Source: a virus | Length of the DNA stretch: 35,473 nt | Reading direction: 5' to 3' (one strand) | Virus record (IMG/VR): IMGVR_UViG_3300036770_006054 | Coordinates: 1-35,473 of that record | Shown here: in pieces, positions 1 to 35,473 of the stretch | How positions within the stretch are numbered: position 1 is the first letter of the stretch | Layout: every line of letters starts with the position of its first letter | The notes under the pieces: model-generated | What the model was told of the DNA's origin: nothing | Seen by the model: the letters and a program-made list of their open reading frames with translations, nothing else | Database searches by the model: none | Made by a program: the position numbers and the translations under genes

Positions 1-94
1 TAATGTGTTCGTTGCTAAGACAACAAATTTTTAGATGTCCAGAAGTTCCAACAAAGATATGACGCCATGGATAAGCACAAAAAGTTTTAGACAT
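1..94 (-). CDS. Radical SAM 'twitch' protein, N-terminus only (partial)
   Basis: The first 31 codons of a gene that runs off the left edge. Residues 6-10 read CAYPW and residues 24-25 are CC, with a glycine turn (GTSG) between them. This matches the N-terminal cluster-binding segment of twitch-type radical SAM proteins, and the spacing from Cys6 to Cys24 (18 residues) is the same as Cys10 to Cys28 in the full-length homologue at 22744-23886. The ATG overlaps the end of the upstream peroxidase-like gene by 8 nt, suggesting translational coupling. The radical SAM CxxxCxxC motif would lie outside the window. Confidence 0.75.
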   Translation of the reverse strand, partial: MSKTFCAYPWRHIFVGTSGHLKICCLSNEHI

Positions 95-506
95 AATTTA
101 ACAATTCTTTTGGGTTAAAATAAGAATTAAATTTTTTTATAAAATTATGATTAAAATCAAAAAGATATTTGTTAAAATTCCAATCAGGTAATCCAAATTT
201 TTTAAAAAGTTTATGGCTTAAATCACTTTTTAAACAGATTGGAAACGTAACATCATATTGTATTCTACAAAATTGTGTGATTTCATAATTGTCTCCGGGC
301 TCTTTATTATTAAATTCATTAGTGGGCAACGCTATGGGTATTATTTTTCCTTCCTCATACAATCTCTGAAAATCTTCCAATTGTCTAGTAAATCCGCACT
401 GGCAGGCACTGTTAAAAATCACTATAGGTTTTTTATAAAATCTTCCCGAAAATAGCAAGCCATCTTTTAAAGACTCTAACTCAAGTTCTAATAACTTGTC
501 AATCAT
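87..506 (-). CDS. Glutathione peroxidase-like protein
   Basis: A 139-residue protein of the glutathione/thioredoxin peroxidase family, slightly shorter than the usual 155-185. The peroxidatic loop NSACQCGFT puts the catalytic cysteine at Cys37. The family block FPCNQFGxQEPG appears as LPTNEFNNKEPG (residues 60-71), followed by FCxxxYxVTFP, and the catalytic Trp-Asn pair is W109-N110. The active-site glutamine is replaced by Lys68, so activity may be altered. It is AT-rich and the last complete gene in its minus-strand run before the radical SAM gene. It could protect the infected cell against peroxides, or act as a thiol-redox protein. Family call is firm, activity is not. Confidence 0.8.
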   Translation of the reverse strand: MIDKLLELELESLKDGLLFSGRFYKKPIVIFNSACQCGFTRQLEDFQRLYEEGKIIPIALPTNEFNNKEPGDNYEITQFCRIQYDVTFPICLKSDLSHKLFKKFGLPDWNFNKYLFDFNHNFIKKFNSYFNPKELLNYV

Positions 507-528
507 ATTATTAATTATACAGCAAAAA

Positions 529-888
529 TTATATTCTTCGTTTCAGAGCGGAGCGGGCCATCTTCTTCACTGTATCGGTGCTGCCAATTTTATCGATATT
601 CATAGCAGGATCTTTTTCTGCCTGTTTCTCTGTTTTTAGAACAATTTTTTCTTGATTAAAATCATCCACCACATTTTTTAAAGCTGTGCCTCGGTCATAG
701 ATGCTCTTGAATAGATTGTAATTGAAGGTGGGATAGCCTGTGTTCTTTATTATTTGTGTCAGAGCATCAAAACTGATCTCTGCTGTCTGTCCTTGCTCGT
801 CAGCATCGCCTCGAAGATTCTGCAGTGTGTTAACGATCACTGATTCTAATTCGTTATTAGTGTTGTTGAGGAACTCAGAAAAACGCAT
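529..888 (-). CDS. Hypothetical phage protein, possible internal head protein
   Basis: A 119-residue soluble protein, probably mostly helical, with a basic C-terminus (KKMARSALKRRI). The N-terminus MRFSEFLNN resembles the short amphipathic starts (MKxxxxFI/L) seen on T4 internal head proteins and many marine T4-type phage proteins; this resemblance is by eye only. It lies 4 nt downstream of the 284-residue gene in the same minus-strand run, so the two are probably co-transcribed. Function unknown. Confidence 0.6.
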   Translation of the reverse strand: MRFSEFLNNTNNELESVIVNTLQNLRGDADEQGQTAEISFDALTQIIKNTGYPTFNYNLFKSIYDRGTALKNVVDDFNQEKIVLKTEKQAEKDPAMNIDKIGSTDTVKKMARSALKRRI

Positions 889-892
889 GGGA

Positions 893-1747
893 TTACTTCC
901 CAGCTAGTCTTGAATAGATTCTTGTGCTGGCTTCAAAAACTTCTCTGCTTTCTCTCTTCTGTCTGCCTTCGGGTTCAGTGCCACCTGCGTTGGCATCTGT
1001 GGCTGCAAATTCATCTGCGGCTGGTGCGTTTAAAGAATCTAACTCATCCTCTGCAGAGTCTAATGGTTCATCCAGTGTGCCCATGGGTTCTGTGCTGGCA
1101 ACTTCTTCGCCTGTTAATATTCTCACTGCTTGATCTAATTCTGTTCTTGTGGCTGTCAGTGTTTGTTCAGCTGATTCCAGGGCTGGTTTAACTTTCTGTG
1201 CGAAAGCATCTGCTTTGTCTGCTCCCATCTCATCTCTAATTCTGTCTGATAATTCCAGCATGCTCTCTGTTTTCATTGTGGCAAGATCTTCTAGATATCC
1301 TGTGACTTTGTCCATCATGTCTTTGGCAGCCAGTATTAATTCTGATTGCTGCTCGATGCCTTCCTTAACTTCTGTTTCTTTTTGAACCATTGCTCCAATT
1401 ATGGCATCTTTGTCTTGTGGTCGGATTCCTGGAACCATTTGAATTTTTTTAGCCAGTGCTTGTTGTTGTGGAGATACTTGTGTATTAATTCCACCAGCAG
1501 CTTCTCGCACTGCTTGATTTAGAATATCCAACATCATTTGATGCTTGTGATAATTTTCATTTTTTAATTCCTGTCCAAAATGTTGATTATCAGTAATGGT
1601 GTGTATTTTGGTTCTCACCATGTTGGCCATGTCTTCCAATTGAGCTTGATCCATGCCCGTTAAATTTAAAGTTTGCCCAAATCTTGATTCGAATTGTGCC
1701 AATAAACCTTCTGTAGTGATATTTTTTGTTAGTTCCAGTGCTTTCAT
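893..1747 (-). CDS. Hypothetical helical morphogenesis-type protein
   Basis: A 284-residue, Gln/Glu/Ala-rich, probably largely helical protein. The N-terminus (MKALELTKNITTEGLLAQF) looks like a conserved protein of marine T4-type phages, recalled by pattern and not checked. The C-terminal third is acidic and of low complexity (about residues 215-255), followed by a basic tail. Such composition suits a scaffold or core protein but does not prove it. A TAAATA box lies 6 nt before the ATG, overlapping the stop of the upstream gene, and no Shine-Dalgarno is visible. Confidence 0.65.
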   Translation of the reverse strand: MKALELTKNITTEGLLAQFESRFGQTLNLTGMDQAQLEDMANMVRTKIHTITDNQHFGQELKNENYHKHQMMLDILNQAVREAAGGINTQVSPQQQALAKKIQMVPGIRPQDKDAIIGAMVQKETEVKEGIEQQSELILAAKDMMDKVTGYLEDLATMKTESMLELSDRIRDEMGADKADAFAQKVKPALESAEQTLTATRTELDQAVRILTGEEVASTEPMGTLDEPLDSAEDELDSLNAPAADEFAATDANAGGTEPEGRQKRESREVFEASTRIYSRLAGK

Positions 1748-1752
1748 ATGTG

Positions 1753-2262
1753 TTATTTAGCAGTGTTGGTTCTGAACGTGCTGTCAAATAAATCATGTAT
1801 CCTCTGCTTGATAGCGTCCGCTTGGCGGTTTGCTTCGCGGAATTTGTTCTCGTATATGAATGCTTGATCGTCATCGCCGTTTTTTTCTGCTGTTCTCAGC
1901 TTGCCTTTGTAGCTCTTGATATCAAATATACGACTGGCAAATTCTGAATCCCAATGCAGTATGTTTTCTGGTACTATTTTACCATCTGCTAGATAATGAG
2001 CTAACAATATAGCACTCTGTTTGAGATGTATGTCTTCATACACAATTCGTGCCTGTATCATGTCTGCTATCACGTACACAAAACGAGTTTCATCCGCCCT
2101 ACGTGGCACGATGGCTATGTTGCCGATCAAGATGCCTTTGCTGAATTGTTTGGGTAGGTGGCGGAATGGACGATGTTTCTCATCATGCTCGGCCAATGCC
2201 TTGAGTTTGTCGTCAAGGTTGTAGGCCGCTATCTGTCTCAGCAGTTCATCGCGATTACGCAT
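1753..2262 (-). CDS. Hypothetical phage protein
   Basis: A 169-residue soluble, charged protein. The middle (KGILIGNIAIVPRRADETR and the VYVIADMIQ that follows) looks like a beta-rich core, and the C-terminus is a charged helix rich in Asp, Lys, Arg and Gln. No signal peptide or membrane segment. It sits 6 nt after a 74-residue gene and 5 nt before the next, so it is part of the minus-strand run from about 2.8 to 0.5 kb. I do not recognise the family. Confidence 0.6.
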   Translation of the reverse strand: MRNRDELLRQIAAYNLDDKLKALAEHDEKHRPFRHLPKQFSKGILIGNIAIVPRRADETRFVYVIADMIQARIVYEDIHLKQSAILLAHYLADGKIVPENILHWDSEFASRIFDIKSYKGKLRTAEKNGDDDQAFIYENKFREANRQADAIKQRIHDLFDSTFRTNTAK

Positions 2263-2268
2263 ATTCTA

Positions 2269-2493
2269 TTATTCTTTTGTAAATCTTATATGCTTATTTA
2301 AAGCGTATTGTGTGTCGTTGTCAAGTTTTTTCCTCACCAGAATGCCTTTGTCGCTCAGTGTCTTGGCAGTGACAGCTTCTTCTATTGGTAATACACTTTG
2401 TAAGAAATGCTCATAGTTCTGCCACTTGTGAATGAACTCGTGTTGTTTTTCAGTGATGAATACTCGCACATGGCGAGATATGTGTACGTACAT
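2269..2493 (-). CDS. Hypothetical small protein
   Basis: A 74-residue protein rich in His, Lys and aromatic residues, ending HIRFTKE. No motif recognised. It fits between neighbouring genes with gaps of 6 and 11 nt, which is the main reason to accept it. There is no clear Shine-Dalgarno; TATAAT lies a few bases before the ATG. Confidence 0.5.
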   Translation of the reverse strand: MYVHISRHVRVFITEKQHEFIHKWQNYEHFLQSVLPIEEAVTAKTLSDKGILVRKKLDNDTQYALNKHIRFTKE

Positions 2494-2504
2494 TCGATTA
2501 TAGA

Positions 2505-2807
2505 TTAACTGATTTTCATTAATACCACTACTATGGTGCTGAGTAGACCTGCCACCACAGTGCCAGCAGTCATTATGAGAGTTTTGCTCTGGCTCTTTTG
2601 TCCTTCAAGCACATCATCACTTAATCGTTTAAGACTGGTTTCAATAGCAGAAAGACGATCGTGTAAACCTTTATAACGCTCGGCGCAAAGGTCCACGTGT
2701 GCTTCTAAATTTGTTTTTTCTAAATCACTCATTAATTTTCTCAACTCTCGTTTTATTTCCGCCACTTGCGAATGTATTTCTCTTAACCGAGCCTGTATTG
2801 TTGCCAT
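2505..2807 (-). CDS. Coiled-coil protein with C-terminal membrane anchor (XhlA/holin-like)
   Basis: A 100-residue protein with a long charged coiled coil (about residues 5-70) followed by one hydrophobic segment (about 79-97, from TLIMTAGTVVAGLLS) and a two-to-three-residue tail. This layout is typical of XhlA-like, holin-associated proteins, where the coil stays cytoplasmic and the tail anchors in the inner membrane. The start has a good ribosome-binding site (AGGAAG, 5 nt before ATG), and a TAAATA box lies about 48 nt upstream. A role in lysis is inferred; a membrane-anchored structural protein is the alternative. Confidence 0.6.
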   Translation of the reverse strand: MATIQARLREIHSQVAEIKRELRKLMSDLEKTNLEAHVDLCAERYKGLHDRLSAIETSLKRLSDDVLEGQKSQSKTLIMTAGTVVAGLLSTIVVVLMKIS

Positions 2808-2852
2808 TGCTTCCTGTTGAGCCTATTAATGCTATTGGTGCCTTGAGTAACA

Positions 2853-3323
2853 TTATTTATCTATATTTGGTATATGTGTAAAGTAGGTGTTTATCGTTTG
2901 TCTGTCCTGTGTTATGAATGCTGATGAGGGAAAAGTGGCGGTCTCTTTACAGAAGTTCACGACAGGTATGTGGTCAAAATCTTCCATCAGCTGTCCTGTT
3001 CTATCATTGTTGACGGCATACACATCCAATTGCTCTGTCTGCCAAACGAAAGTCCATATCATGTGACGACCTTCGTAGGCAGATCCAAATCGCCAATTTG
3101 CAACGTTTTCATGTGTCTTGATAGGTGGTTGCTCCCATGTGATGTTACCCCTAATTTGTAACAACTGTAATAGGGTGGTGAAGTTGGCCTGCTGATTGCG
3201 GGCAGTGATCAGAGAGTCTCTATCATGCACTAGTTCTCCTGATTTTGTTGTGAAAGGAAATTCGGCTTTTAACACCCCGTTCTCAGTTATGTCCACCAGT
3301 GTGTGTAGGGCAAATGTGTGCAT
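2853..3323 (-). CDS. Hypothetical phage protein
   Basis: A 156-residue, beta-rich looking protein (many Thr, Val, Phe and Trp; WRFGSAYEGRHMIWTFVW in the middle). No signal peptide or membrane segment. It begins 2 nt after the stop of the sulfotransferase-like gene, so translation is probably coupled. I do not recognise the family. Confidence 0.6.
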   Translation of the reverse strand: MHTFALHTLVDITENGVLKAEFPFTTKSGELVHDRDSLITARNQQANFTTLLQLLQIRGNITWEQPPIKTHENVANWRFGSAYEGRHMIWTFVWQTEQLDVYAVNNDRTGQLMEDFDHIPVVNFCKETATFPSSAFITQDRQTINTYFTHIPNIDK

Positions 3324-3325
3324 GA

Positions 3326-3991
3326 TTATTCTTGGTTCTTAACTCGATCCCAGTAGGCATAATCAGGCTCTAGATAATCATCTAACTGTTTTTGATATGG
3401 GGGATTCTTCTTTAACCATGCCTCGAGCTGGCTGCGTCCTTTGTCCTGCATCTTCTTTATGTCAGGATTGAGATATCTTGTATTCTTTATGTGAACCAAA
3501 GGTCCATATTGCCTCAACCTAAACTGCCTAGCAAATTTGTAGATCCTGTTGGGTAGGTCCCTGTCACACTTGATCAGGTGCTGTGGCTTGGCCTGATCCA
3601 GTGTCACTGATTGATTGATAGTGAATCTATTGAAGTGTGGCCATTGTGCCATGACCTTGTCATTCTGCCACCATGCGTACCATGGCAGATTGATCATCCA
3701 TTCTCTAACACCACTCCACCATCGTTCCTGTGGTTCTCTGATCAAAGCGAACATCTCTGATTGATCCTTGTAAGTGTTTCCTGGTGTCTGCAGCTCTATG
3801 TTGCCATACTCGCGGATCAGCCATTTTCTAATAGTCCTGGCTGCGCAGCAGCTGATGTCCAGGTAGCGTATCCTGGTCTCTCCCGGCTGTGTAGACGTTT
3901 CCGGCAGTTGATAGATCAATGGTGTGGTCTCCCGCATCTTGCTTTCGGGGCCTAGTATGATCTGCAGTGTTTGTTCTATGGGTTCCGGCAT
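3326..3991 (-). CDS. Sulfotransferase-like P-loop protein
   Basis: A 221-residue protein resembling the Sulfotransfer_2 group. The segment IRYLDISCCAARTIRKWL (residues 41-58) sits where these enzymes have the strand plus 5'-phosphosulfate-binding loop, and FALIREPQERWWSGVREW (81-98) matches the 3'-phosphate-binding block (FxxxRdPxeRxxSg). The family transfers sulfate from PAPS to a hydroxyl group of a glycan or small molecule. The loop is atypical (CCAARTI), so the call is by overall layout. A TAAATA box lies 6 nt before the ATG. It begins a minus-strand unit just beyond the terminator at 4011-4048. Confidence 0.6.
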   Translation of the reverse strand: MPEPIEQTLQIILGPESKMRETTPLIYQLPETSTQPGETRIRYLDISCCAARTIRKWLIREYGNIELQTPGNTYKDQSEMFALIREPQERWWSGVREWMINLPWYAWWQNDKVMAQWPHFNRFTINQSVTLDQAKPQHLIKCDRDLPNRIYKFARQFRLRQYGPLVHIKNTRYLNPDIKKMQDKGRSQLEAWLKKNPPYQKQLDDYLEPDYAYWDRVKNQE

Positions 3992-3995
3992 CAGT

Positions 3996-4005
3996 GATAT
4001 TTAAG
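3996..4005 (-). promoter_or_regulatory. Late-type promoter box (TAAATA), leaderless spacing
   Basis: The minus strand reads CTTAAATA, and six bases later the ATG of the sulfotransferase-like gene begins (3991). A T4-type late promoter at this place would start transcription at or next to the ATG. No Shine-Dalgarno is present. Confidence 0.5.
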
Positions 4006-4010
4006 TCAAA

Positions 4011-4048
4011 CAAAAAGGGCGAACCCGATTATGGATCCGCCCTTTTTG
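4011..4048 (-). terminator. Rho-independent terminator
   Basis: An 11-bp perfect stem (CAAAAAGGGCG pairing with CGCCCTTTTTG) with a 16-nt loop. Because the stem ends in A and T runs it could work in either direction, but it lies just after the minus-strand structural genes ending at 4078 and before the next minus-strand gene, so termination of the former is likely. The loop repeats almost exactly the last bases of the preceding gene (CCCGATTATGxATC in both). Confidence 0.85.
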
Positions 4049-4077
4049 GTAATTTAGTCTGTGACTAAAGACCCCGA

Positions 4078-4602
4078 TTATGCATCAGCTCTTTGGTCAA
4101 ACATACCGTAGATTGAACTAAGACCTGAAGATGTTACACCTTCTGGTAATAATGTTCTAATCTTTACGTGTAGTTGTCCAGTTGAAGAGTCTCCATCGAT
4201 TACAGCAGCAATGTCTGCTTCGATGTCAGCTTCTGCGTCAGCGATAACTGTGGCATCAACGTCGATGTTGGTGTCACCTGCTGAGTCAGCAGCGTTGAAT
4301 TGTCCCGGTGTACCTTCTACGATAAACTGGAAGCTATCAATCGCTTCATCTTCAGTGATAGATGCTGCTTCTGCGGCATCGTTCTCAGTGGCTTTGGCGC
4401 CCAGTCTGTAAGACGCGGCTAACAAAGTACCATTCTTGTTGACAACTTTAGTAGTCTTGTCGAACACTGAATCCAGAGCTTCTGGAGTTGTGTTTGAACC
4501 AATGTCTTCTCTGTTGAAGATAACTTCAATGAAAGTTAAACCTTTTCCATTGAACGCTTGTCTTCTTGTTAGGTCAGACGATCTATTTTGAGTAATAGGC
4601 AT
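4078..4602 (-). CDS. Putative virion structural protein
   Basis: A 174-residue acidic, Ala/Asp/Thr-rich protein with an unusually alanine- and aspartate-rich stretch (about residues 105-140, repeated ADIEADIAA-like segments). It has a strong ribosome-binding site (AGGAGG, 8 nt before ATG), is the second gene of a unit with the 145-residue protein at 4626-5063, and is followed by a strong terminator. Base composition and expression signals suggest an abundant virion component, but the family is not recognised. Confidence 0.6.
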   Translation of the reverse strand: MPITQNRSSDLTRRQAFNGKGLTFIEVIFNREDIGSNTTPEALDSVFDKTTKVVNKNGTLLAASYRLGAKATENDAAEAASITEDEAIDSFQFIVEGTPGQFNAADSAGDTNIDVDATVIADAEADIEADIAAVIDGDSSTGQLHVKIRTLLPEGVTSSGLSSIYGMFDQRADA

Positions 4603-4625
4603 TTGTGTTTCCTCCTATTATTCTA

Positions 4626-5063
4626 TTAAGCAACAGCAGCGGCAGTCAAGATACCAAGTTTGGTAGCTGTGGCTGTGGCGCTAGATAGGTCGATAGAATC
4701 AACTGTTCCAAGTGCTTGGATAGCTGATGTTAAAGTTCCTAAACTAGAACCTGCTGTTGTGGTTGTTAATGTGAAAGAACCACCAGCTGAAGCTGCAGAT
4801 CCAACCAATGAATCAGCGTGCTCAACCATGTAGGTCTTTTGTGTGTTGCTGTCAACTAAAGGACCAGCACCTAAAATATTTGCATATTTTTGGATGGTCA
4901 ATTCAACCACGTTCTGTGTTGAAGCTTTAGCTGTTTTTGCGTTCACTGCACTGATGTAATCCACTGTAAAGAATTCGATATCCTTACCGATGAATTCCAC
5001 GTTAGTTGCGTTGAACGTTGTGTTGCCTTCTCCTCCGGCAACGGATGTACCTGTATAGGCCAT
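4626..5063 (-). CDS. Putative abundant virion structural protein
   Basis: A 145-residue Ala/Ser/Thr-rich protein (MAYTGTSVAGGEGNTTF...). I chose the start at 5063 rather than ten codons upstream because AAGGAG lies 7 nt before it and the upstream codons are just the ribosome-binding site itself. A late promoter box at 5121-5128 and a 7-bp leader hairpin precede it, and a terminator follows the next gene, all suggesting strong late expression. Parts resemble the neighbour at 5169-5546 (an EFF/QFF strand near the N-terminus and a TLTSAIQALGTV / TLQAAIRAMGDTV helix near the C-terminus), so they may be paralogues. Confidence 0.65.
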   Translation of the reverse strand: MAYTGTSVAGGEGNTTFNATNVEFIGKDIEFFTVDYISAVNAKTAKASTQNVVELTIQKYANILGAGPLVDSNTQKTYMVEHADSLVGSAASAGGSFTLTTTTAGSSLGTLTSAIQALGTVDSIDLSSATATATKLGILTAAAVA

Positions 5064-5093
5064 TTTTTTCTCCTTTTTTCTCGTTAATGGCAA

Positions 5094-5110
5094 GTCACCG
5101 CTCCGGTGAC
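5094..5110 (-). promoter_or_regulatory. Leader hairpin before structural gene
   Basis: A perfect 7-bp stem (GTCACCG with CGGTGAC) and a 3-nt loop at the 5' end of the predicted transcript. It starts only about 5 nt after the expected late start site, so it may protect the abundant messenger from 5' attack. It has no T-run and is not a terminator. Confidence 0.55.
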
Positions 5111-5120
5111 ATGTTGCAAG

Positions 5121-5128
5121 TATTTATT
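5121..5128 (-). promoter_or_regulatory. Late-type promoter box AATAAATA
   Basis: The minus strand reads AATAAATA, one base from the T4 late consensus TATAAATA. It lies about 58 nt before the ATG of the structural gene at 5063, with hairpin and ribosome-binding site between them, so here the transcript has an ordinary leader. Confidence 0.6.
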
Positions 5129-5168
5129 ACCAATATTGGTAAATTCTGCTGTAATATAATGATTTTGC

Positions 5169-5546
5169 TTAAGAATTGTCTAATTTGAGCTCGGTCTGAG
5201 AAACCACTGACAAGGAAACCGATTTACTGTTCACTCCCACGGTGTCGCCCATGGCTCTTATGGCCGCCTGCAGTGTGGCTGCTGTCCAACCAGATCTCTC
5301 CATGGAGATGTCTATCCTACCGGTAGCGGCATTGTCTATTCTTTGATACAGGATAGTTCCGCGTTCCAATATAGTTCTGATTAGATTATGCATGGTCTCA
5401 TTGAAATCTAACTCGGATCGTAGATCCAACACAGAACTGTCTGATTGCACAATAGTGATATGAAAGAACTGTACTTCGGCTCCGGCAAAATTGTCCGTGC
5501 TGCCGATGGCATTCGTAACTTTAAAATTCTTGGGCTCTATGGGCAT
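5169..5546 (-). CDS. Putative virion protein
   Basis: A 125-residue protein (MPIEPKNFKVTNAIGSTDNF...). It has a likely beta-strand-rich first half, a helix around residues 50-62 and a C-terminal TLQAAIRAMGDTVGVNSKSV segment resembling the C-terminal part of the 145-residue structural protein downstream. Its ATG shares one base with the stop of the cysteine-rich gene 5546-5674 (TAATG), so expression is coupled to it. Function unknown; possibly a virion component or its assembly partner. Confidence 0.6.
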   Translation of the reverse strand: MPIEPKNFKVTNAIGSTDNFAGAEVQFFHITIVQSDSSVLDLRSELDFNETMHNLIRTILERGTILYQRIDNAATGRIDISMERSGWTAATLQAAIRAMGDTVGVNSKSVSLSVVSQTELKLDNS

Positions 5547-5674
5547 TAGTTCTCTCCTCGCACTTCTTTATCTTGGCAGTGTTCACAAGCACAAGATCCG
5601 CATTCTTGACACTCAAAACATTCAGTTTTGCAATGATGTTCACAACTGCAACGTTCGCACACGCATTCTATCAT
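5546..5674 (-). CDS. Cysteine-rich mini-protein A (metallothionein-like)
   Basis: A 42-residue protein with 11 cysteines (positions 4, 6, 9, 11, 15, 19, 22, 25, 28, 30, 33) and three histidines, beginning MIECVCERCSCEHHC. CxC and CxxC pairs dominate, as in metallothioneins and zinc-cluster proteins. It is real rather than chance because the upstream protein B has the same cysteine spacing, its stop overlaps the next start (TAATG), and a CATAAATA box lies exactly 5 nt before the ATG. It probably binds zinc or another thiophilic metal in the cytoplasm or in the virion. No Shine-Dalgarno is visible. Confidence 0.75.
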   Translation of the reverse strand: MIECVCERCSCEHHCKTECFECQECGSCACEHCQDKEVRGEN

Positions 5675-5679
5675 GACAG

Positions 5680-5687
5680 TATTTATG
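5680..5687 (-). promoter_or_regulatory. Late-type promoter box CATAAATA, leaderless spacing
   Basis: Minus strand CATAAATA followed by CTGTC and the ATG of cysteine-rich protein A. A late transcript would begin at the start codon itself. Confidence 0.55.
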
Positions 5688-5698
5688 GATCTATCAAC

Positions 5699-5869
5699 TC
5701 AGCAAATCTGCATCGTAAATGGCAGGATTTTTTTGTGCAGACAAGGCCAGCAATCACAATCGGTGCATTCTTTACAATTGCCGCACAGTCTCTCATCACA
5801 GTGTGCAGCACAATGGCATTGATGACAACAGTCTCGATTGGAGTTTTCTTTTGTACTATTAGGATACAT
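5699..5869 (-). CDS. Cysteine-rich mini-protein B (paralogue of A)
   Basis: A 56-residue protein with 12 cysteines (14, 15, 18, 20, 24, 29, 32, 35, 38, 40, 43, 56). Residues 15-43 have the same spacing as residues 6-33 of protein A, except for one extra residue between the fifth and sixth shared ligands (Cys24 to Cys29, against Cys15 to Cys19). It ends 24 nt before protein A starts. The start is chosen at the only ATG upstream of the cysteine block; no clear ribosome-binding site is seen, and it diverges from the plus-strand gene at 5889. Likely a small metal-binding protein; metal identity unknown. Confidence 0.7.
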   Translation of the reverse strand: MYPNSTKENSNRDCCHQCHCAAHCDERLCGNCKECTDCDCWPCLHKKILPFTMQIC

Positions 5870-5888
5870 AATGTAGCAATACCTATAT

Positions 5889-6950
5889 GTGAATATTTAC
5901 CAAATGATTAAAAAGAACTTTTTTTTAACAGATCTAATGAAATTAGGAGATCACATAGCATTTGAAAATTTTATTAAATCTAATACATTAGAAGATCAAG
6001 AATCTGTTTTCACTGCAGATTATTATAGATTGCATACTTTCGAATTCAAAAAATTTCATAGAAAATTTGCCATTATTGATTACAGAGATCTTCATCGGGA
6101 AATATGGAATAACGAAGAATATCTTAAAGATTTTAATCACAGAATAGAAAAACTACATAATCTAGGTTTTATTTTCATAATAGGACATCCGTGGGAATCC
6201 ATGCAGAACGTGGAAAATTGGTTTAATATCGACAGAGTACTTGCAGATAAAAAATTTATACATTGGTCCGGGGGAACAAGCTGGTTTTGGCATATGATGT
6301 TTGAAAAACATCATGACAAGAATTATTATTTTGTTCATTCTGCTAAAAAATTTGATTTTTTATATCTTAACAAATATCCAAGAAAACACAGGATATTACT
6401 GTATAAGAAATTACATGAGAAAAAAATACTAGACAACAGTCTTTATACTTTCATAAGGCATAATAATCAAAGATTGCCCAAAGAATATGAATTACCTTAT
6501 ATTGACAATAAAAATTATCCCGATTACGGACTCGACCAAGAAATATTTGAATTGCCATATAACCACTCCGCTTATAATATTGTTTCTGAAACTAACGACA
6601 ATGATAATGACATATTCATGACTGAAAAAATATGGAAACCAATCATGGCAAAACAGCCATTCATTTTACATGGAAACCATTTATATTTAAAAAAATTAAA
6701 AGAACTAGGGTTTAAAACATTTGATAATGTTATAGATGAGTCGTATGATCTAGAAAAAGACAGAAACAAAAAAATAGAATTAATTACAAACTCTTGTCAA
6801 AAACTTTTAACAAAAGATTGGAAAAGTGTTTATGCTGATACTTTGGAACAGAGAGAACACAACTACAAGAATTTTTGGAGTAAAGAATCTTTAATAAAAG
6901 AAATTAATAAAACTATTTTAGGTTTTTTGGAATTTGCTGATCGCAGTTAG
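5889..6950 (+). CDS. Fucosyltransferase-like (GT10 C-terminal-like) protein
   Basis: About 350 residues, very AT-rich. The C-terminal third has the motif series MTEKIWKPIMAKQPFILHG, then a LKELGFKTF block and a VIDESYD block, resembling the donor-binding half of alpha-1,3-fucosyltransferases (TEK...KPI...P). The plus-strand protein at 17538-18485 carries the same series (KEAKPIVARRPFVIFG, LGFQSF, VIDESYD), so they are paralogues. It probably modifies a surface glycan of host or virion. The start is GTG at 5889 or ATG at 5904; neither has a Shine-Dalgarno. Its 3' end overlaps the convergent ligase-like gene by 33 nt. Confidence 0.55.
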   Translation: MNIYQMIKKNFFLTDLMKLGDHIAFENFIKSNTLEDQESVFTADYYRLHTFEFKKFHRKFAIIDYRDLHREIWNNEEYLKDFNHRIEKLHNLGFIFIIGHPWESMQNVENWFNIDRVLADKKFIHWSGGTSWFWHMMFEKHHDKNYYFVHSAKKFDFLYLNKYPRKHRILLYKKLHEKKILDNSLYTFIRHNNQRLPKEYELPYIDNKNYPDYGLDQEIFELPYNHSAYNIVSETNDNDNDIFMTEKIWKPIMAKQPFILHGNHLYLKKLKELGFKTFDNVIDESYDLEKDRNKKIELITNSCQKLLTKDWKSVYADTLEQREHNYKNFWSKESLIKEINKTILGFLEFADRS

Positions 6951-8135
6951 ATTTTTTCTGCTAAATCCCAATCGGTCTACTAACTTAACTGCATCTCCGG
7001 CTGTGCCCACTGCTACAAATCCTTCTGGATCAGTTACTTCTAATCCTGCATCTGTCTGTGCAAATGTGCCAATAGCTGTGGCTTTGTTTAATTTTGCTAG
7101 TGTTAAATTTTTAAGTGCAATAACTTCTTTGTAGAATGCCATCATGGCTGCTAATGGTTTTTGCATCTGTTTTAGGAACACAGGCATGTCTTTCATCTTC
7201 TGCTGTCTCAGTTGCAGAGCTTTCTGTGCTTTCAATCCTGCTGCCTGTTGTTGCATTCTGCCTTGATAAAACTGTGCAAAGTCTTTTAGATACTGGTTAG
7301 TATCTGTAGGTATTTTGCCCTGTCGTATTTGATCATTAATGAACAGCATGAAGAAAGGCAGGAAGTCTCGGTTCACTCCCAACATGGCAGAAAGATTAGT
7401 TGGCACTTTGCTCAGCAATGATTTTAACTGCTCTATGCCTGCTGTGAATTGTTGTTGCTCTTCTGCGGTGAAGTTGGCAGTGCCGCTGACATTTTTATAA
7501 GTGGCATTGTCAAACCACACATCCGGCGTGCGAGTGAATGACTCTACATCTGCACCATACTGAGCTTTTAGATTGGCTATGGTATCTCCTGTGTAGGTGG
7601 TATGGAATATCACTCCCACCTGTGCTGCGGCGATCTGTTTGCCTAGGTCGCTGTTATCAGGCACTGCGTATGTGATGGTGTTTGGTTTGAAAGTTATATA
7701 ATTCTCTCCTGACATGCTCTGTCTTGTGAGAGTATCTCTGTCAAACATGAAGTCACCCTGCACTATACCTTTGATGTTTAATTTTTCGAGATGCACCAGG
7801 CACTTCAATAATTTTTGTCCCAGATCATCTGTGCCGTGATTACGAGCAATGTCTTCTTTGGTGTAATTCAATTTGGGTGTCTTGGCAAATATACCTTTGG
7901 TGCCCACGAACCATCGGCCATTCTCAGGATTGATACCACACACTATGGCTGGTGCTCCGTCCCATTTAACTGACACGTTGATGGGTTGATCAGACGATCC
8001 TTGCAGTGTTTTTAGTATGCCTTGGAAATAATCTATCACCGCCTGGCCACCTGAGTGACCATCAGTTAGAATAATATCTTCTATGTGTTGCAGATGAGTT
8101 CTTTTAAACTCGTTGAGTACTTCTTCTATCAGCAT
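6918..8135 (-). CDS. Ligase/nucleotidyltransferase-like KxDG protein, conserved in T4-type marine phages
   Basis: A 405-residue protein. Residues 54-61 (VSVKWDGA) look like motif I of the ATP-grasping ligase/capping-enzyme superfamily, where the lysine (Lys57) is adenylylated. Other superfamily-like pieces follow in order: VQGDFMFD (125-132, motif III-like), DPEGFVAV (369-376, motif IV EGxV-like) and lysines 384 and 394 (motif V-like), with a helical insertion at about 255-350. Nothing else in the window is a replication gene, so the substrate is unknown. The ATG overlaps the stop of the 100-residue gene upstream (TAATG). The ligase call is by motif order only. Confidence 0.5.
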   Translation of the reverse strand: MLIEEVLNEFKRTHLQHIEDIILTDGHSGGQAVIDYFQGILKTLQGSSDQPINVSVKWDGAPAIVCGINPENGRWFVGTKGIFAKTPKLNYTKEDIARNHGTDDLGQKLLKCLVHLEKLNIKGIVQGDFMFDRDTLTRQSMSGENYITFKPNTITYAVPDNSDLGKQIAAAQVGVIFHTTYTGDTIANLKAQYGADVESFTRTPDVWFDNATYKNVSGTANFTAEEQQQFTAGIEQLKSLLSKVPTNLSAMLGVNRDFLPFFMLFINDQIRQGKIPTDTNQYLKDFAQFYQGRMQQQAAGLKAQKALQLRQQKMKDMPVFLKQMQKPLAAMMAFYKEVIALKNLTLAKLNKATAIGTFAQTDAGLEVTDPEGFVAVGTAGDAVKLVDRLGFSRKNLTAISKFQKT

Positions 8136-8437
8136 TATTCGTCCTCGTCGCGGAGTTCACCCTCTTGCAATGATAGACTGCTTTTAACATCTTTGAGTTC
8201 TTTAATTTTGGTAACTCCTCTGCTGAATTTGTCTGGATCTAAATTTTTTATGGCTGCGTTGAATTTCTTTTCTAATAGGTATGCAGTCTCTTGATCAAAG
8301 TTTTCTCTGATATAGGTTATAAGATTGATTGCAGAATCAATAATGTGACTTGCTCTGCTTTCCACAAAGTTTTCTGGTTCTTTATTGACTCTTACCGAGC
8401 TTAATTCTTCCAGGATACTGCGAGTTTTTTTTTGCAT
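8135..8437 (-). CDS. Conserved small phage protein
   Basis: A 100-residue charged helical protein (MQKKTRSILEELSSV...). The pattern (RSILEEL, then ESRASHIIDSAINLI, then a KF-RGV-KIKEL block) resembles a small protein often seen in marine T4-type phages next to the ligase-like gene; recalled, not checked. I chose the start at 8437 over the longer frame because a TAAATA box lies 5 nt upstream and would place the transcript start at this ATG. Function unknown. Confidence 0.65.
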   Translation of the reverse strand: MQKKTRSILEELSSVRVNKEPENFVESRASHIIDSAINLITYIRENFDQETAYLLEKKFNAAIKNLDPDKFSRGVTKIKELKDVKSSLSLQEGELRDEDE

Positions 8438-8442
8438 ATGAG

Positions 8443-8450
8443 TATTTAAC
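8443..8450 (-). promoter_or_regulatory. Late-type promoter box GTTAAATA, leaderless spacing
   Basis: Minus strand GTTAAATA, then CTCAT, then ATG at 8437. Same geometry as the boxes at 5680 and 21761. Confidence 0.55.
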
Positions 8451-8505
8451 TTATAGTATAGCACAATAATGTGAGTTGTCTATGCTCAAAAATACCCATA
8501 TATTA

Positions 8506-8513
8506 GTTAAATA
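8506..8513 (+). promoter_or_regulatory. Late-type promoter box GTTAAATA before lipase
   Basis: Plus strand GTTAAATA, then CAGT, then ATG at 8518. It lies inside the longer open frame (TTG at 8476, ATG at 8482), which argues that 8518 is the working start. Confidence 0.45.
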
Positions 8514-8517
8514 CAGT

Positions 8518-9324
8518 ATGATTTCAAATTTGATACAAGAAGGTAAAACTCTAACCATACAAGAATTAGATGTGTATCAGCAGAGCTTACTATTTGCTGA
8601 ACTCAGCATGATAGCCTACAATTCAGACAAACAGGCCACAGCACAGGCCATGGAAATGGGATTCACAGCAGTGCATTTCTTTGATCACAAGGGTGCTCAA
8701 GGCTACACTTTTGAGACTGAACATGACCTAGTGGTTGCTTGTCGAGGCACAGAACCCACAGAATTCAATGATCTCAAAGCGGATATGAACGCACTGCCGG
8801 TTAAGAGTCAAACCATGGGCAGAGTACACAAAGGATTTAAATTGGAAGCAGATAAAATTTGGGCAGGTATCAAAGCACAGATAGAAAAATCAGAAAAAAT
8901 GACATGGTTCACTGGACACAGCTTAGGTGCTGCCATGACCACACTCTGCGCCGCAAGATGTTTTTATCATGCTCCACATATCGTTATTGGTGCCATATTC
9001 ACTTATGGTTCACCCAGAGCAGGTTGGAGAGGATTTGTTAATAACCTACATGTGCCACACTGGCGTTGGGTCAACAATGCCGATGCTGTGACCCGGGTGC
9101 CGTTAGCATCGATGGGCTATGTGCATCATGGAGATATAAGATACATCAACACCTTTGGCAATGTGAGAGAGTTCACATACTGGCAGAGAATCAAGGATAA
9201 GTTCCGAGGCATATGGAAGGGTCTAAAAAAACTGTCATTCAAGAACTTCAGTGATCACAGCATGACAAACTATGTGGCTCATATCGCTAAAAAGGTCAGC
9301 GGCGAAGAATATCCACAAGAATAA
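8518..9324 (+). CDS. Class 3 lipase (alpha/beta-hydrolase)
   Basis: A 268-residue protein of the fungal-type (class 3) lipase family. The nucleophile elbow is TGHSLGAA with Ser135, the acid is Asp189 in NNADAVTRVP, and the base is His247 in DHSMTNYV, all in the family order; the oxyanion segment VVACRGTEP precedes them. No signal peptide, so it acts inside the infected cell or is carried in the virion. It would hydrolyse lipid esters, perhaps in host membranes at lysis. The start at 8518 is chosen from the TAAATA box; ATG 8482 is an alternative. It ends one base before the convergent methyltransferase. Confidence 0.85.
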   Translation: MISNLIQEGKTLTIQELDVYQQSLLFAELSMIAYNSDKQATAQAMEMGFTAVHFFDHKGAQGYTFETEHDLVVACRGTEPTEFNDLKADMNALPVKSQTMGRVHKGFKLEADKIWAGIKAQIEKSEKMTWFTGHSLGAAMTTLCAARCFYHAPHIVIGAIFTYGSPRAGWRGFVNNLHVPHWRWVNNADAVTRVPLASMGYVHHGDIRYINTFGNVREFTYWQRIKDKFRGIWKGLKKLSFKNFSDHSMTNYVAHIAKKVSGEEYPQE

Positions 9325-9325
9325 T

Positions 9326-9985
9326 TTAAATTTTTCTATAAACGAAATATTTTCTTTGATTAGCATCATCTCGAATATCTAATACTTTGAGATTGAACTT
9401 TTCTGCCAAATCAATAATGAAAGGCACGTTCCAAGCAAAGAACTCTATCCAACGAGATTCTGGTCTATCATGCGACACACCTGGGTTTACTCTAAAAAAT
9501 ATTGTACCACCTTGTTCTAGTAGATGCACTGTTTTGGCTATTTCTGCTGTGATCTTATCTTGAGATCCAAAGTTAATAGAACCAAGACACAGTATCACGT
9601 CAAATCGTTGATTGGGCTGGAAATCCATTATGGATATTTTGTAATCGGCCCGATCATTGTAAGGGTCTATGCCGGTAAGATTTTTAATCTTGCCTTTGAA
9701 CTCGTTGTATCCACAACCTACGTCCAACACCGATCTAGGATTGAGTGCATTGACTTCATCCACTAGCTTCAATCCTGAATACTTCCATTTCTTCATGTCA
9801 GGCTGCCATATTTTTGAGAAATAATTGTTCAGACATTGGTTGTCAATGTATTGTACATAATGTTCTATTGATGTGAATTTTTGATTGCAGTTTACATTAA
9901 ATGTCTCTTTGATATAATTCGCAGTAATTCGTGAGATATCACCTTGAGTATCTAAAAGTATTTTTTGATATATTTTTATATTCAT
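9326..9985 (-). CDS. SAM-dependent methyltransferase (class I)
   Basis: A 219-residue protein with a class I methyltransferase core: SVLDVGCGYNEFKGK (motif I, SAM glycine loop), LTGIDPYN (motif II acidic residue), FDVILCLGSINFG (motif IV) and LLEQGGTIFFRVNPG (motif V/VI). The N-terminal 75 residues are a helical cap. Its ATG overlaps the stop of the P-loop gene by ATGA, so the two are co-translated. The substrate is unknown; among sugar-modifying neighbours, a glycan or small molecule is likely. Confidence 0.8.
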   Translation of the reverse strand: MNIKIYQKILLDTQGDISRITANYIKETFNVNCNQKFTSIEHYVQYIDNQCLNNYFSKIWQPDMKKWKYSGLKLVDEVNALNPRSVLDVGCGYNEFKGKIKNLTGIDPYNDRADYKISIMDFQPNQRFDVILCLGSINFGSQDKITAEIAKTVHLLEQGGTIFFRVNPGVSHDRPESRWIEFFAWNVPFIIDLAEKFNLKVLDIRDDANQRKYFVYRKI

Positions 9986-10629
9986 GAGTCTATCAATGAT
10001 GCTTTTTTAGCTTGTTCGTCAAATTTTCCTTTATCTATGTCTTTTATATATTTGCTGTTGGAATCCTCTTTTAAATAATCATCTAACAGTGTCTTATGAT
10101 TATATGCTATTGGAAATCCTATTTGTTTGCTGACTATCTTGAGATAGTTAGATCCATAAAGAAAGAATAATTCCTGAGAGATAAAATATAAATCATTACA
10201 TAACGCATACAATTTCTCAAATTCAGTTAATGCTTCATTGTAAGTTTTTAGACCTCTCACACGTTTTTGTTGTAATTCTAAAATATTCCTATCCCTGCCT
10301 ATTATCACTGTAACTACATCTGCATATTTTTTAGCTTCTGTAATAAACTCTTGATATTTTGGTAGTTGTGGCTTCTTATCTTTATAGTAAGGACAAGATA
10401 TGCTAGTCACATAATGGGTGTTGTCCCATTTGAAATCTTTTAATAATGCTGGGTCTTGCCAGTACTTGTTAAATGGTTCTTGGTGATGTCCTTGCCACTC
10501 ATCTTTCATCATTACCCATCCTTCCACAGTAGGATGCATGCTGAATATTTTGGCAAATAGATGATTACCGGACCCTTGAGGTCCAGTAATAATCAAAAGT
10601 TTAGGTTTTATTTTTTCAATGTCTTCCAT
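9982..10629 (-). CDS. P-loop sulfotransferase-like protein
   Basis: A 215-residue protein. The N-terminus LLIITGPQGSGNHLFAKIF (11-29) is a phosphate-binding loop in the position of the PAPS loop of sulfotransferases, followed by SMHPTVEGW; VVTVIIGRDRNILEL later resembles the 3'-phosphate-binding R-D block. I place the start at 10629 because this is where the conserved sequence begins; the longer frame runs inside the transporter gene. It overlaps the transporter's end by 22 nt. A nucleotide kinase is the alternative. Confidence 0.6.
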   Translation of the reverse strand: MEDIEKIKPKLLIITGPQGSGNHLFAKIFSMHPTVEGWVMMKDEWQGHHQEPFNKYWQDPALLKDFKWDNTHYVTSISCPYYKDKKPQLPKYQEFITEAKKYADVVTVIIGRDRNILELQQKRVRGLKTYNEALTEFEKLYALCNDLYFISQELFFLYGSNYLKIVSKQIGFPIAYNHKTLLDDYLKEDSNSKYIKDIDKGKFDEQAKKASLIDS

Positions 10630-12050
10630 TGGCTTATCGCTAATACTAACACAATCGATCCAAAGATTGCAATCAATGTGCCTGCGAGATTTAATGCCAG
10701 TATTTTGTTTAGATTCCCATAAACAAATAAAGGCAATCCAATTGCTATGGCTATCAATATCCCCCAAAACATTCCTTGTTCTGATAACAGCGATGGTTTC
10801 ACTATGGCCAACATGCTTGGCAACCATACTGCGGCTCTAACTGTTGCGAAGAATAGAAAAATATGTAAAAGAGTAATACCTGGTATAAAAGCAATAGCTA
10901 ATCCTGCAATTGCCAAAACGATCATGCCTAACCTTGCATACTTAATCACTTGCTGATCATCTACCTTATTCTTGTATTTGTTGTAGATATCGTGTCCGGT
11001 CATGTTGGCCACACTGGCAAATTGAGAATCTAATATGCTGACTAATCCTGCGAATACAATCAAAACAAATAATATTGCTGCGGTTGCTGGAAGAAATTTT
11101 GCAATCACCACAGCATTCGTTGTTCCCGCGAGATTGGCAGGTATCTCCATGGCTGAACCAGCAGCCACAAAGCCCAATAGTCCCATCATGACAGGAATAA
11201 TTCCAAAAACAAAAGCAGCGATGATAAAAGATTTTAATACGCTCTCTTTTTTAATAGCAAACGCTCGTTGATAGAAACTGTTATCTCCCCACGGTCCTCC
11301 TAGATGTCCCAAGAATGCGGCAGCACCAAATGTTGCAAACACCATCCATGCTTTCTCTGTTCCAAAAATGTCAGCACCATCTTTTTTAATACCACCCAGC
11401 CCTGCTACCACTGTGTCCCATCCGCCTGCGGCATAAATCACTGCAGGTACTATGATTATAACACCTGTCCATACAACTAGTATTTTAAAAATTTCTGTTA
11501 TCACCGTGGCTTTCAATCCCGTGCGGAATGAATAAGTTAATGCTATCAATGCCATAGCTATGGCACTAATTTGATAAGGTATGCCAGTTAAAATCTCAAC
11601 TGTTTTGCTGCCAGCTAAGATATTGATGGCAAATGCACAGATAGCCAACACAATCATTTCTACTATATAAATGTTCTGCACTCTTGTGCTAAAACGTTCC
11701 TTTATAAATCCACTGAAAGTGAATCCATCTGGCATCTGTTGTTTTAATCTATTAGCAAAATATGCAAAGAATATCAGAGTAAGAAAATTACCTATGCAGA
11801 ACCAGAACAGTCCCACCAAGCCATTCTGATAGGCCTGCTGTGTAGATATAAACAGCCCGGGCGCCCAGAGCCATGCGGCTGCTATGCTCAATGATCCTTG
11901 GAAAGTGTTAAGCTCTCGCCTAGCTACTAGGAAACTGGTTTTATTATCGTTGTAGCCGCGGCTGTACCAATAGGTCAGTGCGAAAACTACCAATGCATAG
12001 ACCGCTAATATAGAGAAGCCGGTATCGATACCAAATAATGGTAAATTCAT
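10608..12050 (-). CDS. Na+/solute symporter, SSS family (DUR3/urea-permease-like)
   Basis: A full-length 480-residue inner-membrane protein with about 13 hydrophobic segments. The N-terminal region runs TSFLVARRELNTFQGSLSIA, then AAAWLWAPGLFISTQQAYQN and GLVGLFWFCIGNF, closely following the layout of the DUR3 urea/polyamine branch (WxWAxxL...AYxxGxxGxFWxxxG). Later segments include TGLKATVITEIFK and the conserved VSILDSQFASVANMTGHDIY, the Na+-site helix of the SSS family. Ribosome-binding site AGGAG, 7 nt from ATG; TATAAT at 12065-12070 on this strand could be a -10 box. The solute is inferred. No frameshift or truncation is seen, so it is probably functional. Confidence 0.85.
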   Translation of the reverse strand: MNLPLFGIDTGFSILAVYALVVFALTYWYSRGYNDNKTSFLVARRELNTFQGSLSIAAAWLWAPGLFISTQQAYQNGLVGLFWFCIGNFLTLIFFAYFANRLKQQMPDGFTFSGFIKERFSTRVQNIYIVEMIVLAICAFAINILAGSKTVEILTGIPYQISAIAMALIALTYSFRTGLKATVITEIFKILVVWTGVIIIVPAVIYAAGGWDTVVAGLGGIKKDGADIFGTEKAWMVFATFGAAAFLGHLGGPWGDNSFYQRAFAIKKESVLKSFIIAAFVFGIIPVMMGLLGFVAAGSAMEIPANLAGTTNAVVIAKFLPATAAILFVLIVFAGLVSILDSQFASVANMTGHDIYNKYKNKVDDQQVIKYARLGMIVLAIAGLAIAFIPGITLLHIFLFFATVRAAVWLPSMLAIVKPSLLSEQGMFWGILIAIAIGLPLFVYGNLNKILALNLAGTLIAIFGSIVLVLAISQWKTLKK

Positions 12051-12164
12051 TTTTTTCTCCTTGTATTATAGATTGATTTAATTTTTATGTTGTGAACTTC
12101 TTTGAGAGCGTTACAACTGAATATGTGCAGTAGTTATCTGGTCAGCAGGATAACTAAAAATAAT

Positions 12165-12632
12165 ATGATGCCTCCACAGTTTGGTAAAAAATCACGCAAG
12201 GGATATATCTATCATCCGCACCATGACGAGCTGGACCGGGGCGACGGCCTTATAATTGTCTGCTTGCTGTTGGTCATATGGAGTATCTATTGGTTGTTGG
12301 TGCATTGGATGGACCACTTCATAGGCAATCTCATGGTATGGTGGGCGGAACCGCTTACACTGCTCGTGGCCTTGCCCGTGCTGGGATTCTTTGCCATGGT
12401 CATAGACAAGTATGACAGCTGGAACCCCTTGCGCTGGTGGCCCATGTTCTGGGGAACAAAAATCATGATAGACAGAGAATCAGACTGGCACATCGCTTTT
12501 GACAATGAACAATTCGTGCAGAACAATGGCGGTCCATACCATGTGTACTGTGGCTGGGACAGCAACGAGGACCTCTACGTCAAGTTCCGCCGACGCCGAG
12601 ATGCTGTGGTTTATTCTTTAAAGAATTTCTAG
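12165..12632 (+). CDS. Two-helix membrane protein, hypothetical
   Basis: A 155-residue protein with two hydrophobic segments (about residues 27-44, GLIIVCLLLVIWSIYWLL, and 58-80) and a soluble C-terminal domain that is Trp-, Asp- and Arg-rich and ends RRRRDAVVYSLKNF. The start at 12165 is chosen as the first ATG close to the conserved-looking basic N-terminus; 12102 is possible. No good ribosome-binding site. It diverges from the transporter and converges with the coiled-coil gene, overlapping it by 4 nt. Unknown function. Confidence 0.55.
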   Translation: MMPPQFGKKSRKGYIYHPHHDELDRGDGLIIVCLLLVIWSIYWLLVHWMDHFIGNLMVWWAEPLTLLVALPVLGFFAMVIDKYDSWNPLRWWPMFWGTKIMIDRESDWHIAFDNEQFVQNNGGPYHVYCGWDSNEDLYVKFRRRRDAVVYSLKNF

Positions 12633-12892
12633 ATATTTTTTTCTAGCAAGGCGATTTTGTTGCTCAACTCTTTGACTATCTGCTGATAATCGGCTATCTG
12701 CACTTCTAAATTGCCCACTTGTGCTCTCAATCTTTGAATTTCTTGAATCTGTTCTTCCATTAACAGAATATCTTGCTCGGGATCTTTATCTTGTTCTTTC
12801 TTGTTGCCAAATATCTCATTATAATTCTGTCGATATGTTTCATCCACGGGGCGTGACTTGCCATCCCATGTTTTGCCATACGTGCTGGTCAT
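12629..12892 (-). CDS. Coiled-coil protein, hypothetical
   Basis: An 87-residue protein with a charged N-terminus and a C-terminal coiled coil (about residues 42-87, EEQIQEIQRLRAQVGNLEVQ onward with heptad leucines and isoleucines). The ATG overlaps the stop of the 306-residue gene by 4 nt. Probably a structural or assembly partner of that protein; unknown. Confidence 0.55.
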   Translation of the reverse strand: MTSTYGKTWDGKSRPVDETYRQNYNEIFGNKKEQDKDPEQDILLMEEQIQEIQRLRAQVGNLEVQIADYQQIVKELSNKIALLEKNI

Positions 12893-13809
12893 TTCTTTTT
12901 CTTTGATTTGGATTTGGTCTTTTTCTTTTTGGATTTTTTTTTGGCTGCTTGGGCTACCTCAATACGTGCCTTCTCCCATTCATCCCATTCTTTCTGTTCT
13001 TCTGGTGATTTTTCTGGTGGCTCATTGTTATCTTCTTCCGCTGTGTCCGGCTGTGTGGCTTCTGCCTCAGCTCTTGTAATTTCTTTCTTCAGTTTCTTGC
13101 TCATGGTATTCTCATCCATGTAGCCCTCCATCACCCTGCACTCTTGACTGCTGCCGGTGCTGTCCTCCTGTAGGTATCTGGGTTCACTATCCGCATAGCT
13201 AATGGCATAGCAGATGTCCGATCCTTCTATCTGCTTGTAGTGCAGTTTCAGTTGCTTGAAATCCAGCTCGCCGGCTATCTCGATGTCATCGTCCACAGTC
13301 CAGCCGCCCTTGTTGCTGGTACTGCCCCAGAGATAATATTGGTTCTTTAGGGAGTCATGATCCACATCAATACACTCTTGGTCCATATACTGTATGCCCA
13401 ACTTCTGTACATTGTCGTTTGACAGCTCTATAGGCTCGCGGAACACGAGGTGTCCTTTTTCGTCTCGTATGGCGTTGCCATCTTGATCATATTCATCTAT
13501 GTGCAGGAAATTTGCGGACTCAATGGGAGCACCACATATGTGAGCTATATTATCATTTTCATACCAGTCTCTGTTGAAGCGTGCCTCTTCGGGTATGTTG
13601 TGTTCAGTCTCGTATTCAGCTCTGTCGAAGCCCATGAGATAGTCCGTAAGCTCCTGTTGCCTGTTCTTCCAGTAGTGATACTGATAGGGAGTGATGGTGC
13701 CCACCACTGTCTCTCCACCGTATCTCTGTATGCTGAATTTGTATTTTCTTACACCGTGCTTGATCCTGTCGATCAACTGCTGTTTCTTCTTGAGAGATAC
13801 CTTTGCCAT
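12889..13809 (-). CDS. Hypothetical phage protein with lysine-rich tail
   Basis: A 306-residue hydrophilic protein. Residues 1-210 look globular; about residues 225-285 are acidic and low-complexity (TAEEDNNEPPEKSPEEQKEW), and the end is almost pure Lys/Ser/Thr (residues 290-306). Such a tail suggests nucleic-acid binding or disorder. It is co-transcribed with the 50-residue basic gene upstream (start and stop share one base at 13809). Family not recognised. Confidence 0.6.
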   Translation of the reverse strand: MAKVSLKKKQQLIDRIKHGVRKYKFSIQRYGGETVVGTITPYQYHYWKNRQQELTDYLMGFDRAEYETEHNIPEEARFNRDWYENDNIAHICGAPIESANFLHIDEYDQDGNAIRDEKGHLVFREPIELSNDNVQKLGIQYMDQECIDVDHDSLKNQYYLWGSTSNKGGWTVDDDIEIAGELDFKQLKLHYKQIEGSDICYAISYADSEPRYLQEDSTGSSQECRVMEGYMDENTMSKKLKKEITRAEAEATQPDTAEEDNNEPPEKSPEEQKEWDEWEKARIEVAQAAKKKSKKKKTKSKSKKKK

Positions 13810-13961
13810 CAGGGCCTGCCCTGTCCCCTATAGATCTTGAAACTTCTCTTCCGGTGCTTGTTCATGGAAGATGTCTTGGTGTTGGGACGTGGCCTGCCTG
13901 AGCTGGTGCCCTTGGCTTTGCCTTCTGCTTTGGTGTTTGCTCCTGTGATTTTTTTTGCCAT
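13809..13961 (-). CDS. Small basic protein
   Basis: A 50-residue, very basic protein (MAKKITGANTKAEGKAKGTS..., ending SFKIYRGQGRP). The start at 13961 is preferred over the longer frame, which would run into the divergent promoter. Rich in Lys, Arg, Gly and Thr with no hydrophobic core, so probably nucleic-acid associated or a head-internal peptide. Heads a minus-strand unit with the two genes downstream. Confidence 0.5.
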   Translation of the reverse strand: MAKKITGANTKAEGKAKGTSSGRPRPNTKTSSMNKHRKRSFKIYRGQGRP

Positions 13962-13981
13962 AATCATAAATTTAACACTAA

Positions 13982-14009
13982 TTGACAAAGATGTCAATCC
14001 GTGTATAAT
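13982..14009 (+). promoter_or_regulatory. Sigma70-type promoter with late-type box, before DUF1178 gene
   Basis: TTGACA at 13982-13987, 16-nt spacer, TATAAT at 14004-14009: near-consensus. The predicted start lies a few bases before the ATG at 14020, so the messenger has almost no leader. AATAAGTA (14007-14014) ends 5 nt before the ATG, the same geometry as the TAAATA late boxes, so the gene could be read both early and late. Confidence 0.75.
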
Positions 14010-14019
14010 AAGTATTTGC

Positions 14020-14463
14020 ATGATCAAATATCAATTGCGTTGCAACAATGATCACCAGTTCGATGGTTGGTTCCCCAACATAGCAGAGTTTGAGCGTCAG
14101 CAGAAGAAGGACTTATTAGTATGCCCCATGTGCGACAGCAAACAAGTGGATCGAGACATCATGTCTCCACGCATTGGTAAAAACAAAACAGCAAAGAAGA
14201 AAAAGAAAGATTCCACAGATCAGATCACAGCAGATACCATGATACCGGCAGCACAGGCCAAGAACATACTGAGACGTATAAGGAAGCAGATCGTGACCGA
14301 GTTTGATAACGTGGGTGATAATTTTGTAAAAGAGTACAGGAAGCACGAAAAGGGCGATCGTGACGACAAATTCTATGGCACCCCCAATAAGAATGAAATC
14401 AATAAATTACTGGAAGAAGGCATTAATTTGTTCCATGTTCCGGACATAAAAGACGACGCTTGA
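14020..14463 (+). CDS. DUF1178 family protein
   Basis: A 147-residue protein starting MIKYQLRCNNDHQFDGWFPN, then a LLVCPMCDSKQVDRDIMSP block. The paired CxxxHxFDGWF and CPxC motifs are diagnostic of DUF1178, a family of about 150 residues common in Alphaproteobacteria; cysteines 8, 35 and 38 with His12 suggest a zinc site. A Lys-rich linker follows, then a helical C-terminus. Start taken at 14020 because homologues begin MIxYxLxC. It has its own sigma70-type promoter. Molecular role unknown; likely acquired from a host. Confidence 0.85.
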   Translation: MIKYQLRCNNDHQFDGWFPNIAEFERQQKKDLLVCPMCDSKQVDRDIMSPRIGKNKTAKKKKKDSTDQITADTMIPAAQAKNILRRIRKQIVTEFDNVGDNFVKEYRKHEKGDRDDKFYGTPNKNEINKLLEEGINLFHVPDIKDDA

Positions 14464-14492
14464 TCCTTTACCATGCCGCTAGAACAAAGCGG

Positions 14493-14520
14493 TTGACATA
14501 TTTTCTTTTTCGTGTAAAAT
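14493..14520 (+). promoter_or_regulatory. Sigma70-type promoter
   Basis: TTGACA (14493-14498), 16-nt spacer, TAAAAT (14515-14520). Same spacer length as the early promoters after 25 kb. It drives the basic-protein gene at 14584. Confidence 0.75.
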
Positions 14521-14534
14521 ATATTTTTATATGT

Positions 14535-14552
14535 TATCAGAATAGTCTGATA
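14535..14552 (+). promoter_or_regulatory. 5' leader hairpin
   Basis: Perfect 7-bp stem (TATCAGA with TCTGATA) and a 4-nt loop, near the 5' end of the predicted transcript and about 30 nt before the start codon. Probably stabilises the messenger or exposes the ribosome-binding site; it has no T-run. Confidence 0.6.
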
Positions 14553-14583
14553 GCAGTATTAACTAACGAGAAAGAGGACTACA

Positions 14584-14970
14584 ATGTTTTTTAACTTATT
14601 TGGTAAGTCTAAAAAATCTAGCTCTACTTCTCACACTACAAAGGAAGAGAAAAACATGTCAAGAACTAGCAACTTCGTAATCTACACGAGAGAGTTCAAA
14701 ACTAGAGCAAAACAAATTGGTGTTTTCGCTGAACCAGCATCTGCTTATATGGTTGATGGTGAAGTTCACGGTGGAAAAATCAAGTTCAAAAACTTGAACG
14801 TGAGAAACACTGCAAGAAAAACAGCTACTAACAAGCTGATTTCTAAAGGCGTTGATTTTAACGTGAATGTTTTGGGAACTGCTCCTAAATCATCTGCTTT
14901 ATCAATCAAAGCTAATGTGATTTCTTTATTAAGAAAATCAGGAAGAAAAGTAATCAACTTTTCTGCATAA
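14584..14970 (+). CDS. Basic, probably highly expressed early protein
   Basis: A 128-residue, strongly basic protein (Lys/Arg/Asn/Thr/Ser-rich) with no membrane segment. Two starts have ribosome-binding sites: the ATG at 14584 (AGAGGA) and an internal one at 14656 (AAGGAAGAG, then MSRTSNFVIYTREFK), the latter giving a 104-residue form; the extra N-terminus is Ser/Lys-rich. A near-consensus promoter, leader hairpin and UUCG-type terminator surround it as a single-gene cassette. This suggests an abundant nucleic-acid-binding protein, but the family is not recognised. Confidence 0.65.
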   Translation: MFFNLFGKSKKSSSTSHTTKEEKNMSRTSNFVIYTREFKTRAKQIGVFAEPASAYMVDGEVHGGKIKFKNLNVRNTARKTATNKLISKGVDFNVNVLGTAPKSSALSIKANVISLLRKSGRKVINFSA

Positions 14971-14986
14971 TTAATCTCCGGATTAA
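14971..14986 (+). promoter_or_regulatory. Small 3' hairpin
   Basis: Perfect 6-bp stem TTAATC/GATTAA with a TCCG loop immediately after the stop codon, just before the terminator stem. Could protect the 3' end. Confidence 0.4.
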
Positions 14987-14994
14987 TTAATTTT

Positions 14995-15024
14995 AAAAAG
15001 GCGGCTTTCGGGTCGCCTTTTTTT
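14995..15024 (+). terminator. Rho-independent terminator (UUCG loop)
   Basis: A 9-bp stem AAAAAGGCG/CGCCTTTTT, continued inward by weak pairs to a TTCG tetraloop and followed by more T. The A-run on the other side lets it also serve the convergent gene at 15042-15380. Confidence 0.9.
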
Positions 15025-15041
15025 ATGACTTAAAAATTAAT

Positions 15042-15380
15042 TTAAAAATTTGTAGTTGCCGAGATACTGCCATCTGCATGTAGCCATTCATGCTTGTAGA
15101 CTTCCGTGCCTGATGCAAACATTACAGTTGCATCTGTCCAGGCATTTGATGCGGCTGTTATAAAACTTTGTTGATCTGCCTCTGTATTAAATTCCATAGT
15201 CATTTTTAAACCCTGATTAGCATCAGCTAGTGCATAAGTTCTAGTAGGGTTACCAGTATTATATAATGTATCATTTAGACTAATTTTAGTTTTAGCATCA
15301 TCAACACTAATAAATGTTTGTAAAGAACTATCTTCATTTCTAAATCTAAAATATCTGTGATGTTTCCACGCATTTGCCAT
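15042..15380 (-). CDS. Hypothetical small virion-type protein
   Basis: A 112-residue soluble protein (MANAWKHHRYFRFRNEDSSLQ...) with many beta-type residues and no Cys. No recognised motif. A GATAAATA box lies 8 nt before the ATG, overlapping the stop of the dehydrogenase gene upstream, and a terminator follows it, so it can be transcribed alone late in infection. It could be a small capsid or tail component. Confidence 0.55.
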   Translation of the reverse strand: MANAWKHHRYFRFRNEDSSLQTFISVDDAKTKISLNDTLYNTGNPTRTYALADANQGLKMTMEFNTEADQQSFITAASNAWTDATVMFASGTEVYKHEWLHADGSISATTNF

Positions 15381-15388
15381 ATCAATAC

Positions 15389-15396
15389 TATTTATC
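15389..15396 (-). promoter_or_regulatory. Late-type promoter box GATAAATA
   Basis: Minus strand GATAAATA, then 8 nt, then ATG at 15380. It overlaps the stop codon of the upstream gene; the transcript would have a leader of at most a few bases. Confidence 0.45.
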
Positions 15397-16606
15397 TAGT
15401 ATCTCCATAATATATTACCCTGTACTTTTTATTTTTAAAACATCTCCATGGATCTATTATTGTGTTGCCTATTACAGGCCGAAAATACAACTTTTGCTCA
15501 TATTTTTTGCCTGTGTGGTCAAATGTTGTTTGAGGATCATGGGCCAGCACACACACGCAGTCTATTTCTTGATCAACGTTATCACCAGTTTCAATATCTG
15601 CATACATAATTTTTATGCCCAGCTCCTTGAGATAATATCCTAACAACAATGATGGGGAACCTGTGGTATATGGAACTGAGGGTTTATAGGCTCTGCCATT
15701 TATCACACAGGGCTTATTCTCTCTATGACACACATCGGCAATAAATTTGGCCATGTTGCGAGTTTGCTGTTCTCGGCTGTGAGATATTGCGGCAAAAAGA
15801 TCATATCCTAAATCCAATTCTTTTGCTAGCCAGCTGAGTGCTATGTTGTCTCTAGGATGGCAAGCACCACCGTCACCCATGCCTGCTTTATAATATCCTT
15901 TGCCTGTGATCCTAACAGAGGCTTTTTTAAATGCATCTGTGATCTTGTCCACATTCATGTGTCCAATTTTCTGTGCCACATCTTGAATCATGTTAACCAA
16001 TGATAGTCGAGCTGATATCATTGTGTTGTAGAATATCTTAAATCCTTCTGCTTCTTCCCAAGTGCCAGTCATCTGCTGAGCATTGTTTAATATCAGTTTC
16101 TTATAGAATTTAGACAGGAGCTGGCTCGCTATTGTGTCTTCTCCATGTTCAGTTCCTATGATCACCATGTCCGGATGTACCATGTCATAGGCTTCGGATC
16201 CCATGGCGATTAGATAAGGATTGTAAACGAATTGAAAGTTTCTAGTGTATCGAGCAAATTCTCTGCGTGTGGTACCTGGTAGCACTGTGCTGATCAATGA
16301 CACTATCTGATTTTTATTGGCATATCGTTGACATTGTTTAAGGACATCAATCACTAATGAATAATCAAAATCTTTCACTGCTAGTTGTGTGGTGGGCTTG
16401 GATCCATCATAATCAGGATGATGAGGAGTAGGTACGGCTATAAATATTATTTCTGTGTCTTTAAAAACTTCTCGTATGTCTTGTGTTATTTTAACGTGTG
16501 CAGATACTCTGTGTTCCACGTCATATCCTATCACTTCGTGCTGTCTTGACATCTCTTCGGCACAGGGCAAGCCCAACTTGCCAAGACCTATAAATCCTAT
16601 TCGCAT
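15392..16606 (-). CDS. UDP-glucose/GDP-mannose dehydrogenase family protein
   Basis: A 404-residue protein. Residues 4-12 (GFIGLGKLG) are the NAD-binding GxGxxG fold, IIFIAVPTP (53-61) is the usual second nucleotide-binding strand, and GMGDGGACHPRDN (242-254) holds the catalytic cysteine Cys249, matching the family GxGxGGxCxPKD. The C-terminal UDP-binding domain has INGRAYKP (KPxx-type). The family oxidises a UDP- or GDP-sugar at C6 to its uronic acid using two NAD+. The ATG overlaps the amidinotransferase end by 10 nt, so the two are coupled. Likely to modify a surface glycan; exact sugar unknown. Confidence 0.85.
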   Translation of the reverse strand: MRIGFIGLGKLGLPCAEEMSRQHEVIGYDVEHRVSAHVKITQDIREVFKDTEIIFIAVPTPHHPDYDGSKPTTQLAVKDFDYSLVIDVLKQCQRYANKNQIVSLISTVLPGTTRREFARYTRNFQFVYNPYLIAMGSEAYDMVHPDMVIIGTEHGEDTIASQLLSKFYKKLILNNAQQMTGTWEEAEGFKIFYNTMISARLSLVNMIQDVAQKIGHMNVDKITDAFKKASVRITGKGYYKAGMGDGGACHPRDNIALSWLAKELDLGYDLFAAISHSREQQTRNMAKFIADVCHRENKPCVINGRAYKPSVPYTTGSPSLLLGYYLKELGIKIMYADIETGDNVDQEIDCVCVLAHDPQTTFDHTGKKYEQKLYFRPVIGNTIIDPWRCFKNKKYRVIYYGDTR

Positions 16607-17508
16607 TCTCTCTCCAAATCTAAAGTCACACAGTGAAACCCCCCACCCAATGTGCGTGAGTGTCTCAATTCTAATTCTATTACTCTAAATCCTGTGTCTT
16701 TTAATCTTTCTGTTAGTCCTGTCTGTATTTTGTCCACAATTACGGTTTCTGGATCAATAGATAATATATTTAGGCCTATCCATTTAGAGGCAAAAGGAAA
16801 CTGATAGAAGGTTCTAGCAATCACATCATTGATCCATATCTTGCGATGCTGGCGCAGAAATAAAGGTAAACTATTATAACTTACTCTTGAAGCATTTAAC
16901 ATTATGGTGTTCTTGTTCAGTGATGCAATAGTAGAATCTATATGTGCGAAGGCATACACGTCTTTCCAAACGATCACTTCAAAGTCTGTGCCCACTTGCT
17001 GTTGCAACCATTCTGCTCCGGCTTGATTGCCTGTGCTGGATAATAGATACAAGAGTTTATCATCAAACTTACAAACATTGGCAGCATCAAACATAGGATC
17101 ATCTTTTGTTTGTGGACGTGGTGCACGAATACATTTAACAGAGTTAAGTACAGGGTACAAATCCAGTTCGTTGGCTCGACTAGAATATTTTGTAGGACAT
17201 TCAATAACGTAATTACCTACAGCTAATAATATATCTCGAGCAGAGTAGGACCAGTTGGGTTGTGTAATTGTTGGTCTATAAACAGTTATACCTTCTCTTT
17301 CTAATGTATCAACTAATTGATTAAGATCTTCTTCTGTTTCTTGTACAAGTTGGTTGGGTAGAAGTCCAGGAGTAAGTGTGCCTTTGTATGTGGACGAGAC
17401 TATACTTGTGTTGAATTCGGAATCGTTTGTAGGCCAGGCAGATTGTTGGGCACTGCCCACAATGATGCTTCTAAGAGGTGAATATTCATTACGAGTGAAG
17501 ACTTTCAT
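16597..17508 (-). CDS. Amidinotransferase (glycine amidinotransferase-like), copy 1
   Basis: A 303-residue protein of the guanidino-group-modifying superfamily. Conserved catalytic pieces are YSARDILLAVG (acid Asp92), AFAHIDSTI (His189-Asp191) and LGGGFHCVTLDL with the nucleophile Cys293. The family moves an amidino group from arginine to an amine (or hydrolyses arginine). A TAAATA box lies 7 nt before the ATG. It is coupled with the sugar dehydrogenase downstream. A second, diverged copy lies at 19209-20276, so two different acceptors are possible. Confidence 0.85.
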   Translation of the reverse strand: MKVFTRNEYSPLRSIIVGSAQQSAWPTNDSEFNTSIVSSTYKGTLTPGLLPNQLVQETEEDLNQLVDTLEREGITVYRPTITQPNWSYSARDILLAVGNYVIECPTKYSSRANELDLYPVLNSVKCIRAPRPQTKDDPMFDAANVCKFDDKLLYLLSSTGNQAGAEWLQQQVGTDFEVIVWKDVYAFAHIDSTIASLNKNTIMLNASRVSYNSLPLFLRQHRKIWINDVIARTFYQFPFASKWIGLNILSIDPETVIVDKIQTGLTERLKDTGFRVIELELRHSRTLGGGFHCVTLDLERECE

Positions 17509-17515
17509 TCTATGA

Positions 17516-17523
17516 TATTTAAT
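17516..17523 (-). promoter_or_regulatory. Late-type promoter box ATTAAATA
   Basis: Minus strand TTAAATA followed by 7 nt and the ATG of the amidinotransferase at 17508. It lies back to back with the plus-strand box at 17525-17532, so one 30-bp divergent region serves two late genes. Confidence 0.5.
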
Positions 17524-17524
17524 A

Positions 17525-17532
17525 TGTAAATA
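17525..17532 (+). promoter_or_regulatory. Late-type promoter box TGTAAATA, leaderless spacing
   Basis: Plus strand TAAATA, then TGAGT, then ATG at 17538. The string TAAATATGAGTATG occurs again, exactly, before the minus-strand gene at 21583. Confidence 0.55.
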
Positions 17533-17537
17533 TGAGT

Positions 17538-18485
17538 ATGGTATTTAAAATTCATACAATCGCTGGTAATACAGAACAGGTAGCAATATTGCGAAAACAG
17601 ATCACAGAAGCACTGAATAAACACACAAATATAGAAGTCTATCTGCTACAACCGGGAATTATGTGGAACGATGAAAAAAAAAATGTTTTCTATACTGTAA
17701 TAGATTTTATCAATGAATGGAAATCTAAACCTGTTTCTTTCTTTTCTAATCTTGTGCCTTTGCGAGAGACATTGGTTCCTTTTTCATATACAAACGATAT
17801 GTTCTTTGCTGGGTATGAGTTATACAAAAAGAACAAAAAATGTAAATCGTTACTGTCATTATTAGAACCTATAAAAGCAGAAAGAAAATATTATTGGGAT
17901 TTACTTTTAGGAGAAACAAGACCTAATAGAGATATATTGTATTCAATGATCAATAATCATCTTATACAAGAAAAAATCTTTATGACCTACTTTGGTAGAG
18001 ACACATCTAGAGGACATTGGAGCAAACATGTGGTACGTCCTTGTGAACACACCGCTGAAACAATAGAGAATGTATATAAAAGTCAAATAAGATGCAGTGA
18101 TTTAATTGATCCAGAAATCTACAATCAAACCTATTATACAGCCTTAATAGAAACTACTATACACGAAGATTTTGCTATGTTTTCTGAGAAAGAAGCCAAA
18201 CCTATTGTGGCACGAAGGCCATTTGTAATATTTGGGTCACCTGGACACTTAGCAGCGTTTAGAAGTTTAGGTTTTCAATCTTTTGCTCCGGTTATAGATG
18301 AGAGTTATGATAATGAAATAGATTTAGAAAAAAGATTTCGTGTGGCTATAGAAGCAATGAATCAATTGTGTAAAAAAAATCCTATAGAAGTTTATAAACA
18401 GTTAAAAGATGTGCTAGATCATAATAAACGACATTTTGAAGAATCTACTTGGTTACGTTGCGTGGATTTTGACAAAGACCTGTAA
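17538..18485 (+). CDS. Fucosyltransferase-like protein, paralogue of 5889-6950
   Basis: A 315-residue protein. The C-terminal half carries FSEKEAKPIVARRPFVIFG, LAAFRSLGFQSF and APVIDESYDNEIDLEKRF, the same motif series as the protein at 5889-6950; the N-terminal halves differ, as expected for acceptor-specific domains. I place the start at 17538 (second ATG of MSM) because of the TAAATA box 5 nt upstream. Glycan transfer is inferred from resemblance to GT10 C-terminal domains. It overlaps the convergent oxygenase gene by 41 nt. Confidence 0.55.
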   Translation: MVFKIHTIAGNTEQVAILRKQITEALNKHTNIEVYLLQPGIMWNDEKKNVFYTVIDFINEWKSKPVSFFSNLVPLRETLVPFSYTNDMFFAGYELYKKNKKCKSLLSLLEPIKAERKYYWDLLLGETRPNRDILYSMINNHLIQEKIFMTYFGRDTSRGHWSKHVVRPCEHTAETIENVYKSQIRCSDLIDPEIYNQTYYTALIETTIHEDFAMFSEKEAKPIVARRPFVIFGSPGHLAAFRSLGFQSFAPVIDESYDNEIDLEKRFRVAIEAMNQLCKKNPIEVYKQLKDVLDHNKRHFEESTWLRCVDFDKDL

Positions 18486-18981
18486 TCTGTAATACGTAAC
18501 GATTCGTCTCTCCCAAATTGGCTGCCATGTGTCGAGTTCGTCCTTGCCAACTGAACCAACTGCCTGCGGTGCCAGAGCAAAATTTATTTTCAATCCACAA
18601 TTGATGTCCAGGCTCGCTATCATGGAGCAACACTATTACTCTAACCACAGTCTCTGGATCTTGTACTTGTTTATTTTTGCTGTAGGTGGGATAGTTATCT
18701 TGGTGCCATGGTAGAATCATGCCAGGCCCATACATACTGAGGCTGCACACCAGCTCATCCAAACTAAAAAAATCAAATGCTCGTTCAAATATAGGATCCA
18801 GTTTCTCGGGTATATAAACTCCTAAATTATCTCCGTATATCTTATAATTGGCATCTTCAGTACTGAATCCATGTGTTCGATCTGGGTGCCTATACCACCC
18901 ACTATCTTTGTAGTGCGAGGGATTCCAAAACACAGGTATAGTGCCTAATTTACCATTCCAGTCAGAGTATGAGTACTTCAT
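18445..18981 (-). CDS. 2-oxoglutarate/Fe(II)-dependent oxygenase
   Basis: A 178-residue protein with the facial triad in a double-stranded beta-helix: PWHQD (His93, Asp95) and TRHMAANLG (His151), with Arg161 of NRYVLQITG as the 2-oxoglutarate anchor. VVRVIVLLHDSEPGHQLWI between them is the core strand pair. Such enzymes are very common in marine T4-type phages and hydroxylate proteins, nucleobases or small molecules; the substrate here is unknown. A TAAATA sequence occurs 18 nt upstream of the ATG, so no leaderless arrangement is claimed. Confidence 0.85.
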   Translation of the reverse strand: MKYSYSDWNGKLGTIPVFWNPSHYKDSGWYRHPDRTHGFSTEDANYKIYGDNLGVYIPEKLDPIFERAFDFFSLDELVCSLSMYGPGMILPWHQDNYPTYSKNKQVQDPETVVRVIVLLHDSEPGHQLWIENKFCSGTAGSWFSWQGRTRHMAANLGETNRYVLQITGLCQNPRNVTK

Positions 18982-19011
18982 AATGTATATAGATAATTAT
19001 ATTTATTAGTA

Positions 19012-19212
19012 ATGAGAAAACCTAACAAAATAAATTGCGTTCCTGCGATTTGGGGACATCAAGGATCACCTGTGAGATTTTGTCTGAAAAGTCCGGATGG
19101 CAAATTAAGATACGTGACAGTCAGTAAGTGTATGAGTACTACAATAAGCAAGTGGTGCTATCAACACGACTATAAACCTTATCATGACTGCAGAAAGATA
19201 AAAATAGTATGA
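19012..19212 (+). CDS. Small hypothetical protein
   Basis: A 66-residue basic protein with five cysteines (9, 24, 40, 49, 60) and several histidines, starting MRKPNKINCVPAIWGHQGSP. The start diverges from the oxygenase gene and the stop overlaps the next gene by 4 nt (ATGA), so it is probably the first gene of the amidinotransferase/radical SAM unit. Cysteine spacing matches no motif I know; it may bind a metal. Confidence 0.5.
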   Translation: MRKPNKINCVPAIWGHQGSPVRFCLKSPDGKLRYVTVSKCMSTTISKWCYQHDYKPYHDCRKIKIV

Positions 19213-20276
19213 TACCTGTTAAGGGCTATTGCACATTCCATCCCCTCAAAACCTGTTTAGTTGGTGATGTATTTCCTGTTGAAAAGTTTTCACATTTAAA
19301 AGATGATAGAATACTATCGCCATTGGCAAGAGTAATAGATGAAACTCGAGAAGATTTAGAAAATCTATCTGATACGTTAAAAACGTTTGGTGTGGAAGTG
19401 CATCGTCCTAACATGGAGGATACTCCTGTGGATCTATCTACCTATGCTCGTAAACCACCACAGCAAACTCGCGATGACATGGCTATTGTGGGGGAGAATT
19501 GCTATGTTGCAAACAATCTACCAGAGTACCGTCACATATTCAATCAAATACAGACTGATAAATTATTTTTTCCAAAGCAATACATGGATTATTCTGATCC
19601 AAGTTATACCTATGACATGAATATTAATGGTACACAGACTCCGGATCAACAGCGATTGCTCAGCACATCATTTATACATCTATTAGGCAAAGATTTATTT
19701 TGGGGTACTAATCAACCTAGGTGGAAAGACTCTCCAATAATACAATATCATAAACAGAAATGGGAATTGGAGGGGTTTCGTGTCCATGTACAGGCTACAG
19801 AAGAGATGGGCGGACACGGCGATGCCACTTGGTGTATTCTAAAACCAGGGGTGATAGTCACCCTACATGACCTACAGAATTATGAGGAAAAGTTTCCAGG
19901 ATGGGATATACTTTATTTGGAAGACAAGTATTGGGATCAGTTATCTCCTTTCCGTACTATGAAAAAGAAAGTGGGCGGCAAATGGTGGATACAGGGAGAA
20001 GAGCACAACGATCAACTGATTAATTATGTTGAGAGTTGGTTGAGCAGTTGGGTAGGTTATTGCGAAGAGACTGTGTTCGAAGTCAACATGTTGAGCATCA
20101 ATCCAGAGTTGGTGTTGGTCAACAATTACAATCAGAAAGTTTTTGATTTTTTAAAGAAACATCGGATAGAGCCCGTGGTATGCTCACAGAGACATCGTTG
20201 GTTTTGGGATGGTGGTGTGCATTGTCTAACACAAGATCTATATCGAGAAGGACAACAGAATGACTATTTTGAATAG
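19209..20276 (+). CDS. Amidinotransferase, copy 2
   Basis: A 355-residue protein with the same catalytic layout as copy 1: QQTRDDMAIVG (Asp89), MGGHGDATWCIL (His203-Asp205) and WDGGVHCLTQDL with the nucleophile Cys339. It is 50 residues longer, with an insertion of about 60 residues between the first and second motifs. The end overlaps the radical SAM gene, so the pair is co-translated. The neighbourhood suggests synthesis of a guanidino-modified metabolite or peptide; the acceptor is unknown. Confidence 0.85.
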   Translation: MIPVKGYCTFHPLKTCLVGDVFPVEKFSHLKDDRILSPLARVIDETREDLENLSDTLKTFGVEVHRPNMEDTPVDLSTYARKPPQQTRDDMAIVGENCYVANNLPEYRHIFNQIQTDKLFFPKQYMDYSDPSYTYDMNINGTQTPDQQRLLSTSFIHLLGKDLFWGTNQPRWKDSPIIQYHKQKWELEGFRVHVQATEEMGGHGDATWCILKPGVIVTLHDLQNYEEKFPGWDILYLEDKYWDQLSPFRTMKKKVGGKWWIQGEEHNDQLINYVESWLSSWVGYCEETVFEVNMLSINPELVLVNNYNQKVFDFLKKHRIEPVVCSQRHRWFWDGGVHCLTQDLYREGQQNDYFE

Positions 20277-21135
20277 AAATATAAATTACAAAAGCATGAA
20301 ATTCTCTCTTCCTTTCTTAGAAATAATGCTGTTGCGTTCTTGCAATCTAAGCTGTCACGGTTGCACTACATTCAGTGATCTCAAACATCAAGGCGATTAT
20401 TCGGATTGGGAGACTAATCGACAATGGTTGATAAATTGGTCTCAAAGACTAAACATAGAAGCCATAGGATTGATGGGTGGAGAGCCATTGATACATCCTC
20501 GCATAAGAGATTGGTTATTGGGCATAAGAGAGACACTTCCTGGTGCTCAAATAAGATTTGTGACCAATGGATTGCTATTAGAAAAACACATAGACATCAT
20601 AGATGTGTTGTATGAACTAGGACATAGCGTTCTTAAGATCAGTGTCCATGTGGAAGATGATAAAATAAATCGCATGGTGAAATACATAATGAATCGTTTT
20701 GATTGGCGTCCAGTCACAGAATTTAATATTAATAGATGGAGTACTGATAATGAATTTAAGTTTCAAATAAACTGTCCAGAAAGATTCTTTAAAACATTCC
20801 GTGGATCTTATAACGATATGCTGCCACATGACAATGATCCTCGAGATGCATTCTCACTCTGTGTACAGAAAAAATGCCCGTTGTTGTTTAATGGCAATTT
20901 GTTCAAGTGTGGTACAGCGGCATTGACTCCCCCGATGTTGGAGCGTAAGAAGAATACTCATATAGATCTTTGGAAAAATTATATCACCAATGGTATATCA
21001 TCAGATTGTTCAGAACAAGAGCTAGAACAGTTTATCAATAACTTTGGTAAACCTCACTCTATCTGTAGACAATGTCCATCAGAGCGGGATTTAGAATCCA
21101 TTATAGATCATAGAAAGAATGTTGAATATAAATAA
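20260..21135 (+). CDS. Radical SAM enzyme
   Basis: A 291-residue protein. CNLSCHGC (Cys28, 32, 35) is the CxxxCxxC site for the 4Fe-4S cluster that binds SAM; GLMGGEPLIHP is the GGE motif, and IRFVTNGLLLEKH follows. The C-terminus has further cysteines (CVQKKCPLLFNGNLFKCG and CRQCPS) that could bind an auxiliary cluster as in SPASM proteins. Start at 20260 chosen because AAGGA lies 7 nt upstream; MKFSLPF at 20296 has none. Overlaps copy 2 of the amidinotransferase. Likely acts on the same pathway. Confidence 0.85.
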   Translation: MTILNRNINYKSMKFSLPFLEIMLLRSCNLSCHGCTTFSDLKHQGDYSDWETNRQWLINWSQRLNIEAIGLMGGEPLIHPRIRDWLLGIRETLPGAQIRFVTNGLLLEKHIDIIDVLYELGHSVLKISVHVEDDKINRMVKYIMNRFDWRPVTEFNINRWSTDNEFKFQINCPERFFKTFRGSYNDMLPHDNDPRDAFSLCVQKKCPLLFNGNLFKCGTAALTPPMLERKKNTHIDLWKNYITNGISSDCSEQELEQFINNFGKPHSICRQCPSERDLESIIDHRKNVEYK

Positions 21136-21331
21136 TTAAGATAGAAATTCTACGACAAAGTCCAAATAGTTATTTTTCCTTCTTAAAAATTTTCAATGCC
21201 AAAATATCTGCAATCATTTTGATTTTATGACTTTTTAATAACAATAGATTTAGAATGAATTGGTGAATTGTGTTTCTAAAGATTTAAAATGGAATGGCTC
21301 GCTATTAACAAAGCTGGCTCGCTATTGGGTT
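21136..21331. repeat. Non-coding stretch with a tandem 12-nt repeat
   Basis: AT-rich, no supportable gene. TGGCTCGCTATT occurs at 21295-21306 and again at 21315-21326, just beyond the stop codon of the minus-strand gene at 21332. A 16-nt version (AGCTGGCTCGCTATTG) also occurs inside the sugar dehydrogenase gene at 16119-16134. Origin unknown. Confidence 0.6.
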
Positions 21332-21583
21332 TTATGATTTTACTCTTTTGGCAGAATAGTCTGGCAGTGGTCCACCATATTTTCGTCCCTTGATCCTTTT
21401 TCCACCCACTGTTTGAGTTCTACCATGTATTTTTTCTTTGCGATGACCGGAGCGTTTCATTTTTCCCTGTGATTTACAAGACGACACCCACGATGCCGGC
21501 AGACTGCTTTTGGGTCTGCTACAAGCACCACGTGGTGCTGGTCCTATAGCTTCTGTGGGCAGACATATTTCACGAATCTTCAT
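21332..21583 (-). CDS. Basic small protein, possible head-internal protein
   Basis: An 83-residue basic protein (MKIREICLPTEAIGPAPRGA...; later VGGKRIKGRKYGGPLPDYS). The start at 21583 is chosen because a TAAATA box lies 5 nt upstream; the ATG two codons earlier falls inside the expected transcript start. The lysine/arginine/glycine composition suits DNA association. The first nine residues resemble those of the divergent neighbour MKIAEIIQP, and a similar C-terminal GGPLPDY block seems familiar from marine phages, but this is memory only. Confidence 0.55.
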   Translation of the reverse strand: MKIREICLPTEAIGPAPRGACSRPKSSLPASWVSSCKSQGKMKRSGHRKEKIHGRTQTVGGKRIKGRKYGGPLPDYSAKRVKS

Positions 21584-21588
21584 ACTCA

Positions 21589-21596
21589 TATTTAAT
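21589..21596 (-). promoter_or_regulatory. Late-type promoter box ATTAAATA, leaderless spacing
   Basis: Minus strand TAAATA, then TGAGT, then ATG at 21583, identical over 14 nt to the plus-strand site at 17527. Confidence 0.55.
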
Positions 21597-21676
21597 CCTT
21601 TGCTGTGAGTTGATCACGGCTTTATAGTTGTATATGCTATGCCTTTTCATATACATATACAGCTAATTTAATATCG

Positions 21677-21701
21677 GTTATCAGTTATATACCGTGATAA
21701 C
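21677..21701. promoter_or_regulatory. Inverted repeat in divergent intergenic region
   Basis: GTTATCA and TGATAAC (7 bp, 11-nt spacer) in the middle of the 190-nt region between two divergent late genes (21597-21760). GTATATG/CATATAC repeats occur nearby at 21635-21660. No gene is seen here. Could be an operator; no T-run. Confidence 0.35.
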
Positions 21702-21760
21702 TTTAAGTACATCAGCATCGGGTACTGTTGAGTTTTCATCTGTTCGGCGTGTATCAGTTC

Positions 21761-21768
21761 CATAAATA
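21761..21768 (+). promoter_or_regulatory. Late-type promoter box CATAAATA, leaderless spacing
   Basis: Plus strand CATAAATA, then CCAGT, then ATG at 21774. Same octamer as at 5680-5687 and the best example of the box-to-ATG geometry. Confidence 0.6.
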
Positions 21769-21773
21769 CCAGT

Positions 21774-22190
21774 ATGAAGATTGCAGAAATCATACAACCA
21801 AAAACTCCAAGTGCCATCAACTCGTCTGTGACACAAGAAATTGTGCCACAAGATATAGCGTCAGAAGGTTGTGTGTCGGCCATAGCAGAAGCTATCTCTC
21901 AAATCTATAGACGAGCCAAAGGGGGAAAGTTAAAAACTGGGTTCCGCTGTACTTCAGGCCCGCGACGAGGCAGGATTGTGGCCAAGCCCTCTACCTGTAA
22001 TGCTCGATTGAATCCCGTCAAGGGAGCAAAAATTCGACTGAAGAGGCAGGCCAAAGCTTCTCAAGCTGGAGTCAAAATGGCATTCACGAAAAGAGCTTCG
22101 GCTGGCTCCAAGAGGTTAAAAGGGTTGCAGGTGAGCAAAAAAAGCCGAGCCCTACAGAAGAGTAAGATAATCAAGCCCAAAAAGAAATAA
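21774..22190 (+). CDS. Strongly basic protein, possible head-internal or DNA-binding protein
   Basis: A 138-residue protein: a 50-residue ordinary N-terminus beginning MKIAEIIQPKTPS, then an almost entirely basic stretch (residues 48-138, with FRCTSGPRRGRIVAKPSTC and repeated KRASAGSKRLKGL-type segments) ending KIIKPKKK. It has two cysteines (59, 69) in the basic part. No Shine-Dalgarno; the TAAATA box 5 nt upstream suggests a leaderless late transcript. Composition fits a protein packaged with DNA. It diverges from the other basic late gene at 21583. Confidence 0.6.
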   Translation: MKIAEIIQPKTPSAINSSVTQEIVPQDIASEGCVSAIAEAISQIYRRAKGGKLKTGFRCTSGPRRGRIVAKPSTCNARLNPVKGAKIRLKRQAKASQAGVKMAFTKRASAGSKRLKGLQVSKKSRALQKSKIIKPKKK

Positions 22191-22284
22191 GCATTCAAAT
22201 TCAAAGACTTAAATGAAAGATCTGAAGTGATCAGGCATGATCTGGTTATGCACAGATTGACCTATACAGGATATAATATAAAGT

Positions 22285-22530
22285 ATGAGTATGATCAGCG
22301 ATACAAAAATATTGTCTATTGATGAAATCTATGAGCAGATACTGGAGAGCTATTTCCGCGGTGAGCTCACTGAAGGTGAGTGGATGATGAATCCAAATAA
22401 GGTTGTTCAAGTATTTGAAACCGAATGCCTAAAACACGGTCACGGGGTAGCAGACTATACTTTATATAATGCCAGCCTTGCAGATGAGTGTGAATGTCAT
22501 TTAGATAAATTAAAAACAAAATTTATATAA
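22285..22530 (+). CDS. Small acidic hypothetical protein
   Basis: An 81-residue helical-looking protein (MSMISDTKILSIDEIYEQIL...) with a C-terminal CLKHGHG...DECECHLD stretch. TATAAT at 22272-22277 lies 7 nt before the ATG, so the transcript probably has almost no leader; a TTGACC upstream is too close (9 nt) to be its -35. ATG 22291 is an alternative start. Function unknown. Confidence 0.5.
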   Translation: MSMISDTKILSIDEIYEQILESYFRGELTEGEWMMNPNKVVQVFETECLKHGHGVADYTLYNASLADECECHLDKLKTKFI

Positions 22531-22533
22531 TAA

Positions 22534-22539
22534 TAAGTA
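22534..22539 (+). promoter_or_regulatory. Variant late-type box TAAGTA
   Basis: AATAAGTA, then TCTAT, then ATG at 22545: the same variant and spacing as before the DUF1178 gene (14009-14014). Confidence 0.35.
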
Positions 22540-22544
22540 TCTAT

Positions 22545-22757
22545 ATGGACATCATCAGTATCGTCACCGGTATCCTAAGTTGGCTACAGGTCAGCATGGG
22601 CCAGGCTTCTGTCACAGCAGGCACAATCTATCAGGGAGCGGTTGTGATTGACAAAGTGACCACAGAGGACTTTCGTGGTACATGGACAGCAGAATTGCAA
22701 GAGCAAGGAAAACAAATCATTCAGGGCTTCGTGGTCAGTGTAAATGAAAAAGAATAA
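22545..22757 (+). CDS. Small hypothetical protein
   Basis: A 70-residue protein with a hydrophobic N-terminus (MDIISIVTGILSWLQVSMGQ) that may be a weak membrane segment or signal, followed by a polar Thr/Gln-rich part. Its 3' end overlaps the radical SAM gene by 14 nt. Unknown function. Confidence 0.5.
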   Translation: MDIISIVTGILSWLQVSMGQASVTAGTIYQGAVVIDKVTTEDFRGTWTAELQEQGKQIIQGFVVSVNEKE

Positions 22758-23886
22758 AATAGAAAATTTCTGTTATAATGCTTTTTTAGGATTAGACATT
22801 TCACCCAGCGGTGATTTAAAACCATGTTGTAAGTATCAAGATAAATCTATACCTAAATTCAATATACTTCAAGGTATCGCCGCCTACAGGGATAGCGAAT
22901 TTTTAAAAGATCTTCAAAATCAATTCTTAAATAATAGTAGGCCTGCAGGTTGTATTCGTTGCTGGCAGGAAGAAGACGCTGGAATAAAGAGCAAAAGGCA
23001 ATTGGATTATGAACGACACAGTGATTCTTTTGACCAGCACGATATTAAAAAAACAGAGTTTAAAAATATTAGTTTAGCATTTGGTAATCTATGTAATCTT
23101 GCTTGTAGAATTTGCGGACCAGGTAGCAGTTCTAAATGGGCATCGGAAATGAAAAAGATGGATGGAAAAGACTATCCTATACATGATTGGTTCCGTGGCC
23201 CAAAAGCCATGTTGGATATAATAGAGAACACTCAACAAGCTATTCATTTTGATATACCAGGAGGAGAGCCATTGTTAGTGGACATACAAGAACATTTTAT
23301 TTTTTTAGAAAATTTAAAAAATAATGGATCTTCTAAAAATATTAGCCTACACTATACAACCAATGGAACTAATTATCCTATAGATAAAAATTTAGAAATA
23401 TGGAAGGCATTTCGAGAAATAGATATACAGATCAGCATAGACGACATCAAAGAAAGATTTGAATATAATAGATGGCCGGCCAAATGGGACACAGTTTATA
23501 AAAACATCAAAAAGTTTCAAAGACTAAAAGATCAAGAGAAGAATATTAAATTGAGCATATCTTTCACAGTCTCGGCCTTCACTATACTATATGCCGATGA
23601 ATTTTATTCTTGGTGTTTATCTGAAGGATTGCCAAAGCCCTGGCTAGGTAGATTACATAATCCATTTCATTATAGGTGTTCTATTTTTCCTACAGATGTT
23701 AAAAACAAAATAAAGAAGAAATTAATGTCTTCAAAATTTTTTGAAATAAGAAAATTATCTAAATATTTAGAACTAGATGACGATAAATATTTTGATGATT
23801 TTAAAAAATGGATTGATCTGTTAGATTCTAAAAGAGATCAAAATTTTTACAGGACATTCTCAGAGCTTTCGGAATTAATATTATGA
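22744..23886 (+). CDS. Radical SAM 'twitch' protein
   Basis: A 380-residue AT-rich gene. The N-terminus holds an auxiliary-cluster segment (Cys10, Cys28-Cys29, Cys70 and Cys73 in AGCIRCWQEE), and CNLACRIC (Cys117, 121, 124) is the SAM-binding 4Fe-4S site, followed by IPGGEPLLV. This N-terminal twitch plus radical SAM order is typical of a group found in marine T4-type phages; substrate unknown. The partial gene at 1-94 is a homologue with the same C-x17-CC spacing. It overlaps genes on both sides. Confidence 0.85.
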   Translation: MKKNKIENFCYNAFLGLDISPSGDLKPCCKYQDKSIPKFNILQGIAAYRDSEFLKDLQNQFLNNSRPAGCIRCWQEEDAGIKSKRQLDYERHSDSFDQHDIKKTEFKNISLAFGNLCNLACRICGPGSSSKWASEMKKMDGKDYPIHDWFRGPKAMLDIIENTQQAIHFDIPGGEPLLVDIQEHFIFLENLKNNGSSKNISLHYTTNGTNYPIDKNLEIWKAFREIDIQISIDDIKERFEYNRWPAKWDTVYKNIKKFQRLKDQEKNIKLSISFTVSAFTILYADEFYSWCLSEGLPKPWLGRLHNPFHYRCSIFPTDVKNKIKKKLMSSKFFEIRKLSKYLELDDDKYFDDFKKWIDLLDSKRDQNFYRTFSELSELIL

Positions 23887-24065
23887 TTAAGAAAAAGAAT
23901 AAGACAGAAAAGGTTTGGTGGACGGGGTTGACCAAAGAGGATATGAACAACATTTCTAACAAGAAGTCTCAAAAGAAGTCTCGAAAGAAAACATCAGAGT
24001 CGTGGAGCAATGAATATTCTGATGTGGACAGATCCGAGAAGATAACTAAAAAATCTAAAAGATAA
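23883..24065 (+). CDS. Small Lys/Ser-rich protein
   Basis: A 60-residue, very basic, probably disordered protein (MIKKKNKTEKVWWTGLTKED...). It overlaps the radical SAM gene by 4 nt (ATGA) and ends 5 nt before the SGNH-like gene, so it belongs to the same unit. Low complexity makes the call less certain. Confidence 0.45.
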   Translation: MIKKKNKTEKVWWTGLTKEDMNNISNKKSQKKSRKKTSESWSNEYSDVDRSEKITKKSKR

Positions 24066-24070
24066 AAAAT

Positions 24071-24844
24071 ATGATTATCGTCACAGGATGTTCTCATTCT
24101 TCTGGGTATGAAATTAATGATCACTTGCTAGGGTTAGATACATTCTCAGAGAAAGACCGTAGGCGGGCCATATGGAAATGGTATAGAAAAAACTACAAAA
24201 AGAAAATTTCTTCTATAGAAGAACTTGACCAGGAGAGCCTCAGAAATTGGCATTTGATAAATGAAAGAAATTACAGCTGGCCTGCATTGTTATCAAAAAA
24301 ACTAAGATTTGAAGTTATAAATTTATCCGTTGTGGGGTCATCTATAGGTCGTAGTATGATTGAATTTTCAAACTACTGTAAGAATAATAGTAGTAAAGAT
24401 AGAAGAATTGCAATTCATCAATTGCCGCAAGTTGGCAGATTTTATATGCGATTTGATTCTAGTAGAATAAATGTTTTGCCAAATAGTGAATTGGAAGACA
24501 TAGGATATAATAAGTTATATTTTGCTGATAAAGTAAAAAAATTAAAAGAGAAATACAAAAAAATAATTTACAAAGATACAAAAAATAATTATATCTTGAA
24601 ACACTATCACCGATGTTTGAAAAGAATTATTAGATTGGGCATTAAAAATAACATTGAAAATTTTTTTATTCTGCCATCTCCCCAAATTTCAGCAGGCGAA
24701 GACATCAAGGTTATTATTGATAATTTTTATAATTTTATGGCTAGATATAAAAAAGGACCAGCAGGTCATGTAATAGATATCAACTTTAATAATGATATAG
24801 TAGATTTAATCATGAAAAAATTAAAAGAAAATAAATTGCTTTAG
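24071..24844 (+). CDS. SGNH/GDSL-like hydrolase-fold protein
   Basis: A 257-residue AT-rich gene. The N-terminus IIVTGCSHSSGYEI (2-15) places Ser8 in the block I position of SGNH hydrolases (GxSH variant), and VINLSVVGSSIGRS supplies a block II-like glycine; ILPSPQIS sits in the later loop. A clear C-terminal catalytic Asp-x-x-His is not visible (VIDINFNND is near the end). The family removes acyl or acetyl groups, often from glycans. Last gene before the promoter-rich early region. Confidence 0.6.
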   Translation: MIIVTGCSHSSGYEINDHLLGLDTFSEKDRRRAIWKWYRKNYKKKISSIEELDQESLRNWHLINERNYSWPALLSKKLRFEVINLSVVGSSIGRSMIEFSNYCKNNSSKDRRIAIHQLPQVGRFYMRFDSSRINVLPNSELEDIGYNKLYFADKVKKLKEKYKKIIYKDTKNNYILKHYHRCLKRIIRLGIKNNIENFFILPSPQISAGEDIKVIIDNFYNFMARYKKGPAGHVIDINFNNDIVDLIMKKLKENKLL

Positions 24845-24961
24845 ATCTAGACATTATTGATAAAAATACAATCAAAAGAAAATAATACATCTCAATAATT
24901 CATTGATTCTATTGACTTATTTCTGATTGACAAATTACCAAACGGTATTAGTATTAGATTT
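24845..24961 (+). promoter_or_regulatory. Early-type promoter 1 and upstream element
   Basis: TTGACA 24927-24932, 16-nt spacer, TAGTAT 24949-24954. The spacer contains TACCAAACGGTA (24936-24947), a TACC-N4-GGTA palindrome. Upstream, CATTGATT...TTGACT (24901-24917) repeats TTGAC 15 nt before the -35. The predicted start is at about the ATG of the next gene (24962). Weakest -10 of the family. Confidence 0.65.
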
Positions 24962-25168
24962 ATGAGAATATCAGTTTTGGTGATAATCATACTTTTAATG
25001 AATGCCTCGACCACACGAGCAGAGATTACAGCTCGTGATGTCTGTATTGGATTGTTGATAGCCAGCAAGGTGATCACAAAGACCCAATCAGGCACTTGGG
25101 GGGCGAGTGTTCATGAAGAAGTTCATCAAGGGGTCAAGGATGCCATACGAAAAGCCGGCGAGAAATAA
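24962..25168 (+). CDS. Small exported protein
   Basis: A 68-residue protein with a typical signal peptide: MRISVLVIIILLMNASTTRA (basic n-region, hydrophobic core, TRA cleavage motif), leaving a 48-residue mature, mildly basic part (EITARDVCIGLLIASKVITK onward). It would act in the periplasm or membrane. Promoter 1 places the transcript start next to the ATG, and no ribosome-binding site is seen. One cysteine in the mature part. Function unknown. Confidence 0.6.
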   Translation: MRISVLVIIILLMNASTTRAEITARDVCIGLLIASKVITKTQSGTWGASVHEEVHQGVKDAIRKAGEK

Positions 25169-25183
25169 GGTTTTTTGAGTAGG

Positions 25184-25211
25184 TTGACATATTACCAAAC
25201 GGTATTATTAT
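25184..25211 (+). promoter_or_regulatory. Early-type promoter 2
   Basis: TTGACA 25184-25189, 16-nt spacer with TACCAAACGGTA (25193-25204), TATTAT 25206-25211. The leader ends in GGGAGG 8 nt before the ATG at 25243. Drives the operon 25243-27116. Confidence 0.85.
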
Positions 25212-25242
25212 AAGAGTTAATTTTAACAGGGAGGTTAATGCT

Positions 25243-25905
25243 ATGCCAAATTGGAATAGTAATGTAGTTGAAGTAAGAGGACCAAATAAAATTGTGAAAG
25301 AGCTTGTGGATCACAAGTTTGATTTCCAAAAGATATATCCATGCCCTGCGGCATTGAATATCACAGCAGGTCGTGAAGGTACTGATGATTCTGTGGAGCA
25401 GAAGGCTTTGGTTGCTAAAGAAGAAGCGAATTTAAAAAAATACGGATACCGCAACTGGTATGACTGGTGTGTGTCAGAATGGGGTACCAAGTGGAACGCA
25501 GGTGGATCTGACAACGAAGACATGATCGTGGACTACGACGAGGATGTAGATGACACGGGCATCGCCCTGTTCACTTTCTCATCAGCATGGGCACCACCCG
25601 TGGGAGTGTTTCAAAAATTAAAAGAACTACACCCAGACCTATACATACAGGGCAGATACTACGAGCCCGGCGTGGGGTTCTTTGGTGTGTGGGACGATGG
25701 TGACGATCGTTGCTATAATTTTGAGAGCATCGAGAAAGGATCCCAAGATGACTTCTGGAAGACGGAGGACGGCATACTATTGGACGAAAACTTTGACATC
25801 GTGGAGGACATGATCCGCAACGAGGAATATGAGATGGATGAAGGTGCCAAGAAGGTCAGAGACTATGTGAAGGGTGAACCGCAGAACTGTGAGGAGACTG
25901 TATAA
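25243..25905 (+). CDS. YubB/Api92-like ferredoxin-fold protein
   Basis: A 220-residue protein. The N-terminus MPNWNSNVVEVRGPNK, the WGTKWNA block and the FSSAWAPPVGVFQKLKELHP block are hallmarks of the YubB (DUF1281-type) ferredoxin-like proteins common in plasmids and phages. The role is not known; it may be an early host-interaction protein. First gene of its operon, with a GGGAGG ribosome-binding site. Its stop overlaps the next ATG by one base. Confidence 0.8.
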   Translation: MPNWNSNVVEVRGPNKIVKELVDHKFDFQKIYPCPAALNITAGREGTDDSVEQKALVAKEEANLKKYGYRNWYDWCVSEWGTKWNAGGSDNEDMIVDYDEDVDDTGIALFTFSSAWAPPVGVFQKLKELHPDLYIQGRYYEPGVGFFGVWDDGDDRCYNFESIEKGSQDDFWKTEDGILLDENFDIVEDMIRNEEYEMDEGAKKVRDYVKGEPQNCEETV

Positions 25906-26453
25906 TGGCAACACGAGCGAGAATAGGCATACAATTACCAGACGGCCAGATCAAGGCCGCATATCAGCATTGGGATGGATACCCAGGTGGACTGGGCTAT
26001 AACCTGATAGACAACTGGACCAACCCTGAAAAAGTTTTGAAAGCGATCCGACTGGGCAACGCCAGCCATTGGGGCATGATAATCGGTGACAAGACCGATT
26101 TCGATGACAGTAAGAACGAGATGCACGACATACAGAATGTCTATTATAGCAGGGACCGCGGAGAGAAGGATCAAGGACCCCGCACCTATGTGGACGAGCA
26201 GGAGTATCTGGCAGAAGGATGGGGTTCGGGCGAGGAGTTCATATACCTCATGAAGGACACAGGACACAAGGATCCATTTGGTGAGACACAGGGTGAATGG
26301 TTCTATGCCACAAGAGTTTGGAACACAGGCGAGAAGGATTATGATCCCGCGGTGGGCTTCCAATCACTGAAGGTGGAGGCCATGAAAGACAAGATCCGTA
26401 TGTTGCAATTTGATCTAAAGAGCATTGAGGACAGCAGAAAGAAGGTGGCATGA
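25905..26453 (+). CDS. Conserved phage protein (HWDGYP family)
   Basis: A 182-residue protein with a compact N-terminal motif series MATRARIGIQLPDGQIKAAY, QHWDGYPGGLG and IRLGNASHWG that recurs in phage early proteins; recalled, not checked. The C-terminal 40 residues are a charged helix. Coupled to the genes on both sides (TAATG before, ATGA after). Ends in KKVA, with the ribosome-binding site of the next gene inside its last codons. Confidence 0.65.
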   Translation: MATRARIGIQLPDGQIKAAYQHWDGYPGGLGYNLIDNWTNPEKVLKAIRLGNASHWGMIIGDKTDFDDSKNEMHDIQNVYYSRDRGEKDQGPRTYVDEQEYLAEGWGSGEEFIYLMKDTGHKDPFGETQGEWFYATRVWNTGEKDYDPAVGFQSLKVEAMKDKIRMLQFDLKSIEDSRKKVA

Positions 26454-26746
26454 GCAAAAAAATCAAATTGAAATTTTTACTGAAGACCGAGCAGGGCGAG
26501 ATGCTGACGAGACAGCAGGTAATAGACAGGCTGTGCCAGTATGACGTGTTTATGCTGATGAGGAACATCAACCTCGAGGACTATGACTGGTTGAGCGACA
26601 CCAGGGAGCATGGCTTCAAGGGCTATCGCAACTATACCGATGAGGAGTTGAAAGAGGAGTGGTTGGAGAGCGAGGCGGGTTGGAGCAACATGATAGCGGA
26701 CGAGGAGCAACCCTACGACATAGCATCTACCATGGAAGTGAAGTGA
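26450..26746 (+). CDS. Small early protein, GFKGYxNYTDEEL family
   Basis: A 98-residue charged protein. The segment DRLCQYDVF (25-33) and GFKGYRNYTDEELKEEWLE (54-72) recur in the smaller protein at 28961-29161 (YLCQKDFEY, GFKGYGNYTDEEL), so the two are paralogues in different early operons. No known function. Confidence 0.65.
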   Translation: MSKKIKLKFLLKTEQGEMLTRQQVIDRLCQYDVFMLMRNINLEDYDWLSDTREHGFKGYRNYTDEELKEEWLESEAGWSNMIADEEQPYDIASTMEVK

Positions 26747-26937
26747 TAAGAAGTTTAGAAAAGATATGGGCTCGTGCCACTGGACACTTGATGGGCCATA
26801 CCGACGATGATCGTCCAGACATACCCATACTGACCTTGCGTGAAGCAAGAATTGCTCTTTTCTTAAAAACATTTTGGGTGATATTACATACTATTACCTG
26901 CCTATTCATAATTGCCAACACCATGAGGCATTGGTAA
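26743..26937 (+). CDS. Small membrane protein, GTG start
   Basis: A 64-residue protein with one C-terminal membrane helix (about residues 40-60, FLKTFWVILHTITCLFIIAN). The GTG start overlaps the previous stop (GTGATAA), and its own stop overlaps the next ATG, so it fits the operon exactly; a longer frame starting at 26659 would lie inside the neighbour. The TDDDRPDIPILTLREARIA block before the helix looks conserved. Probably inner-membrane; unknown function. Confidence 0.65.
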   Translation: MIRSLEKIWARATGHLMGHTDDDRPDIPILTLREARIALFLKTFWVILHTITCLFIIANTMRHW

Positions 26938-27116
26938 TGCGACAATACCACTTCCGATTGAAAGCGGGCAATTTTTCGAATTCATACTTTATAACTGATT
27001 CCAACAGAGACAGAGCTTTTGATTCTGCTCAGTGGGAATTTTTTAAAGACTGTGAAGCTCAAGGGTTCGTGGCCATGAGCTGTCTTTTAGAATTTGAGGA
27101 AGTGAATGAGATATAG
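26937..27116 (+). CDS. Small early protein
   Basis: A 59-residue soluble protein (MRQYHFRLKAGNFSNSYFIT...) starting at the TAATG overlap with the membrane gene. A YHFRLK-type strand followed by a helix (DSAQWEFFKDCEAQGF) resembles the small Y-x-V plus helix early proteins further on. Last gene of operon 2. Unknown function. Confidence 0.55.
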   Translation: MRQYHFRLKAGNFSNSYFITDSNRDRAFDSAQWEFFKDCEAQGFVAMSCLLEFEEVNEI

Positions 27117-27122
27117 GCCGAA

Positions 27123-27181
27123 TAAGTCATTGATTTTATTGACTTAATCGTGGTTGACGTATTACCAAACGGTAGTATTAT
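27123..27181 (+). promoter_or_regulatory. Early-type promoter 3 with upstream inverted repeat
   Basis: TTGACG 27154-27159, 16-nt spacer with TACCAAACGGTA (27163-27174), TATTAT 27176-27181. Upstream TAAGTCA/TGACTTA (27123-27129, 27140-27146) is an inverted repeat and places another TTGACT 15 nt before the -35. Leader with GGGAGG precedes 27215. Drives the operon to 29800. Confidence 0.85.
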
Positions 27182-27214
27182 TAGAGTATAACAAGAACTT
27201 GGGAGGGTTCACAA

Positions 27215-27511
27215 ATGCAAAAACTAAAATTAGTAGACGTACTTAACGACATACTTCACATGGACAATGACGCTCTCAACAGAGTGATTGGTGCCGTGAA
27301 GATGAGGAGAGATCAATTACATTTTACCAATACGAGATCTTTCAAATCCGGCGACAGGGTGGAATTCACTTCCAGCAGAACTGGTAAGGTGTTGGCTGGT
27401 ACGGTTGGCAGGATCAAGATCAAATATGTGGTTGTGGACTGTGACAATGGTCAGAGATGGAACATACCGGGCGGTATGTTGAGACTGGCACAGCAGAAAG
27501 TGACGGCTTAA
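27215..27511 (+). CDS. Conserved small protein with KOW-like beta domain
   Basis: A 98-residue protein. A helical N-terminus (residues 1-35) is followed by GDRVEFTSSRTGKVLAGTVG and RIKIKYVVVDCDNGQRWNIP, the alternating strand-turn pattern of SH3/KOW-like domains, which bind nucleic acid or protein. First gene of operon 3. Ends KVTA and overlaps the next ATG by one base. Confidence 0.65.
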   Translation: MQKLKLVDVLNDILHMDNDALNRVIGAVKMRRDQLHFTNTRSFKSGDRVEFTSSRTGKVLAGTVGRIKIKYVVVDCDNGQRWNIPGGMLRLAQQKVTA

Positions 27512-27864
27512 TGACCAAGACAAAATTATATCCGAGAGCAGAAGACCTGGGCCTAAACGCCTACAGGAAGAGAACCTATTACACCTTGTTGGTGGAGCAG
27601 GATGTATTGGCCAAGGATCAAGATGCGGCCGATGAATTGTTCAGAGATGGCGGTGGCATCAACTATGACAGGATACTGAGAGACCTTACTCTGGAAGACA
27701 AGGGTGTGGAGACCGTGATAGTGGACGCCACATACACCGGAGACACTGGCAACACAGAATATTTAGGCAAAGTGGTATTGAACCCCGACAACGACTACGC
27801 CGCGGAAGATGGCGATGTGGTGTTGGATGCCTATGCAGATGAAACAACCAAGGAGACAGCATGA
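27511..27864 (+). CDS. Small early protein
   Basis: A 117-residue acidic protein. The YYTLLVEQDVLAKDQDAADE segment (strand, then a helix rich in Ala, Asp, Glu) and an acidic C-terminus resemble the DpnD/PcfM-like small proteins. The start at 27511 follows the TAATG overlap; an earlier start would lie inside the neighbour. Ends in KETA with AAGGAG of the next gene inside. Confidence 0.6.
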   Translation: MTKTKLYPRAEDLGLNAYRKRTYYTLLVEQDVLAKDQDAADELFRDGGGINYDRILRDLTLEDKGVETVIVDATYTGDTGNTEYLGKVVLNPDNDYAAEDGDVVLDAYADETTKETA

Positions 27865-28091
27865 AGAAACATATAGCACCCGAAGGAGCAGAGTTCAAGT
27901 ACAGAGTCACTAGGATCAGCACGGGCTCGATCACAGAAGTGGCCTACATAACTGCCACCAGCGAGGACGAAGCAGAAGAGAAATTATCTCGTGATGAGCT
28001 GGACAGCGATTTTGAGATAGTATCGGATGATATGAGTGTGGAAGAAGAGACGATCCGTAGATGCAACAGCGAAGAGAAGGAGCACGCCTAA
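27861..28091 (+). CDS. Small early acidic protein, DpnD/PcfM-like
   Basis: A 76-residue acidic protein. FKYRVTRISTGSITEVAYIT followed by ATSEDEAEEKLSRDEL is a strand-strand-helix pattern typical of the DpnD/PcfM-like domain, also seen in the neighbours 28091-28336 and 33229-33711. Overlaps its neighbours by 4 and 1 nt. No known activity. Confidence 0.6.
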   Translation: MKKHIAPEGAEFKYRVTRISTGSITEVAYITATSEDEAEEKLSRDELDSDFEIVSDDMSVEEETIRRCNSEEKEHA

Positions 28092-28336
28092 TGAGTCATT
28101 TGGATGATAAGCAACAGTTGATAGACATTATCAAAGGCGAGGAGAAGATATACAGCCAGATGATCTATACCATGGGTTTCCAAAGATTGGTCAAGGCCAC
28201 ATCTAAGGAAGAGGCCATCAGCAAGTTCCAGAACGATCATATAGACGTGATCGCTGACGACGAGAATGTGGACTGTGATGATCACAGCGAAGTGGTTGAG
28301 ACAGATATGGAGGTCACAGAGCTGTATGGCGAATAG
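28091..28336 (+). CDS. Small early acidic protein, DpnD/PcfM-like
   Basis: An 81-residue acidic protein. YSQMIYTMGFQRLVKATSKE and EEAISKFQNDHIDVIADDE mirror the preceding protein (strand, ATSxEEA helix, acidic end), so the two are tandem paralogues. The start at 28091 is in the TAATG overlap. No known function. Confidence 0.6.
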   Translation: MSHLDDKQQLIDIIKGEEKIYSQMIYTMGFQRLVKATSKEEAISKFQNDHIDVIADDENVDCDDHSEVVETDMEVTELYGE

Positions 28337-28514
28337 AGATTTCCAAGTGGGCGATATTGTGAACAACTTCAACACGGGCATCCGTGGCGAGATTCTGGAC
28401 ATAGATTGGGGTACCAATGAAGCAACCATCCGAGACCTAGATTCAGAATATGAGCACCCAGAGGATCAGTTGATCTATAGGGTGTGGGACTTAACATTAT
28501 ACTCAAGGGGGTAG
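28326..28514 (+). CDS. Small early protein, KOW/SH3-like
   Basis: A 62-residue protein (MANRDFQVGDIVNNFNTGIR, then GEILDIDWGTNEATIRDLD). The GDIV...GxxGxIxxI pattern suggests a small beta-barrel like that in 27215-27511. It overlaps the previous gene by 11 nt. Confidence 0.55.
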   Translation: MANRDFQVGDIVNNFNTGIRGEILDIDWGTNEATIRDLDSEYEHPEDQLIYRVWDLTLYSRG

Positions 28515-28515
28515 T

Positions 28516-28656
28516 ATGACAAAGAAAGAAGAGAATCAATTGGCGGCTCTATTAAAGCAACTGTATGGCCGGGATTGGCAGTTCACTTGGAAGAGTGAGG
28601 ATTCGGGTTTCAGTTTAAAATTAGAAGTGGAAAAAACCGCGAAGGAGACAGCATGA
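28516..28656 (+). CDS. Very small early protein (46 residues)
   Basis: MTKKEENQLAALLKQLYGRD, then WQFTWKSEDSGFSLKLEVEK and KTAKETA-type end. A helix followed by two strands. It starts 1 nt after the previous stop and overlaps the next start by 4 nt, filling a gap that would otherwise be empty. Its last codons carry AAGGAG, the next gene's ribosome-binding site. Confidence 0.6.
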   Translation: MTKKEENQLAALLKQLYGRDWQFTWKSEDSGFSLKLEVEKTAKETA

Positions 28657-28964
28657 CAAGAATACTATTTGACATGAGTCGTTTAAAGAGAGAATTCACT
28701 CGAGAGAACCTACAGGCGTGGGCAGAGTTCTTGGCAGAATGCAATAGAGCGAACTTCTATTACAAATCCGATGGTTGGAGTCAGGGTGAATTGGTGGACT
28801 TTGATGATACAGGATTCGCTGAGATAGAATTAAAATGGGGTGATGATCAGAACGATCACGAGCAATACTCAGACCTAGTGGAGTATGACCGGGAGAAATT
28901 CTATTACGAATTTGATAAGATGAAGGAAAAACTAATGACTAACCCAGAGGAGATAGTAGGATGA
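28653..28964 (+). CDS. Small early protein
   Basis: A 103-residue acidic protein with many aromatics (FLAECNRANFYYKSDGWSQG and WGDDQNDHEQYSDLVEYDRE). No known motif. AAGGAG lies 5 nt before the ATG inside the previous gene. Overlaps the next gene by 4 nt. Confidence 0.55.
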   Translation: MTRILFDMSRLKREFTRENLQAWAEFLAECNRANFYYKSDGWSQGELVDFDDTGFAEIELKWGDDQNDHEQYSDLVEYDREKFYYEFDKMKEKLMTNPEEIVG

Positions 28965-29161
28965 AGAAGATGGGCAGAGAAGAGGCTATACAGTACCTAT
29001 GCCAGAAGGACTTTGAATATATCAATTCCAGTGATGGTGCTGGACTAGAGTTATTAGACAGCATATTGGCAGATGGATTCAAAGGTTATGGCAATTACAC
29101 TGATGAAGAACTGAACTCAGCTGTGATGGAGAGAAAAGAAATGGAGAAAATGGGTATATGA
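28961..29161 (+). CDS. Small early protein, GFKGYxNYTDEEL family
   Basis: A 66-residue protein sharing YLCQKDF and GFKGYGNYTDEEL with the 98-residue protein at 26450-26746. This is a shortened paralogue in the next operon. Unknown function. Confidence 0.65.
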   Translation: MKKMGREEAIQYLCQKDFEYINSSDGAGLELLDSILADGFKGYGNYTDEELNSAVMERKEMEKMGI

Positions 29162-29454
29162 AAAAGAAAATAATAGGACAAGTGGGTGTGGATTCAGGAT
29201 CCATATTGATATCGGATCCCAGTTATATCAACGATCACTTCAGCATTGAAGGTGATGACATCTATGACATCTATCCAGACAAGGACAGATATCGTCAGAT
29301 CAGTACCAAGAAGACCAAGAACACAATCAAGATACCGATTGCGATGACACTACAAACAGGTTGGGGTGATGGAGTGTATCCAGTCACAGCTCACTACAAC
29401 AAGGATGGCAGGATCGCCAAGGTGGAGATAGTGTTTGATGAATACTTTGAATAA
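29158..29454 (+). CDS. Conserved small protein (IGQVGVDSG family)
   Basis: A 98-residue protein whose start KIIGQVGVDSGSILISDPSY and TGWGDGVYPVTAHYNKDGRI stretch resemble a small family found in phages and bacteria that begins IGxVGVDSG; the name and function are not known to me. Coupled to the preceding gene by a 4-nt overlap. Confidence 0.65.
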   Translation: MKKKIIGQVGVDSGSILISDPSYINDHFSIEGDDIYDIYPDKDRYRQISTKKTKNTIKIPIAMTLQTGWGDGVYPVTAHYNKDGRIAKVEIVFDEYFE

Positions 29455-29476
29455 CAACAACCAAAAGGGAGAAGCA

Positions 29477-29800
29477 ATGACGACAACAGCAACGACAACG
29501 ACAACCAAGAAGGTGGTGAGAAAGTTCCACACGGACCCCGGACACGGCTGGATCTGTGTAAAGATAGCAGAGTTAGAAGCTCTGGGCATCGCGGACAAGA
29601 TCACTGAATACTCTTATATGAGGAAACAGTCGGCCTACTTGGAGGAAGATACTGACTATACGACTTACCTTAATGCTCTCAAGGAGAGAGGCATCGAGTT
29701 AGAGACTGTGGATGGCAAGGTCTTTGACAAGCCACATCCTATCAGAAGATTTGAACCATATCAGTATGGGTCAACGGCACCATTGAAAAAAGTGGCATAA
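29477..29800 (+). CDS. Conserved small protein with poly-Thr start
   Basis: A 107-residue protein. The start at 29477 has GGGAG 5 nt upstream; residues 2-10 are nearly all threonine. VRKFHTDPGHGWICVKIAEL is a compact block that looks like a small domain (HTDPGHGW) seen in other phage and bacterial small proteins. It ends in KKVA, and the operon ends here in a strong terminator. Confidence 0.65.
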   Translation: MTTTATTTTTKKVVRKFHTDPGHGWICVKIAELEALGIADKITEYSYMRKQSAYLEEDTDYTTYLNALKERGIELETVDGKVFDKPHPIRRFEPYQYGSTAPLKKVA

Positions 29801-29806
29801 TACTTT

Positions 29807-30451
29807 TTAATACTTGGGTCTAGAAATAGGCCCAAGTAATTTTTTTTCTGCCCATTTCGTTTTCATTTTTTCAGAATATTTTTTTTTGCGTTCAGGGTTC
29901 CATCGTTCTTTATTAATTTTTAATTGTTTTTTTCTGTATTCAGGATCCTGCCATAATTTTTTACTTATTTCTGACAGTTTTTTCCTATATAAAGGATCTT
30001 CCATTTTCTTTTTGTATTCAAAAGTTTTCCAAAGCTCTTGACTAATTTCTGATCGTTTTTTTCTGCGTTCGGGATCTTGCCATATTTTTTTAAGAGTTTC
30101 CGATTGTTTTTTTCTAGTTTCGAGAGACCTTTTTTTACTTAAACCTTTCATTATTTTCTTTAATTTTTCTTTTACTTCTTTGCTATGGAAATATGGTTCA
30201 CTTCTAGTTTTACGGTTTAATAAAATTCCTGTACCAAGATCTTTACGACCAAATTTTAAAATTAAATTTTCTTCAATATCACAGGCTATCAAATTGGTTA
30301 AATTTTCATACAATTTTTTAATTTTTTCATTACTTGGAACTTCTATATTATGATGTTTAACGAAACATCTATTGCCTTTGCCTTTGCCAATATAGTAGGG
30401 TTGGCCTTGCTCATCATAGTAGGCATAGACATAATGCTCTTTTAAATACAC
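29807..30451 (-). CDS. GIY-YIG homing endonuclease with NUMOD3-like repeats
   Basis: A 214-residue protein. HYVYAYYDEQGQPYYIGKGK (residues 6-25) is a GIY-YIG nuclease domain start (YVY...YIG) with the catalytic Arg after GKGKGN. The rest is a chain of short Lys-rich DNA-binding repeats (IWQDPERRKKRSE-type, about five copies) like NUMOD3. The start GTG at 30451 is chosen because GGAG lies 8 nt before it; GTG 30460 is too close. AT-rich, opposite in strand to all neighbours, so a mobile insertion. Its last 11 codons overlap the terminator stem of the preceding operon. Confidence 0.9.
   Translation of the reverse strand: MYLKEHYVYAYYDEQGQPYYIGKGKGNRCFVKHHNIEVPSNEKIKKLYENLTNLIACDIEENLILKFGRKDLGTGILLNRKTRSEPYFHSKEVKEKLKKIMKGLSKKRSLETRKKQSETLKKIWQDPERRKKRSEISQELWKTFEYKKKMEDPLYRKKLSEISKKLWQDPEYRKKQLKINKERWNPERKKKYSEKMKTKWAEKKLLGPISRPKY
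29811..29847 (+). terminator. Strong rho-independent terminator (GAAA loop)
   Basis: A 12-bp stem with one G-U pair (TACTTGGGTCTA with TAGGCCCAAGTA) and a GAAA tetraloop, then eight T. It ends operon 3. On the other strand it lies within the last codons of the homing endonuclease. Confidence 0.95.
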
Positions 30452-30549
30452 AGCTGGCACTCCTTTTCAGTGTTAGGGCCTATGGATACTCTAATATCGC
30501 GATAGGCGTTTAATCTATAATTATTTATCCAAATAAACCATTGATTTTG

Positions 30550-30592
30550 TTGACTTTTTAGTGATTGACCTAATACAGGTCCATGTTATACT
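30550..30592 (+). promoter_or_regulatory. Early-type promoter 4
   Basis: TTGACC 30565-30570, 16-nt spacer, TATACT 30587-30592. A second TTGACT lies 15 nt upstream (30550), and CATTGATTTTGTTGACTT is shared with promoters 1 and 3. The spacer palindrome is not conserved here. Leader ends in GGGAGG before 30626. Confidence 0.85.
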
Positions 30593-30625
30593 GATAGTAT
30601 AAACAATTTTAACTGGGAGGTTTAA

Positions 30626-30892
30626 ATGTTTGCAGATAAGACAAAGATACACCAAGAATTAAAAACAAGATTTAGAAATGAATCTGATCTAACTGTCTCT
30701 ATGATGACGAGAGCAATATCAGATTTAGATATATCCAATCCAGCGGCTTTGGATGTGATGTACGAAGATGTGATGTTCTTCACGGGTGACTGGCCAGAAT
30801 CAGAAGGTTGGGGTTCATCTGACACAGCGGCTTTGATTCAATCAGTTAAGGCGACATTAATCAGCAACGGCTACCTAAAGGAGGCGGCATAA
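30626..30892 (+). CDS. Small early protein
   Basis: An 88-residue protein, helical at the start, with ESEGWGSSDTAALIQSV later. First gene of operon 4 with a GGGAGG ribosome-binding site. Ends KEAA, where AAGGAGG serves the next gene. No known function. Confidence 0.6.
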   Translation: MFADKTKIHQELKTRFRNESDLTVSMMTRAISDLDISNPAALDVMYEDVMFFTGDWPESEGWGSSDTAALIQSVKATLISNGYLKEAA

Positions 30893-31137
30893 TGACATAC
30901 CAAACAGGATACACGGAAAAGGTATTAATGGAGCAATTCATGGGTGCCTACATCGATCATAACCACATTGTGAGATGGAGAAGCAACGACCAGATACCGT
31001 TCCAGGATATGCTGGCTGACTTCAGAGCATTGGGGTTGATAGATGAGGATGCCCAATTGGGTTCTTCTCTATTAAGGGAGAAAGAGGACGAGGAGTTCTG
31101 GGCGACACACGACATTACCAAGCCGGGGGAGAAATAA
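30892..31137 (+). CDS. Small early protein
   Basis: An 81-residue acidic protein (MTYQTGYTEKVLMEQFMGAY...; ending THDITKPGEK). Start shares one base with the previous stop (TAATG) and its stop with the next ATG. No motif recognised. Confidence 0.6.
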   Translation: MTYQTGYTEKVLMEQFMGAYIDHNHIVRWRSNDQIPFQDMLADFRALGLIDEDAQLGSSLLREKEDEEFWATHDITKPGEK

Positions 31138-31559
31138 TGAGATACATCACAGTAGAGAATGACAATGACTTTCAACACACCAATCAGGCAAGGAATACCA
31201 AACAGGCTCTGGGCTTCTACATCGATGCCGTGGAGAGAAGTGAGCGAGACAGGGAGACCTATCCCAAGATATTTGGTGATGCTGGATTGTTGGAGCGAGT
31301 GGAGTTGGTCAAGGAGAGAATCAAGAATTTTTTCAACAAGACCGATGACGAGATGTATGTGACCTGCCGATACAATCGAGGCAACGCATTCATATCGGTC
31401 AAGCCGGACTCCAGCTTGTTCAGCAAGAGATCCAGAACAGAAAAATATGAGCTATTATTGAATCCAATCAGATCATTGGGTGGATACATCCAGGAGAAGA
31501 ACACTTCTTCGGGGTGGTTCGTGAGAGTGTATTATAAAAACCAACAGGAGGCAAAATGA
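31137..31559 (+). CDS. Early protein, unknown
   Basis: A 140-residue basic-neutral protein. A helical first half (residues 15-70) precedes a beta-rich second half (MYVTCRYNRGNAFISVKP). The stop overlaps the next ATG by 4 nt. Unknown function. Confidence 0.6.
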   Translation: MRYITVENDNDFQHTNQARNTKQALGFYIDAVERSERDRETYPKIFGDAGLLERVELVKERIKNFFNKTDDEMYVTCRYNRGNAFISVKPDSSLFSKRSRTEKYELLLNPIRSLGGYIQEKNTSSGWFVRVYYKNQQEAK

Positions 31560-31735
31560 CGATACAAGTACCCAACAACAGCCTATGGCAGTACATCGAG
31601 AAGGATCACATAGACTCTTCAATCAAGAAGACCATATGGGAGGAGTTCGTGATGAGCCATCAAGAGGAGTTCGCTGAAAAAGTGAGCGAGTTGGCTGAGG
31701 AGATGTGGAGTAATTATAACCAAGGAGCAGAATAA
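31556..31735 (+). CDS. Small early protein (59 residues)
   Basis: MTIQVPNNSLWQYIEKDHID then a long acidic helix ending NYNQGAE. It starts in the ATGA overlap with the previous gene and ends in the TAATG overlap with the next, filling a 175-nt gap. AGGAGG lies 9 nt before the ATG. Unknown function. Confidence 0.6.
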   Translation: MTIQVPNNSLWQYIEKDHIDSSIKKTIWEEFVMSHQEEFAEKVSELAEEMWSNYNQGAE

Positions 31736-31956
31736 TGATAGACGATAGACTGAGCGACCAAAGAGACGAGTTCTTCGCAGATATTCAAGCAGGAGACCTT
31801 GTGTTCTTACAGGCAGACGATGGCAGTGAAATAGCCGGCATAGCTGTGGAGAGATCGTGGGTGGGTTGGATCGTGGAAGGTGGTGTAGAGGTGACGGAAT
31901 ATGAAAATTACCTGGGACACATCAGCCGAAACCAATTGACCGGAGTGGCGGCATGA
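31735..31956 (+). CDS. Small early protein, SH3-like
   Basis: A 73-residue acidic protein. IQAGDLVFLQADDGSEIAGI and RSWVGWIVEGGVEV read as a small beta-barrel, like the KOW-type proteins of operon 3. Ends GVAA; the same 16-nt junction (CGGAGTGGCGGCATGA) recurs at 34069. Confidence 0.6.
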   Translation: MIDDRLSDQRDEFFADIQAGDLVFLQADDGSEIAGIAVERSWVGWIVEGGVEVTEYENYLGHISRNQLTGVAA

Positions 31957-32186
31957 TCAGCAAAATCAAATCAAAGTATTCAGAGAAGACCTATCAAAGC
32001 ACCACGGGCAAGATTAGACCAGTGAACGGTTGGAAGGTGTGGGTGAATGGTGTCAAATACCCAGACGAGAGAACCTATGTATATTCACAGCCCAACACAG
32101 AAGAAGGCAAGCATCATGCGGAGGTCATGGCACTCAATGATGCCCTGCATAAGATATCGAAAGGAAAATATAAATGGAAAAAATAA
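31953..32186 (+). CDS. Small basic early protein
   Basis: A 77-residue protein with a basic C-terminus (HKISKGKYKWKK). A WKVWVNGVKYPDERTYVYSQ strand pair is followed by a helix (HAEVMALNDALHKI). Overlaps the next gene by 13 nt. Unknown function. Confidence 0.55.
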   Translation: MISKIKSKYSEKTYQSTTGKIRPVNGWKVWVNGVKYPDERTYVYSQPNTEEGKHHAEVMALNDALHKISKGKYKWKK

Positions 32187-32416
32187 AGACCAAATCATCA
32201 GCACCACGATTGCCGTTTGATTGTGTGGTGGGCACAGATTTTGAAGATATCAAGAATCCTTTCTCAGGAGAGACTGTGACCTGTCCGCCCGACTTTGTGG
32301 CTGTGTATGACACTATCAAAGGAGCGGAGCTCATGGGTGAGTATGAACACATGGACAAGGGGTTGGATTGGGCAAGACAATACTATCCTGAACTTTATAT
32401 GAAGTTATTGGATTAG
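32174..32416 (+). CDS. Small early protein
   Basis: An 80-residue acidic protein (PFDCVVGTDFEDIKNPFSGE, later FVAVYDTIKGAELMGEYEHM). Stop is directly followed by the next ATG. Unknown function. Confidence 0.55.
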   Translation: MEKIKTKSSAPRLPFDCVVGTDFEDIKNPFSGETVTCPPDFVAVYDTIKGAELMGEYEHMDKGLDWARQYYPELYMKLLD

Positions 32417-32653
32417 ATGAGAAGAAAGAAAACCTACATCCATGTCAATCAGCACGTCATTCGATCCAACAAGAAGAATGACGCCAGCGATCCCGTGATC
32501 ACAGTGAAGAAGGGCACGAAAAATACCTATTGCTCCAGAGTGAGGATATTGGGGCCAAGCGAAGTGATCTATGGTGGCAACGACCGAGCTCTATTGAGCT
32601 GTGGTGCCCGAGTGGTGATTGCCACAGAAGCAGAAGTGGAGATAGTGGAATGA
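32417..32653 (+). CDS. Small basic early protein
   Basis: A 78-residue beta-type protein with a basic N-terminus (MRRKKTYIHVNQHVIRSNKK) and alternating hydrophobic strands later. Possibly nucleic-acid binding. Last gene of operon 4. Confidence 0.55.
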   Translation: MRRKKTYIHVNQHVIRSNKKNDASDPVITVKKGTKNTYCSRVRILGPSEVIYGGNDRALLSCGARVVIATEAEVEIVE

Positions 32654-32680
32654 GCCAAGCAACATGGCATTTTTAGTAGG

Positions 32681-32708
32681 TTGACCCATTACCAAACCAT
32701 GCTATACT
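32681..32708 (+). promoter_or_regulatory. Early-type promoter 5
   Basis: TTGACC 32681-32686, 16-nt spacer, TATACT 32703-32708. The spacer keeps ATTACCAAAC but the second palindrome arm is lost (CATG instead of GGTA). Leader with GGGAGG before 32740. Confidence 0.85.
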
Positions 32709-32739
32709 GATACTATAAACATTTAATTGGGAGGTTAAA

Positions 32740-33120
32740 ATGATAACACAAGATACAAAAGAACTATTAAAATTCAATGCTCATGGAGTGAGCCCAGCAG
32801 ATATCTATAAGGAAGCCTGTGAAGCGGCCTGCAAGGCTGTGGACACTTTCTATGCTCAGCACGGTGAGCCCATGTATTGTGGATTTGGAGATGTGAAGAT
32901 CACTCCGGCTAGAGGCACATTGGTAAAATATTTGAAAGACATCAAGATTGGTAGCAATGGCTGGAATGGTGGTTGGAGGATCAGCTCATATGACATCATG
33001 AGAGGACACCAGTTATGCCACACTCAATCAATGAGCATCAAAGAAGAAGCCTGCGATGCCTTTGCAAAGGTATTAGAAAAATATGGCATGACAGCCTACT
33101 CACAATCTAGAGCGGACTAA
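32740..33120 (+). CDS. Early protein, unknown
   Basis: A 126-residue protein with four cysteines (27, 31, 47, 93). Helical N-terminus (IYKEACEAACKAVDTFYAQH), a Gly/Trp-rich middle (GSNGWNGGWRISSYD) and a C-terminal helix. First gene of operon 5. No known family. Confidence 0.6.
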   Translation: MITQDTKELLKFNAHGVSPADIYKEACEAACKAVDTFYAQHGEPMYCGFGDVKITPARGTLVKYLKDIKIGSNGWNGGWRISSYDIMRGHQLCHTQSMSIKEEACDAFAKVLEKYGMTAYSQSRAD

Positions 33121-33236
33121 TGAAGAACAACATAATCAAACTGGCATCAAAGAGAACTGGCAAGAACAAAACCTTGCCAGCAACCTCGATGACTACTAGG
33201 ATAACAGCTATTAGAAAGAAGGTACATCATGTCTAG
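33120..33236 (+). CDS. Possible 38-residue basic protein over a hairpin
   Basis: MKNNIIKLASKRTGKNKTLP, then ATSMTTRITAIRKKVHHV. It starts in a TAATG overlap and overlaps the next gene by 8 nt. The same bases contain a perfect 8-bp hairpin (CTGGCAAG/CTTGCCAG, 33157-33180), so the stretch may be a regulatory RNA element instead of, or as well as, a gene. Confidence 0.35.
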   Translation: MKNNIIKLASKRTGKNKTLPATSMTTRITAIRKKVHHV

Positions 33237-33711
33237 AATTTATTATTATCAAATACTTTATAAAAAAACAAATGAACTAGGGTCTGACACGACTTATATT
33301 AAAGCCCAAAGTATTAGTGAAGCAGAATCTAAATGTGGAATACCTAAAGAAGACATCAGAGGCATTTTTAATTTGAAATGGGATCAACAGCACGAATATC
33401 ATACATTTAAAGAAAAGAACAGAAAAAGAATATATTACAAAGTGAAGAAGATGGATGAGCTGGAAAGGTTCGTCTTACCACCAGACATACAGAGCTGGAT
33501 CTTGCGATACGATGCGGGTTCAGAACAGGCCCTGGTCAAGCAGGTGCCATTGACACCGGACAATATATCAATGATAGATCGTTTGGCTGGCATGATGCCA
33601 ATCACTCGCAGGTATCGAGGACCCCGACATAATTCTAGAAACTTCACTAGAGATTGTCCCAAGAAGGATGCGGAACGAGTTTCAATTTACTTAAAAGAAA
33701 GGGTGGCATAG
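33229..33711 (+). CDS. Early protein with DpnD/PcfM-like N-terminal half
   Basis: A 160-residue basic protein. Residues 1-55 (YYYQILYKKTNELGSDTTYI, then KAQSISEAESKC) show the strand-strand-helix pattern seen at 27861 and 28091; the C-terminal half (LPPDIQSWILRYDAGSEQAL, later RRYRGPRHNSRNFTRDC) is different and basic. The first 190 bases are clearly more AT-rich than neighbours, suggesting a fusion or transfer. Ends ERVA. Confidence 0.55.
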   Translation: MSRIYYYQILYKKTNELGSDTTYIKAQSISEAESKCGIPKEDIRGIFNLKWDQQHEYHTFKEKNRKRIYYKVKKMDELERFVLPPDIQSWILRYDAGSEQALVKQVPLTPDNISMIDRLAGMMPITRRYRGPRHNSRNFTRDCPKKDAERVSIYLKERVA

Positions 33712-34080
33712 ATGGCGTACTGGCAGAAATTAAATTATTCAGAAAATAAGTTTCAACCATTCCATATAAAATTGGATTACTGTGACGAGGAGATCTCTCT
33801 CAGAGACATATACAAGTTCGATGATGATCAGGAGTGGATCGACCGGACCGCACAGGAGATCATAGATGGATACAAGTATTTCGTTATCCTGAGAGCCAAG
33901 GTATATCTAGCAGGAGTAGAGTTGGCATCACACAGTCTGGGTGGCCTATTGTTTGACAACACAGATGAGATGGAGAGCATGATGAGATTGGATTATGAGG
34001 GCATCATAGCGGAGGCCGTGGACAAAGCCAAACATAATTTGAAACAGATGAGTGAGGCCATGAGCGGAGTGGCGGCATGA
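33712..34080 (+). CDS. Early acidic protein, unknown
   Basis: A 122-residue acidic protein (MAYWQKLNYSENKFQPFHIK...), beta-rich at first, then helical. It starts immediately after the previous stop and ends GVAA, with the ribosome-binding site of the next gene in its last codons. Unknown function. Confidence 0.6.
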   Translation: MAYWQKLNYSENKFQPFHIKLDYCDEEISLRDIYKFDDDQEWIDRTAQEIIDGYKYFVILRAKVYLAGVELASHSLGGLLFDNTDEMESMMRLDYEGIIAEAVDKAKHNLKQMSEAMSGVAA

Positions 34081-34286
34081 CCGATATAGATAATTTTGCT
34101 CTATTGAATGATCTTAAGGAGTTGTTAAGACAGCTGGATATCGGAGACACAGAACAAGTGAGGACAGAATTACAAGACATCATTGATCGAGTCCAAGCGG
34201 ATTGTGATGAGAAGCACAGGATCTACCTAGAGCGAGTGGAGAGATACATAGGTCATGTGGATTCGGCTCTCAAGGATAGAAAATAA
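34077..34286 (+). CDS. Small helical early protein
   Basis: A 69-residue helical protein, coiled-coil-like (LNDLKELLRQLDIGDTEQVR, later LERVERYIGHVDSALKDRK). ATGA overlap with the previous gene. Last gene of operon 5. Unknown function. Confidence 0.55.
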   Translation: MTDIDNFALLNDLKELLRQLDIGDTEQVRTELQDIIDRVQADCDEKHRIYLERVERYIGHVDSALKDRK

Positions 34287-34313
34287 CTGGCATAAAACAT
34301 AGATTTTTTAAAA

Positions 34314-34362
34314 GATACAAGATCCAGTATCACTCAACAGCAATAATACTAGATGTTGTATC
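34314..34362 (+). promoter_or_regulatory. Long imperfect hairpin between operons 5 and 6
   Basis: Seventeen-base arms pair at 15 positions around a 15-nt loop (outer GATACAA with TTGTATC, inner AGTAT with ATACT). There is no T-run, so it is not a typical terminator. It lies 20 nt upstream of promoter 6. Could be a transcript 3' end, an operator or an RNA processing site. Confidence 0.6.
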
Positions 34363-34382
34363 GTTTGGCAAGATCACCGAGG

Positions 34383-34409
34383 TTGACGCTAATACAGCCG
34401 TGTTATAAT
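34383..34409 (+). promoter_or_regulatory. Early-type promoter 6
   Basis: TTGACG 34383-34388, 15-nt spacer, TATAAT 34404-34409. The following leader (GATAGTATAAACAATTTTAA then CTGGGAGG) is nearly the same as that of promoter 4. Drives 34445 and the endolysin gene. Confidence 0.85.
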
Positions 34410-34444
34410 GATAGTATAAACAATTTTAACTGGGAGGTTTAAAA

Positions 34445-34873
34445 ATGTTAAAGAAGAAGATAGATAACAATAGCAAGTCAGGCATGATGGTGGGCTACAT
34501 CCATCAGTCAGGCGACATCACTGCCATAGAGCCGGGTTGGAACATGACTCCGCTGGTGTTGGCGAAATTATTAAAAGACCTATATCCAAACAAACAGGAG
34601 GCCATTGAGTTGGTTGACTCCGCTGTGTTGGTACCCGTGTTCAGAAAAGAAGACTACGAGTATGTGGATGGTTTTGGTGGTGTGCTGGAATCCAATATCA
34701 ATTTTTATGAAGAGAATGTTAGAACCCATGTGGGACATCTATTCCTATTCATGAAAGGTGCTTGGCAATATTCCAACAACGGCACCGACTGGGATCCAAT
34801 CTCAGAAGTGTTCATTGACGGCAGTGGCATCAAATTCTCCGAAGTGAGACAGGCCGTGGAGGCGGCGGCCTAG
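34445..34873 (+). CDS. Early protein, unknown
   Basis: A 142-residue protein with N-terminal strands (MVGYIHQSGDITAIEPGWNM), a helix and a C-terminal EAAA. Strong leader with GGGAGG. It directly precedes the endolysin gene, so it may belong to the lysis module, but it has no membrane segment. Unknown function. Confidence 0.6.
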   Translation: MLKKKIDNNSKSGMMVGYIHQSGDITAIEPGWNMTPLVLAKLLKDLYPNKQEAIELVDSAVLVPVFRKEDYEYVDGFGGVLESNINFYEENVRTHVGHLFLFMKGAWQYSNNGTDWDPISEVFIDGSGIKFSEVRQAVEAAA

Positions 34874-35455
34874 ATGGTGAGCATGGATTCAATCACTAGA
34901 GTGGCTTTTGAATTGTTGGTGGCACTCAACATCGGCTATTCAGAGGACCTACATCGCAAGCCATTCAACAACGACGAGTTATTTTGTCTGGCTAAAAACA
35001 TTTATTTTGAAGCTCGTGCTGAATCCATGCAGGGCAAGATTGCTGTGGCATCAGTGGTCAAGAACAGGATCAAAGATCCCAAGTTTCCCAAGACCTATTG
35101 TGATGTGATCAAAGAAGGACGACACAGCGAAAGCTGGAAGACGAAAGGTGTGGCAGGAGTTGAAGATAAGGACAGGATATTTGTACCTAAAAAAAATCAA
35201 TGTCAATTTTCATGGTACTGTGATGGATTGAAAGACATCATATGGATACAACTGAAAGACGGCACTCCTATCGAACATAACAAGACTTCGTGGAGGGACT
35301 CTGTGAATGTGGCACTGATGGTGATGAGTGGACAGGCTCGAGACAACACAGGCGGAGCCACTTATTATTATGCCCACAATCAGGTTTATCCGGATTGGGC
35401 GGACAAATTTACCAAAGTAGACGTCATTGGTAATCATACATTTATGAAGAGATGA
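34874..35455 (+). CDS. SleB/CwlJ-type cell-wall hydrolase (endolysin)
   Basis: A 193-residue protein of the Hydrolase_2 (SleB) family. FCLAKNIYFEARAESMQGKI (37-56) holds the catalytic-type Glu46, followed by VASVVKNRIKDPKFPKTYCD and CQFSWYCDG, and a final ATYYYAH block. The family cleaves the glycan strands of peptidoglycan, typically as a lytic transglycosylase. There is no signal peptide, so export needs a holin. Stop of the preceding gene is directly before the ATG; it sits in the sixth early-promoter operon, which is unusual for a lysis gene. Confidence 0.85.
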   Translation: MVSMDSITRVAFELLVALNIGYSEDLHRKPFNNDELFCLAKNIYFEARAESMQGKIAVASVVKNRIKDPKFPKTYCDVIKEGRHSESWKTKGVAGVEDKDRIFVPKKNQCQFSWYCDGLKDIIWIQLKDGTPIEHNKTSWRDSVNVALMVMSGQARDNTGGATYYYAHNQVYPDWADKFTKVDVIGNHTFMKR

Positions 35456-35473
35456 TCATAGACTTTTTTGTGA
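35452..35473 (+). CDS. Start of a further gene (partial)
   Basis: ATGATCATAGAC... begins in an ATGA overlap with the endolysin stop and runs to the edge (MIIDFFV). Too short to identify; accepted because this overlap style is universal in the region. Confidence 0.35.

Follow-up and report, generated by a model that had tools for sequence, protein, structure and literature searches.

Metal-thiolate modules and the phage ladder

The domains of animal metallothioneins hold their metal ions in M3Cys9 or M4Cys11 clusters, and the Zn3Cys9 modules of the CXC/pre-SET type are compact structural units, each built around a thiolate cluster with three zinc ions. The CCHC zinc knuckle of the retroviral nucleocapsid has the spacing C-x2-C-x4-H-x4-C, and the proteins that carry it are basic. 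The 2[4Fe-4S] ferredoxins are recognized by the spacing CxxCxxCxxxCP. SmtA and other bacterial metallothioneins are folded proteins, with ligands provided by both Cys and His (PMC10612145).

The subject of this report is a pair of genes, A and B, in the window, the whole stretch of DNA analysed, which is a 35,473-base IMG/VR virus record from an uncultured marine T4-like phage. Both encode mini-proteins with the cysteine ladder C-x2-C-x-C-x3-C-x3/4-C-x2-C-x2-C-x2-C-x-C-x2-C. Like the prokaryotic metallothioneins SmtA and BmtA (PF02069), the phage proteins are small and Cys-rich, combine Cys with His, contain CxC and CxxC motifs, and could plausibly hold a zinc cluster with a finger-like half. 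They differ in having another ladder, in matching no profile, in being apparently restricted to phages, and in the setting of their genes, which are found near late virion and FkbM genes and not near metal regulators. In number of cysteines and module length the ladder is comparable to the animal domains, from which it is set apart by the dominance of CxxC, an invariant His, and conserved non-Cys residues. The likeness to the Zn3Cys9 modules is one of idea, as no sequence or structural match was found. The zinc-knuckle spacing, formed by C1, C2, the His, and C5 of the ladder, is embedded N-terminally in nearly every member (114 of the 122 distinct cores listed have exactly C-x2-C-x4-H-x4-C and 8 have x5 in place of the second x4; ORF A has x4, ORF B x5), whereas the phage ladder has seven further cysteines, lacks a match to the Pfam CCHC zinc-knuckle family at E values up to 10, and is found in an acidic protein in the case of window A. 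The ferredoxin spacing CxxCxxCxxxC is replaced by CxxCxxCxxCxCxxC in all ladder members listed.

Two hidden genes on the minus strand

The ladder genes and the frames that touch them are as follows.

5546 to 5674, minus strand: ORF A, A-type ladder; ATG start, 42 aa, 11 Cys, ladder C6-C33 with His14
5699 to 5869, minus strand: ORF B, B-type ladder; ATG start, 56 aa, 12 Cys, ladder C15-C43 with His23
5169 to 5546, minus strand: 125-aa gene (cluster c15), downstream of A, with a one-base overlap with the A stop
5573 to 5911, plus strand: overlapping frame of 112 aa, TTG its only start, which overlaps both A and B

An initial sequence-only reading had proposed this tandem pair of Cys-rich minus-strand ORFs, and their coordinates and translations bear it out. 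The cysteines are located at positions 4, 6, 9, 11, 15, 19, 22, 25, 28, 30, and 33 of A (26% of residues, with one aromatic) and at 14, 15, 18, 20, 24, 29, 32, 35, 38, 40, 43, and 56 of B (21%, with three aromatics). From C6 the gaps in A are 3-2-4-4-3-3-3-2-3 and from C15 those in B are 3-2-4-5-3-3-3-2-3, which agrees with the claim of a common ten-cysteine ladder bar one extra residue. When both proteins were shuffled with their composition preserved and one single-residue shift was allowed, ten matched cysteines arose in 2 of 200,000 shuffles, a chance of about 1e-5. Within the window A and B are 34% identical. The expected sharing of a stop/start base is also found, base 5546 belonging both to the A stop, TAA at 5548-5546, and to the ATG that opens the 125-aa gene (TAATG).

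A and B are genuine, hidden, conserved genes. Across 11 A genes from the window clade and its nearest kin, the minus-strand frame of A has a pN/pS of 0.25 with saturated synonymous sites, whereas the other five frames over A give values of 0.41-1.49 and mostly contain stops. In the ladder the ligand codons vary synonymously without the residue ever being altered (pN 0, pS 0.75), and the non-ligand positions have a pN/pS of 0.16 in the A-type and 0.46 in the B-type. For B, comparison of the 29 core codons of the window with those of a related locus, L067, reveals nine synonymous-only and seven nonsynonymous codon differences, with every ligand kept. Loss of the minus-strand frames in relatives, or conservation of the plus-strand frame instead, had been named as grounds for abandoning the proposal; the opposite is seen, in that the minus-strand frame is kept while stops occur in the plus-strand frame and its substitutions are unconstrained. 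There is accordingly next to no probability in the view that A and B are chance frames antisense to a real plus-strand gene, a view prompted by the 112-aa frame that overlaps both: the ladder is conserved in more than 100 phage contigs, and synonymous change is saturated in the minus frame while the antisense frames show stops and weak or no constraint. This refutes the artefact for A, and B is backed by L067 and the B-type family. As a candidate for the real gene, the plus-strand frame is ruled out by the frame-by-frame substitution pattern and by its stops in relatives.

The earlier claim that selection acts on metal ligands is therefore correct insofar as the ladder is under purifying selection and not a product of chance, but "ligands only" is too narrow, since the A-type non-ligand pN/pS is 0.16 and the alignment contains an invariant His together with near-invariant Glu, Asp, and Pro residues. 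Similarly, the statement that the residues between the cysteines differ holds only in part, as several non-Cys positions are conserved and the His before the fourth Cys is invariant.

A family with two types

Searching related phages with the cysteine pattern had been suggested as a check, and in IMG/VR it recovered a family with at least 122 distinct core peptides over all loci, every one of those listed having His just before the fourth Cys. Scans for the exact Cys ladder, in which His was not part of the pattern and from which many raw matches in TG-rich low-complexity DNA were removed, yielded at least 45 loci with at least 54 clean ladder ORFs, including A and B of the window. The His precedes the fourth Cys in all 54 ORFs from the scans without a His requirement, and its invariance there is independent evidence because it was absent from those patterns. 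Conversely, the ten cysteines are invariant partly by construction, having been required in the search patterns, which does not apply to the His or to the constraint on non-ligand positions. A profile scan with A identified at least 203 encoding stretches related to it, and a later scan with the His required in the pattern brought in further lineages. All of these counts are lower bounds and carry some query bias.

The members fall into two types. The A-type core reads CExCxCE(Q/H)HC...C(T/F)ECxxC(P/G)(D/S)CxCxxC and the B-type core CHRCxCxPHC...CxNCExCxxCDCxxC. Relatives of A are 62-81% identical to it, and B is 60% identical to the B of L067 over 43 residues; a related-locus search with the window B as query found no relatives, and several close relatives of the window are without B. 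In tandem pairs the order is B then A in all of at least 26 distinct pairs, and in L073 the two are fused into a single 75-aa protein. A and B look like two ancient paralogous types rather than a recent duplication, as they are only 34% identical and yet each is nearer to its own type elsewhere (up to 81% for A, and 60% for B with L067).

Searches against known families

The belief that the proteins match no known family is supported by profile searches. Ladder proteins matched no family in Pfam; nine of them did not match PF02069, the prokaryotic metallothionein family, at E values up to 10, while the control SmtA scored 4.5e-21. Members of the A1 set had no match in NCBIfam, the 65 members of the A3 set had no significant match in PHROGs v4 (best E 0.0096, for one member only), and A and B had none in PADLOC. 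A profile search of the PDB with the ladder gave nothing significant, the top entries being retroviral zinc-knuckle (NC) proteins at E 0.28 or worse. An AlphaFold model of A (pLDDT 79.8, pTM 0.51) returned no structural match in Foldseek/VIA, as is expected for a protein of only 42 residues.

Cultured phages searched by tblastn with A, a B-type protein, and the fused pair gave no match, although the low-complexity filter may hide some; nor was there any DNA match to the B-A-FkbM region, or any match to the ladder pattern, with up to three mismatches, in three cultured T4-like genomes. The open-access literature searched contained nothing relevant on phage or viral metallothioneins, which may be described elsewhere. 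On the present sequence comparisons the ladder family appears to belong to phages only, the bacterial and archaeal scan having covered A-type patterns. A bacterial origin was rejected, as the sole match in that A-type scan, L287, is a 20-residue chance match inside an 1846-aa protein.

Gene neighbourhood

Two further genes of the window serve to place the locus.

6918 to 8135, minus strand: DUF6267 (PF19782) T4-like marine phage protein; profile match 6e-109, a synteny marker
5904 to 6947, plus strand: predicted GT-B-fold glycosyltransferase-like gene, 348 aa, divergent; kept beside the ladder in most relatives

The DUF6267 protein is at most 40% identical to those of Pelagibacter phage HTVC008M, Methylophilales phage Melnitz, and cyanophages, and it is these relatives that place the window near the T4-like marine phages; no close cultured relative of the ladder neighbourhood was found. 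The glycosyltransferase-like protein (AlphaFold pLDDT 93.6) finds its best PDB matches among GT-B glycosyltransferases, but these are weak and have low TM-scores: SdgB glycosyltransferase at E 6e-4, and fucosyltransferases at E of about 6e-3.

The commonest gene order among ladder loci is DUF6267, an optional radical SAM gene, the divergent glycosyltransferase-like gene on the opposite strand, c3, B, A, an FkbM methyltransferase (PF05050, 1.6e-16), and duplicated head or decoration-like genes. Here c3 is a 200-aa gene that heads the ladder operon and has a late box before it. The ladder occupies its place, between c3 and FkbM or equivalent, in 53 of 65 distinct c3 loci, plus L372; in 11 of the 65, or about one in six, FkbM directly follows c3 with no trace of a ladder. 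In most loci FkbM lies just downstream of the ladder and often overlaps it, and in L040 and L419 FkbM carries a B-type ladder fused at its N-terminus. The window clade lacks both FkbM and c3, and ladders without FkbM are also found in L067, L022, and many further loci. Relatives of the 125-aa c15 gene hold the same position, adjoining decoration-like gene families. Elsewhere the ladder comes directly after a long gene of virion or tail-fibre-like character, with nucleotide-sugar genes alongside (L061, L412), lies near terminase and nuclease genes (L050, L409, L454), or precedes a radical SAM gene (L046) or another methyltransferase (L450). The labels "decoration-like" and "tail-fibre-like" reflect where the genes lie and the character of their sequences rather than any profile match. 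The neighbourhood in relatives supports the late, virion-type setting that had been proposed.

Two minor observations concern this region. The c3 of L058 (2168-2767, minus strand) has its only cultured-phage relative in the Agrobacterium jumbo phage Atu_ph07 (27%, E 1e-11), a hint of deeper kinship for this uncultured phage group. In L068 a second, partly degenerate A-type ladder frame (3761-3865, minus strand) overlaps the 3' end of FkbM, as though a copy of the cassette had been placed on the far side of that gene.

The late-promoter-like box

5680 to 5687, minus strand: CATAAATA, a box resembling T4-type late promoters, with exactly 5 nt between its end and the A start codon

The late box anticipated upstream of A is thus present, as CATAAATA at 5687-5680, and most close relatives carry TATAAATA or AATAAATA at this position. 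The arrangement NATAAATA-5 nt-ATG is the commonest spacing both in the window clade (11 of 32, mostly before A) and in other ladder phages (23 of 61, mostly before c3), and it occurs in none of 10 cases in three cultured T4-like loci. The sharp, recurrent spacing suggests leaderless late mRNAs in these phages; by analogy with T4 late promoters, transcription would start at or next to the start codon. The box and the neighbouring genes together point to a late timing for the expression of A and B. The related arrangement (T/A/C)(A/T)TAAATA-5 nt-ATG is also observed in the window at 21761-21768 (plus strand) and 21596-21589 (minus strand), and heads c3 genes in L015, L018, L053, L104, and others.

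Possible functions

The best explanation, to which we assign a probability of about 0.6, is that A and B are phage-only, paralogous, folded, metal-binding mini-proteins, probably for zinc, that are made late and act as accessories to virion assembly or surface modification. Each protein would be a single module some 28-29 residues long, C-x2-C-x-C-x2-H-C-x3/4-C-x2-C-x2-C-x2-C-x-C-x2-C, in which ten Cys thiolates and the His imidazole may wrap a small metal-thiolate cluster, most likely of three to four Zn(II) in the geometry proposed, with the zinc-knuckle spacing embedded in the N-terminal half. Produced late in infection, alongside the virion and virion-decorating genes, the proteins would most likely act as small, stable zinc modules that either dock onto late enzymes or virion parts or hold and deliver zinc. 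We infer metal binding from ligand conservation, as well as the identity of the metal, probably zinc, and the number of ions. A metal-thiolate cluster protein is indicated by the invariant set of ten Cys and one His, the codon-level constraint, and the tiny size; a folded module with a partner is favoured over a loose chelator by the non-ligand constraint, the existence of two types, and the fusion to an enzyme; and a single obligatory partner is disfavoured by the many gene contexts, the clean absences of the ladder, and the FkbM-free window clade. Together these points led to the choice of a late, folded zinc mini-protein, with metal buffering as the main rival.

According to that rival, which we consider unlikely though a serious contender, the proteins are metallothioneins proper that buffer free Zn, Cu, or Cd, and so hold metal, protect the phage programme, or supply late proteins with zinc. 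A and B have the attributes by which metallothioneins are broadly defined, being of 42-56 aa with a high Cys content, CxC and CxxC motifs, and few aromatics, and ligand conservation suggests that they may bind several d10 metal ions in metal-thiolate clusters. Moreover, the module stands alone in many gene contexts, as a self-sufficient chelator might, and the folded state and mixed Cys and His ligands of SmtA also count for this reading. Set against it are the silence of PF02069, the fact that the linked genes are virion and FkbM genes, not metal transporters or regulators, and the strong non-ligand constraint and two specialised types, which argue for a defined binding surface. The resemblance to metallothioneins that had been noted therefore stands for size, composition, and motifs but does not extend to PF02069, and a metallothionein function is conjectural; the ladder family is best read as metallothionein-like in chemistry without being a member of the prokaryotic family. 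Somewhat less probable again is a dedicated zinc adaptor for FkbM, and for the glycosyltransferase-like neighbour, which would methylate or glycosylate polymers of the virion or host surface. The frequent juxtaposition and overlap with FkbM, the fusions in L040 and L419, and the other methyltransferase that the ladder precedes in L450 are in keeping with such a role, which is hard to reconcile with the 11 c3 loci that have FkbM and no ladder and with the many loci, the window among them, that have a ladder and no FkbM.

The CxxCxxC runs, and the radical SAM genes near some ladders (c14, and the gene directly after the ladder in L046), could suggest an iron-sulfur mini-protein, ferredoxin-like or a radical SAM auxiliary, instead of a zinc protein. 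We regard this as improbable, as the ladder has CxxCxxCxxC and not the ferredoxin spacing, an invariant His and ten Cys within about 28 residues better suit Zn-thiolate clusters, and most loci lack an adjacent radical SAM gene. More improbable still is a Cys-rich, RiPP-like precursor peptide acted upon by phage radical SAM enzymes, for although two such genes are present elsewhere in the window (20260-23886) and one lies beside some ladders, there is no leader peptide architecture, and the ladder and His are equally invariant in phages without an adjacent radical SAM gene.

A broader version of the late, folded zinc mini-protein can be offered tentatively, in which the ladder is a mobile zinc-cluster mini-domain cassette of marine T4-like phages, occurring singly, as a B-A pair, or fused to an enzyme, that has no cellular homologue and serves as a docking module for virion-decorating enzymes. 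Whatever its role, the ladder defines an unnamed, well-conserved family of putative metal-binding mini-proteins, of a kind that gene-finding programs may miss; it occurs in hundreds of marine phage contigs and lies outside the Pfam, NCBIfam, PHROG, and PADLOC libraries. If zinc is bound, a dedicated metal module takes part in late infection by these phages, which would be relevant to zinc-poor surface oceans and to the modification of virions by phages. Function can be approached directly through the fixed order of B and A, their fusion into one protein, and the fusion to FkbM.

Other genes of the window

The two radical SAM proteins of the window are encoded at 20260-21135 and 22744-23886 (both plus strand), and in some relatives (L046, L015, L068) the ladder has a radical SAM gene, such as c14, as a neighbour. 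A UDP-glucose/GDP-mannose dehydrogenase (15392-16606, minus strand; PF03721, 2e-20) fits the theme of glycan modification. The window also encodes a sodium:solute symporter (10608-12050, minus strand; SSF, PF00474, 2e-24), which corresponds to PHROG 20720, where its function is not annotated, and a class 3 lipase domain protein with a TTG start (8476-9324, plus strand; PF01764, 2e-16) that is conserved in L067.

Follow-up and report, generated by a model that had tools for sequence, protein, structure and literature searches.

T4-like phages carry families of similar early promoters, with a consensus of its own in each phage, as set out in a comparative study (PMC1524935). Marine T4-like phages reportedly have no identifiable middle promoters, and divergent versions of them have been proposed (PMC9004378). 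The window analysed here, a virus record from IMG/VR with a length of 35,473 bases, covers a fragment of the genome of a marine T4-like phage. This assignment was made because the phrog_455 protein encoded in its left half (6918-8135, minus strand) matches proteins in 466 phage records, nearly all of them T4-like cyanophages and marine myoviruses. The best match was Pelagibacter phage HTVC008M (Kyanoviridae) with 40% identity. The right third of the window (24.9-35.4 kb) consists of small plus-strand ORFs in series, mostly without known function, a run that resembles T4-like early regions. No Rfam elements were found in 24000-35473.

A preliminary description had reported six operon promoters at 24.9-34.4 kb, and all elements that it named were found in the sequence (Table 1). 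A scan of the whole window for TTGAC-N16/17-TAKWMT gave 7 matches, while 0.47 were expected from shuffles and none of 100 shuffles reached 7. The matches were the six reported promoters and one at 13982, which precedes a DUF1178 gene. One more promoter-like site was seen by eye at 14493. The spacer had been given as 15-16 nt; when it is counted from the complete -35 hexamer, five promoters have 16 nt and the last (34383) has 15 nt. Thus several near-identical sigma-70-type promoters stand before small-ORF operons, as in an early promoter family of T4-like phages, and we think that the six are sigma-70-type early promoters for the host RNA polymerase. Sister families are present in the loci L443-L449 and in G001, a 114.8-kb T4-like contig with a phrog_455 homologue at 38% identity.

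The six promoters fall into two classes. Class A (promoters 1 to 3) reads TTGACR-(A/T)ATTACCAAACGGTA(T/G)-TANTAT and does not have the TG of an extended -10. Class B (promoters 4 to 6) has the extended -10, TGNTATAMT with TATACT or TATAAT, and no palindrome. The last A of GGTA in class A occupies the position of the G in the TG of class B, so palindrome and extended -10 are mutually exclusive in a 16-nt register.

Table 1. Predicted early promoters of the window and the features associated with them.
Feature	Position	Strand	Description
Upstream block of promoter 1	24901..24919	+	CATTGATT..TTGACTT; also before promoters 3 and 4
Promoter 1, class A	24927..24954	+	TTGACA-N16-TAGTAT; spacer AATTACCAAACGGTAT
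Palindrome, promoter 1 spacer	24936..24947	.	TACC-AAAC-GGTA
68-aa ORF	24962..25168	+	Signal-peptide-like N-terminus (MRISVLVIIILLMNASTTRA)
Promoter 2, class A	25184..25211	+	TTGACA-N16-TATTAT; then GGGAGG and ORF 25243-25905
Palindrome, promoter 2 spacer	25193..25204	.	TACC-AAAC-GGTA
Promoter 3, class A	27154..27181	+	TTGACG-N16-TATTAT; then GGGAGG and ORF 27215-27511
Palindrome, promoter 3 spacer	27163..27174	.	TACC-AAAC-GGTA
Promoter 4, class B	30565..30592	+	TTGACC-N16-TATACT, extended -10 (TGT), no palindrome
Copied leader	30593..30620	+	GATAGTATAAACAATTTTAACTGGGAGG; second copy after promoter 6
Promoter 5, class B	32681..32708	+	TTGACC-N16-TATACT, extended -10 (TGC)
Promoter 6, class B	34383..34409	+	TTGACG-N15-TATAAT, extended -10 (TGT), no palindrome

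The three class A spacers contain TACCAAACGGTA (24936, 25193 and 27163), in which TACC-N4-GGTA forms a two-fold symmetric site at spacer positions 4-15 that overlaps RNA polymerase contacts. The window has four copies of TACC-N4-GGTA where 0.11 would be expected, and the one outside the promoters, at 27465, is located within a CDS. Because the three promoter palindromes derive from a single copied block, they count once, as one event. A dyad of 4+4 bases with a gap of 0-8 is present by chance in about 15% of random 16-nt spacers, and one with a gap of 4 in about 2-3%. The palindrome strings had no match in the literature.

Contigs with the same loci are L440/L125 (~80% DNA identity), L438/L108 (~76-79%) and L439/L124 (90%), and L438, L439 and L440 have palindromic promoters at orthologous places. 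The orthologues are L440:17607, L438:5465 and L439:18603 for promoter 1, L440:17864, L439:18862 and L438:5903 for promoter 2, and L440:19853 and L438:6860 for promoter 3. In the ten perfect palindromic promoters of these three phages and the window, spacer positions 3-15 are 100% identical. In an additional copy, L439:18603, an arm base is lost (GGTA to GATA), so that it reads TTACCAAACGATA. Comparable spacers in class B, in G001 and in two sister families are 36-67% identical within each group. The naive probability of no change in the 72 palindrome positions compared is about 10^-7.6, a figure to be read loosely as the copies are related. Furthermore, the three orthologous loci differ in their flanks, which makes short-tract homogenisation a poor explanation on its own. 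In the loop AAAC, which is not symmetric, the sequence is fixed to the same degree as in the arms.

Promoters built in the same way occur in G001, and two of them contain TACC-ATAT-GGTA in the same register with the arms kept and the loop changed. In G001 the arms do not covary in this small sample: both are present in 2 promoters, the left only in 2, the right only in 1 and neither in 2. Of ten more loci with genes related to an early gene (L443-L452), most have promoter families of their own with 16-nt spacers and an extended -10; the palindromic form was absent among the promoters found there and from the five of these records that were searched whole, although TTACC by itself is frequent in one family. 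No palindrome was found upstream of distant homologues of ORF 25243 (80 loci checked), and we rejected a tie of the palindrome to this gene family, since the palindromic promoter of the window recurs only in the close relative L463. The exact TTGAC-N4-TACC-N4-GGTA was not found in phage HTVC008M. Thus the palindrome is invariant in a small clade, recurs in two G001 promoters and is absent from the sister families and from distant orthologues, where -35 and -10 are kept. Such absence from relatives had been proposed as telling against a regulatory site; it holds for the more distant relatives and not for the close ones.

Promoter 5 retains the left half, ATTACCAAAC, at 32689, with CATGC in place of the right half. 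The preliminary description took this as graded loss of the site. The half site was confirmed, yet the polarity is unproven, because TTACC without GGTA is also found in 7 of 13 sister promoters (L443, L445 and L446); to judge from this distribution, a gain of GGTA in one clade would be at least as likely as a loss.

Several class A promoters also have TATAA at a spacing of 19. If the true -10 were this TATAAG or TATAAT, a dimer at the palindrome could act like MerR and untwist the over-long spacer, an activator type that had been considered earlier. Most promoters of class A and of G001 have a TATAA-like hexamer at 19, and the palindrome would be central in a 19-nt spacer. Yet the class B and sister-phage promoters have a common 16-nt register, including the G001 promoters L435:19006 and L436:11800, in which the single good -10 is TATAAT at 16, and promoter 3 of the window and others show only TATTAG at 19. 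In promoter 1 and the corresponding promoters of L438, L440 and G001 the ATG follows the 16-spaced -10 by 6-7 nt (7 nt in the window) and the 19-spaced one by 3-4 nt, so that in the latter case transcription would start past this conserved codon. For these reasons we favor the 16-nt register and rejected 19 nt. MerR operators usually have longer arms, and MerR_1 was not found in G000-G010, which are fragments. A MerR-type activator thus found no support, and we consider it very improbable.

The start codon of the 68-aa ORF downstream of promoter 1 coincides with the predicted transcription start and is conserved in L438 and L440. Because the ATG sits where transcription should start from the 16-spaced -10, the gene is probably read from a leaderless message. 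The N-terminus, MRIS.. or MKIS.., resembles the beginning of a signal peptide, in support of this start codon. The ORF had no match in Pfam or PHROG.

The identity of the class A spacers across three loci and four phages, as opposed to the free variation in sister promoters, suggests that something reads their sequence. We propose that the spacer is the operator of a dimeric DNA-binding protein, likeliest a repressor. We put this a little short of an even chance, because loop and arms are equally fixed, the G001 arms do not covary and the site is limited to a single clade. The related claim of a single switch for part of the early region is supported by the invariance of positions 3-15 in ten promoters as far as a shared regulator site is concerned, and is weakened by the arm base lost in L439:18603.

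On the other hand, the family may be an amplified promoter cassette without any regulator, in which TTACC is old, GGTA arose as TG was lost in one lineage, and the block was kept as it sets promoter strength or simply because the copies are recent. This we regard as plausible, if on balance somewhat doubtful. TTACC without GGTA in promoter 5 and the sister families, the overlap of the GGTA end with the place of TG in the extended -10, the G001 arms and the frequency of 4+4 dyads in random spacers all agree with an incidental palindrome. Copying of cassettes is seen directly in blastn matches of ~65-77 nt between the promoter blocks of non-orthologous promoters and in the promoter L438:5903, which has an upstream block absent from its orthologues. 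However, the sister promoters vary freely over the 13 spacer bases, we know of no polymerase that reads 13 spacer bases exactly, and at three separate loci the phages share identical spacers while the flanks have diverged.

Other parts of the promoter blocks were copied as well. The extra TTGACT reported exactly 15 nt ahead of the -35 is present at 24912, 27139 and 30550, within a block GTCATTGATT..TTGACTT that was copied along with some promoters. It is not conserved, being missing in L438 and L440:19853. In some copies the block is a hairpin, AAGTCA-N10-TGACTT; the upstream 50 nt fold with about -10 kcal/mol in promoter 3 of the window, L440:17607 and L439:18603 and with only about -2 kcal/mol in promoters 1 and 4 of the window. 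A role of TTGACT as a tandem -35 was rejected given its poor conservation and the lack of a -10 at suitable distance; it is more likely the remnant of an upstream terminator or a plain part of the cassette than a promoter. The leader GATAGTATAAACAATTTTAACTGGGAGG, described as copied, was indeed found downstream of promoter 4 (30565) and again of promoter 6 (34383).

If the class A spacer is an operator, the early region might work as follows. Host RNA polymerase would recognise the -35 TTGAC, the 16-nt spacer and a -10 of TANTAT or TGNTATAMT, and each promoter would drive an operon of small early genes. A dimeric protein would read the fixed spacer (A/T)ATTACCAAACGGTA in the first three operons. 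As a repressor it would exclude RNA polymerase and so gate or shut off the three class A operons together, while the downstream extended -10 promoters would escape, and the two classes would differ in timing. A search for a phage regulator, as had been proposed, revealed no HTH_3, TetR_N, MerR_1 or RHH_1 protein in the window, L438-L440 or G001, all of which are fragments. The full scheme, a virulent T4-like phage that keeps three of its first early operons under one spacer operator and a phage or host repressor outside the HTH_3, TetR, MerR and RHH models, and thereby has a repressible and a non-repressible early set, appears unlikely to us.

Class A could also be a separate temporal class, served by a phage-modified polymerase or a MotA/AsiA-like co-activator, with the fixed spacer as the activator site. 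Its weaker -10 without the extension of class B would suit this, as does the report that marine T4-like phages are without recognisable MotA-type middle promoters (PMC9004378). Yet class A retains a consensus -35, whereas in T4 middle promoters a MotA box takes its place (PMC1524935). No candidate activator was found, and we hold this explanation to be improbable.

Repressors in cellular genomes and temperate phages appear to use the same layout. In GTDB genomes this same spacer palindrome was seen in 41 bacterial context clusters, and in 10 of them it precedes genes of the TetR family; these 10 include a cluster of 8 loci and the largest two, with 39 and 12 loci. TetR_N was confirmed by Pfam in six of the proteins. 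In viruses it precedes XRE/HTH_3-like genes in 7 of 28 context clusters. Because the palindrome stands before repressor genes, as an operator for autorepression would, we infer a repressor use of the layout in these cases. In IMG/VR, TTGAC..TACC-N4-GGTA..TATAAT was found in 95 stretches compared to 8 for the same-composition control TAGG-N4-CCTA, which reduce to 28 and 6 contexts, respectively. The context clusters numbered at least 14 for an arm gap of N4, at least 12 for N5 and at least 18 for N6, with no preference for N4 among the matches listed. One universal phage operator was rejected, since the contexts are few and, among the matches listed, gaps of 5 or 6 occur with about the same frequency as a gap of 4. 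The link to XRE genes, 7/28 contexts compared to 3/33 for gaps 5-6 and 1/6 for the control, is suggestive only.

The fixed operator-like spacer is a testable candidate for early-gene timing in marine T4-like phages, in which middle promoters are unrecognised (PMC9004378). Alternatively, the host or another phage may use it to act on early transcription. If the palindrome is incidental, the locus is still a clear case of promoter-cassette copying within phage genomes.

Compared with known systems, the spacer palindrome within the promoter is shared with XRE/Cro-like phage promoters, but these have a spacer of 17 and drive an HTH gene, and no HTH_3 gene is present in the window or G001. MerR-type promoters likewise have a palindrome between -35 and -10, yet in a spacer of 19-20 nt compared to 16 nt here, and a MerR gene was not found in the fragments G000-G010. 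The autoregulated TetR-family promoters of bacteria have the same arms, gap and position in a TTGACA/TATAAT promoter; unlike the promoters described here they mostly have a spacer of 17 and drive the presumed repressor itself, and no TetR_N gene is present in the phages examined. As in the early families of T4, RB49, RB43, RB69, Aeh1 and 44RR (Nolan et al. 2006, PMC1524935), many similar promoters for host sigma70 occur in one genome, with a consensus of their own, before conserved early genes and operons of novel ORFs. The -35 of T4 is GTTTAC in contrast to TTGAC here, and no operator like the fixed palindromic spacer of our subset is described in the passages on early promoters of that study. 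Thus early promoter families are already known in T4-like phages, and the spacer palindrome is the less ordinary part.

Genes whose ATG lies 6-7 nt past the -10 box recur directly behind palindromic promoters in several phages. Examples are ORF 24962-25168 of the window, two genes at positions 7441 and 15746 of L436 (which is a stretch of a 114.8-kb T4-like relative), and genes in the stretches L128 and L171. Because the distance to the -10 box is so short, the messages are probably leaderless. ORF 24962-25168 and a second small ORF, 22545-22757, both have a hydrophobic start and a similar C-terminal pattern, GTWxA...Q..., and are possibly paralogues.

Both promoters found at 14 kb fall outside the range reported for the six early promoters. 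The phage encodes a DUF1178 protein (PF06676; match E 7e-39) and, since this family is known from cellular bacteria, the protein may hint at the host group. The metabolic genes listed below are auxiliary metabolic genes. The homing-endonuclease-like ORF, located between two early operons on the strand opposite to theirs, is probably a mobile insertion.

Further features of the window
Feature	Position	Strand	Remarks
Promoter TTGACA-N16-TATAAT	13982-14009		16-nt spacer; precedes DUF1178 gene 14020-14463
Promoter TTGACA-N16-TAAAAT	14493-14520		16-nt spacer; precedes ORF 14584-14970
UDP-glucose dehydrogenase-like and radical-SAM genes	15392-16606, 20260-21135, 22744-23886		left part of window
Homing-endonuclease-like ORF	29807-30460	minus	phrog_314, E 4e-7

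When bacterial contigs with TACC-N4-GGTA between TTGACA and TATAAT (L311-L428) are clustered by context, 10 of the 41 clusters have the palindrome ahead of TetR-family genes, a layout that is recurrent and apparently autoregulatory.
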